Below are positions 1 to 45,317 of a DNA stretch of 45,317 nt, one piece after another; within the stretch, counting starts at the first letter, position 1; each line of letters starts with the position of its first letter. The position numbers and the translations under genes are program-made. Source of the DNA: a virus; the IMG/VR virus record IMGVR_UViG_3300010354_000154, positions 1 to 45,317 of that record; one strand, 5' to 3'. Under the pieces are notes generated by a model. The model ran no database searches. It saw only the letters and a list, made by a program, of their open reading frames with translations, and was not told the origin of the DNA.

Positions 1-459
1 ACTGCTGAATGCAGGGTTACAATAAGAGCAAGCAAACTGACAAGTGCGATCAAAACTAATTTCAAGAGTTCTAAGATTGATATCTTGACTAGGAGGTGTT
101 CGGTACGCATAATCTAAATCCTCATCTGAGTATATTACTGTTTTATATACACGGTCGCTAACGTTGTCGCGACCAATATCTTCGATCTTCCAGCAGTATT
201 CACAACCTGCAGGCCTTTCGCCTGCTTGCATTTGACGACGTTCCTCTTTCTTTTTAGGTGTATTATGCAATGCACGAGGATTAGCTTGTACATCGTCGAC
301 CTCTACTCGATGCGGCAAAGGATGATGACAACTTGTAGTCATACCACTACCTAACCATATGGTCGCATTGTACCATTTGGCTCCGCAGAAACTTTCTGAC
401 TTGATGTCAATGACTCTGCGTTTATACTCTAAATCAGTTTCGTTATTAATTCTGGGCAT
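1..459 (-). CDS. Radical SAM protein with N-terminal Cys module (partial, C-terminus beyond window)
   Basis: The reading frame is open from an ATG at 459 to the window edge (153 codons), so only the N-terminal part is present. The radical SAM cluster motif CQFACSYC (C140, C144, C147) binds the [4Fe-4S] cluster that cleaves S-adenosylmethionine in this superfamily. Ahead of it lies a conserved module with C25 (CGAKW), C44 (SCHHP) and C86/C89 (CEYCW), followed by an SDR tripeptide. I infer that these four cysteines hold an auxiliary Fe-S cluster. The start is supported by GGGAGG about 13 nt upstream and overlaps the end of the preceding radical SAM gene by 14 nt. It is a close tandem paralogue of that gene. 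The substrate is unknown. Confidence 0.88.
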   Translation of the reverse strand, partial: MPRINNETDLEYKRRVIDIKSESFCGAKWYNATIWLGSGMTTSCHHPLPHRVEVDDVQANPRALHNTPKKKEERRQMQAGERPAGCEYCWKIEDIGRDNVSDRVYKTVIYSDEDLDYAYRTPPSQDINLRTLEISFDRTCQFACSYCNPAFSS

Positions 460-1828
460 GATACCTACATTCCTCCCAGAATTCTCGCATTTCTGGGAAT
501 GTTTTTAAAAAATCTGTATCTCTACGTTTGTCGTGCTCGTTAAAGAATCTGTAAAAATCTGCACGTTGTAGTTTAACATATTCTGGTGATAATTTGCTAC
601 CTTCTTGCATCCAATCTACAACTCGTTGCAATCTTTGCACTTCGTAGTCTTTGAACCCTTGAAACGGTCGTTCGTCCGTTTCTAAATTGGCTTGCATCCA
701 ATTTATAACATCCTGTAATCGTTTGACATAAATCGAAGGTAATATCTGTAAGCTTTGCCACGTGGGTTGTCTTAATATAGGTGTATCAAACCAAACTCGT
801 TGATAGGTTTTGCTATGATTGCGCCGAAGGTCAAGAATTATTTCCAATTGTCGTTTCAATCCCAGTACGCTTAGATTGTTCATTGTCACAATAAAAGTTA
901 AACTGTTACGATATGGTATGTTGGCCAAAAATGTTTTTACTCTTGTAATTACATGATCAAAATTCATACCATGTCTTATATATTCGGCATGTTCCTTGAT
1001 ACCAGTATCCAAACTTACGTATTGCATGAAATGTTCGATATTTGTATTACATAGTTGTTGCACATAATTGAAATATTGTTGCCATAGTTTTTCTTCAACG
1101 CTGAAATTGCTAGTAACGTCTATGTGTAAATCTGATTTAGGAAATGCTAACACATAATCAAAAACACGGTAGGTGTTACGATCCATTAATGGTTCGCCGC
1201 CGGTCATTCTAAAATGTTTTAGTTTTGGATATAAGCTCGGCCACCACTCCCAGAATGCATCTACGTAAGGGTTATCTTCGCGAACAGGTATAGGCTTACG
1301 ACGCCCGTTAAAATGACTCGGGTCATTATGAGGTTCACTAGTAGGGTAGGCTCCCCATCTACGGATTTCGTCTTCCCACGACGAACTAAACTGTGGACTA
1401 CAGTAACTACAGCGAAGGTTACAAGCATGATTAAAATTAACTTCCACATAGGAAGGAATAGCATCTTCGTCTCCTGTTGAATTTACAATTGTATCAAAAT
1501 GTTCTCGTGCCCAGGGCTCACCTGATCTGTAATGTCTATCACTTAAATTTCCTAAATCTTCTTGTGTCCAACAGTAACTACATTCTTGCGGTCTTTCACT
1601 ACGCAACATTATTTTACGTTGTTCTTTTTTGTAAGGTGTATTGTGTAGCGCACCAGGATTGTCTTTTAACAGTGAAGAATCTATTTCATGTAACGGAGGA
1701 TGATAACAACTGTTAGTTAATCCTGTAGGAAGGTGTAGGCTCACTTGCTGCCATTTGGCCAGGCAAAGACTCGAACCCAAACGTTCTTGCATTTCTTCGG
1801 CAGCTGATAAAAAAGAACTTTTTGACAT
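446..1828 (-). CDS. Radical SAM protein with N-terminal Cys module (twitch-like)
   Basis: A 460-aa radical SAM enzyme. CNLRCSYC (C136, C140, C143) is the SAM-cluster motif, and TGGEP near residue 210 is the usual SAM-binding GGE strand. The N-terminus carries CLAKW (C22), SCYHP (C41) and CSYCW (C83, C86), then LSDR, matching the neighbouring partial gene and the gene at 35995 on the other strand. In the family such cysteines usually ligate a second Fe-S cluster (twitch/SPASM-like), but here the module precedes the barrel instead of following it. The gene starts 4 nt after the stop of the upstream radical SAM gene, with no clear ribosome site. It overlaps the next gene by 14 nt, so the three are one operon. 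The substrate is not identifiable. Confidence 0.9.
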   Translation of the reverse strand: MSKSSFLSAAEEMQERLGSSLCLAKWQQVSLHLPTGLTNSCYHPPLHEIDSSLLKDNPGALHNTPYKKEQRKIMLRSERPQECSYCWTQEDLGNLSDRHYRSGEPWAREHFDTIVNSTGDEDAIPSYVEVNFNHACNLRCSYCSPQFSSSWEDEIRRWGAYPTSEPHNDPSHFNGRRKPIPVREDNPYVDAFWEWWPSLYPKLKHFRMTGGEPLMDRNTYRVFDYVLAFPKSDLHIDVTSNFSVEEKLWQQYFNYVQQLCNTNIEHFMQYVSLDTGIKEHAEYIRHGMNFDHVITRVKTFLANIPYRNSLTFIVTMNNLSVLGLKRQLEIILDLRRNHSKTYQRVWFDTPILRQPTWQSLQILPSIYVKRLQDVINWMQANLETDERPFQGFKDYEVQRLQRVVDWMQEGSKLSPEYVKLQRADFYRFFNEHDKRRDTDFLKTFPEMREFWEECRYHAQN

Positions 1829-1832
1829 TTGT

Positions 1833-2897
1833 TTATTGATGTTGAAACACTTTTTCTATAGCAGCTTCTTTAAATGGTAACAAATCAAATAAAGATTCTG
1901 ATCTAATTTTATCCGAAAGCAATATGTTGTTAATTAGTGTCACAAACGATCCTTGATCATCATTGGTTCTAGCTGTTGAGATAGCCAAGTCTAATTTTTT
2001 TGTATATTCAGGATTGGTTTGTTTACACTTATTCAACACATCAACGCATTTTTCTACTAGAGCGTCCGGTAAAACATTAAGTGTAAAGTAATGAGGGTCG
2101 GTCAATTGAAAAATATTTACATTAATTTTTTTTTCTTTTGCATAGGATAAAACATCAGGCAAGAACCACACCGAGATGACACTCAAGGTATATGCTAAAG
2201 ACAAATCCACTTTTTTTTCATTTAACAGATAGTTTATATTTTTATCGACAGTTTCCCAATTGGCTCCAGATCTAATATAATTAAAGGCCAGCCCAACTGC
2301 ATCTACGCTAACATAAACCTTGACTTTTCTAAATTTTTTCCATATTTCAAATATATCTAAATCTTTATATTTTGTTATAGTAAGATTTGTTGTATACATC
2401 AAGCTAATTTTATTGCATAAATTCAGTTCAATCAGCTTAATTAACAATTTCCAATGATCTGCATTAAGTAAGGGCTCGCCCCCGGCAAAATAAATTTCTC
2501 TAACACCATCATTAATAATTTGATCTAAATAATCGCTAACATCAGTTTTGATAATTGGCTGCTCTAGATTTAATTCTGCGGCCCAAGTACTGCTTGAATG
2601 AGGACCACAAGTTCTGCATTTCAAATTACATATATTTGAATTTCTAAAATCTAAATATTGTAAATTTGGTCCGCCAAATTTATCAAAAAAACTTTTATAA
2701 CTGTTTTTGGGATATTTTACACATTGTGAACAAGGCGACGGCGTTCCCTCGACTTTGAGATCGGCAAATCTTTGTGTATCGTTCCAGCTCTCAATTGGTT
2801 TACTATAATTTTCTTTTATAACACAACAAGGCGCAATCTTACCGTTAGGTAAAATGGTAATTGCATTTGTAATAGCCTTACAATTAAAAGTTACCAT
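1833..2897 (-). CDS. Radical SAM protein, second architecture (CC...CxxC N-terminus)
   Basis: A 354-aa radical SAM enzyme. CNLKCRTC (C90, C94, C97) is the cluster motif and AGGEPLL is the GGE strand. The N-terminal 60 residues contain C6, the pair C24-C25 after a LPNGKIAP strand, and C56/C59 (CSQC). This looks like a small auxiliary-cluster (SPASM/twitch-like) domain placed before the barrel. The same arrangement is present in the 505-aa protein at 34453. The start ATG at 2897 has AAGGA about 8 nt upstream and lies 7 nt inside the end of the glycosyltransferase-like gene, so translation is probably coupled. The substrate is unknown; peptide or sugar modification are both possible. Confidence 0.88.
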   Translation of the reverse strand: MVTFNCKAITNAITILPNGKIAPCCVIKENYSKPIESWNDTQRFADLKVEGTPSPCSQCVKYPKNSYKSFFDKFGGPNLQYLDFRNSNICNLKCRTCGPHSSSTWAAELNLEQPIIKTDVSDYLDQIINDGVREIYFAGGEPLLNADHWKLLIKLIELNLCNKISLMYTTNLTITKYKDLDIFEIWKKFRKVKVYVSVDAVGLAFNYIRSGANWETVDKNINYLLNEKKVDLSLAYTLSVISVWFLPDVLSYAKEKKINVNIFQLTDPHYFTLNVLPDALVEKCVDVLNKCKQTNPEYTKKLDLAISTARTNDDQGSFVTLINNILLSDKIRSESLFDLLPFKEAAIEKVFQHQ

Positions 2898-3820
2898 CCT
2901 TCGATCCTTCTAATGACATCTATTTCAGTCATCATGATTTCGCTGTTGCGTTGTCCTGTACTATAATGATGTTTGAAAAATCTACTTTGTTCGGGAGTGT
3001 ATGTAACAATAGGAAGTCCCAATCTATTTGTTAATGCACTTTCGATTTGTTGACATCCTTCTTGGGGATCTTCTTTACTGAAACTCGACCACAACTTTTC
3101 TAACATGTCAAAGTCTTGCACCTGATGATAGTCCCATCCTTCTAACATAATCATGTAAGTGCCTAGTCTTGCACCGTACATGGCCCAATAGCCGTTTTCT
3201 ACATCAGCGCCAACACTTTGCCAGATACACAAGTGATCATAGTTTCTTTTGTTAACCCCTTCTTCGAATTCCTGCAAGGTTGGTTTGTGTCCTCTATTGA
3301 GACACATTTTGACACCTTCTCTAAATCCCGCACGCCAGGCCTGTTTGGCACTTCCATTGGGATAGGTTGTGCTGTAACAGTTATTCATTGCAATATATCT
3401 TGGATCAAAACAAAACTCAACAGCAGTTTCCTCATCACCGCGACTGGCTTCGTGGGTACGCATGTTCATTACGAATTCCTTGGTCCAGCAACTGACTCCA
3501 CCGTTGCCATAACGAAGACCATTTATAACATTACGTGCCTTCCATCTAAAAACGTGATCGTGATTCTTTTCGTCCAGCCGTAGTTGTAAGTTAAAAAACT
3601 CAGGGTCAGGTATATTATCTCCATCAACTAGAACGAATCGTTCTGTATCACTTGCGGCAGCAGCCGCTTTGTGTGCGGCATCAGAACCCTTAACACCGTC
3701 AACTCTTTTGGCCCACGGAACCATGTTTTGAATCTGAATCCAAAACTCTTCTTTTTTAGGTTCGTCATAAGTTAGAAAAATACAATCTAAGTCTGCAACA
3801 TCAACTATTTTTTCTGTCAT
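2891..3820 (-). CDS. Glycosyltransferase-like protein (GT-A fold, probable)
   Basis: A 309-aa protein. The N-terminal segment looks like a nucleotide-sugar binding fold: a strand CIFLTYDEP near residues 13-21, then FVLVDGDN at 62-69, which sits where GT-A glycosyltransferases carry the metal-binding DxD motif. Similar proteins occur in marine T4-like phages and are generally annotated as glycosyltransferases, though I know of no assigned function. It overlaps the gene upstream by 20 nt and the radical SAM gene downstream by 7 nt, placing sugar transfer and radical chemistry in one transcript. Donor and acceptor sugars cannot be read from the sequence. There is no membrane segment or signal peptide, so it is cytoplasmic. 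Confidence 0.65.
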   Translation of the reverse strand: MTEKIVDVADLDCIFLTYDEPKKEEFWIQIQNMVPWAKRVDGVKGSDAAHKAAAAASDTERFVLVDGDNIPDPEFFNLQLRLDEKNHDHVFRWKARNVINGLRYGNGGVSCWTKEFVMNMRTHEASRGDEETAVEFCFDPRYIAMNNCYSTTYPNGSAKQAWRAGFREGVKMCLNRGHKPTLQEFEEGVNKRNYDHLCIWQSVGADVENGYWAMYGARLGTYMIMLEGWDYHQVQDFDMLEKLWSSFSKEDPQEGCQQIESALTNRLGLPIVTYTPEQSRFFKHHYSTGQRNSEIMMTEIDVIRRIEGW

Positions 3821-4184
3821 AAAATTCTATCTCTAAATATTCTTCGTTTGATCCAAGCGCCAGGGCTGCATGACCTTTTACTACCGGTTGACCAGATTGG
3901 CTCTTATATAGTTGTCTTACTTTAGTCGATGAAGGATCTATAATTTTCAACTCACCTTTGACCACTCTCAATAAATTAGAATTGGTCCTATGAAAGACAT
4001 CCGGGTCAGCAAGTACAACATAGTTATCTCCAGCTGGATGATTGGTTTCCCATAGTCCAATTGGAGTCCCGTCTGTGTTGTAATATAATCTATATTCTTT
4101 AACTAACCGAGGACGCTGCCGTTCCATTTCCTCAGCTAGTTCTAATCCTTTAACAAATTCCTGCCATGGATCTAAAGTGGTCAT
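3801..4184 (-). CDS. Conserved small phage protein of unknown function
   Basis: I do not recognise a functional family. The 127-aa product starts with a charged helix rich in E, R and K (residues about 8-30) and continues as a beta-rich segment, for instance YRLYYNTDGTPIGLWE and GDNYVVLADPD. It has no cysteine, signal peptide or membrane span. The start ATG at 4184 has GGAG 5 nt upstream and lies inside the last 35 nt of the preceding glycosyltransferase-like gene. The last 20 nt overlap the next one. Its fixed position between two glycosyltransferase-like genes suggests a partner or substrate in that module, but this is inference only. Confidence 0.75.
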   Translation of the reverse strand: MTTLDPWQEFVKGLELAEEMERQRPRLVKEYRLYYNTDGTPIGLWETNHPAGDNYVVLADPDVFHRTNSNLLRVVKGELKIIDPSSTKVRQLYKSQSGQPVVKGHAALALGSNEEYLEIEFYDRKNS

Positions 4185-4989
4185 ACATCTCCTTGGTTGG
4201 AAAATCTTTTTCGTGATAATGAATCGGGTGATATTGATTAATGTTATTGATCCTTATCATTCCATCATCAAATTCTGTAACATACATGTCTTGAAAGCTT
4301 GCGGTTTCCGGATACTCGTTAATAGACGGTTTCATATGTACAAAATTAATAAAATCTACACTAGGCAATGTACACAACTCTCTGCCCACTATGTCCGCTG
4401 CTAGAGCATAAACAACATCAGTGCTAGGCTCGGGATCTCTACAATTGAGTAATGCGTTCTGCACTGCCGACCAATTGTTAAAAATCTCTGCTGCGCAACG
4501 GAAAAAATCTGCTGCTGTTTTACTATATCTAAAATACATCAGCCCGTTATACACATCCGGCAAATTGTTATCATCAAACAATTTCCTATAGCGTCTCGAA
4601 GCTGACAATTGTTGAAGATAATTTCTACAACCAGTACTTAAAACTACATCACGCAATCTAAAAGCAGTCCACCAATGATCTATACTGGTTGTGAATAATA
4701 AATCACTTTCTAGTTTAATTGTTTCTTTAAAGGGTGTTAACCAAAATGCTTGTGCTTCTAGTCCATATGGTCCAGTTGTACTAGCTGGTGTTTCGATAAT
4801 ATAATCAAATGCTTGTCTATGATAATCTTCAATCAGTTGATATGTAGCCGGATCAACTATTACTGCGAACGATTTGATTTTTTGTGTTGCTTTGATATTT
4901 AGTGCTTGTAGATAAGCAAGATGTAGATAGTCTACATCCTGGGTGTTAGCAGCAAAGGTTAAAAATCCCTGTTGTTCTTGATGATTCAT
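4150..4989 (-). CDS. Glycosyltransferase family 8-like protein
   Basis: A 279-aa protein with several features of GT8-type retaining glycosyltransferases: an N-terminal strand GFLTFAANT, an acidic metal-site candidate ESD at residues 94-96, YNGLMYFR near residue 150 (the usual N-G-L-M-hydrophobic strand), a later acidic STDVVYALA segment, and FVHMKP, which resembles the H-x-K-P motif that contacts the donor diphosphate. The metal motif is ExD instead of the usual DxD. It starts with an ATGA overlap with the related gene upstream and ends 35 nt inside the next one, so these are co-translated. The donor and acceptor are unknown. Confidence 0.68.
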   Translation of the reverse strand: MNHQEQQGFLTFAANTQDVDYLHLAYLQALNIKATQKIKSFAVIVDPATYQLIEDYHRQAFDYIIETPASTTGPYGLEAQAFWLTPFKETIKLESDLLFTTSIDHWWTAFRLRDVVLSTGCRNYLQQLSASRRYRKLFDDNNLPDVYNGLMYFRYSKTAADFFRCAAEIFNNWSAVQNALLNCRDPEPSTDVVYALAADIVGRELCTLPSVDFINFVHMKPSINEYPETASFQDMYVTEFDDGMIRINNINQYHPIHYHEKDFPTKEMYDHFRSMAGIC

Positions 4990-5762
4990 AAACTTTCAAC
5001 TAAATTTTTAAAATTATCACTTTGTAAATAGGCTTTACTCATTATGTGTACGTTTGTTTTTGGTATCACATAACCTAGATTTTTATCTTTTATGATCAAT
5101 TTATTGTCTTGCGCTGTGATAGATTCAATTGCTTGATCTACTGTCAGCATACTACCAGGAATGGAATTCGTCTGGACAGTGTATCCATTTAGAATATAAT
5201 CGGCTATGGCAAATGCATAGTCGTTTCTGTAATTACGTTCCCTTATGTTAAACAAACTGTGATAGTATCCGTAGTTGTTTTGAATTCTTGCTACTAATTC
5301 AAAAAACATCTTGGCTCGAGCAGTTTTTCTAAAGGCAAATACAGTTGCCCATACAAAAGGCAAACTGTGTGGTCCCATTGTGTTCGGCCACGCTTGTGTA
5401 AGTGCATGACTATTTCTTTGTAATAGATAGTCCCATTCAGTTTCAAATATCAATTTTAAATCAGAGTCTAGTACTAGATAGTCCACATCAACTACTAGTG
5501 TTTCATCATACGGACTAGACTCATATACCGAATATCTGTTGAAGTTGTTCCATCGAACAAATTGCCCCGAGTCAATATCATATCGTTGATTAAATTCAGA
5601 AGTGCCAACGTTGGTAAGAATTGTGTAAGGAAGGTCCAGAATTTTACCGGCCACTTGTAATGTTTTCGTGGCAATACCTACATAGTCTGTAGTCTCTGTA
5701 TTAACAGCAAATGCTACAATGCCTCTAGATTTTTCTGATTTTTTTGAGTTGTTCGTATTCAT
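4986..5762 (-). CDS. Glycosyltransferase-like protein, paralogue of its neighbour
   Basis: A 258-aa protein with the same layout as the neighbour at 4150: a short polar N-terminal tail, a strand IVAFAVNTETTDY, the DxD-type motif DVD at residues 92-94 (ETLVVDVDYLV), an FAFRK strand in the position of YFRYS in the neighbour, an acidic NDYAFAIAD segment, and a C-terminal HIMSK where GT8 proteins carry HxxK. I infer an ancient duplication followed by divergence. Its start lies 38 nt inside the end of the upstream small gene, and it shares an ATGA junction with the downstream one. The sugar specificity cannot be inferred. Confidence 0.65.
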   Translation of the reverse strand: MNTNNSKKSEKSRGIVAFAVNTETTDYVGIATKTLQVAGKILDLPYTILTNVGTSEFNQRYDIDSGQFVRWNNFNRYSVYESSPYDETLVVDVDYLVLDSDLKLIFETEWDYLLQRNSHALTQAWPNTMGPHSLPFVWATVFAFRKTARAKMFFELVARIQNNYGYYHSLFNIRERNYRNDYAFAIADYILNGYTVQTNSIPGSMLTVDQAIESITAQDNKLIIKDKNLGYVIPKTNVHIMSKAYLQSDNFKNLVESL

Positions 5763-6039
5763 TGTGCCAACGATTCATGACCTGTTGATAGTGTTGTTGC
5801 GCAGAGACAACAAAAACTTGCCGATCAATTTTGATTGGATTTTGATAAGTGTCTTCCAAATACAATTCTTCCACAGGCCAAGTTTGTACAAAAGCCAATA
5901 ACTCAGGAGTAATCTTAAACATTCCTCCATTATGAGTCATGTGTAAGTCGGTTTGAATTTTTTCTTTAAGAATTTTTTTGTTTATCTGGAAATTGGTAGC
6001 TAAACGAATTTCTTCAACTAAAGAGTTAATATTATCCAT
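5725..6039 (-). CDS. Small unknown protein at head of accessory operon
   Basis: A 104-aa protein I cannot assign. It begins with a helical, charged segment (about residues 1-35), then a NGGMFKITPELLAF stretch and a C-terminal QHYQQVMNRW helix with basic residues. There are no cysteines, signal or membrane segments. The ATG at 6039 has no good Shine-Dalgarno sequence; the leader is AT-rich and directly follows the 11-bp inverted repeat at 6055-6085. It is the first gene of the accessory module of glycosyltransferase-like and radical SAM genes. The long overlap (38 nt) with the next gene suggests coupled translation. Confidence 0.7.
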   Translation of the reverse strand: MDNINSLVEEIRLATNFQINKKILKEKIQTDLHMTHNGGMFKITPELLAFVQTWPVEELYLEDTYQNPIKIDRQVFVVSAQQHYQQVMNRWHNEYEQLKKIRKI

Positions 6040-6054
6040 AATTTAAATGTAGAA

Positions 6055-6085
6055 ACTGGTTAGTGCATATTATACACTAACCAGT
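6055..6085 (-). terminator. Perfect 11-bp inverted repeat between tail operon and accessory module
   Basis: ACTGGTTAGTG (6055-6065) and CACTAACCAGT (6075-6085) are perfectly complementary around a 9-nt loop. The repeat follows the stop of the fibre-like gene at 6106 and precedes the 104-aa gene. On the minus strand the stem is followed by a TTTC run of moderate T content, so it could act as a terminator or processing site. The loop also reads TATAAT on the minus strand (6069-6074), so a sigma-70-type promoter for the accessory module is an alternative. The -35 match is poor. Confidence 0.6.
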
Positions 6086-6105
6086 ACACAAAATACAAGA
6101 TAAAT

Positions 6106-7059
6106 TTAGGAACCTTGGCGTGTGACTGTAACCGCGCCCCATGTATTAGCTATATTGGTTACTTCAGGATAAGAAACATCAACTGTCACAGTAGGAGTAA
6201 CACTTAATGAGTCGTTTATTGATATAGAACCAGAGCCTTGTGTTGAATTCACAGTGGCCCAAAAGCTGATAATATCTCCGTTGTCATTGAACTGGCCTCT
6301 AGTACCGTTTGTACGTACAGCAATAGTTCCGGTATCGGTTGTATAGGATGAAGTTGTACTGGTAACCGAAACAACCGTGACATTGGCAATTGTGAGATTA
6401 TAGTAACCAACTGCGGTTGCATTAGTACCCAATGTTCCGCCGGTACCGGTTCTTCCCCCGTTGGCGTTGGCACTAAAAATAGCAATACCGCCCATGTTAT
6501 CAATGACAGCTTTTGCTGCCACTGATCTAGCAACTGCATCTGCGGTTGCTGTAATATTAAATTTTAGTCTACCGCCGGCATTAAAGAAAAATCTAGCAGC
6601 ATCCGGACTAGCAAATGCCACGTTGGCGCCAAACGATCTAGTTAACGTAGCAGAAGTGGAACCAGATGTCCATGCTGAATACGCTGTCAACGAATTGTGA
6701 TTGGCTACAACAGCTGAATTTGATGCAAATAACAGTCTGTCAGAATTTAAACCATTTATTTTAGTTTGTAATCCGCCAGAAAATCCAATAATTTGACCTG
6801 CGGTGTTGGCAGTTAATCCACTATCAGTACCGGTTACATGTGTATTTGCACTATTGATTGTATTGATTAAACTTGCCCATTGTGTAGCAGTCACAGTTGA
6901 AGAAACCGAAACGTTGCTTATAGGTGTCTGTCCATATCCTCTGCTGTTTGCTCCCCAGGCCCAAATAGCATGTAAAGTGCTAGGGTTTACGCTGGTGTTT
7001 GCACCTAATAGATTATTATAATCAGTAGCTTCAATTAAATCGCCCTGTGCGTATGACAT
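6106..7059 (-). CDS. Virion structural / tail fibre-like protein
   Basis: A 317-aa, Ala/Asn/Ser/Thr/Gly-rich, cysteine-free beta-type protein, the composition expected of phage fibres. The N-terminus MSYAQGDLIEATDYNNLL followed by an IWAWGANSRGYGQ segment resembles structural proteins of marine T4-like phages. The last 150 residues are beta-rich with many T/S/V repeats. AAGGAAATC just before the ATG is a good ribosome site, and only 11 nt separate it from the upstream fibre gene. It is the last gene of the tail operon, before the inverted repeat. Position and composition support a virion role; which receptor or partner it contacts is unknown. Confidence 0.7.
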   Translation of the reverse strand: MSYAQGDLIEATDYNNLLGANTSVNPSTLHAIWAWGANSRGYGQTPISNVSVSSTVTATQWASLINTINSANTHVTGTDSGLTANTAGQIIGFSGGLQTKINGLNSDRLLFASNSAVVANHNSLTAYSAWTSGSTSATLTRSFGANVAFASPDAARFFFNAGGRLKFNITATADAVARSVAAKAVIDNMGGIAIFSANANGGRTGTGGTLGTNATAVGYYNLTIANVTVVSVTSTTSSYTTDTGTIAVRTNGTRGQFNDNGDIISFWATVNSTQGSGSISINDSLSVTPTVTVDVSYPEVTNIANTWGAVTVTRQGS

Positions 7060-7070
7060 TGTTGATTTCC

Positions 7071-8573
7071 TTAACTATTTAATTTTACGATAGCTTCGAC
7101 TGTGCCTTCGCTATCATCATATTTATCTTGTAGTGATCTGCCAATAACATTCCAAGGAGTCAGTTCGTTTTTACTTGCTGCTCTAGCTAAACCGTTTCCA
7201 GCTGATACTAATCGATCGCCTTTTTTAATTTTACCAACAACACGCACAGGCACTCTTCCGCTAACTGCTACCGGAGGATGTGTCTCATTTGACCCTGCAC
7301 CGTCATTCATAAGGTATGCTGCTCTGGTACTAATTACACCAAAAACATCTTCACTTAAATCTTCAGCCACCGCAGTAATCTCTGCAGGCCCGCCCAGAGC
7401 TACAACTGTACCGGCACCATAAGGACGATCAGCTTCGAAACGTTCTGCCAAGTCAGCGTATTGAGCTGTTATAGAAGTCCCTCTAAAAGTTCCGGCCCAT
7501 ACATTAGAAAACCATAAAGACGGTGAGCCTAAACTGTAAGTTAAATTTGCACTAGGAACAATATTGGCAGCAAAAGTACTTGTGCCAGTTCCGCCACCCA
7601 AAACTGTATCTACGTAGTCTTTGGTAGCTACACTGAACCCACTGGATGCGGATGTTGGATTGGAAAATACTTCTGCTAGACCTGAAATTGCATTGCCTTT
7701 AAGAAAAGGAGTGTTAACTGATGATTTTTTAACACTTAAAACAATATCGCCATTGTTTGTTACATTTCTTAAATAAACATCATTTCCAGAAACGTATCCT
7801 TCAAAATCGCTATCAGTACCAAATTTTAAACCTGTGTCATTGGTTAAACTGAGTGAGCCATTGATCGTCCCACTGACGTCATTTCTTACAAAATTACTTG
7901 CTGGAGTACTAACTCCGCTATAGTTCAAGTTGTTTGCTACGTCTGCATTTCCATAAAACGCTTGGTTTAAGGCAGTGCTTAAGTTTAATCCTCTGTTAAT
8001 AGTTGTAAACCCAGTTACAACTGTTGTAAAACTTGCTTCTTTACTCCAAATACCAACTAATGTATTGTCAATGAAGAATTTTAAAACAACGTATGTAGCA
8101 GCCGGAGATACAGAAACGATTGTATCAGGAATAGCACCAGTATTACCAGTGCTGGAAGTACCGGCTGGGCCAATAACAGTCCAACTGCTACCATTCCAAA
8201 CTTTTAACTGTAAATTGCTACTGTCCCACCATTGCTCGCCAGTGACCGGAATTCCAGTGTAGCTGCTACTTGACGTTATCATCGAAATAACTTTCCAAGC
8301 AGCGGCAGCAGTTCCTTTAGTAGTAGAGGTGTTTACTTTTAAATAACGTCCTATAGAATCATACCAAAGCTGGCCAGGCAATGGCGCAGTAGGTGCTGAT
8401 GATTTGGCAAAATTCTCCATTAACTGGATAAAATTTTGGTTCAAAAATACACCATAACCAGGATAATTTTTACCTACTAAAGTCAAACTGGAGTTAGTTT
8501 GATCGATTGTGCCGTCAGTCAAACCGCCAGATATCAAAGCGGTTCCGTTTGACAGATTTATATTATAAGCCAT
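7071..8573 (-). CDS. Tail fibre protein with C-terminal peptidase G2/chaperone-like domain
   Basis: A 500-aa protein. The N-terminal part (NGTALISGGLTDGTID, NQNFIQLMENFAKS, GQLWYDS) matches the neighbouring 407-aa fibre protein and is probably the part that attaches to the tail. The middle is a variable beta-rich stretch. Residues about 370-498, starting YADLAERFEAD and including GTVVALGGP and VSGRVPVRVVG, resemble the C-terminal domain common in marine phage fibres and related to the autoproteolytic intramolecular chaperone (peptidase G2) group. I do not see which residue would be catalytic. A GATAAATA late promoter (8594-8601) and GGAGAG precede the start. Confidence 0.75.
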   Translation of the reverse strand: MAYNINLSNGTALISGGLTDGTIDQTNSSLTLVGKNYPGYGVFLNQNFIQLMENFAKSSAPTAPLPGQLWYDSIGRYLKVNTSTTKGTAAAAWKVISMITSSSSYTGIPVTGEQWWDSSNLQLKVWNGSSWTVIGPAGTSSTGNTGAIPDTIVSVSPAATYVVLKFFIDNTLVGIWSKEASFTTVVTGFTTINRGLNLSTALNQAFYGNADVANNLNYSGVSTPASNFVRNDVSGTINGSLSLTNDTGLKFGTDSDFEGYVSGNDVYLRNVTNNGDIVLSVKKSSVNTPFLKGNAISGLAEVFSNPTSASSGFSVATKDYVDTVLGGGTGTSTFAANIVPSANLTYSLGSPSLWFSNVWAGTFRGTSITAQYADLAERFEADRPYGAGTVVALGGPAEITAVAEDLSEDVFGVISTRAAYLMNDGAGSNETHPPVAVSGRVPVRVVGKIKKGDRLVSAGNGLARAASKNELTPWNVIGRSLQDKYDDSEGTVEAIVKLNS

Positions 8574-8593
8574 TTATTACTCTCCAATTATCT

Positions 8594-8601
8594 TATTTAT
8601 C
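8594..8601 (-). promoter_or_regulatory. T4-type late promoter box GATAAATA
   Basis: GATAAATA on the minus strand matches the T4 late consensus TATAAATA in seven of eight bases. If transcription begins 6 nt after the box, as in T4, the leader to the ATG at 8573 is about 15 nt and contains the ribosome site GGAGAG. Confidence 0.65.
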
Positions 8602-8610
8602 TACCTACAA

Positions 8611-9834
8611 TTACATACGTCCTGCTAAAATTTCAATCACACCGGGTTCTGCACTATCATAGTTTTGTAGGGCTTTACCTATCACTGACCCAACAGCAGG
8701 ATTAACAGCTTTTTTAGCATGCCCTGGCACAGAAGAAGTTACTAACATATCTCCCAATTCTATGGGTCCAACCACTTTGCACGGAACTCTTCCTTGTAAA
8801 GCAATACAACTCTTGGTACCAGTCAATTTGTGATTCATTACAAACGCAGGGTCAGTAGTTACTATTCCTGCTACTTTTATATCGTCTTCAACAGTTGATT
8901 CAGTAACCTCATTGGGTCCGCCAAGAACTAAAACAGTACCCGGATCATATTCACGATCACTGGAAAAGTTTTCAGCTAAATCAGCATAGTTTGCTTGAAT
9001 ACTTGCATTTGTATCCAAAACCCATTGTCCTTTTATAGTCACCGGTGTTGCTGTATCTACTGAACCTTGTGCAGACAAGATAGTGACTCCCCCAGGAGTT
9101 TTTATGTTAATAGCAACGTTACCAGTTCCTGAATTTTGTAAAGCAATATTTCCGTTTAAAGAAATGTCTTTGGCATTAACAGAGCCGGTTCCAGAACTCA
9201 ATGAATTAACATTTGTGCTCAATGAAGATACGTTGCTTTGCAATGTTGCAATATTTCCGCTTAATGTATTTAGAACACTGGCTTGGCTGGCCGCATTTGC
9301 AGTCAAGCTATCAATATAGCTGTCAACATATGATTTTGTGGTTACACCTAAATTGTTTGTAGCATTGCCTGCCACTGTAATCAATCCGGTTGAACCGTTG
9401 ATGTTTACAGCCATTGTACTTGTACCGGAAATATTGGTAAAAATAGAAATATTTCCGTTACTGGTTTTGTTAATCAACTTTACCGCACCTGCAATTTCTT
9501 GAAGTTCGAAGCCTTGTGGCCCAATTTGCAAATTGGCAGTGGTAATTACGTTTCCTTGGATGTTTTGACCAATTGATTTCCATGCACTGGTGCCAGAATC
9601 ATAAACTTTTACAACTGCATTTACAGTATCGTACCAAATTTGACCTGTTATTGGATTGGCAGGACTAGTGGAAAAAGCAAAATTTTCTAATAATTTTAAA
9701 AAATTCTCGTTTTGATCTTCGCCATAGTTTGAAGACAATTTTCCTAATAGCGTAAGACTTGTACTAGTTGTGTCCTTGGTACCGTCAGGAACTACTATAG
9801 CTGTACCGTTTGTTTTGTTTACAAAATAAGTCAT
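8611..9834 (-). CDS. Tail fibre protein, paralogue of the adjacent fibre
   Basis: A 407-aa fibre. It shares with the 500-aa neighbour both the N-terminal head (NGTAIVVPDGTKD, SLTLLGKL, NQNFLKLLENFAFS, GQIWYDT) and the C-terminal domain from about residue 281 (YADLAENFSSD, GTVLVLGGP, LQGRVPCKVVG). The middle differs. It includes a heptad-like stretch around residues 175-215 with many L, N, S and V residues, consistent with a trimeric coiled coil. So the two genes are a duplicated pair that exchange central segments or have diverged there. The start ATG lies 5 nt after the upstream stop, and GGAT is the only ribosome-site candidate. Confidence 0.75.
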   Translation of the reverse strand: MTYFVNKTNGTAIVVPDGTKDTTSTSLTLLGKLSSNYGEDQNENFLKLLENFAFSTSPANPITGQIWYDTVNAVVKVYDSGTSAWKSIGQNIQGNVITTANLQIGPQGFELQEIAGAVKLINKTSNGNISIFTNISGTSTMAVNINGSTGLITVAGNATNNLGVTTKSYVDSYIDSLTANAASQASVLNTLSGNIATLQSNVSSLSTNVNSLSSGTGSVNAKDISLNGNIALQNSGTGNVAINIKTPGGVTILSAQGSVDTATPVTIKGQWVLDTNASIQANYADLAENFSSDREYDPGTVLVLGGPNEVTESTVEDDIKVAGIVTTDPAFVMNHKLTGTKSCIALQGRVPCKVVGPIELGDMLVTSSVPGHAKKAVNPAVGSVIGKALQNYDSAEPGVIEILAGRM

Positions 9835-9839
9835 TTTTT

Positions 9840-10550
9840 TTATCCAATACTACCCAAGTTTGTTAAAGTTTGTATTCTAACTGTATAATCAATTTGAATT
9901 AGCCTATTCAAACTTTTTTGAACAGGATGGAAAATCACATGAGTTAGAAGTTTGCCGGTTGTTGTTAATCCACTGGTTCCGTCTACACTTCTTGCTTTTA
10001 AACCAAGTTCGTCAAATGTATAAGTTTCGTTTAGATTTGTACTATTATCAAACGCTGCTTGGCCAGCTGGTTCACCATAATCTAGTAAACAGCTAATTAA
10101 TAAATCTGTAAAAACTTGCCCTGGTGTATGCCGCACTTCAATTTTATTTCTAGTTGGATCAGCATTTAGAGCACTGGTGTCGTCTACGATTTTAGAAAAA
10201 GTTGGATTATAAAGATTACTGTTACTGGTATTAGTGTTAGGAGGGAGATAATTGATAATACCAGTTGGATCAACGCTGGTTCCCCCGTTACCAAAATGCA
10301 TCTCATAGATATAGCTTTGGCCTTTGTTTGCTAGACTATAAGCTATAGATTCAGAGATATTTTCATAATGTATAGCATTACGTTTGTCTATAAAAATTTC
10401 CCCGGACGCTGGATCAAAAATCTTTATGTGTCCTTGAACGTATATCCCACTTTTTTCATCTGGTTGTGCAGATGCTTGATGTTCTTTGTTTTCAATATGC
10501 GTCATATGGCTATTTTCTTCTATATCATTATTTATCTGGTTAGATATCAT
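9840..10550 (-). CDS. Virion structural protein (baseplate/tail-associated, unknown)
   Basis: A 236-aa protein that I recognise only as a type seen in tail operons of marine T4-like phages. Landmarks are GIYVQGHIKIFDPASGEI, ENISESIAYSLANK and YEMHFGNGGT. The longest frame starts in an ATGA overlap with the giant gene (10547-10550). However, a GATAAATA late box at 10529-10536 lies inside this frame. Its predicted start site would give an 18-nt leader to a second Met at 10505 (MTHIENKEH), similar to the 14-17-nt leaders of other late genes here. The protein may therefore be made in two forms, or normally start at 10505 (221 aa). There is no membrane or signal segment. Confidence 0.7.
   Translation of the reverse strand: MISNQINNDIEENSHMTHIENKEHQASAQPDEKSGIYVQGHIKIFDPASGEIFIDKRNAIHYENISESIAYSLANKGQSYIYEMHFGNGGTSVDPTGIINYLPPNTNTSNSNLYNPTFSKIVDDTSALNADPTRNKIEVRHTPGQVFTDLLISCLLDYGEPAGQAAFDNSTNLNETYTFDELGLKARSVDGTSGLTTTGKLLTHVIFHPVQKSLNRLIQIDYTVRIQTLTNLGSIG
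10529..10536 (-). promoter_or_regulatory. T4-type late promoter box GATAAATA inside 5' end of 236-aa gene
   Basis: GATAAATA on the minus strand, 24 nt upstream of the internal ATG at 10505. Spacing matches the boxes before the genes starting at 8573, 27443 and 33518. The leader carries only a weak AGAAGAA ribosome site. Confidence 0.5.
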
Positions 10551-13500
10551 GGTGTATAACTAGGCTCCGCTCTTATAAATTGTGCACCTGGTGTAGTGCT
10601 ATTTTCTATTGTTGTGCTAAATTGTTCCCAAATATTACTTTGTAAAATTTTAACCGAATTTAAAACAATATTTCCATTGGCATTTATTGAACCTAGAGGT
10701 GTTAGGCTAATTATGTTAGCATTAGTACTAGAAATACCAGTGGTCAAACTAACCAAATTGATTCTAGTAGCAGTATTTGCTGCTGTCTGGAAAATGCCCG
10801 TAACAAAATCTACTGCTACTACATTTGCGTTAGTTACACTTTGCAATACTCTGGCGTTGCCAGTATTAGCAAATTGTGTTATATAGTCCCCAGTATTTAC
10901 TGTTATATTTGCATTTAGTAGAAGTCTATACGTTACATTAGATGTGGTTGTAATATTGCCCGAAATAGTATTTGAAACAAAAATTTGTGAATTTGGAATC
11001 AATTGTGCCTGACTACTGTCAGTTACAAGATTGCCGGTAATTATCACACCAGAAGCACCAGTTCCATCTACAGCTCTGTGTAATTGAGTAATTGTGTTTG
11101 CATACACTGGGAATAAGTTTGAACTTGACAAATAAATGTTGGAGTTTGCGTATATATTTCCAGTAGTTGTATAAATGGTATTGAATTGAGCCGGAGTTCC
11201 GGTGGCAGTGTAAAATACCTTTAATCCATCTGTATCCACAGTTATGGTTGCATCATTGACTCCATTGGTGCCATTTAGTTGACTGCCGCTTATTGTAAAC
11301 ACATTGCCAATGAAAATTTCCACACTGCTAGAACTTAATTCAGCTGAGTATGCTGACGTAAATGCTCTGACATTAAATTCAACGCCGCCAACATTTGATT
11401 GAACATTAGAAAATAACACACCAATGTCTACGTCTACCAATGTGCCCACAGGATAGCTAACATTTGCACTCCATGGCACAGCTGATGCAATGTCCCCGGC
11501 TGTGTAATGCTGATAATAATGTATTTTCTCTCCGTTGACAAATACCACCCCAGGAACACCAGCAGCGGGATTTGGTTTTGGTAAATCTTCAACGTTGTCT
11601 ACAAAAACATATGAATCAGATATTGCTAAATTGGAAGTCAGTGATACTGTGTTATTTGCACTAATTCTCGTAAATTCTGGATTTCTATTCATCGGATGGA
11701 AAACACGGAATCCATAAGTTGCTGTGTTTGAAGTGTTATTAGTAAAAACACGCATCTCGAGAGTGTCAAAAATTCTTCCCGGGATTAATTCTTCAGGAGC
11801 ATGACTGCTATAGGTATCAACATATGCACCACCGACAATGTTTATATCTTCAGGTCTAATACCCAATGATGAATCTGTATAGGTACTGTAAATATTTGAA
11901 TCTAATACTGAAGTTTCAAGATCAAGGTAGCTTATGGTAACATTGGCATTTCCTCCGGTATACAATTCTTGTACATTAGACGAAGTTAGCACCCCATCTA
12001 TATAGATATACTCAGGTGTACCAACAGACACTACCGGGAAAATTTCAGAATCTACCGGCACACTTACCACCTGTCTGAAACCTGTAACTGAATGCACTAC
12101 ATCAATGTATCTTGAATTGACGGCATTTGTTAACACATAAGCATTACCTAATGTATTTGACTGTGTAATGACATTTCCTGCGTACACTGTGACAGGATTA
12201 TCTAAAAGCATACGGTAAGTTGTTTCAACAATTTCTCCCGATAATGTCATTGAGTCGCGGTCAACAGAAATAATTTTAAAATATCCATTATTTTTAAAAT
12301 CAAATGAGTAATTACCGTCAATTCTAATAGATTGATCTAATTCAAAACCTAATTTTACAAAATCAAATTGTTCTACGTTTCCACTTGTGATTGTCAATCC
12401 GGTATAGTTAAAGCTAAAAGTATTACCTGATATTTGAAAACTGTTTGCCTTAAATCCAGGTCCTTTGATCAAAACCCCAGGATACTCTATACCACTCATC
12501 AAACTAGAGTAATTTTTTGATAACATGCCTGCACCAGGGCTATAGTAGGTCTTGATTCTATCGGTGGCTTTAAGTAAAACATTACCAGAATCAATTTTGG
12601 TAACTTTGGTATAATCAAAAGGATCGGCTGTTCCAATCTGACTGTTGACCAAAAATGCCTCGCGATTATACGAAACAATATTGCCACTCACTATATATAA
12701 ATTGCCTGAAGCAGCATTTCCAGATATTACAGTTGGGTAAATTTGGATATTGGCAGCGTCATTAACAAAAGGTATAACGTTCGAACTATACAAAATTCTA
12801 TCAAATTTCAACGTGGAATTAGTAGTTCTAACAAGATTATAACTCAAATTAGACTGCGGAGAATAAAACTCATTTTTAAGTAGAGGGTAAATTATTGCTC
12901 CAGATCCGACACCATTGATTGTAATAGTAGGAGTTGAAGTATATCCAGTACCAGGGTTGGTAATAATTACACCTGTTATTTGTTTGGTACTTAAATTAAC
13001 AGTTGTTATTGCAGTAGCCCCGGATCCGCCGCCGCCTGTTATTTCTATATTGGGGGCCAAGGAATAGTTTAATCCAACATTTCCGATTATGTAATCAGTA
13101 ATTTTATAGGTGTAGTTATTATACCAATTTGTATAAGGTTCTACAGTTGATAATGTTTCTTCGTCGCTAGGAACTGTAAACTTTGCTTCATCTACACTGT
13201 ATCTACTTGGCAAGTCAAAATCAGTCCAGTTACCAGATGCTGTATCTAAATTATCGTAAATAGGAAGATATTCACGTAGTTTAGTTCTATATGGTTTTAT
13301 TTCATTTATATAATTTTCATAAAACGTTTGATCGTCTTTGACATAGTTAGGAATTTGCTCTAATTTTCTTAAATTATGAAATACATCAATGAAACTTGTT
13401 TTGAATACCCAGTCTGGTTGTTTTTGTTCACCCAAGATATAGGTAATCATTGCAAAAAATAGTTCATTGAACAAAATCAGTAGATCATTAATAAAAATTT

Positions 13501-16500
13501 CATTATAAACACTATTAAATATTGCATTTAATTCTTGACCAATTTGACTATCAAATCCCAGAGCTCCAAATAAATCTGTGTCAAATCCCGACCCTAGGCC
13601 TGAATTATAAATACTCTCGTCAAACACCAAGGTAGCATTTTGTGCAGCCATTAATTGTAACGCAAGCTGGTCAGTAACTGTATAAATTAACCATTGACCA
13701 TTTCCGTTATCTAACACTTTTATAATGTCATTTTCTTTTAGCGTCAATCCTTGAATATCGCTGTAGGTAGGAACAACATATGTTAAATTACTACCAATTT
13801 CAAAATTTGAATCATACCAATCTACGCTGTTCCAAAAAAGTGTAGTTTTGTAATACTGGATTCTAAACGCAACAAACTCTTGTTGTGCTGCATCATAAGA
13901 ATATATTACCCACTTGTTATCATTTTCAGAATCAACTGGTACTAAAACTTTGTAGCCATCAACCAACAAATTAGGATCTAGATATGACAATTCCAGGAAT
14001 GAATCTACCTGACTATCGAATCCAGATGTTGGTAAAGGTTCTTCGCTATAAAGTGTAGTTGGAGTTCGCAATAACAATATAGGATAGTCAGATATTTTTA
14101 AATTTAAAGTTTCAATAAAAATTCTTAGAGCACTTAATCTATCAACAAACATAGATTGTCTTGGTTGAAACAAAATGCCATATCTATCTTGAACATTCAA
14201 TGCAATGTCCGGTACCAGCGCACCGAGATCATCAAATCCTGTCAAACTATCTTTGAGTTTACTGATAATTTTTTGAGGGAAGGTCTGACTATTACTACCT
14301 TGTTTGATTAACTCATATTCGCTGTGTATTAAATTTTGTCCCTGACTTTTTTGTAAATCAATGTGCAAAATTATCTTATCAGCTCTTAAATTATCGTTAG
14401 AATTGTATAGCGCAATACTGTTAGGAGAAAGCGCAGCTACATAAGGAATTCCTTGATTCTTGGGATCAGTGATATAAGTTTGTAATGATTTGGCACTGAG
14501 AGATCTATTGGTTTTTACTGGATCAACTGAAGTTTTATCCCCGACCCAATAATAATATTTTTGTTTGATAATTCCAGTATCAGGGTCTACAATAGAAATC
14601 TTAGAGTAGGCCGAGTCGTTGATATGTTTTGGTACTCCGTTACCACCATTGGTAATATACTGGCTAGGTAAAAATTCACTTTCTACCCATTCGTAAATCT
14701 TTACCTGGCTGTCAGGAAATAATGCACCCCAATTGTTGTTTCTATATACTATGCTTCCTTGTTCATAGTCAATAAATCTAACCTGCGACAAATCCCACCA
14801 AACTTTGCCAACGTGGCGTTCTGCCCAGTAAAAATCAATGTTTACATTTACATCAGATATTGAAGCAAAGTTGTAACCTGCAGGATCAAAATTTTCTTTA
14901 TAATCTAGCTCTTGATCTGCAATACCTAAAATTTTTCCTTTTGCGGGATCAATATAATCATAAAAATCAATTATCTCAGACGATTCTGAATCGTAAGTGA
15001 AAACAGAAGCAATTGAATCTACACTTACTCTTGATTCTTTAGATCTCAGCAGTTCCCAACCTGCTTTAGATGTCTCGTTGGTATAAAGATAAACAGTACC
15101 TGCCTGATTGAAAGATAGATAATCGTCGTTTGCTACGCCAATGAACAGTGTGTTACCGTTTAACTTAATAGCTCGGCCAAAATCAGTATCAGTGCTTAGA
15201 TTTGGGCCATACAGTGCTTGCGACAATACAAACAGTGATGGAGCTTCGAAACTCTGGAAAGGATTGTCTATTAAATCATAGATATAGACTGCACCTGAAT
15301 CTTTGATAATATCAACAATAACAGTACTGTCATTATCATAGGTGGTATTGCTTGCATCAAATGTAGTGGGAACAAAAACATCTCCGCCGCTGCTACCAAC
15401 TGCTAACACATTTGATTCTGCGTTCAGAGCTATTGAGCTGCCAAATTTTTCACCAGTCTGATTGTCATGAATGATGTGTTGAGTTGTTTCGTATAAATCA
15501 AGTCCAAGATCCTCTAATGCAGTACCAACCCCTGATTTGACATCTAACTTATAACCCAAAGTTACCACTTGACTGGTTATTTTAAGTTTATTTTGATATT
15601 TTTCTGCAGTCACACCCGGAATATTCAAAGTGTTAATTGCTGCGATAACTGCATCCAGTGAAGAGGAATTAAAAACAACATTATTATTATTAATAACTAA
15701 ACTATGACCCGGAGTAACCGTGGGTCCGCTTGTTTTACCAACAATTGATCCATATACTCTGCCTACATTTACTATTCTCGAAACAGCTCCAAATTGATAG
15801 TCTGATTTGTAATAGTTGTTTGTACTAACAATAATGTTACATCCTGTGGAACACATTTCTAAAGCACTACCAAAGTTGAATGACATCCCGGATAAACTAT
15901 TAATTTTTTGATCAAATGCAAACTGATTGGTTTCAACTTGAAGTTTTTGTGATTTAGAAGGAACTCCAAACGGAGGAAATTGTACAGCATTGGCGACTAT
16001 ATAGTAATCTACATTTTCAACAAGTTCAACGTCATTTAACTTTACACTTCTAATAGAATTAAAAGAATTTGGAGCAATATAGGTACTGGCTACTCCGTCT
16101 GTTAAAAATTGATATACTGTACGATGATACACATAGACAGCACCAGATTCGGCGTTGGTGTTAATTGTTTCTATAGGAGCACCTACAACTATTACACTGC
16201 CATCTGAATTAGTGGCAACACTTTGACCAAATCCTGCGGTGCTTGATGCTTCGCTGCTGTAAGGCAAAGTTTCAATGTGTTCATAATAATAATTGCTTAT
16301 AAATGCGCCAATTTTGTCTCCGCTGCTTGGTGCCACAGCAAAGTTTACGTCAGTGCCGTTATCTACGCTGACAACACTGACAGTGAGATTATTGGCAGGA
16401 GTTGTACCACCTACCAATGCACCAGCTATTGTCAAAGTATCCCCGGCAGTAAAGTTTGCTCCGGAACGTATTACCAAAACATCGTTGGTGTATGCTGTTC

Positions 16501-19500
16501 CTGTGGTCAATGGAACTCCCGGAGTAATGCCAGTACCTGTTGCTATAAAAACTGTTCCTGCCAAATTGTCGGCTGCACCAACAGCTACAAAATCAGTAGT
16601 GCCTGGGGTGGCTATTTTATAAATTTTGCCAACAGTAAATCCTATCCCTACCCCGGGTCCTACCAAACTCACTGCAACGTCAAAGACTGCATTTGTACCA
16701 GTACCACCGGTAGCAGGTACATTTGAATATAATCCCAAGGCAGTCGAAGGAGTGCCGTTAAACGAAAAATTATTGATCCCGTTGCTTTTTTGTATTATTG
16801 TGTAATCTTTATACGGAACAAATTCCTGAGATGTCAACTTGTTTGTCAATATAACTTCTGTGGCATTAGAAATCACATTTGGTAGTGTAAATATTGTAGC
16901 TGAACCATTTCCGTTGTATAGTGCTGTGTAAGACGTTCTAAATGGTGCCAATGCATAGCAATAAACTTTGTTTGCGCCTGGTGCAGACACATAAAGAAAT
17001 TTTCCGTCCGACGACATGGCTGAAGAAAAACCAAAATTATCAGCTGCGCTGCCAAGATTGTCAATTAGTATTTGTTGTAATTCTTGATTTTTATAAATCA
17101 AGACCACGCCTTGCTTACTATAACTTTGGGGAGCACCAACACTAACAAAATTATCTCCGTTGGACAATGATTCGCCAAGATATTCGATTTGTGAATTACC
17201 ACTCCTCAGTACTGAAACCAACGTCCATTCATTGTCAACTGTATTTTTTTGAAAAACTCCCACACTCGGCGATGTGTTAGTTGCCGCAGAGTACATGACC
17301 AAACCATCGTTTGAAAAACTAATTACGCTTCCAAAACGTGCAAAGTCGGCATATTGACTTTGATTAAGTGTGAGTTGAGTCTTGTATGACCAAGAATCGT
17401 TTTTGGTATACACACCCCAATTTTTATCGTAATCTAAATTATCAACCCAAACTTTATCACCTGTAATCCAACCTCTAGAGGGTTTTATGTTTACTATGTC
17501 AGTGGCATAATCAATTCTCATTGAGATAAATCGATACAACATGCCGTTACCAATTACAGTTTGAAGTTTTATCAGTGTGTCTAGATTTTGATATAATTTA
17601 GCAGTAAATCTAGTCAAATCAATGATAGAGTTAACTTTATAGAATCCGTCAAATCTTGGGTCAAATCCAACGATAGCTACAATATCATCCACATTTAAAA
17701 TGTGTTGTTCATTGTGTACGAATTCAACTAAATCATCTACATTGTATCTGGCCGCAAAGAGTATTCCTCTTAAATTATCTGTTCTAAGAACATTCCAACT
17801 GTTGTTAAAATCTTTAGCTACCCAAAGTTTCCAGCCTGCACCAATAGCTGACAGATACTGATTTAATGTAGAATAATTGTTTAAATCAAAAATCGTTGCA
17901 TCAACGTCGTCTTTATAAACATATCCTGCGCTAGGCAATGGTTCAATTGAGTTTGAAACATTGATATCTTCTAATTTAAAAATACGAGGATCCCAGGTTC
18001 CACTTATTTTATACAAGTCACTGAATTCATAAGAAACAATATCAGGCTCTGCAACCACCCCGTTGCCAACAAATTGTACAGGAGCAGGGTTATCTAAAAG
18101 TTCAGATTCATCCAATGCTATTTCTATAAATTGACTGTCATCTAGTGCACCATACTCGCCAACCCGCACTGCCCAATTTTCATAAACTTCAATATTGGTA
18201 TTAATATTATTGAATATTGCACCTTTAAGTGCAGTCAACGCATTGGTAGTTCCTTTTTGTTTTAGCAACCCTTGGTAAAACTTTACCTGACTGGTTATAT
18301 CAACACCCAAGTCGGTGAAGTAACTTCTTTCCCGGAAACCTATCAATCCATTGCTAAACAGTTGTAAATTTTCATCGTAAATTTGATTGTCAACATCGTA
18401 AAATCTAGCGGGCAATCCTGCGTTGGTTGCCAAGTTATTAATCATGCCAGATTTAAATTCCGACGATGATAGTAACTGCCAGCTGTTAATTTGAAACTCG
18501 TTTGCGCCTACAACATTTTGTAAAGCAGTGTACAATTTTTCTTTGTGCTTGATTACGGTACCTTTTCGATAATCCGTAACTGGAGCCCATTCATCTACCT
18601 TGGGACTACTGTAAACAAAGCCAGGCAATTCTAAACTGCCATTCCAATCTGCAGTAACTGATCCAAGTATCTTTAATCTAAATTGGCGATTGCCCAGACT
18701 AGGAGCATAGATAATATCATTGAACACAGTTTGATTGTCAATGATAAAAATATGTTCGTTTTGTACAACGTTCAGTTCGGCGAAACCAATTGTCTGATCA
18801 GATAACGACACCAAGCTAAAAACACTGTCTTCTCTATATACTGAAAAATTATTTTTCTTGATTATCTTGCCGTTGATGTCTAAAATTTTTGATCCGTATG
18901 GAATATTTTTAATTTCATCCACCACAGTTGTCTGTCTAGAGAATTTTAGATTATTGTATAACGGAGATAGTACAATAATGGAACCTGTTTTCCATCCTTG
19001 ACTAGACCAGTGTAAAAATTCTTTACAACTCGAGATCCAATCTAATTTTGCGCCTAAATTGACATCATATTCATCAAATATAAATCCCTTAGAAATGAGA
19101 TAATTCTGATATCCTACTAGAAAATCCACTACTTGTTGTTTTGTAGTAAACTCATATCCATATGGTATTACTGAATTGGCATTTTTGCTATCCCGGTATA
19201 TAATTGCTCTGTTGTTACTTTGTGTTATAACATAGGAATCGTTACTAGGAAATACTGGTTTAATGTAAAAGTAGGGACTATTAATATCATATCCAGAGAC
19301 TGTGTACCCGGCAGGACTTTTTTCTACTATTACTGCGCTGACCTTGACTTTGTCTAATGGAGCTCCTTTATACAACTCAATTCTATAGTTTTCGTCGGGT
19401 ATGACGATACTATCGTTGATACTGGTAGGACTACTTTGTTCGGCCAATATTGTAATTAACTTTTTGTCAGTGTATCCGCCAATTCTATAAGTGAACTGTG

Positions 19501-22500
19501 TGCTTAATCTTGATAAATTTGTTTTTATTACACTAACTGCATCCTGGATACCTAAATTTTTCATATAATCAATTATGAAATTAAGATATCCCACACTGTA
19601 TTCAACAGTAGAATCAAATTGATAACCGTTGACTTTTATTGCAGTTGGAGTAATATGTTGTCCGCTATCACTTAAAACAAATTGTGAAGTAATGTAATTT
19701 CTATAATAATTGTCAATATCAATTAGCAACGAAAAAAACATTGCAGGGCGCATGAGAGACATGGCCAATACTACTGCATAAGGATATTCGCTGCTTTTTC
19801 GCCAGGCACTTTCTGCAGGTCCAATGTCGCCCACAGCATAGCTGGCGTTAGCTTTTGAACTATCAAAATCTACTACCAATATATCTGAAGGGTCAATTAA
19901 ATTGCCAGATTCGTCTACAGGAATAAACTTTTGTAAATTTGGGCGTTGATATCTGATATCAAAGCCAGCTCTTTCGCCGGCGTGAATATATCCCAAACTT
20001 AAATCACTCCATAATAATGCATTACCACTCGTATAAGGAGCAGGACCGTATCTATCGTTCCAATAACTAGGTTTAACTGAAAAACCTAGCATTTCCCATG
20101 GGTGTGTATGTGGTCTTTCAGTATCATAAAAATATCTGTAGATTGATCTCCAGGTACCTGGTAAAAACTCTCCGTTGACTGTATCTCTAAATTTCTTGTA
20201 ATTCCAGGTAAATGGGTCAGATGCAACGAAGATGTTATTTGTGTTAAAATCTACTTTGTATGTTCCTGCCCAAGTTAAAAACATTGAACTAATAATTTGA
20301 TTATACTCAGCTAGAGTGTAACCGGTGTTTCTGAATTTTCCAGGAATATGATCATAAAAATTAAAATTATTACTATTATAAGAAATCTTTATATTATTGT
20401 AGATTCTTCTTTCTAATTCTAATAATAAATCATCTCTAAAATCACCAAAACAAGGAGTAATACTGCCGTCGTGTCCTTGTAAAACCTCTACTGGCTCTGC
20501 ATCTCTATAAGTGTTATCAAAAAATATTTCAGGAACATACTTGGGATACAGTCCAAGTCTAGTTGGTGTGGGAGGAACAAAACTTCCCAAGGTATCGCTA
20601 TATTCAATAATTTTAATTACGTCGCCGTACAGTAACACAAAGTCATCTGCAAAATCTATAGCTGGTCTAGACTGATTAAAAGTAAAATCTTGATCTTTTA
20701 TTAAAAGATTAGTAGTTGTAATTCCGTCAACAGTTCTTGTCAAGTACACAAACACTGCTTTATTTTGTACCTTTGTGTCTTCAAATATTTGAGATAATTC
20801 GTAGCTTCTAACTGTGGTAGAAACAACAAAATATTCCGGTAGTTGCACATTAGGCATGGAAGAATAAGGTACCATGTTACTGTCGTAAAATGGAAAAGTT
20901 TTATTCTTTATCTCGTTTATGGTGCTTAAAATTGTATCTACAGATCCAGCAATGTCTGTTATATCTAAATCTAATTTGGTAGCTGTATCTAAAAAATTTG
21001 TTCTGAATTTAGAATACTCGTTGTTTGTGAATTTTAACGCATTTACAAAATTCATTGTTGGGTGAGACAAAAACAAACTGGCATATAACACAGGTGCACT
21101 ATTTTGCACAATGCTTCCGCTTGCAGTTTTATAATTTATGTCTCTCAAATTACTATTGCCAGGGACCGCACCAGTAATAAAAAGATTTTTTTGTGCCTTG
21201 GTGACCAAATGATTACGCATCTGTCCCAGTGTAAGAGAGCTTAGATTTTCATTCTCTCCATTGATATCCAAATTCAAAGGCACTTCGTAATGTGCATTCT
21301 TGAGAACTTGACTACTGTTATAGATCAAGGCAAAGACTGAATCGTTGACAGTTAGTAAATCTTCGTTAATTAAAATTGCATACTTGTCAACAATTTTTGT
21401 TAGGGCAAAATTATCGCTGCTAACAAATTTATTATTAATAAAAATTTTAATATTTGGTGAATCTTCACTTAAATCTGGTAATCCGTCTATAGGAAATAGA
21501 TTGGTTGACCCGTCATAGATAAAGTCATAAATTTGAAACTGTTTACTAAAACTGTCTGAAATATTCCAAATATTTTGTCTAATAGAAGTTGTTCTATCTA
21601 GATTTTTCTGTAACAGACCCGAGTTTGAACTTACAGTACCAGAGGTTCCGCCAGAGGTTATATACTCAAAAGTATCTTCATCAAAATTATTAACAAATTC
21701 TATGTCGCCTTGTGCTACGAAGTTTTTATAGCTCAAGGGAAAACCCAGTACCGGATCATTATTTCCTGTACCTACTTTATATGAAAAAATCTTAGTTCCA
21801 GCAAAACTTGATCCCGGGTAAGTGGAAGTACCTGCCAAACTTGTTCCATTTGAATCAATAATATCAAACAACGGAGACTGATTAATGCCTGTTTTTTGTT
21901 GCGCAGGCAACCAACTAGATCCATTAAAATACCAAGACTTTCCTCCGTTGTCCCCATTCTGCACAATGAGAACATGACCAGCACCAACATCAGCGTCGTC
22001 GGCTTCCTCTATGTAAGCTTTATAAACTACCGGATCCGGAAGCACTGATTCTTGAACAATGTCAAATACATAAATTTTGTTCTTGACTTGTAAATTTTCA
22101 TCATTTGAAAATATTACTCGGTCACCCACTGTTAAAGTTACCGAAGATGATCCTACAGTAAAAGTTTTTTGTGTAAGCGAAGAAGGATCGCAAATTGCCC
22201 CTTGCACTTGTGTAAAGGCGCTTGTTATGACCGTATCTAATATTTGTACAGGTTTTTTTGCCAATGACCCATAATTGTATAACTGTAAATCTGCATCAAA
22301 TTCAATGATTGGTCTTTTTGCTCTATAATCTTGATTATATATAGGAGTGGTATCTAAGTATTCTGCTGTTTTTGTAATAATGTCTACATGAAACCATCTA
22401 TTGGTTCTTGTCCAAGCATTAAGATCAATACTAGCTCTATTAATGGATATGTAATCAGGATTACTTACATCGTTATCTAACTCGTCTGCTGTTAGATCTG

Positions 22501-23977
22501 ATACAAGTATTAGTCTAATACCACTACCTACTCCTTCAACATAGTATGTTTTATTTTGGTATGCTTCGGTCGCAGTTGAATCAAAAGTGACTTTCAATCC
22601 ATTTGTAAAAATTACCCCTTGTGGAGAAGTGTAACTGATTTTGCCCACTATGTCTTGGTCAGGATCAATTGTGTCTTGTGCGGGATCTACAATATTGATA
22701 ATGCCAACTGCATCACTTACAGCAGCATTTTGATAGTATAAAATATTGTTAGGAGCTGTGATCAGTGGAACTAATTTGAAAAAACCATTATCGCTATAAA
22801 ATTCTTGCCCGGCAAAAGTGTTGCCGGCTCTTACTCGAACTTTCTGATTGTCGGAGACCGGAATGGCTGGAGTTAGAATTATTCTGTTTGTTCCCACTTG
22901 ATCAGGATAAATTTGGATTAGAAAAATATCATTTTTTTGTCCAGTGGGTATAAATTCTACATTTTCGTACGGGCTTGACTCACTGTCGTATTGGCTTGCA
23001 TCATACGTATCAAATGTTGCTATTCCGTCGACTATCACAACTGGTGGATCATTCCAATACTCGTCATCAATGGTTGCTTGATTGACAAAAATTAAATATT
23101 TGCCAGTTATCTCTGCTGTTGGACCATCAAGTCCGCCCAATATGTCATTGAGATCGGCTACACTGCATCCTTGAATATCTCGATAACTGTATGAGGTTGC
23201 AAATTCTACAGTACCGGCCAGTGGCATTCCTGTCCACATAATTTGTGCATTGACCAGCGGTACTGTAAATCTTGTTACTCCAAAATCAGTTCCATTATTG
23301 GTAACGCCGTAAACTTCTCTAGTAGAGATAGATAAGTTAAGTGGATCTACCCCAGATTCCCCGGGGCGAGTTTGAATATAGAAATTATTGTCAGGATCGT
23401 TGATAGCAAAATCATACACTCCTCCTCGTGCCAGAGTAATGGTTGGATTTGGGATGCCATTCTGTCCTGTGAAATTATAGGTTTTAGTTACAGAATCATA
23501 TACCACGTTAAATGTGAACTCTAACGGTACCCCAGATGCAGAAACCGTGACAGCATCTGGACCGTTTTCTAACCAATAATATTGGCTGAAATTAATAAGT
23601 TTATCTAAGTCAATTTTTGGATCGTAGGTATAGTATTCGCTTTTAAATAATCTATCATGATTATTTGAAAGTCCACCGTGATAGGCAATTTGATTGATTA
23701 AGTCAAAATATGTAGTAGTAAATTCAATTTCGTCGGTAATTGGATTTTTAATTATAATCGACGATTCTAATTGATAATTTTGTCTGTCGGCACTGGGTTC
23801 CTGTATATAGCTATCAGTGGTTTTATAACTTGGTGCTAACTTTCTGCCAATATATCCGTTTACCTTTTTTAGATTAGGCTCGGATATCAATTGATCAACT
23901 GTAGCGTGTAGAAATTTTTCGTTCGTTTTAGTTCTAAAAATTTCAGGTAAAAATTGTATAGATTTATTAACTGCCAT
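10547..23977 (-). CDS. Giant tail/baseplate structural protein (4476 aa) with embedded beta-propeller
   Basis: A single uninterrupted 4476-codon frame between gp6 and fibre genes. Giant proteins of this type occur in tail operons of marine T4-like phages, and a role as a baseplate-attached fibre or appendage is inferred. Visible parts: an N-terminal region (SIQFLPEIFRT...) likely for attachment; beta domains of the form xVxVfVNxx...DYx...GD near residues 820, 1050, 2350 and 2620; seven FG-GAP-like repeats between about 2210 and 2970 (such as FGFSSAMSSDGKFLYVSAPG and FGQSVATNSDGSVIVVGAP), as in a seven-bladed propeller; a GTTDF...FIATGTG module near 2446-2486; a GGGGSGATA/GTGYTSTPTI module near 3640-3700; and a VFVNGEKIHYY module near the C-terminus. 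Cysteines are very few. It starts 13 nt after the gp6 stop. Confidence 0.85.
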   Translation of the reverse strand: MAVNKSIQFLPEIFRTKTNEKFLHATVDQLISEPNLKKVNGYIGRKLAPSYKTTDSYIQEPSADRQNYQLESSIIIKNPITDEIEFTTTYFDLINQIAYHGGLSNNHDRLFKSEYYTYDPKIDLDKLINFSQYYWLENGPDAVTVSASGVPLEFTFNVVYDSVTKTYNFTGQNGIPNPTITLARGGVYDFAINDPDNNFYIQTRPGESGVDPLNLSISTREVYGVTNNGTDFGVTRFTVPLVNAQIMWTGMPLAGTVEFATSYSYRDIQGCSVADLNDILGGLDGPTAEITGKYLIFVNQATIDDEYWNDPPVVIVDGIATFDTYDASQYDSESSPYENVEFIPTGQKNDIFLIQIYPDQVGTNRIILTPAIPVSDNQKVRVRAGNTFAGQEFYSDNGFFKLVPLITAPNNILYYQNAAVSDAVGIINIVDPAQDTIDPDQDIVGKISYTSPQGVIFTNGLKVTFDSTATEAYQNKTYYVEGVGSGIRLILVSDLTADELDNDVSNPDYISINRASIDLNAWTRTNRWFHVDIITKTAEYLDTTPIYNQDYRAKRPIIEFDADLQLYNYGSLAKKPVQILDTVITSAFTQVQGAICDPSSLTQKTFTVGSSSVTLTVGDRVIFSNDENLQVKNKIYVFDIVQESVLPDPVVYKAYIEEADDADVGAGHVLIVQNGDNGGKSWYFNGSSWLPAQQKTGINQSPLFDIIDSNGTSLAGTSTYPGSSFAGTKIFSYKVGTGNNDPVLGFPLSYKNFVAQGDIEFVNNFDEDTFEYITSGGTSGTVSSNSGLLQKNLDRTTSIRQNIWNISDSFSKQFQIYDFIYDGSTNLFPIDGLPDLSEDSPNIKIFINNKFVSSDNFALTKIVDKYAILINEDLLTVNDSVFALIYNSSQVLKNAHYEVPLNLDINGENENLSSLTLGQMRNHLVTKAQKNLFITGAVPGNSNLRDINYKTASGSIVQNSAPVLYASLFLSHPTMNFVNALKFTNNEYSKFRTNFLDTATKLDLDITDIAGSVDTILSTINEIKNKTFPFYDSNMVPYSSMPNVQLPEYFVVSTTVRSYELSQIFEDTKVQNKAVFVYLTRTVDGITTTNLLIKDQDFTFNQSRPAIDFADDFVLLYGDVIKIIEYSDTLGSFVPPTPTRLGLYPKYVPEIFFDNTYRDAEPVEVLQGHDGSITPCFGDFRDDLLLELERRIYNNIKISYNSNNFNFYDHIPGKFRNTGYTLAEYNQIISSMFLTWAGTYKVDFNTNNIFVASDPFTWNYKKFRDTVNGEFLPGTWRSIYRYFYDTERPHTHPWEMLGFSVKPSYWNDRYGPAPYTSGNALLWSDLSLGYIHAGERAGFDIRYQRPNLQKFIPVDESGNLIDPSDILVVDFDSSKANASYAVGDIGPAESAWRKSSEYPYAVVLAMSLMRPAMFFSLLIDIDNYYRNYITSQFVLSDSGQHITPTAIKVNGYQFDSTVEYSVGYLNFIIDYMKNLGIQDAVSVIKTNLSRLSTQFTYRIGGYTDKKLITILAEQSSPTSINDSIVIPDENYRIELYKGAPLDKVKVSAVIVEKSPAGYTVSGYDINSPYFYIKPVFPSNDSYVITQSNNRAIIYRDSKNANSVIPYGYEFTTKQQVVDFLVGYQNYLISKGFIFDEYDVNLGAKLDWISSCKEFLHWSSQGWKTGSIIVLSPLYNNLKFSRQTTVVDEIKNIPYGSKILDINGKIIKKNNFSVYREDSVFSLVSLSDQTIGFAELNVVQNEHIFIIDNQTVFNDIIYAPSLGNRQFRLKILGSVTADWNGSLELPGFVYSSPKVDEWAPVTDYRKGTVIKHKEKLYTALQNVVGANEFQINSWQLLSSSEFKSGMINNLATNAGLPARFYDVDNQIYDENLQLFSNGLIGFRERSYFTDLGVDITSQVKFYQGLLKQKGTTNALTALKGAIFNNINTNIEVYENWAVRVGEYGALDDSQFIEIALDESELLDNPAPVQFVGNGVVAEPDIVSYEFSDLYKISGTWDPRIFKLEDINVSNSIEPLPSAGYVYKDDVDATIFDLNNYSTLNQYLSAIGAGWKLWVAKDFNNSWNVLRTDNLRGILFAARYNVDDLVEFVHNEQHILNVDDIVAIVGFDPRFDGFYKVNSIIDLTRFTAKLYQNLDTLIKLQTVIGNGMLYRFISMRIDYATDIVNIKPSRGWITGDKVWVDNLDYDKNWGVYTKNDSWSYKTQLTLNQSQYADFARFGSVISFSNDGLVMYSAATNTSPSVGVFQKNTVDNEWTLVSVLRSGNSQIEYLGESLSNGDNFVSVGAPQSYSKQGVVLIYKNQELQQILIDNLGSAADNFGFSSAMSSDGKFLYVSAPGANKVYCYALAPFRTSYTALYNGNGSATIFTLPNVISNATEVILTNKLTSQEFVPYKDYTIIQKSNGINNFSFNGTPSTALGLYSNVPATGGTGTNAVFDVAVSLVGPGVGIGFTVGKIYKIATPGTTDFVAVGAADNLAGTVFIATGTGITPGVPLTTGTAYTNDVLVIRSGANFTAGDTLTIAGALVGGTTPANNLTVSVVSVDNGTDVNFAVAPSSGDKIGAFISNYYYEHIETLPYSSEASSTAGFGQSVATNSDGSVIVVGAPIETINTNAESGAVYVYHRTVYQFLTDGVASTYIAPNSFNSIRSVKLNDVELVENVDYYIVANAVQFPPFGVPSKSQKLQVETNQFAFDQKINSLSGMSFNFGSALEMCSTGCNIIVSTNNYYKSDYQFGAVSRIVNVGRVYGSIVGKTSGPTVTPGHSLVINNNNVVFNSSSLDAVIAAINTLNIPGVTAEKYQNKLKITSQVVTLGYKLDVKSGVGTALEDLGLDLYETTQHIIHDNQTGEKFGSSIALNAESNVLAVGSSGGDVFVPTTFDASNTTYDNDSTVIVDIIKDSGAVYIYDLIDNPFQSFEAPSLFVLSQALYGPNLSTDTDFGRAIKLNGNTLFIGVANDDYLSFNQAGTVYLYTNETSKAGWELLRSKESRVSVDSIASVFTYDSESSEIIDFYDYIDPAKGKILGIADQELDYKENFDPAGYNFASISDVNVNIDFYWAERHVGKVWWDLSQVRFIDYEQGSIVYRNNNWGALFPDSQVKIYEWVESEFLPSQYITNGGNGVPKHINDSAYSKISIVDPDTGIIKQKYYYWVGDKTSVDPVKTNRSLSAKSLQTYITDPKNQGIPYVAALSPNSIALYNSNDNLRADKIILHIDLQKSQGQNLIHSEYELIKQGSNSQTFPQKIISKLKDSLTGFDDLGALVPDIALNVQDRYGILFQPRQSMFVDRLSALRIFIETLNLKISDYPILLLRTPTTLYSEEPLPTSGFDSQVDSFLELSYLDPNLLVDGYKVLVPVDSENDNKWVIYSYDAAQQEFVAFRIQYYKTTLFWNSVDWYDSNFEIGSNLTYVVPTYSDIQGLTLKENDIIKVLDNGNGQWLIYTVTDQLALQLMAAQNATLVFDESIYNSGLGSGFDTDLFGALGFDSQIGQELNAIFNSVYNEIFINDLLILFNELFFAMITYILGEQKQPDWVFKTSFIDVFHNLRKLEQIPNYVKDDQTFYENYINEIKPYRTKLREYLPIYDNLDTASGNWTDFDLPSRYSVDEAKFTVPSDEETLSTVEPYTNWYNNYTYKITDYIIGNVGLNYSLAPNIEITGGGGSGATAITTVNLSTKQITGVIITNPGTGYTSTPTITINGVGSGAIIYPLLKNEFYSPQSNLSYNLVRTTNSTLKFDRILYSSNVIPFVNDAANIQIYPTVISGNAASGNLYIVSGNIVSYNREAFLVNSQIGTADPFDYTKVTKIDSGNVLLKATDRIKTYYSPGAGMLSKNYSSLMSGIEYPGVLIKGPGFKANSFQISGNTFSFNYTGLTITSGNVEQFDFVKLGFELDQSIRIDGNYSFDFKNNGYFKIISVDRDSMTLSGEIVETTYRMLLDNPVTVYAGNVITQSNTLGNAYVLTNAVNSRYIDVVHSVTGFRQVVSVPVDSEIFPVVSVGTPEYIYIDGVLTSSNVQELYTGGNANVTISYLDLETSVLDSNIYSTYTDSSLGIRPEDINIVGGAYVDTYSSHAPEELIPGRIFDTLEMRVFTNNTSNTATYGFRVFHPMNRNPEFTRISANNTVSLTSNLAISDSYVFVDNVEDLPKPNPAAGVPGVVFVNGEKIHYYQHYTAGDIASAVPWSANVSYPVGTLVDVDIGVLFSNVQSNVGGVEFNVRAFTSAYSAELSSSSVEIFIGNVFTISGSQLNGTNGVNDATITVDTDGLKVFYTATGTPAQFNTIYTTTGNIYANSNIYLSSSNLFPVYANTITQLHRAVDGTGASGVIITGNLVTDSSQAQLIPNSQIFVSNTISGNITTTSNVTYRLLLNANITVNTGDYITQFANTGNARVLQSVTNANVVAVDFVTGIFQTAANTATRINLVSLTTGISSTNANIISLTPLGSINANGNIVLNSVKILQSNIWEQFSTTIENSTTPGAQFIRAEPSYTP

Positions 23978-23990
23978 TTTTTATCCTATA

Positions 23991-26900
23991 TCATTGATTA
24001 ATTTGTCCAGCAGTTATTGCACTTATGATTTGGACATTATCAACTGTTGCTGCACTTGTCAATATTTCGTTTGGTTCTGCATTAATTTGAAACAGAGTAC
24101 CAAACGACGATGTAGAGTTGGTTGGAACAATAATAATGCTGCTAACATAAGGAACCAGAGTATTATGCAAGTACGTACTGAGTTCACTAAAGTAAAAACT
24201 TTCGCCAAAATCCCAATTTGCGATGTCAAAATAATCATTCAATGCAGAAATTACCTTACTCTTAACATCATTGTCTGTAATTGCAATCAAAGGATTCTTG
24301 ACTATTTTAAATGTGGCTCTAAGTGACGGTGTTGCTTTATCTCCAAACAACGGCTTAAACACGCCGGAGTTATAGATAATACTATCGCTGATAGATTTGT
24401 AACTTTCAATTGATCCAAATTCCAATCGTAATTCTTCATTTGTCATCGGAGTAGGTTCTGTCAGTCTGTTACTTGTGTCTCTGATATAAGCATAGTAATC
24501 GTCACTGTAAGATTTAGGTAACAAGTATAAATCTATCAAGTTGTTAGGACTGGGGTCAATTCTTCGATTGTTTGGTGCATTGTGAACATATTGGAAAAAT
24601 AATTCTGATCTACCTACATTTGCAATGTAATCTGTGGTTTCGCTCAGTGATGTCCCCAACGACACAAAAAATTTGTCCTCGGCTGTGGCATAAAAAACTG
24701 TGTCTGTCGGATACAAATTAATATTAGATAGTATACTTGATTCTGTGCTGTAGCTGGTTACCACACTCAGTGTGTCAATTGGGTTATAACGTGAGAATTC
24801 GTATTGATCTGTTGTTTTTTGGAAAAAAACATATTTGTTTTGTGAATTAACTGATGGATTCACTAACGTCAAAAACAAATCTGGGTCGTCTGGCACTGAA
24901 TCTATATTGTCATCCGGGAACGTGACATTAATCTTTCTGTTATCTTCGTAACCGTCTGATCCTACCACATTGCTCCATACTCTAAAAGTTTTACTGTAAA
25001 ATAGCGGGCTCGAAGAATCTGGTTTAGTATTTGTTCTTAATACTTTTATTGAATCTTGTCTAGTGGCCGCAGTTCTGCTGTCGTATACCTTTACATCTGG
25101 ATCAAAATAAAATCTTGTTTCTAATACACTCTGGAAAATATAATTTATTCCGCGACTTTCAATTGAATAAGCACCGGATGCATAACTTAATTTTATAAAC
25201 CAGCTTGCATCTAATCCTGTACCAGATGTACTTCCAGCATTTGCTAAACTAAAATCAGAATTTGATAAATTGGCCGAGTCTATGATTTTCCAATCTTGAG
25301 TGGTCAGATCGTATCTTAATCCAAAAGTTTTAAAACTTAGAATATTGTTTTTAATTGTGTCCGAGAAGGCATCTGCCCAATCAATTGGAAAATATGGAAT
25401 TACAACTTCAATGATAGCGCCACTGGGCAAAAATCTGCTGATAGTGGCTTCGGCCGACGGGCCCAAAGTATTATCATAACTTATCACACTGGCCCAGACA
25501 GTAGTCTTTTCGTATTCAGTGATTACTGTTCCTGTTTGTAATCGGTTTTGTGCATCGAAATATTTGCCAGTTGGTGCTGTAAATTTTATCAAGGCCCCTT
25601 GTGTTAGATAGGTGTAGTTGGGGCTACTGAAAGTTCCTGTTGATCTTCCATTTGATTCTGAAATCACGCTCCATGCTGCCAATCGCTTGACTGTGCCCGA
25701 ACCGGTGCCTGTTGCAGTTGCAATAAATTTAGCACCTACACTGTTAGATAAAGAACCCACAGTGGTAAATTCTGTAGTACCCAATGAAACAATTTCATAA
25801 GCTCTACCCGCCACCATTGCACTTGCTGATTCAATTGAGCCTTCTACTGCAAATCGTGTTGCTGAATCGTAGAACAGATGTCTAGTTGGGATAGACGCAA
25901 TAAGAGGTTTGATTTGATTTTGAATTATAAAATTTACTTCTGTGCTACTTGTAAATTGAAATGACGAAGTTTGTGTATAATTTTCTTTGTACACAATTCC
26001 ATCTTGAGCAAAAATATTTGTACTCGAATATCTACCAGTTGAATCAATCACGTCAAGGTAACGACTGATACCAGAACTTGCTCTATTGACTGCCTTGGCT
26101 TTTACAACATTATTAAAAATTGTATAGGGAAGAATATTGTAGTCTTCGCCTGTGATCATACGATTTTGAGTATAATACTGTTGAGGCGCTTTTGTACGAA
26201 TAGACTCCAAGGTCTCACGTGGACTAGAATTAGTTATTGTGTACTGAAGGCTTACTCGAATTGTTATAGTCTCTAATTTACCTTTTTTACTGAGATAATT
26301 AAACGAAATCGGCACATTGGCTATTTCCTCGGGAGTAATTTTATAAGATAGATTGTTTGACTGTCTGTAAAATAATCTAAACTTGCCCACAGGAACATTT
26401 GTAAAACTGCCATCACCAAAAACTAAATCAATTTGATCATTGGCTCGTGTGCTGACACTGTATAAATTTCTATCAGTGGTATTGTTGTAAATTACATTAA
26501 TGCCACTTACTGCTGGAACTTTTTGCCAAAGTTCAGATGGAGTACCACTTGATGTCAATGCATATAGCCATACATCTGTGTTATTAATGTTGTCAAAGTT
26601 GATGTTTACTATTCTATTAGGTAAATTGTCTTCGATGTTAAAATCTACAGTGCGCAACTCCCCTTGCTTGAAATGTAAAAAATAACCTGTGTTGTTTGAT
26701 TCATTACCTAGGTTATCATTTCTGTATAATATGTTAAAAATACCAGTAGGTGTTGGGGCAGCTTCGTAAACATACTCCTGATCGGTTGTAGAAGCACTTA
26801 CTGCTTCAAATGTAAATGTCGAACCCCCGACGCTCGATTGAAACGTAAATACTGGCAACAAGTTGTTGAGTATTCCCAATGAATATTCATAGGTTTTAAT

Positions 26901-27443
26901 TCCATTTATGGTTTTGAATGCACCGGGTTTTCCGATTGATTGTGTTGTAATTAGAGCTGCATTCAACACAACGGTAAACTGCTCTAACCAGTTGTCATTT
27001 GTGGTGTCGTTCCAGTTTATTATAAGATTATTAAGATTGGTACCCTGACTGTCAAACAAAGTCTCGGTGGTACTAACACTGTCTACTTTAAGTAATCCTG
27101 ATGCAGGAACGTTTCTTTTGGGCGAATAACTAAGCAATCTTGCTAGTTTAAGGACGCTGTCTCTACGTTCTGCTGTATCAATGAAATTTTCTCGTGAATT
27201 CAAGTCTGTCCTAAAGGCCAAACTTTGCCCTAAAAATGCAATTAAATCAATTAAGGCAATGTATTCTGAGCTTTCAGTAAAATCATTGAAATCTTCTGGA
27301 TAATAAGCTCGTAGATATTCAATCATTGATTTACGAATAGTTTCAAAATCAAAGCTTTGAAAATCGGCTTCTCTGAAAGTTTGGTAAACTTTGGTCCAAT
27401 CTTGTTGAACTAGTAAACTGGTTTGTCTTGTTGTTAAGGCCAT
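23991..27443 (-). CDS. 6: Baseplate wedge subunit gp6
   Basis: An 1150-aa homologue of T4 gp6 (660 aa), the protein that ties baseplate wedges into the continuous ring and moves during tail contraction. The N-terminal 120 residues carry the family signature: DFQSFDFETIRKSM, YPEDFNDFTESSEY, LIAFLGQSLAFRTDLNSREN and ARLLSYSPKRN. RETLESIRTKAPQQYYTQNR and GEDYNILP in the middle belong to the same conserved core. The extra length includes a short inserted module around residues 542-588 (LGTTEFTTVG...FIATATGTGSG) also found in the giant protein. TAGGAT lies 8 nt before the ATG and a GATAAATA box lies 20 nt upstream, so it is a late gene. Confidence 0.95.
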   Translation of the reverse strand: MALTTRQTSLLVQQDWTKVYQTFREADFQSFDFETIRKSMIEYLRAYYPEDFNDFTESSEYIALIDLIAFLGQSLAFRTDLNSRENFIDTAERRDSVLKLARLLSYSPKRNVPASGLLKVDSVSTTETLFDSQGTNLNNLIINWNDTTNDNWLEQFTVVLNAALITTQSIGKPGAFKTINGIKTYEYSLGILNNLLPVFTFQSSVGGSTFTFEAVSASTTDQEYVYEAAPTPTGIFNILYRNDNLGNESNNTGYFLHFKQGELRTVDFNIEDNLPNRIVNINFDNINNTDVWLYALTSSGTPSELWQKVPAVSGINVIYNNTTDRNLYSVSTRANDQIDLVFGDGSFTNVPVGKFRLFYRQSNNLSYKITPEEIANVPISFNYLSKKGKLETITIRVSLQYTITNSSPRETLESIRTKAPQQYYTQNRMITGEDYNILPYTIFNNVVKAKAVNRASSGISRYLDVIDSTGRYSSTNIFAQDGIVYKENYTQTSSFQFTSSTEVNFIIQNQIKPLIASIPTRHLFYDSATRFAVEGSIESASAMVAGRAYEIVSLGTTEFTTVGSLSNSVGAKFIATATGTGSGTVKRLAAWSVISESNGRSTGTFSSPNYTYLTQGALIKFTAPTGKYFDAQNRLQTGTVITEYEKTTVWASVISYDNTLGPSAEATISRFLPSGAIIEVVIPYFPIDWADAFSDTIKNNILSFKTFGLRYDLTTQDWKIIDSANLSNSDFSLANAGSTSGTGLDASWFIKLSYASGAYSIESRGINYIFQSVLETRFYFDPDVKVYDSRTAATRQDSIKVLRTNTKPDSSSPLFYSKTFRVWSNVVGSDGYEDNRKINVTFPDDNIDSVPDDPDLFLTLVNPSVNSQNKYVFFQKTTDQYEFSRYNPIDTLSVVTSYSTESSILSNINLYPTDTVFYATAEDKFFVSLGTSLSETTDYIANVGRSELFFQYVHNAPNNRRIDPSPNNLIDLYLLPKSYSDDYYAYIRDTSNRLTEPTPMTNEELRLEFGSIESYKSISDSIIYNSGVFKPLFGDKATPSLRATFKIVKNPLIAITDNDVKSKVISALNDYFDIANWDFGESFYFSELSTYLHNTLVPYVSSIIIVPTNSTSSFGTLFQINAEPNEILTSAATVDNVQIISAITAGQINQ

Positions 27444-27462
27444 AAAAGTATCCTACGTCCAG

Positions 27463-27470
27463 TATTTATC
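27463..27470 (-). promoter_or_regulatory. T4-type late promoter box GATAAATA for gp6
   Basis: GATAAATA on the minus strand in the 47-nt gap between gp25 and gp6. The predicted transcript start is near 27457, giving a 14-nt leader with AGGA before the gp6 ATG. Confidence 0.7.
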
Positions 27471-27490
27471 GATTAAAATATCTGGTACTT

Positions 27491-27868
27491 TTATGATACT
27501 GTTAGATTCTGGGCTTGTGCGTCGAAGTTTAAAATTAAACTATCAGCAAAATTTCCTGGCAGATATGTCAAATCAATCTGCACTTGTAGACCTTGATCAA
27601 ATTCGTTGACTATGACTTCATCGACCTGTAACCTAGGATCGTAGTTGATGATGCGTCTGATATCTTCAGCAATTGCTGCTTTGACCTCGGGAGTGAGTGG
27701 TTCATAAAGACAATTCCATATAATGGACCCAAAATTTGGCTGCATCAATTTTTCGCCTTTTTTGATGTTAAAATGATTAACTAAATCTTGTTTAACTAAA
27801 TCAAAATCAACAAGGCGGAACTTTTTTGAAGCGCCTATTGTACTCAATCCTCTATATTTGTTTGCCAT
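27491..27868 (-). CDS. 25: Baseplate wedge subunit gp25
   Basis: A 125-aa homologue of T4 gp25 (132 aa), the wedge protein that starts sheath polymerisation and is conserved in all contractile injection machines. Diagnostic stretches are DFDLVKQDLVNHFNIKKGEKLMQ, then PNFGSIIW, the family's conserved N-F-G-S core, followed by LYEPLTP and IAEDIRRIINYDPR. The C-terminal half is the usual beta strand pattern (LQVQIDLTYLPGN). The ATG at 27868 has no Shine-Dalgarno sequence. A late box AATAAATA ends 6 nt upstream, so a transcript from it would begin at or next to the ATG. Confidence 0.95.
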   Translation of the reverse strand: MANKYRGLSTIGASKKFRLVDFDLVKQDLVNHFNIKKGEKLMQPNFGSIIWNCLYEPLTPEVKAAIAEDIRRIINYDPRLQVDEVIVNEFDQGLQVQIDLTYLPGNFADSLILNFDAQAQNLTVS

Positions 27869-27873
27869 GTTAA

Positions 27874-27881
27874 TATTTATT
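27874..27881 (-). promoter_or_regulatory. T4-type late promoter box AATAAATA at gp25 start
   Basis: AATAAATA on the minus strand ends 6 nt before the gp25 ATG. With the T4 spacing the +1 would fall on the ATG itself, so transcripts from this box would be leaderless. Alternatively it is a chance AT-rich match. Confidence 0.45.
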
Positions 27882-28559
27882 TTAGGTGTTGTCGTAATCT
27901 GCTGCTAAATTTTGTATTGCGTATTTTCCAGCATTGTAAAAAAGAGACGCTGTTCTACCCAAATTATCCAGCTGACTGCCTTCATCTCTCCAAATTTTAG
28001 ATTTTACCGCATTGTAATTGCTGTTTGATTCTTGTTGAATCTGTGCCAAGATAGTGCTAGATACTTTACCAGTTTGTATAGTAGTGGGATTTTCCGCATC
28101 TTGAAACTGATATGATACTGCAAGCATGCCTGCAATAGTTGGTTTAGTATCATTTTCTCTGATGGCATCAGCTTGTATCAACTTGGCATAATTTTCGTTA
28201 AAAAATCTAATCATTATTTTGTCTTGTACCGCGAGACTGTCTAAAAACAGTTCCTGAGTATCAATTCCATCTAAACCAGTCCAACCAACACTATCTTTGT
28301 ATCCGTATTGTTTTAATAGATAATCAGATAAATGATATTGTCCTAGTCTATCACCAGAAATCACACTAACATTAGAATCGCTCTCCATGTAGGCAATTTG
28401 CAACATAAGGCATTTTACTTCAAAAGCACTCAAAGTTAAAATAGTATCGTTTACCTTGGAGATATCCGAAGTCCTGGGTGCATTGTTAGAAGTCAACGTG
28501 CTCCTGGGTGCTGATTTTAGCAACGGCTGTTGTGCGGCCTGATTTATTCCTATGTTCAT
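27882..28559 (-). CDS. Probable baseplate peptidoglycan hydrolase (lysozyme/transglycosylase-like)
   Basis: A 225-aa protein. After a disordered, A/S/N/T-rich tail of about 35 residues there is a helical domain: an LSAFEVKCLMLQIAYMESDSN segment followed by GDRLGQYHLSDYLLKQYGY. This resembles the E-S...G-x-x-Q helix pattern of lysozyme-like transglycosylases, with E58 (in AYMESDSN) as the catalytic candidate. The match is by eye and not strong. Its position next to the gp5-like gene (ATGA overlap at 28556-28559) supports the idea, because that spike protein lacks the lysozyme domain of T4 gp5. The alternative is a non-enzymatic hub component. Confidence 0.55.
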   Translation of the reverse strand: MNIGINQAAQQPLLKSAPRSTLTSNNAPRTSDISKVNDTILTLSAFEVKCLMLQIAYMESDSNVSVISGDRLGQYHLSDYLLKQYGYKDSVGWTGLDGIDTQELFLDSLAVQDKIMIRFFNENYAKLIQADAIRENDTKPTIAGMLAVSYQFQDAENPTTIQTGKVSSTILAQIQQESNSNYNAVKSKIWRDEGSQLDNLGRTASLFYNAGKYAIQNLAADYDNT

Positions 28560-30007
28560 GTTTCTTCCGGTGTTTGGGGACTGGATGGCACTATGCTGCC
28601 GTTATTCAATTTTAATTCTCCTGTTGCTCTAGCCCAGGGTTCGTGTGTAGGTGTAAACGGACAAATGCTGTTAAACTTCGCTGTAGTCTTTTTCCATTTT
28701 TTCTTTTCTGAATCAGGTTCTGTATTGACTTGTTTATAAAACTCCAGCGGCGGATTGGTACTGGGTAAATCAGGAGTATTTGTATTGAGATAAATCTTTC
28801 TTCCTTTCAGTGTAAGATCAGCTTTGGTAAGCCAACCTCCTGTTGTTGACTGCAAAGAAATAAAAGTATCGCTTTTTATTCCTACCTTTCCTGCATTCAA
28901 TTGATAATCATCGATTGCAGTTACCTTAGAAACTTTTGTTTCACTTAAAATATTGTTTGCTGCATATATTTTTAAAGTATCACCTGCGTGTATGTTAATA
29001 TTTGTATCTGCATGAAAACTTATGTTGCCACGAGTTCTAAGATTAAAATCACTGTGGCCATAAACGTTTATGCTTCCATTTTTTGTTAATTCTACGTAAG
29101 CATTGCCTGTTTTATTAATGATATAAAAAATATCCTCAGTGTCGTGCATTAAAATTGTATGGCCACCGGCAGTGCGTAATCTGACGAGATTGTCTTTTCC
29201 TGCAATGTCTCCGTCGTCCATGACAAATGTATGTCCGCCTTTGCGAGCTGCAAAACTTTGTAAAACTGTTATTGGTATTTCTTCAATATTAGGAAAGTCA
29301 GTGGTATCGGGTATAGTGCGTCCTGGTGTGCTTATTCCAAAAACTTGGCTTGGTCCATCACGTTGCGCACTACTAGTAATTGTTCCTCTCTTGGGATCGG
29401 TTTCCAGACCTTGTGCGAGAACAATATTGGCCTGTGGTACATGAGCAGATTTTGGAATAGTAACAAAATTAGGTGCGTTGTCACGCTCAAGATTGTTAGT
29501 GTTCAGTTCTGTTACTGGCAAATAATCAGTTGCGGTATCAACTCTACCTTTAATAGCAGGATCTTGTGCTATAGTTTCGTTGCTATTGATTGCTCTTGCA
29601 ATGCCCGGTAACATATGCAATGCCGGAGTATTAGGCACTGATGCTATATAGTATCCTCGCATTGGATCGCCCATTACAAAAACTACCAAGACAAAATTAT
29701 CTATATCCGGGGGTACAGCCCAAAACCCATAAGTTTGATTTTCGTTGCCAAATATTTTATCGTCGGCCGATTGAGTACCTCTTGTGCTTCCAAGATAAGG
29801 ACTTGAATAGTTTATTGTATACCAATTGCCAGGTTCTTCTTCTTTGCCACCTAGATCAGGAATAAAAACTTGTAATCTTCCCAGTCTGGCCGGATCAGAA
29901 TTGTTTTTTACTATTGCCAGGTGTGGACCAGAATCTACTCTGACACCCGACGCCGACTCTCTGGTAGACCAAGTTGGTAATTTAGATCCTGCTCGATTAT
30001 CTTTCAT
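28556..30007 (-). CDS. 5: Baseplate hub spike protein, gp5-like (OB fold plus beta-helix, no lysozyme domain)
   Basis: A 483-aa protein. Residues 28-125 (PHLAIVKNNSDPARLGRLQVFIPDL ... FVLVVFVMGDPMRGYYIASV) form the OB-fold domain of gp5/VgrG spikes. Residues about 255-420 have KGGHTFVMDD, TAGGHTILMHD and NGSINVYGHSDFNL-type repeats of the intertwined beta-helix that forms the membrane-piercing needle. T4 gp5 (575 aa) has a lysozyme domain between these parts; here a linker of roughly 130 residues takes that place and no catalytic pattern is seen. The gene overlaps the lysozyme-like gene by 4 nt (ATGA) and follows the hub-like gene by 17 nt. Confidence 0.88.
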   Translation of the reverse strand: MKDNRAGSKLPTWSTRESASGVRVDSGPHLAIVKNNSDPARLGRLQVFIPDLGGKEEEPGNWYTINYSSPYLGSTRGTQSADDKIFGNENQTYGFWAVPPDIDNFVLVVFVMGDPMRGYYIASVPNTPALHMLPGIARAINSNETIAQDPAIKGRVDTATDYLPVTELNTNNLERDNAPNFVTIPKSAHVPQANIVLAQGLETDPKRGTITSSAQRDGPSQVFGISTPGRTIPDTTDFPNIEEIPITVLQSFAARKGGHTFVMDDGDIAGKDNLVRLRTAGGHTILMHDTEDIFYIINKTGNAYVELTKNGSINVYGHSDFNLRTRGNISFHADTNINIHAGDTLKIYAANNILSETKVSKVTAIDDYQLNAGKVGIKSDTFISLQSTTGGWLTKADLTLKGRKIYLNTNTPDLPSTNPPLEFYKQVNTEPDSEKKKWKKTTAKFNSICPFTPTHEPWARATGELKLNNGSIVPSSPQTPEET

Positions 30008-30024
30008 TATTTTTCACTTGTTTA

Positions 30025-32295
30025 TTACAACGTTGATTGATTAAAGCCGCTGTAGTTACTGCTGTTGTTGTTGACACTGTTTGTGGTGTTTACTGGTGAG
30101 CCTGAATTGAATTTTGTCACCCCAGCCGAGTCGTCGGATTCAATTAGATCATCCGGAACACGTATCATTTCCACAGTTTGTTCAAATTTGCCTTTTGAAA
30201 ATTCAGATGTTACAATTTGTACTTTATATAATCCACTAAACGATCCTGTAGTGCTTTGTCCATTGGAAAGTTTGACTACTTTATTTGTGATACCTATTGT
30301 ATCATCTATATCAATTGCACCTTTTACAATAAGCTGTACATAAACTTCTTCGTTGTCAAATATTATCTGCCCAGCTTCATTAATTGGCTGTTCTCCGATC
30401 TTGGTAGTTGTTTTTTCGTAGTCTTTTGATGTTGGTTGATATAGTGTATCATCTTGTTTGATAAAAGCAGGATCACCAACCATTTTCACACGAATGTTCA
30501 GCATGTCGCCACGTGGAAAACTGCTGTACAAACTTTTGGCCACGCTGCTCACTGTGGCAATTTCTGCGCTGCCACCTGTGCCCGAAGTTTGTTGAGTATC
30601 TTGTGGAGTTACAACAATTCTTTTAGGCAACCATGACGGTTTAGTATCTGGACTAGATGCAGTGTCTAGGCTTTTTTCACTGATTTTTTCAGCACCTTCT
30701 GAAGTGTTTGTAGATTCAAGTTGCCGTGTAAATGTAGTTATTGCGGTGTAAAAAGTTGCGTCAAAATCTACATCAAGTTGAATTATGTCAGTGTTAAGGC
30801 CAGTGTAATAATAGTTGTAGGTCCTTACACATTTTTTACTGCTGAGTTTGGTTTGTGCAAAATCCGGATGATAAAAATTACCGGCTTCGTAGGGCAATAT
30901 AGAATACGATAAAACTTTGCTATAAGATTTAATTTTTTTATCGTACAAACCAAGTGTAACACTTGGAATAATTTTATACCATTTTACATTAGCATATTTT
31001 TTGCTTTCAGTTTCTCGGTTGGAGTCGTTAACTGTCTCGGCTTGCGAAGCTTTAACAATTTGATTTTGAGTATACTCGCTAGCTGCCATTACTCGATCAA
31101 TCAGCGATACCACATCAGTACCGGCATTGACCATAAAAACACCTTTGTTTTTAAAATCTTTGTCAGTGCCCGTGGCAGTTGTAGCCTTTATTTGACTCTT
31201 TGGATCGCTCATTACTGTTTTTTTAACATCCATTTTGTTTGTGTCAATGACAGGCGAATTGGCTATATCTGGATGTATCTTAAACAACACCTGGAACATG
31301 GGATTTTCACTGCGACCTTCTTGGTATGCAACATTTTTGTAATAGGTGTTAAATCCGGCTGGATAACTTTTTGTAGAATAAAATGCGCTGGCTCGTAATT
31401 CTTCTCTGCGACGATTGGCCGTTTCTTCAGCATTTCCCTCTCCGGAGGTAGCTGCATATAGGCTGACATTTTTAGATAATTCAGATTCTATTCTTTCTTC
31501 TTCTTTTGTTGCGCTTTGATCAAAAATTCTTTGTAATTCTTCTCTACTGTCAAAATAATCACCTACAGTTTTGGCTTCAACTGATAAGTTGACCGGAACC
31601 GAGGCTGCACTCATGTCAAATGCTGTATGATTGTAAGGGCGAGCTGTTACGTTATAAGTAGTACCGTTGACTCCGGGCTTGATTTTGAATTCATTGAATT
31701 TAATTGCAACACGTTTTCTGTCTATCAAATGAGAAGAAATACCAAATGTGTTTGCTTCGGTGGGGTTGGCCAAAAAGTCTACTTGAAGCAAATAGGGCTG
31801 ATCCACGTAGTTTGGACAGTCGCATGTCGTCTGACACGCACTAAGCAATCTGTCTAGTAAACTCATGCCATATGGTTCCACTATCGTAAATCTTATGTCT
31901 ACCATGTTACTTGATTTGCTTCTTGAATTTAATCCAACAACTGTTTTTAAAGTTAAATTATCAAAGTAAAAATCTTCTTGAAAATCAGGATGCCAGTTTG
32001 TACCCGCCGAAACTGCGTCAGCGGGAATTCCGCCACCGGAACTGATTAGTAAATATTTTGGATTAAACTTGCTAGGTTCTTCGTTAAGTTGATTATAATC
32101 ATCCGATGTCAATAGAAACAAGCTGATCTTGTAGGTGTATCCAGTGAAATTGTGTAAGATGTTAGTTGTCTGACTGGCAGGTGTAGTTTGATTGGCCTGA
32201 GCAGTTTTAGCCGGACTGTCTATGCCCGGGTTACCTACTTGTATAATACCAGAGGTGCTCACTGGTTCAACAAATTGTGATGCATCTAAAGTCAT
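30025..32295 (-). CDS. Baseplate hub structural protein (gp27-position, large)
   Basis: A 756-aa structural protein lying between gp53 and the gp5-like gene, where the hub component that holds the spike would be expected. Stretches such as YTYKISLFLLTSDDY, SNMVDIRFTIVEPYGMSLLDRLL and YLLQVDFLAN are beta-rich and resemble the large hub/tail proteins of marine T4-like phages. T4 gp27 has only 391 aa, so this is either an expanded homologue or a different hub protein. The middle (about residues 255-330) is charged and helical. A polar, low-complexity N/S tail ends the protein. A four-cysteine C-x3-C-x1-C-type stretch (ACQTTCDC) near residue 155 is unusual in an otherwise cysteine-poor protein. 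Confidence 0.7.
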   Translation of the reverse strand: MTLDASQFVEPVSTSGIIQVGNPGIDSPAKTAQANQTTPASQTTNILHNFTGYTYKISLFLLTSDDYNQLNEEPSKFNPKYLLISSGGGIPADAVSAGTNWHPDFQEDFYFDNLTLKTVVGLNSRSKSSNMVDIRFTIVEPYGMSLLDRLLSACQTTCDCPNYVDQPYLLQVDFLANPTEANTFGISSHLIDRKRVAIKFNEFKIKPGVNGTTYNVTARPYNHTAFDMSAASVPVNLSVEAKTVGDYFDSREELQRIFDQSATKEEERIESELSKNVSLYAATSGEGNAEETANRRREELRASAFYSTKSYPAGFNTYYKNVAYQEGRSENPMFQVLFKIHPDIANSPVIDTNKMDVKKTVMSDPKSQIKATTATGTDKDFKNKGVFMVNAGTDVVSLIDRVMAASEYTQNQIVKASQAETVNDSNRETESKKYANVKWYKIIPSVTLGLYDKKIKSYSKVLSYSILPYEAGNFYHPDFAQTKLSSKKCVRTYNYYYTGLNTDIIQLDVDFDATFYTAITTFTRQLESTNTSEGAEKISEKSLDTASSPDTKPSWLPKRIVVTPQDTQQTSGTGGSAEIATVSSVAKSLYSSFPRGDMLNIRVKMVGDPAFIKQDDTLYQPTSKDYEKTTTKIGEQPINEAGQIIFDNEEVYVQLIVKGAIDIDDTIGITNKVVKLSNGQSTTGSFSGLYKVQIVTSEFSKGKFEQTVEMIRVPDDLIESDDSAGVTKFNSGSPVNTTNSVNNNSSNYSGFNQSTL

Positions 32296-32601
32296 TTAAA
32301 TTCCTAGATCTTGCTGTAAAGTAGTTTTTTGTGGAATATAGATTCTGTAGCCGGCTTTAAAATCAAACAACGGATCCTTTAGCACATCAGGGTTGCGTTG
32401 AGCAAACACCCACCACAGAGAGGAATCTCCGTATAGATCGTATGCCAACAAGTCAGGACGATTTTCGTAAACGCTATCTATTTCGTAAAGAGTGTCGTTG
32501 GTTTTTTTTGTAATAGAACGATTGGTCATTACATCTAAAAATATACCGTACGTACCAGTTTGAAAATAAGGGCTAGATGCTTTGTATTGTATTTTAGCCA
32601 T
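32296..32601 (-). CDS. 53: Baseplate wedge subunit gp53
   Basis: A 101-aa protein with the LysM-like pattern of T4 gp53: YEIDSVYENRPDLLAYDLYG, then SSLWWVFAQRNPD and FKAGYRIYIP, the last being the usual terminal strand. In T4, gp53 is the wedge protein that joins neighbouring wedges to the hub. T4 gp53 has 196 aa, so this is the short form, as is common in marine relatives. Its ATG overlaps the stop of the upstream gene (TAATG) and is preceded by GAGGAT. It abuts the hub gene directly. Confidence 0.9.
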   Translation of the reverse strand: MAKIQYKASSPYFQTGTYGIFLDVMTNRSITKKTNDTLYEIDSVYENRPDLLAYDLYGDSSLWWVFAQRNPDVLKDPLFDFKAGYRIYIPQKTTLQQDLGI

Positions 32602-33518
32602 TATAAATATCCTCGAGTCAGTAACTCGCCCCGGGCAAAAGATTCCACATTAAATGCTCGCTGTGAATTTCTGCTATACACAGGTTGAAAGGTAATTGTG
32701 AATTGACTACTTGTGGGCACTCTGTTTGAATACTTGGAAGCAGATCCCGCAGAGTTGACACTGGTACGTCCTTCGGCTCCAGTTGCCGACTGCGCATATC
32801 CGCCCATTGTCGAAGGCATTGTTGGTGGTTTCAAATTTTGTATCGGAGAAGTTGATCTATCTGTGCTTCCTAGTGCAGTTGAAGTCTCAATATAATCCAC
32901 ATCTGCAGGCATAGTATGACTAAAACCTGTTACAACACAGGGCACATGTGGTAAATAGTGTGTACCATATCCATCTAGATAAACAATTGGCGGCGGAGCT
33001 CCTTGATATTTGCCAGATTCGCCATAAAACATTTTGGTAGCAGCTCTAAAAAAATACAAAGCACCAAGAAAATACGCAGCTTCTGCTAAATTTTGAACAG
33101 TAAAGTCTGCTGTAATTTGTATAGATTGAACTTCGCTTCCTTCGTAAAAATAGTTGTTGTAGTTAGAGTGTGTTAAAGGCTGTGTATTGTACCTGGCTTG
33201 ATGTTGTATCGTTAGGCTGGGTGCGTAAGGAAAAATAACTCCGTTGGTTTTTTTGATTGGTTCCATGATGCCTGCAGATGACATATCATACAGTACCCCA
33301 GATCCGGCAGCGACGCTAACTTTTACACGCCAATCTTGCCCAGAATCAGCAAATTGCACAGAAGTACTACTATTGTTCTTGGCAGCAGAAATGGGTAAAC
33401 CACCCGGTAATAATGCACCTGGTCGTAACCCAAGATTATTCAATCCTGTTTTGACTTTATTAAAACCAGTGGCTGCTAAATTTTTGAGCGAGCCTCCTGG
33501 CGGAAAAATGCTTGGCAT
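32601..33518 (-). CDS. Probable tail tube cap / baseplate-tube junction protein (gp48/gp54-like)
   Basis: A 305-aa protein that opens the structural operon. Conserved-looking stretches are GVIFPYAPSLTIQHQARY, HSNYNNYFYEGSEVQSIQIT and FTVQNLAEAAYFLGALYFFR, then YLDGYGTHYLPHVPCVVTGFSH. This pattern is found in proteins that lie where T4 has gp48/gp54, which cap the baseplate and start the tail tube. Which of the two it corresponds to is not clear. The N-terminus is G/P/N rich. The start at 33518 has GAGGA 8 nt upstream and a late-type AATAAATA box at 33541-33548. Confidence 0.65.
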   Translation of the reverse strand: MPSIFPPGGSLKNLAATGFNKVKTGLNNLGLRPGALLPGGLPISAAKNNSSTSVQFADSGQDWRVKVSVAAGSGVLYDMSSAGIMEPIKKTNGVIFPYAPSLTIQHQARYNTQPLTHSNYNNYFYEGSEVQSIQITADFTVQNLAEAAYFLGALYFFRAATKMFYGESGKYQGAPPPIVYLDGYGTHYLPHVPCVVTGFSHTMPADVDYIETSTALGSTDRSTSPIQNLKPPTMPSTMGGYAQSATGAEGRTSVNSAGSASKYSNRVPTSSQFTITFQPVYSRNSQRAFNVESFARGELLTRGYL

Positions 33519-33580
33519 ATAAATCCTCTTGCTTTTTTGTTATTTATTTGCTAAATTAACTGCATATTTAAAGGATAGTA
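33519..33580. promoter_or_regulatory. Divergent intergenic promoter region
   Basis: A 62-bp AT-rich gap between the minus-strand baseplate operon and the plus-strand gp55-like operon. On the minus strand it holds AATAAATA (33541-33548) and the ribosome site GAGGA. On the plus strand AAGGAT precedes the gp55-like ATG, with no late box, in line with an earlier-expressed sigma factor. Confidence 0.65.
33541..33548 (-). promoter_or_regulatory. T4-type late promoter box AATAAATA for baseplate operon
   Basis: AATAAATA on the minus strand. Predicted +1 is near 33535, giving a 17-nt leader with GAGGA to the ATG at 33518, the first gene of the baseplate operon. Confidence 0.6.
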
Positions 33581-34447
33581 ATGAAACACAATTATCTTAA
33601 CAACAGAGATATACTTAAAGAAATCCATAAAAGTAAGACAACTTACTGTAGTTTTTTAACCAAAGAAGATGCGGATTACGACTTGATTCTGCCATCAGTG
33701 GATAAAATTAACAAGAAAAATATCATGCTGGGACGCAAAGCTCGAGCCGAAAGATTAACAAGAGTCGAGTATGACAAAGCACAAAGTCAGTCAACTGAGA
33801 AACTGCGTTTAGATGATTTTACAGTAAAATTATCTAAAGTGGCCGACGTAGATGTAGTATTTAGAATAATGGCGTGGGATCACATTCCAATGGACAGCAA
33901 AAAAAGTAAACCAATTGATCCCGATGCAGAACCAATTATAACAGAATACGACGATGCAAGTGCCACAACTGGAAAGTATATGAAAGTAAATTTTCCCCCG
34001 TTTCAGCATTACAAAATTGACGAAGATGGTACACCCTATTGTGTTGGAAAAAGCCATTGGCAAGGTGACCTAGAGAATGGAAAATTCTGCAGAGATCATG
34101 GCACAATGACTAATAAACTAGCACACATGTTTATAAAGCTGTGCGAACGGTATGCCACACGCAGTAATTGGCGCGGCTACACTTACAATGATGAAATGCG
34201 ATCGCAAGCACTATTACAATTATCGCAGATTGGACTACAATTCGATGAGAGCAAGTCACAAAATCCTTTTGCCTATTATACTGCCGCTATCACTAATAGT
34301 TTTACTCGGGTTCTTAATATCGAGAAGCGTAATCAGAACTTACGCGACGATATTCTCGAAATGAACGGACTAACTCCTAGTTACACCAGACAAGGCATGG
34401 GATCGTGGGGCGGAAATCCCCAGTCCGGCGAGTACAGTGATGATTGA
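33581..34447 (+). CDS. 55: Late transcription sigma factor, gp55-like
   Basis: A 288-aa protein. The C-terminal half (about residues 175-265) has the gp55 pattern: a helix KLAHMFIKLCERYATRSNWR, then GYTYNDEMRSQALLQL, then FDESKSQNPFAYYTAAITNSFTRVLNIEKR, matching the sigma region 2-like core by which gp55 recognises the TATAAATA late promoter. T4 gp55 has 185 aa, so there is an N-terminal extension of about 100-160 residues, including a YCVGKSHWQGDLENGKFC stretch. Position next to the gp47/46 genes is as in marine T4-like phages. It is transcribed away from the baseplate operon, and the late boxes listed here are its likely targets. Confidence 0.82.
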   Translation: MKHNYLNNRDILKEIHKSKTTYCSFLTKEDADYDLILPSVDKINKKNIMLGRKARAERLTRVEYDKAQSQSTEKLRLDDFTVKLSKVADVDVVFRIMAWDHIPMDSKKSKPIDPDAEPIITEYDDASATTGKYMKVNFPPFQHYKIDEDGTPYCVGKSHWQGDLENGKFCRDHGTMTNKLAHMFIKLCERYATRSNWRGYTYNDEMRSQALLQLSQIGLQFDESKSQNPFAYYTAAITNSFTRVLNIEKRNQNLRDDILEMNGLTPSYTRQGMGSWGGNPQSGEYSDD

Positions 34448-34452
34448 AGTAA

Positions 34453-35970
34453 ATGAATTTAGAAAAACTAAGATCAACTTTAAGTAAAAAATATGACCTA
34501 ATTTGTTTTGAAGATCTAGCTGATTATAGATCTACTCATGGCGCTATATTTCATTTTTTAACCAGCTGCTATCAATCAAAATTTCAAAACAATCAAAGAT
34601 TGATTTTTTATAGCTCGTATGATCTAGAACAAGAATTTGTCAATCATATCCAACGTGCTATAAAAAGTGTCGACATTGGAAATTTTTTTATACTTTTTTG
34701 TACTCCCTTTGATATTTCTAAAAAATTACAAATTGCACGTGACAAATTTAATGAACCAGATTTAGTTATTCCACAGATAACTATTCCTATTGAAAAAACC
34801 AAAACCTTCACAGTATCTAATTTTGCTAAAAATTATGATACATTGTGTGCATTACCGTTTTCTGCATTATCAATTTTTAATAATAATGTTGTACCTTGTT
34901 GTAAATTTGAATCTGACCCCGTTAGTACTATCAAAGAAAATACTTTGGTAGAAATCTTCTCTAGCAAAAGAATGCAAGACATTAGAGAAAAGATGCTACA
35001 AGGACAGGCATTGGACGAATGTAAAGTTTGTTGGCATCATGAATCAATACAAAACTCTAGTCTTAGAAAATATTATTTAGAAAAGTACAAAAAAAACTTG
35101 GACTTCGAGTTGATTGATTCTCCCCAGCTGGAAGAGATACAAATTGCTCCCAGTGTTGTGTGTAATTTTAGTTGTAGGATATGCAATCCAATGACTAGCT
35201 CTAAAATTGCAACTGAAGAAATGACACATGCTAAAACTTCTCAAGAAGTTGACACAATTAAAAAAATCATTAAATTATCAGTTGATCAAAACAGTTATCA
35301 TAATGATTTATTATTAAACAATGTTGAAGAAACCTTTAAAAATATTAAAACAATAAGGTTAGTGGGCGGAGAACCTTTTTTATGGCCTCATCTCGACAAA
35401 TTTTTATCAAGCTTGATAGATTTAAATTATGCAAACAAAATCAGATTAGAATTTAATACTAACGGTAGTGTATACCCAAGTTCCTCGATTGAATACCTAA
35501 AACAATTTGGACAAATAGAGATATTGATCAGTATTGATGCGATTGGCAAACAATTTGAAATTCAAAGAGGAGGCCAATGGGACAAAGTTGATGAAAATGT
35601 AAAACTTTTTTCAAATTTAAAAAATGATAATTTTTTTGTCAAGTTATCTCCCACAGTTAATATTCAAAATTTACTCTATCTAGATGAACTTGTGCATTAT
35701 GCAAACAAAAACTGTTTTGAAATAATTTGGTGGTATTTGGAAAATCCAGATTATTTGTGTATAGATAATGTTACAGAAAAAGTCAAAGAACTTGTAGAAA
35801 AAAAATATTGCAACCACTCGCAAGCGGAATTACATTCTATTTGGCTACGGATGAAAAATTCTAAGCCAGTGTCTGGTAAGAAATTTATAGAATACATAAA
35901 CACATTGGATCAAAGACGTCGACAAAATTTTAGAGAATTTCACCAAGAAATATACCATGCAATGTCCTAA
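34453..35970 (+). CDS. Radical SAM protein, CC...CxxC architecture with N-terminal extension
   Basis: A 505-aa radical SAM enzyme. CNFSCRIC (C237, C241, C244) is the cluster motif and VGGEPFL the GGE strand. Upstream of the barrel C132, the pair C149-C150 (NNNVVPCC) and C190/C193 (CKVCW) form the same auxiliary-cluster module as in the protein at 1833. About 115 additional N-terminal residues have no recognisable domain. The coding sequence is very AT-rich compared with gp46/47 downstream, which hints at recent acquisition. It starts 5 nt after the gp55-like stop, with a weak ribosome site. It is one of two radical SAM genes wedged between gp55 and gp47. The substrate is unknown. Confidence 0.88.
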   Translation: MNLEKLRSTLSKKYDLICFEDLADYRSTHGAIFHFLTSCYQSKFQNNQRLIFYSSYDLEQEFVNHIQRAIKSVDIGNFFILFCTPFDISKKLQIARDKFNEPDLVIPQITIPIEKTKTFTVSNFAKNYDTLCALPFSALSIFNNNVVPCCKFESDPVSTIKENTLVEIFSSKRMQDIREKMLQGQALDECKVCWHHESIQNSSLRKYYLEKYKKNLDFELIDSPQLEEIQIAPSVVCNFSCRICNPMTSSKIATEEMTHAKTSQEVDTIKKIIKLSVDQNSYHNDLLLNNVEETFKNIKTIRLVGGEPFLWPHLDKFLSSLIDLNYANKIRLEFNTNGSVYPSSSIEYLKQFGQIEILISIDAIGKQFEIQRGGQWDKVDENVKLFSNLKNDNFFVKLSPTVNIQNLLYLDELVHYANKNCFEIIWWYLENPDYLCIDNVTEKVKELVEKKYCNHSQAELHSIWLRMKNSKPVSGKKFIEYINTLDQRRRQNFREFHQEIYHAMS

Positions 35971-35979
35971 AATATTGTC

Positions 35980-35987
35980 TATAAATA
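35980..35987 (+). promoter_or_regulatory. T4-type late promoter box TATAAATA
   Basis: An exact TATAAATA in the 24-nt gap before the 433-aa radical SAM gene. The predicted +1 (about 35993) is 2 nt before the ATG at 35995, which would give a nearly leaderless late transcript. No Shine-Dalgarno sequence is present. Confidence 0.6.
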
Positions 35988-35994
35988 ATTTTGA

Positions 35995-37296
35995 ATGAAT
36001 AGAATTACTTTTCCAATAAAATCAGAAAAAGCCTGCTTGTTAAAATGGGCATGGAGTACAGTTTTTTTGCAAAGCGGAACAAGCTCGTCGTGTCACAGAG
36101 TAATTAAGCATGCAATAGATCCTGATCAATTTGATAATTTTCACAATCTTCCAGAAAAAATACAAGCAAGAGAATTGATGTTACAAGGTAGTTGGCCCGG
36201 TGCAGGCTGCGAATATTGTAAAGATGTAGAAGATGCCGGTGGCGTCAGTGATAGGCTTTCACAGCTTGATAGGCTGGTAGATATAAAATTAATTCCGCCT
36301 GAATTGTTAGAAAATCCCAGTGCCACCGCAGTTACTCCTACTATTCTAGAGGTGTACTTTAAAAATACATGCAACATGGCATGTGTATATTGTGGACCGC
36401 ATTTCAGTAGCCGTTGGGTGGACGAAAATAAAAAATTTGGCAGTTTATATGAAAAAAATAACAGCACCTATCAATTTAGTGTAGCCGAAGAACAACACAA
36501 TCCCCATTACACAAAAATGTTGGACGGATTGTGGAATTTTTTAAAAACCAATGATAATGCCAAGAAAATACGAAGGTATCATATTTTAGGAGGAGAACCA
36601 TTTCTATTAGATGAATTAGACCAAAGTATTGCTTTCTGGGACGAATATGGTCATCCCAATCTTGTCATAAACATTATTACAAATATCAATATTCCCCATG
36701 AAAGATTTGTTAGATACATTAACAAGTTTGAATCATTATCTAAAAAAAATAAAATTTCTAAACTAAGTCTAACGGCCAGTTTGGATTGTTGGAGCATTGA
36801 ACAAGAATATGTTCGATACGGTTTAAGTTTGAGTTTATGGGAGAAAAACTTTGAGTTTTTGTTAAATAAACCCTGGATAGATGTGTCAATAAACAGTGCA
36901 ATATCAGCACTTACAATCAAGTCTATGCCTGCACTTATTAAGAAAATAAATCAGTGGAATGAAAATCAATTGGATGTTGTCAATGACGACGGAAGCAGTT
37001 ATTCCACTAAAATTTGGCACAGCTTTAACACTTCCGGCATGCAGGATAATTTATACATATTTGCAGGTGACACTTTCAAAGCAGATTTTGAAGAAATACT
37101 GGACTTGATGCCAGTAAGTTCAGAAGGCCATGTGAGCAACAAAGAAGTCATGAAAGGTATAGCCAAACAAAGTAGTCTTGGCTGTCATAATTTCGAAAAA
37201 ATCAATGAACTAAAGAACTACTTGACCTCACTTGATTCTCGGCGCGGCACCAATTGGAAAGAAACATTTCCGTGGCTCGAGCAAATAAAAACTTGA
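35995..37296 (+). CDS. Radical SAM protein with N-terminal Cys module (C..KW, SCH, CEYC)
   Basis: A 433-aa radical SAM enzyme. CNMACVYC (C126, C130, C133) is the cluster motif and LGGEPFL the GGE strand. The N-terminus has CLLKW (C14), SSCH (C33) and GCEYC (C72, C75) followed by VSDR, the same pattern as the two tandem genes at the left end of the window on the other strand. It lacks their HNTP stretch and is shorter between the modules. The end (SRRGTNWKETFP) also resembles the end of the 460-aa paralogue (KRRDTDFLKTFP). An exact late promoter box lies just before the start. The substrate is unknown; it shares an operon with the gp47/46 genes by position. Confidence 0.88.
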   Translation: MNRITFPIKSEKACLLKWAWSTVFLQSGTSSSCHRVIKHAIDPDQFDNFHNLPEKIQARELMLQGSWPGAGCEYCKDVEDAGGVSDRLSQLDRLVDIKLIPPELLENPSATAVTPTILEVYFKNTCNMACVYCGPHFSSRWVDENKKFGSLYEKNNSTYQFSVAEEQHNPHYTKMLDGLWNFLKTNDNAKKIRRYHILGGEPFLLDELDQSIAFWDEYGHPNLVINIITNINIPHERFVRYINKFESLSKKNKISKLSLTASLDCWSIEQEYVRYGLSLSLWEKNFEFLLNKPWIDVSINSAISALTIKSMPALIKKINQWNENQLDVVNDDGSSYSTKIWHSFNTSGMQDNLYIFAGDTFKADFEEILDLMPVSSEGHVSNKEVMKGIAKQSSLGCHNFEKINELKNYLTSLDSRRGTNWKETFPWLEQIKT

Positions 37297-37327
37297 ATTA
37301 CCTATTAAAAGACTGTAAACTATAACG

Positions 37328-38347
37328 ATGTCTAATCTATATAAACGAGCAGCAGTCTGCACAGATATCCATTTTGGCCTTAAATCAAACAGTCAGACAC
37401 ACAATGATGATTGTTTAAATTTTATCAAATGGTTCACAGCAAAGGCCAAAGAGGAAGGTTGCGAAACCGCTTTCTTTTTAGGAGACTGGCACAATAATCG
37501 AGCAAGTATCAACATTGTCACTCTCAACTATAGCCTTCGTGCATTGGAGCATTTGAATGACAATTTTGAAGCTGTTTATTTTATTCCTGGCAATCACGAT
37601 CTTTATTATCGCGACAAACGCGATGTCCAAAGTGTTGCGTGGGCACGGAACTTACCTAACATTCATATTTGTAATGATTGGCATATCGGCGGCGACGTGG
37701 TTATTGCTCCTTGGTTGGTTGGCGACGATCATAAACGGATTCCTAAGCTGAATGCCAAATACATGTTTGGGCATTTTGAACTGCCACACTTCTACATGAA
37801 TGCCATGGTTCAAATGCCTGATCACGGTGATGTCAAAAGAGAGGACTTTGTGGGTGTAGAACGTGTGTTTACTGGACACTTTCACAAGCGACAGACCCAC
37901 AACAACATCACTTACATTGGCAATTGTTTTCCGCATAATTACGCAGACAATCACGACGACGAACGCGGCATGATGATCTTGGAGTGGGGTGCGGAGCCTG
38001 AGTATCATGCCTGGCCCGATCAACCTAGATATCGTGTGTATCAACTCAGCGACGTTCTTACCAACACAGACGCACTGCTGCAAAAGGGCATGCATGTGCG
38101 TGTTAATTTGGATGTAGATGTTAGTTACGAAGAAGCTACATTTATCAAAGAAACATTTGTAAGCACGTACGGTCTGAGAGAAATTACCCTGATTCCCCAA
38201 AAAGTAGTAAGTGAAGATATCAATTATGATATTACCGGTAACATTATGTTTGAAAGTGTAGATACTATTGTTACCAATCAACTTACTAATATTCAAAGTG
38301 AGCAGTATAATAAGAATTTATTATTAGATATCTATAGGAACCTATGA
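37328..38347 (+). CDS. 47: Recombination endonuclease subunit gp47 (Mre11/SbcD-like)
   Basis: A 339-aa calcineurin-type phosphoesterase equal in length to T4 gp47. Metal-binding motifs in order: D13-x-H15 (CTDIHFG), GDWH with D53, PGNHD with N89-H90-D91, FGHFELP, and the TGHFH motif near the middle of the protein. With gp46 it forms the nuclease that resects double-strand ends to start recombination-dependent replication and takes part in host DNA degradation. The stop overlaps the gp46 start in ATGA (38344-38347), the usual coupled arrangement. The 31-nt gap upstream has no clear ribosome site. Confidence 0.96.
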   Translation: MSNLYKRAAVCTDIHFGLKSNSQTHNDDCLNFIKWFTAKAKEEGCETAFFLGDWHNNRASINIVTLNYSLRALEHLNDNFEAVYFIPGNHDLYYRDKRDVQSVAWARNLPNIHICNDWHIGGDVVIAPWLVGDDHKRIPKLNAKYMFGHFELPHFYMNAMVQMPDHGDVKREDFVGVERVFTGHFHKRQTHNNITYIGNCFPHNYADNHDDERGMMILEWGAEPEYHAWPDQPRYRVYQLSDVLTNTDALLQKGMHVRVNLDVDVSYEEATFIKETFVSTYGLREITLIPQKVVSEDINYDITGNIMFESVDTIVTNQLTNIQSEQYNKNLLLDIYRNL

Positions 38348-40116
38348 CGTTTCGAATCAAAACACTAGCAGTTAAGAATTTTATGAGTGTGGGTAATAGT
38401 ACTCAGGCTGTTCAGTTTGACCGCCGAGATCTTACTCTTGTGCTAGGGCAAAACTTAGATCTAGGCGGCGACGACACTGGTGCAAGAAATGGCACAGGAA
38501 AAACTACAATCATTAATGCATTAAGCTATGCATTATATGGGTCGGCTCTGACTAATATCAAAAAAGATAATCTTATTAACAAAACCAACGGCAAGAACAT
38601 GTTGGTCACAATTGAATTTGAACGGGACGGCATTGACTACAGAATTGAGCGTGGTCGTAAACCCAACACCATGGCGTTTTATGTAGGCGGACAAGAACAA
38701 CAGATCACAGACGAGAGTCAAGGCGACTCAAGAGAAACACAAGCAGAGATTGAACGCATGCTTGGTATGAGTCATGACATGTTCAAACACATTGTAGCAC
38801 TAAACACTTATACCGAGCCATTTCTGGCATTGAAAGCAAATGATCAGCGCACTATCATTGAACAGTTGCTTGGTATCACAATGTTGAGTGAAAAAGCAGA
38901 TGCTCTCAAAGAACAATTAAAATCCACCCGGGATGCAATCACGCAAGAAGAATATCGTATCAAAGCAGTAACAGATGCTAATACTAGAATTCAAGAACAA
39001 ATCGAAGCCACTCGACGTAGACAAACGCTGTGGCGAACTAAGCAATCAAACGAACTCGCAGAGTTAGAAAAAGCTCTTGAGGTGGTTGGGGATTTAGATA
39101 TCGAACAAGAATTACGCAATCACGATTCGCTCGACGAATACAATGAAAAAACAAATAAAATTAAAGAAACTACCAAATGGAAAATTGCATGCGAATCTGA
39201 TCAAGTAAAATTGCTCAAGCAGTTAGACAAACTTAAACAAGAGATTGAAACATTAGAAAAACATGAATGTTATGCTTGCGGACAGCCGATGCATGACAAC
39301 AAGCACGAAGAGGTGCTAAATGAAAAAAGAGAAGCTTCACGAGAAACAGCACTACAGTATCTGACCAACGATGAGCAGTTGCAGACACACATTGGTGTAT
39401 TAGAACTACTGGGCGATCCTGGCCGGCCACCTCAAGTATTTTATGATAATAAAGAAGACGCTATCAATCATAGAAATACTGTAGCAAACTTACAGCAACA
39501 ACTTGCTACAAAGCGTAGTGACCAAGACCCTTATGAAGAACAAATAAGAGAAATGGAAACACAGGCATTGGAAGAAGTCAATTATGATCTAATTAACGAG
39601 CTTGCCAGTGTGCGTGAACACCAAGAATTCTTACTCAAACTGTTAACTAACAAAGATAGTTTTATACGCAAACGCATTATTGATCAAAATTTGAGTTATC
39701 TAAATGCTAGACTAAGTCAATATTTGGATCGTATTGGTTTACCACACACTGTAAAGTTTCTAAATGATCTGTCTGTTAGCATTGAAGAACTGGGCCGTGA
39801 ATTGGACTTTGATAACTTGAGTCGCGGTGAACGCAATAGATTAATCTTGTCGCTGAGTTGGGCATTCCGAGATGTATGGGAAAGTTTATATCAACCCATC
39901 AACTTGCTGTTCATTGACGAAGTGATTGACACTGGTATGGACAGTTCAGGTGTAGAAAACAGTCTAGCTATTCTTAAGAAAATGAGTAGAGAAGGTAATC
40001 GTTCGGTTTGGCTAGTGAGTCATAAAGATGAACTGGCCGGGCGTGTGAACAATGTGTTAACTGTAGTTAAAGAAAATGGATTTACTAGTTATAACACCGA
40101 CGTCGAAATGTCATGA
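38344..40116 (+). CDS. 46: Recombination endonuclease subunit gp46 (Rad50/SbcC-like ATPase)
   Basis: A 590-aa SMC-type ATPase. The Walker A loop is RNGTGKTT (residues 48-55), preceded by an expanded LGQNLDLGGDDTG stretch. The zinc hook CYAC with C309 and C312 lies between two coiled-coil arms (about residues 185-300 and 320-440). The ABC signature is NLSRGERNR, and the Walker B/D-loop is LLFIDEVIDTGMDS. It is the partner of gp47 in DNA end processing. AGGA is 7 nt before the start. Its stop overlaps the B12-type radical SAM gene in ATGA, which is not the normal T4 arrangement, where the clamp gene region would be expected nearby. Confidence 0.96.
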   Translation: MTFRIKTLAVKNFMSVGNSTQAVQFDRRDLTLVLGQNLDLGGDDTGARNGTGKTTIINALSYALYGSALTNIKKDNLINKTNGKNMLVTIEFERDGIDYRIERGRKPNTMAFYVGGQEQQITDESQGDSRETQAEIERMLGMSHDMFKHIVALNTYTEPFLALKANDQRTIIEQLLGITMLSEKADALKEQLKSTRDAITQEEYRIKAVTDANTRIQEQIEATRRRQTLWRTKQSNELAELEKALEVVGDLDIEQELRNHDSLDEYNEKTNKIKETTKWKIACESDQVKLLKQLDKLKQEIETLEKHECYACGQPMHDNKHEEVLNEKREASRETALQYLTNDEQLQTHIGVLELLGDPGRPPQVFYDNKEDAINHRNTVANLQQQLATKRSDQDPYEEQIREMETQALEEVNYDLINELASVREHQEFLLKLLTNKDSFIRKRIIDQNLSYLNARLSQYLDRIGLPHTVKFLNDLSVSIEELGRELDFDNLSRGERNRLILSLSWAFRDVWESLYQPINLLFIDEVIDTGMDSSGVENSLAILKKMSREGNRSVWLVSHKDELAGRVNNVLTVVKENGFTSYNTDVEMS

Positions 40117-41615
40117 CTTATGCTGTAATTTTAACTGTACCAAGAATTGCAGCCTTGCGTCCTAGTGCTGCTCCGGCAATAATAAAAAGCCTATTAACTT
40201 CTTGCGGCAAAACAAGTAAAGTATTAGATATTAACATAGATTATTTTACTGAATTTAAAAATCAGATTCCAATTGAATACTTTACAGAAATTGATGATTT
40301 TTTATTTGTCAAAAACAAAGTACTCGGCGATCCAGCCAAACAACATTTTGATAGTTTTATTGATAACTGGATTAGTAAAGTTGAACAATATAAACCCACA
40401 AAATTGTTTGTCAGTGTATTCAGTTGGCAATCACAAAGATTCACTGAAGAATTTTTGTCTAAACTGAGACAAACTTTGTCCATTGAAGTTATTGTTGGAG
40501 GACAAGGATTGATCAGAGAAGAGAATGGTAGTTATAGCACTCGACCAGATTTTGCACACTATTTAAAAAACAAGGGATTGATTGATCATTGGATTCGCGG
40601 CGAAGCAGAAACAACAATACCCGAGATAGTGAAAGGCAATTATCTTGCACCAGGAATAGATACTGATTTTTTAGCCGAGCGTAGCGTAGTGCAAGATCAT
40701 GCATTTATGGATTTTTCAGATTTTGATATATTAAAATATCAAAGTGGTTATGACACTGGAGTGTTGCCAATGGAAACCAGTAGAGGCTGTGTGAGAACTT
40801 GTGTATTTTGTGATATTCCTACTATGGCCGGCGGGTTTCGTTTCAAACGTGGTGATAGACTGGCCAACGAAATGATTCATTACTACGAGCAGTACGGCGT
40901 AAAAAATTATTTTTTCCACGATGCTCTTTGTAATGGGAGTATAAAAGATTTTAGGATTTTTAATCAATCTCTAGTAGAATACTACAGGAAAAATAATTAT
41001 CCTGATAGGCACTTTACCTATAGTAGTCATGCAATTGTACACGGTAGAAAGTCATTTAAACCAGCTGATTTCAAAGCAATGGCAGCAGCAGGAGCAGATA
41101 CCATGGTAATAGGTGTTGAAACTGGTAGCGATCGGATCCGAGCTCACATGCGCAAGGGTTACACCGGTGAGGATTTAGATTACAACATGGAGCAGTATAG
41201 CAAAAACAAAATACAAGTTTATTTTTTAATCATAGTAGGCTTTCCCACGGAAACAGATCAAGACTTTCAAGACACTTTGGACATGTTGACCCGATATCAA
41301 AAGTATGTGGCCGACGGCACCATAATAGGTGTAAATCTTGGAACCACACTGACAATCGAACAAGGTACAGAAATGTATGAACACCCAAACACACTTAAAA
41401 TAACAGGGGTCAATGGTGTTAGGCCGCACGGCACAGAATGGATGTGTGAAGATAACCCAACTCTTACTTACAAAAAACGTATCATGCGTAGAATTGCAGC
41501 ACAAGAACATGCTGTTAATTTGGGTTATACTTTTTGGAAGGGCGACGATCAAATGAAAGTCATGATGGACAAGTATCAAGAGCGTCTATCAAAACTTGCC
41601 GGAGTCATACATTGA
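40113..41615 (+). CDS. B12-binding-type radical SAM protein (cobalamin motif not seen)
   Basis: A 500-aa protein with the layout of B12-binding-domain radical SAM enzymes: an alpha/beta N-terminal domain (about 1-180, VEVIVGG-type strand and WIRGEAETTIPEIV), then the radical SAM motif CVRTCVFC (C226, C230, C233), and later GVETGSDRIRAHMRKGYT and FLIIVGFPTET, typical of this class and of the MiaB/RimO-related fold. The DxHxxG loop that holds cobalamin through histidine in classical members is not present, so B12 may be bound differently or not at all. It starts in an ATGA overlap with gp46 and ends in a TTGA overlap with the next gene. Methyl transfer or a rearrangement is possible; the substrate is unknown. 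Confidence 0.85.
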   Translation: MTYAVILTVPRIAALRPSAAPAIIKSLLTSCGKTSKVLDINIDYFTEFKNQIPIEYFTEIDDFLFVKNKVLGDPAKQHFDSFIDNWISKVEQYKPTKLFVSVFSWQSQRFTEEFLSKLRQTLSIEVIVGGQGLIREENGSYSTRPDFAHYLKNKGLIDHWIRGEAETTIPEIVKGNYLAPGIDTDFLAERSVVQDHAFMDFSDFDILKYQSGYDTGVLPMETSRGCVRTCVFCDIPTMAGGFRFKRGDRLANEMIHYYEQYGVKNYFFHDALCNGSIKDFRIFNQSLVEYYRKNNYPDRHFTYSSHAIVHGRKSFKPADFKAMAAAGADTMVIGVETGSDRIRAHMRKGYTGEDLDYNMEQYSKNKIQVYFLIIVGFPTETDQDFQDTLDMLTRYQKYVADGTIIGVNLGTTLTIEQGTEMYEHPNTLKITGVNGVRPHGTEWMCEDNPTLTYKKRIMRRIAAQEHAVNLGYTFWKGDDQMKVMMDKYQERLSKLAGVIH

Positions 41616-42127
41616 AATTGGCAATTGATTTTTTTGTTGAGCGCAGATTGGGCATACCCAAGCTCAAAATTATCATTGACGATTACATAACATTATATAA
41701 TGGCGATGCACAGGAAACTTTTGAGTTTGATGTTGACTTGCCCAATGGCGGACATGATTTAAAAATCGTTCATTATGGCAAGGAGCCGCATCATCACAAG
41801 CAAGACGATCAAGGAAATATTGTAATTGATCGCCACGTGAAGATTCAACGCATAGCATTTGACGAAGTTGATTTAGAACGCGAGTTGTGGGATGGTAAGT
41901 TTTTTCCGGTTTATATGCATCATGCGGAAAATGAACCTTACTATATCTGTCCGAACTTGTATCTTGGACATAACGGAACCTGGAAATACGAATTTGTAAC
42001 TCCGGTATTACCGTGGCTTATTGCCAGTCGCAAACACGGGCCAAAATTAGATAATACAATTTTTCAAACCAACGCCAGCATCTTGCAAGAAGCCAAGAAT
42101 TTTTTTAAAGATTTGCCCGATGTTTAA
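41612..42127 (+). CDS. Unknown 171-aa beta-rich protein with TTG start
   Basis: I propose a TTG start at 41612 (MKLAIDFFVERRLG). It has GGAG 7 nt upstream and overlaps the preceding stop as TTGA. An in-frame ATG at 41534 would add 26 residues lying entirely inside the radical SAM gene, with a poor protein-like sequence. The product has alternating strands (KLKIIIDDYITLY, ETFEFDVDLPNGGHDLKIVHYGK, DRHVKIQRIAFDEVDLE), suggesting a beta-sandwich such as a carbohydrate-binding module. That comparison is loose and no family is recognised. It is embedded between two radical SAM genes with an 8-nt overlap downstream, so it probably supports the same pathway, for example as substrate carrier or binding partner. 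Confidence 0.65.
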   Translation: MKLAIDFFVERRLGIPKLKIIIDDYITLYNGDAQETFEFDVDLPNGGHDLKIVHYGKEPHHHKQDDQGNIVIDRHVKIQRIAFDEVDLERELWDGKFFPVYMHHAENEPYYICPNLYLGHNGTWKYEFVTPVLPWLIASRKHGPKLDNTIFQTNASILQEAKNFFKDLPDV

Positions 42128-43235
42128 ATTTGATAATATTAAAGAATATCAACTTGAAATTACAACCTACTGCAATGCTGCTTGCCCGCAATGCCCCAGG
42201 AACATTCAAGGTGGGCGAGTGAATCCTTATTTGCCGTTGGTTCATTTAGATAGATCAGCAATAGATGCGGCATTTGGTGTAGATCATTGTCAACAGTTGA
42301 ATCAAATATTTTTTTGTGGCAGTTACGGTGATCCCATAATGCATCCAGAGTTCTTGGATATATTACAGGACTTCAGAAACAAAAATTCAAAGCTTTGGTT
42401 GTATATTCATACCAACGGCGGAGTACACGATGCCAGTTACTGGCAAGAAATAGCCACTATAATGAACGGATACGGCCAAATTGATTTTGGCTTTGACGGG
42501 CTGGAAGATACTTTACATTTGTATAGACGAAATGTAAAATACGAAACAGCTATGCGTAACGCTAGAGCTTTTATCGATGCAGGAGGTCGGGCTCAATGGA
42601 ATTATATTGTTTTCAAGCACAATGAACATCAGGTTGATCAAGCAAGAAAACGAAGTCAAGAATACGGATTTTTTAATTTCCTGGCTAGAAAGACAGGTAG
42701 ATTTTACAATCATACCCACGAACATGAATATTTGCACTGGCCTGTTCTAGATAAAAACGGAGCACAGGAATATGTGCTAGAACCGCCCGATGAAGAAGAA
42801 TACAAAAATCCTTCTGTGCAAAAAATAGAAGTATTAAAGAATATACACGGAAGCTTCAAAACATATCTCAAACAAACTGCTGTCAAATGCGACGCACTGT
42901 TAGGAAACAAAGTTGTGATTACTGCAGAAGGTTTGGTTTTACCTTGCAACTTTTTTGAGCACAATTTACACGATGCAAGATTTTTCAATCGTGAATACCT
43001 GCCAGGTGCAAACGATTCACATTTTTATAACGGGTACAATCAAGTGCAAGAATTCGTTGGTCGATATCGCGACGATCTAGACATCAACAAGCACAGTTTA
43101 GAATATGTGTTTATGTCAGATTTTTGGAATGAATTAGTAAGTCGTTGGGATGGCAAACAAAAACTAATGGAATGTGCGATGACTTGCGGAGAAAAATTTA
43201 CAAAAGTATGGGATCAAGGAGGATCTATTAGATGA
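42120..43235 (+). CDS. Radical SAM protein with C-terminal SPASM-like cysteines
   Basis: A 371-aa radical SAM enzyme of a third architecture: the motif CNAACPQC (C18, C22, C25) is at the very N-terminus, FCGSYGDPIMHP stands in place of the GGEP strand, and the C-terminus has C257, C276, C352 and C356, spaced as in SPASM-like domains that hold auxiliary Fe-S clusters. SPASM enzymes often act on peptides or proteins, but some act on sugars or small molecules, so the substrate stays open. It overlaps its neighbours by 8 nt (5') and 4 nt (ATGA, 3'), so it is translationally linked to the 171-aa protein and the dehydrogenase. Confidence 0.88.
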   Translation: MFKFDNIKEYQLEITTYCNAACPQCPRNIQGGRVNPYLPLVHLDRSAIDAAFGVDHCQQLNQIFFCGSYGDPIMHPEFLDILQDFRNKNSKLWLYIHTNGGVHDASYWQEIATIMNGYGQIDFGFDGLEDTLHLYRRNVKYETAMRNARAFIDAGGRAQWNYIVFKHNEHQVDQARKRSQEYGFFNFLARKTGRFYNHTHEHEYLHWPVLDKNGAQEYVLEPPDEEEYKNPSVQKIEVLKNIHGSFKTYLKQTAVKCDALLGNKVVITAEGLVLPCNFFEHNLHDARFFNREYLPGANDSHFYNGYNQVQEFVGRYRDDLDINKHSLEYVFMSDFWNELVSRWDGKQKLMECAMTCGEKFTKVWDQGGSIR

Positions 43236-43816
43236 AGATGTTGGTAACAGGCGGCAATAGAGGGCTAGGTAAACACCTAGTTGAACAATTTGCAGGCACA
43301 AGCATTAGTCGTGCAGACGGCATTGATATTACCCGCAATGCGGATGTGATTGCTGCAATGAGCTTGGACTACGATGTGTTTGTCAATAACGCATTTGATG
43401 GTCCTCCGCAAGAGGCATGGGCCAACTTTGCTCAATCACAGGTGTATTTTGCTGTTTACGATGCGTGGAAAAACGCCGATAAATCTGGATGGATAGTTAA
43501 TATTGGTAGCGTGGGCAATAAAACTGTCGTGGCTCCAGAACCAAGATTTGAAACTTATCGTGTAGCAAAAGCAGCCTTAGAACATGCTAGTCGACAGGGC
43601 ACAGCAGCATTTAAAGCAAATGCAGTATCGTTTAAAACCACACTGATTACACTGGATCGATTAGATACTGAACTTAGTCGTAGTAGACCCACATGGACAG
43701 AAAATGGAATTGATCTAGACGCAGTATCTAATTTTATAAAATATGCCCAAACTTTGAGCCCAAACACATGTATAGAGGAAATAACATTTTATTGCAATCT
43801 AGACTACAAGGCATAA
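43232..43816 (+). CDS. Short-chain dehydrogenase/reductase (short form)
   Basis: A 194-aa Rossmann-fold oxidoreductase. TGGNRGLG (residues 6-13) is the TGxxxGxG nucleotide-binding turn, VNNAFDG stands in place of NNAG, S93 (NIGSVG) and Y109-R-V-A-K113 are the catalytic Ser/Tyr/Lys. It is about 50 residues shorter than usual SDRs and lacks much of the C-terminal substrate loop region. It probably uses NAD(P)H, but cofactor choice is not clear from the sequence. The ATGA overlap with the radical SAM gene and GGAGG just upstream tie it to that cassette. I infer that it oxidises or reduces an intermediate or product of the radical SAM pathway. Confidence 0.85.
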   Translation: MKMLVTGGNRGLGKHLVEQFAGTSISRADGIDITRNADVIAAMSLDYDVFVNNAFDGPPQEAWANFAQSQVYFAVYDAWKNADKSGWIVNIGSVGNKTVVAPEPRFETYRVAKAALEHASRQGTAAFKANAVSFKTTLITLDRLDTELSRSRPTWTENGIDLDAVSNFIKYAQTLSPNTCIEEITFYCNLDYKA

Positions 43817-43826
43817 TTAATGCTGT

Positions 43827-44246
43827 ATGTCTTGGCTATTCGAATCCACTCTTGTGGAATCACTTCCTGAAGATTGTGTAGGATTTGTGTATTTGATAAC
43901 GAATACTGTATCTGGGCGCAAATACATAGGGAAAAAATTAGCCAAATTTTCAAAAACTACAGTACGAACAGTAAAACTTAAAAATGGTAACAAAAAGAAA
44001 AAGAAGATCAGAAGCAAAATAGATAGCGATTGGCTCACTTACTGGTCTAGTTCAGATGAGTTAAAAGCCGATGTCGCAGCACTGGGCGAGTCTAATTTTA
44101 AGCGAGAGATTTTAAGATATTGTAATTCAAAAAATGAATTATCATATTATGAGGCAAAATATCAATTTGAGCACGATGTTTTATTAAACGAGGATTTGTG
44201 GTACAACGGATGGATATCAGTGAAGGTAAGAAAATTCAAACTGTAA
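43827..44246 (+). CDS. GIY-YIG nuclease-like protein (putative homing endonuclease)
   Basis: A 139-aa protein with a GIY-YIG-type N-terminus: GFVYLITN (residues 19-26) and KYIGKK (YIG at 33-35), followed by a lysine-rich insertion (about 50-67) and YYEAKYQ (E near 117), where the metal-binding Glu is expected. There is no recognisable separate DNA-binding domain. Such small GIY-YIG proteins are common in T4-like phages as free-standing endonucleases of the Seg type, or may be other nucleases. The start at 43827 is 10 nt after the dehydrogenase stop, and the ribosome site is weak. Its 3' end lies just upstream of the second GIY-YIG gene. Confidence 0.7.
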   Translation: MSWLFESTLVESLPEDCVGFVYLITNTVSGRKYIGKKLAKFSKTTVRTVKLKNGNKKKKKIRSKIDSDWLTYWSSSDELKADVAALGESNFKREILRYCNSKNELSYYEAKYQFEHDVLLNEDLWYNGWISVKVRKFKL

Positions 44247-44252
44247 TAAATA
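44245..44252 (+). promoter_or_regulatory. Possible late promoter box AATAAATA
   Basis: AATAAATA directly after the stop of the first GIY-YIG gene. It could drive the second GIY-YIG gene (ATG at 44315) with a leader of about 57 nt. That leader contains an unusually G+C-rich stretch (44256-44290). Confidence 0.35.
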
Positions 44253-44314
44253 GTAGTGCGAGTCGCGATGCGTCAACATCCACCCGCTCTAACAGTTTAG
44301 AAGGAACTATCAGC

Positions 44315-44971
44315 ATGTCTATTTATAATACTGAAAAGTGTTATGTCTATTGGTTGCACTTACCAGAGCACACAGATATTCATTCTCAAGGATATATAGG
44401 TGTTTCAATTGATCCAAAACAGCGTTTGTGGGAACATAAAAACGATGCTAAAAAAGGTACGCACCACAACAAATATTTAGAAAGAATTATTGATAAACAC
44501 GAGTTAATTCAGTCTATTATCTTTTCCGGCGATATTGACGCTTGCTATACATTTGAAGAAGATCTCCGTCCAACAAAAAATATAGGATGGAACTTGAATA
44601 AAGGAGGAGATTGTCCTCCGTCAAATAAAGGTAAAAAATTTTCGCAAGAGCATTGTGCTAATATCACAAAAGGTAAATTAGGTAAAAAAAGATCTCCAGT
44701 TACAGAAGAAACTAAATTAAAAATTTCACAGGCACAAACAGGTAAAAAACTAACAGCAGAGCATAAACAAAAAGTTAGAGAAGCAAGATTAGGTACAACA
44801 AGATCAATAGAAACAAAGAAAAAATTGTCAGAATCCCATAAAGGTAATATACCAGGCAACGCAAAATCAATCACAACATTTTTAGGCACATTCTCATCTA
44901 TCGCAAAAGCCGCAAAGGCACACAATTTATCTAGATTCAAATTTGAAAAGCAATATCTTAATACAATCTGA
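44315..44971 (+). CDS. GIY-YIG homing endonuclease with NUMOD3 repeats
   Basis: A 218-aa protein. Its catalytic domain has CYVYWLH (GIY variant, residues 9-15), GYIGVS (YIG 27-29), R37 and H41, and NLNKGG (N93), the usual GIY-YIG end. The following region has four lysine-rich NUMOD3-type DNA-binding repeats (about 103-180; e.g. GKKFSQEHCANIT, EETKLKISQAQTGKKL, AEHKQKVREARLG, ETKKKLSESHKG). A C-terminal FLGTFSSIAKAAKAHNLSRFKF segment resembles a NUMOD1 helix-turn-helix. I prefer the ATG at 44315, with AAGGAA 9 nt upstream, over an earlier in-frame ATG at 44198 lying inside the preceding gene. The gene is followed directly by a structured non-coding region. Confidence 0.85.
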   Translation: MSIYNTEKCYVYWLHLPEHTDIHSQGYIGVSIDPKQRLWEHKNDAKKGTHHNKYLERIIDKHELIQSIIFSGDIDACYTFEEDLRPTKNIGWNLNKGGDCPPSNKGKKFSQEHCANITKGKLGKKRSPVTEETKLKISQAQTGKKLTAEHKQKVREARLGTTRSIETKKKLSESHKGNIPGNAKSITTFLGTFSSIAKAAKAHNLSRFKFEKQYLNTI

Positions 44972-45317
44972 CACCAAGTCATTCCCATATTAAAAACAAG
45001 TTAGGCAGTTAAGCTAGCACAAGCTAACATCGTGTGCCCTATACCTGGTTGAAATACACGCAGGGACGGAAGACTCGCCGCTGCAACGAGCACTCAACTA
45101 CTACCCTTCGGGATGAAGATCGCTAATTGCCGCGATTTAGTTGTTTGAATAGGATTAATAAGGCTAAAAAGACGTGCGAGCGATCGCACACGGTTACTTA
45201 CATGCTGATATATGTAAATTAACCCGCCGTTGTATAAGAACGGAGCTCGAGGTACCGGACAACCGCCTCTGTAATGCTCTAATATCAGTGACTGTGCTAC
45301 TCGGATGAAGCATATAT
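44972..45317 (+). ncRNA. Candidate structured RNA of unknown class (no coding gene seen)
   Basis: 346 nt to the window edge without a credible open frame. From 45001 to the edge G+C is about 46 percent by hand count, clearly above the coding sequence just upstream. Stem candidates in order: GTT-A-AGC/GCTAAC (45008-45028), CGTGT/ACACG (45031-45060) with CCCT inside its loop complementary to AGGG at 45062-45065 (possible H-type pseudoknot), CTCG/CGAG (45074-45090), ATCGC/GCGAT (45119-45136), GTGCGA/TCGCAC closed by a GCGA tetraloop (45174-45189), TTACAT/ATGTAA (45198-45217), CCGTT/AACGG (45227-45243), and GGAGC/GCTCT around GAGG/CCTC (45242-45280). The transcribed strand is not certain. It could be a regulatory RNA, the 3' part of an intron, or a new class. 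Confidence 0.5.
45174..45189 (+). other. Perfect hairpin with GCGA (GNRA) tetraloop
   Basis: GTGCGA (45174-45179) and TCGCAC (45184-45189) pair perfectly across the loop GCGA, a GNRA tetraloop, typical of folded functional RNAs and not of intrinsic terminators (no T run follows). Confidence 0.6.

Follow-up and report, generated by a model that had tools for sequence, protein, structure and literature searches.

Among the described phage-borne RNAs, the closest analogues of the RNA reported here are GOLLD and ROOL, both of which are stand-alone RNAs of large size and ornate, pseudoknotted fold that occur in phages and integrated elements. Their function is unknown, and they are thought to work as a folded object or as the scaffold of a complex (PMC12286853). 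A likeness of another kind exists to phage ICP1 and its satellites, the PLE, whose transcriptomes are dominated by ncRNAs (PMC7567579), as these also concern a lytic phage and elements living off it. HEARO and the IscB omega RNA resemble the present case in that a conserved RNA lies beside a nuclease gene. Finally, the motif Polynucleobacter-1 has been listed as probably RNA and probably cis-regulatory, with an occurrence in Burkholderiales and fresh water (Weinberg 2010; PMC2864571, Table 1); in the literature searched it is named in that publication only, as a line of a table. Here, we analyzed the viral record IMGVR_UViG_3300010354_000154, whereby the window, a stretch of 45,317 nt, represents the entire linear IMG/VR record. 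The window encodes gp46/gp47-like proteins as well as a gp55-like late-transcription sigma factor (33581-34447, plus strand; phrog_12791, E 7e-80), and the phage is therefore T4-like. It also carries several radical SAM genes (446-2897, minus strand; 34453-35970, plus strand) and a 4476-aa ORF (10547-23977, minus strand), which is unusually long for a 45-kb record.

The tract under study (44972-45317, plus strand) is located 3' of the last plus-strand ORF and reaches the record end. Among the listed ORFs no credible one falls into it, and, as a preliminary description of the sequence had stated, it is the sole gene-free stretch of more than 300 nt. A hidden coding frame was considered and rejected: there is no conserved frame, the only open one at the edge is a minus-strand frame of 73 aa, and no reading frame was found to continue beyond the window. 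The G+C content, previously given as about 46%, was measured as 45.4% compared to 37.0% for the whole window; since 1.8% of all 346-nt windows are equally G+C-rich, the tract is raised in G+C but not unique. The stem candidates that had been pointed out are present. However, their support comes from comparison and not from single-sequence folding: folded alone, the tract is no more stable than shuffled sequence (z -0.46), with the same outcome for the minus strand, so that the number of stems by itself proves nothing.

The preliminary description had recognized no RNA class in the tract, suggested a new one and proposed a covariance-model search. This search, carried out with cmscan against Rfam 15, yielded a single match in the window, namely RF01718 (Polynucleobacter-1) at 45012-45146 on the plus strand, covering the full model (1-141 of 141) with 108.8 bits at a gathering threshold of 37. 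Because RF01718 thus accounts for the 5' third of the RNA at an E-value of about 1e-22, the class is not an unknown one. A cow-rumen-2 match (20.2 bits, E 0.79) did not recur in the relatives and was therefore regarded as a chance match. The Rfam models of GOLLD and ROOL gave no match in the window at gathering, none in 43800-45317 at E-values up to 5, and none in 13 loci at E-values up to 10. tRNA genes, which are frequent near GOLLD and ROOL, were found neither in the window nor in 47 viral loci. The likeness to these two RNAs is thus one of kind only, as the RNA described here is shorter, does not lie near tRNA genes and is not homologous to them by Rfam.

Homologues were searched in IMG/VR with a pattern built from the invariant core motif. 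This core-pattern scan identified at least 120 contigs with the RNA, and 96 distinct cores, that of the window included, among the matches listed. Conserved sequence starts about 55-60 nt ahead of the core motif and continues for about 385 nt past it; therefore, RF01718 represents only the 5' third of the molecule. In the phage relatives the RNA has a length of about 430-450 nt; it starts where a segE-like gene ends and finishes with a terminal hairpin. Its 3' end consists of a hairpin xTGAGCGnnAGCGAAx and a terminator-like hairpin, which are often followed by the TATAAATA of the next gene. The window contains the 5' part of this RNA, about 310 of about 430 nt (45005-45317, plus strand), with homology to more than 60 viral loci up to the last base. 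The contig stops approximately 110 nt before the terminal hairpin, in line with the earlier suggestion that the RNA runs past the window edge, and the R1 match to a model of the 3' module (84.4 bits) is truncated at the contig end. By homology, the tract is thus the 5' three quarters of a large noncoding RNA whose first 141 nt correspond to RF01718. It resembles Polynucleobacter-1 in this full-model match and in the freshwater and Burkholderiales setting, but differs from it by its length of 430-450 nt, its extra modules and pseudoknots, its mainly phage-borne occurrence and the lack of a fixed neighbour gene. None of 50,697 phage records gave a blastn match to the RNA, and it was found in no cultured phage.

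For the structural analysis, 51 phage sequences were aligned. RNAalifold predicted 76 pairs, 47 of them with double changes, and a covariation scan added one stem and pseudoknots. The final structure comprises 86 pairs with three pseudoknots, whereby 96.7% of cells are paired compared to 80.7 +/- 0.3 in shuffled alignments and at most about 41% if the partners are slid by 1-3 columns. Double compensatory changes occur at 61 of the 86 pairs and the covariation score amounts to 0.493 versus 0.184 for shuffled alignments; these counts lean towards the structure, which was derived from the same 51 sequences, and the slid and shuffled controls lie far below. Comparative folding, which had also been proposed, hence revealed strongly covarying homologues, and this overrules the candidate explanation of chance structure due to raised G+C, despite the z-score of the single sequence. 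The window copy forms 60 of the 65 mappable pairs. G-U pairs are common (e.g., 23 UA and 22 UG at columns 129-152), so that the functional molecule is the plus-strand RNA. On this comparative evidence, the tract is part of a real structured RNA with a conserved fold, including three pseudoknots, which acts as plus-strand RNA.

All structural features described in the following lie on the plus strand. Near the 5' end of the RNA lies an H-type pseudoknot (45012-45037; helices 1-2) that combines AGC/GCT (45012-45014/45023-45025) with GCACA/TGTGC (45017-45021/45033-45037) and has 98-100% of its cells paired, with compensatory changes. A different pseudoknot had been put forward in the preliminary description, in which CGTGT pairs with ACACG (45031-45035/45056-45060) in combination with CCCT/AGGG. 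The former pairing can be drawn, but it forms in only 71% of cells in the 51 relatives and its covariation is not above that of shuffled alignments; the CGTGT region instead pairs upstream within the H-type pseudoknot described above. CCCT/AGGG is nearly invariant, and covariation is therefore uninformative. Thus, the preliminary description was right in assigning the tract to a structured phage RNA that contains a pseudoknot, and its stems do covary, whereas the pairing named is not supported. Helices 2-10, which make up the RF01718 motif structure, are formed in nearly all of the 51 relatives. The motif also contains an invariant hairpin, CCTA.ACCTGG..CAGGGA.GG (45038-45069), whose CC/GG and CCTG/CAGG pairs do not vary in the 51 sequences and thus fall outside the covariation test. 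Helices 8-10 (45091-45147) consist of a long stem (45091-45100/45138-45147) enclosing a UUCG hairpin, which is GAAA in relatives, and a further stem (45118-45123/45132-45137); here, 98.8-100% of cells are paired and double changes occur. Helix 11 is a variable stem with the GNRA loop that had been noticed before (GTGCGA-GCGA-TCGCAC, 45174-45189), and GNRA loops occupy the same place in many relatives. It is followed by a hairpin (45192-45224) whose loop GATAT (45207-45211) is pseudoknotted with ATATC (45282-45286). These helices 12-13 are 99.6% paired, all five pseudoknot pairs show double changes, and the loop and distal strand occur as AGCGT/ACGCT, AGTAT/ATACT, GATAT/ATATC and TGTAT/ATACA. 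A further module (45230-45279; helices 14-16), supported by the covariation scan, contains the stems GAG/CTC (45243-45245/45277-45279) and GAGG/CCTC (45249-45252/45266-45269), the latter hairpin being crossed by the pseudoknot TTGT/ACAA (45230-45233/45259-45262).

The genomic setting of the phage copies is dominated by segE. Of the roughly 120 viral loci among the matches listed, 107 have the RNA immediately behind the end of a SegE-like GIY-YIG gene; the wider neighbours vary. Nine further loci, including the window, have other genes placed between segE and the RNA. A PDDEXK_15 nuclease gene stands in for segE in L069 and L112, with the RNA kept. Unrelated genes separate segE from an intact RNA in L010, L026, L028, L037, L039, L045 and L099; judged by eye, some inserted genes are sulfotransferase-like and one is B12/radical-SAM-like. 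The segE-RNA junction is an insertion hot spot. In the window, the segE-like gene (43827-44246, plus strand; PF19835, E 6e-32) is chimeric, as 43809-44034 is 96% identical to L033 and the 3' half differs. The native segE 3' end persists as a remnant left after insertion (44983-45011, plus strand), where a 77-nt segment starting at 44983 is 98.7% identical to L033. Between both lie a leader with the late-promoter-like motif AATAAATA (44247-44314, plus strand) and a GIY-YIG/NUMOD3 homing endonuclease gene (44315-44971, plus strand; PF01541 above cut-off, PF07460 weak) that is missing from most relatives. The leader shows a 79-nt match of 90% to L107, where it lies ahead of a different GIY-YIG gene, and the insertion looks like an ordinary homing event. 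The shared segment (44247-44325) also occurs in L175-L181, precedes three different GIY-YIG genes in several contigs and carries AATAAATA/CTAAATA and GTCGCGATGCGTCAACATCCAC. Its late-type promoter motif is complementary to the start-codon region, onto which it can fold (z-score -1.6); this is reminiscent of how late-promoter hairpins control T4 homing endonucleases.

A scan of bacterial genomes gave 21 loci, 17 of which are true RF01718 copies, and 19 copies were found in bacterial contigs. The hosts are mostly Burkholderiales and other betaproteobacterial MAGs, together with one Nitrospira-labelled MAG. The isolate Limnohabitans sp. Bal53 harbors two RNA copies, and a third DUF6641/recombinase element of this genome (L167) has no detectable RNA; among 300 genomes of its order, three carry the RNA above the cut-off, two of them new. 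Judged from these searches, many uncultured T4-like phages possess the RNA, as do integrated elements of freshwater bacteria. The bacterial RNA measures about 470 nt or more and adopts a fold of its own that is backed by compensatory changes (115 pairs, of which 40 show double changes). It is divergent from a DUF6641 gene in seven of eight extended loci and lies upstream of a small tyrosine recombinase gene in six of them; several loci also encode an AAA protein and a larger integrase, and the cargo appears by eye to include a type III restriction-modification-like pair. Small proteins starting with MRIxE are encoded beside DUF6641 in L151, L154 and L157. Three copies are broken, whereby that in L126 breaks off close to an IS3-type element (ALIL pseudoknot match) and those in L125 and L142 are truncated. 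segE is absent from the bacterial loci, and no protein is common to elements and phage loci. With the phage-derived model of the 3' module, no bacterial copy was detected at E-values up to 5, so that homology in this part rests on L069 and L095, which are intermediates joining both RNA forms. DUF6641 was examined as an RNA-binding partner, but its AlphaFold model (pLDDT 80) had no convincing match in the PDB. DUF6641 genes without the RNA exist, and viral contigs gave one distant DUF6641 match, with no RNA there.

In all 19 bacterial copies a TAAATA motif, which resembles the T4 late promoter, is located just 5' of the RNA. The RNA begins right after it and stops before the next gene, and no sigma-70 -35 box was seen by eye near this motif in the 19 copies. 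In the window phage NATAAATA is present ahead of several structural genes. The TAAATA motif may therefore be a late promoter read by a phage sigma factor, in which case the element RNA would appear once a T4-like phage provides the late sigma factor. Late-type promoter motifs are not enriched in the 900 nt upstream of the phage copies; in phages, transcripts passing through the segE unit would give rise to the RNA, with the terminal hairpin as its end.

These data bear on several explanations. It might be that the RNA is a cis-regulatory 3' untranslated element of segE or its operon that sets mRNA stability or termination, as its position directly behind segE in most viral loci and the annotation of the short motif by Weinberg 2010 would suggest. 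We consider this unlikely, since bacterial copies lack segE and have their own start motif and end, unrelated genes replace or separate segE while the RNA stays intact, and the complexity of the fold far exceeds what a 3' end requires. The inconstant neighbour gene and the promoter-like motif of the bacterial copies likewise count against the cis-regulatory annotation of RF01718. More doubtful still is a role in which the RNA serves SegE as partner or guide, comparable to HEARO or the IscB omega RNA, for which the tight linkage in spite of varying neighbours, the position 3' of the nuclease gene end and the PDDEXK nuclease in the same slot of two phages would speak. Here, each occurs without the other: the RNA persists without SegE, as in bacteria, and behind five SegE-like genes sampled from other phages there is neither such an annotated RNA nor a long gene-free stretch. 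Moreover, the alignment shows no guide-like hypervariable single-stranded segment. Thus, the RNA is neither a segE element nor an obligate partner of SegE.

Replication and packaging sites are common to helpers and satellites in other systems, which would also fit a DNA-level element that merely looks structured; this is highly improbable and largely refuted by the frequent G-U pairs, which fit an RNA transcribed from only one of the strands. A somewhat better, though still minor, chance is given to an RNA of satellite-helper conflict, whereby the copy made by the element would usurp or block its phage counterpart in the course of infection. This would agree with the sharing of the RNA between lytic T4-like phages and integrative elements, the late-type promoter motif and restriction-modification-like cargo of the elements, and the prominence of ncRNAs in ICP1 and PLE (PMC7567579). 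On the other hand, related elements such as L167 have DUF6641 and the recombinase without the RNA, and the elements were not found as packaged small contigs. As elements and phage loci share no protein, the case for satellites is built on the RNA and the promoter motif only; PLE are satellites of ICP1, whereas the elements described here are known from their integrase, DUF6641 and AAA genes and the TAAATA motif only.

The explanation that we regard as probable is a large stand-alone ncRNA, with RF01718 as its first 141 nt, that acts in trans in lytic infection as a folded object. It fits best because the preceding gene varies, the RNA has its own 3' hairpins and the bacterial copies have their own start motif. 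Such an RNA would work by itself or scaffold a complex, either with protein or self-assembled; by analogy to GOLLD and ROOL, it might form an RNA particle, folded or multimeric, during lytic infection. The copy in the elements would be explained by their living at the expense of T4-like phages or interfering with them, and the presence of the RNA there suggests, by analogy, a role in phage-element dealings as the ncRNAs of ICP1 and PLE might have. More tentatively, the RNA could constitute an ornate class common to lytic T4-like phages and to integrative elements, whose copy would be turned on by the phage late sigma factor; it would serve either in helper-satellite conflict or as an RNA machine of infection common to both. 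What was known before is the 5' third; the RNA is larger, phage-borne and more elaborate than recorded. A little-studied motif of 141 nt thus makes up the first third of a phage RNA that is large and highly conserved, and whose full length would correct the Rfam family RF01718. The RNA is common to lytic phages and chromosomal elements, its full structure is now offered for test, and it adds a new example to the study of the role that ornate RNAs play in phages.
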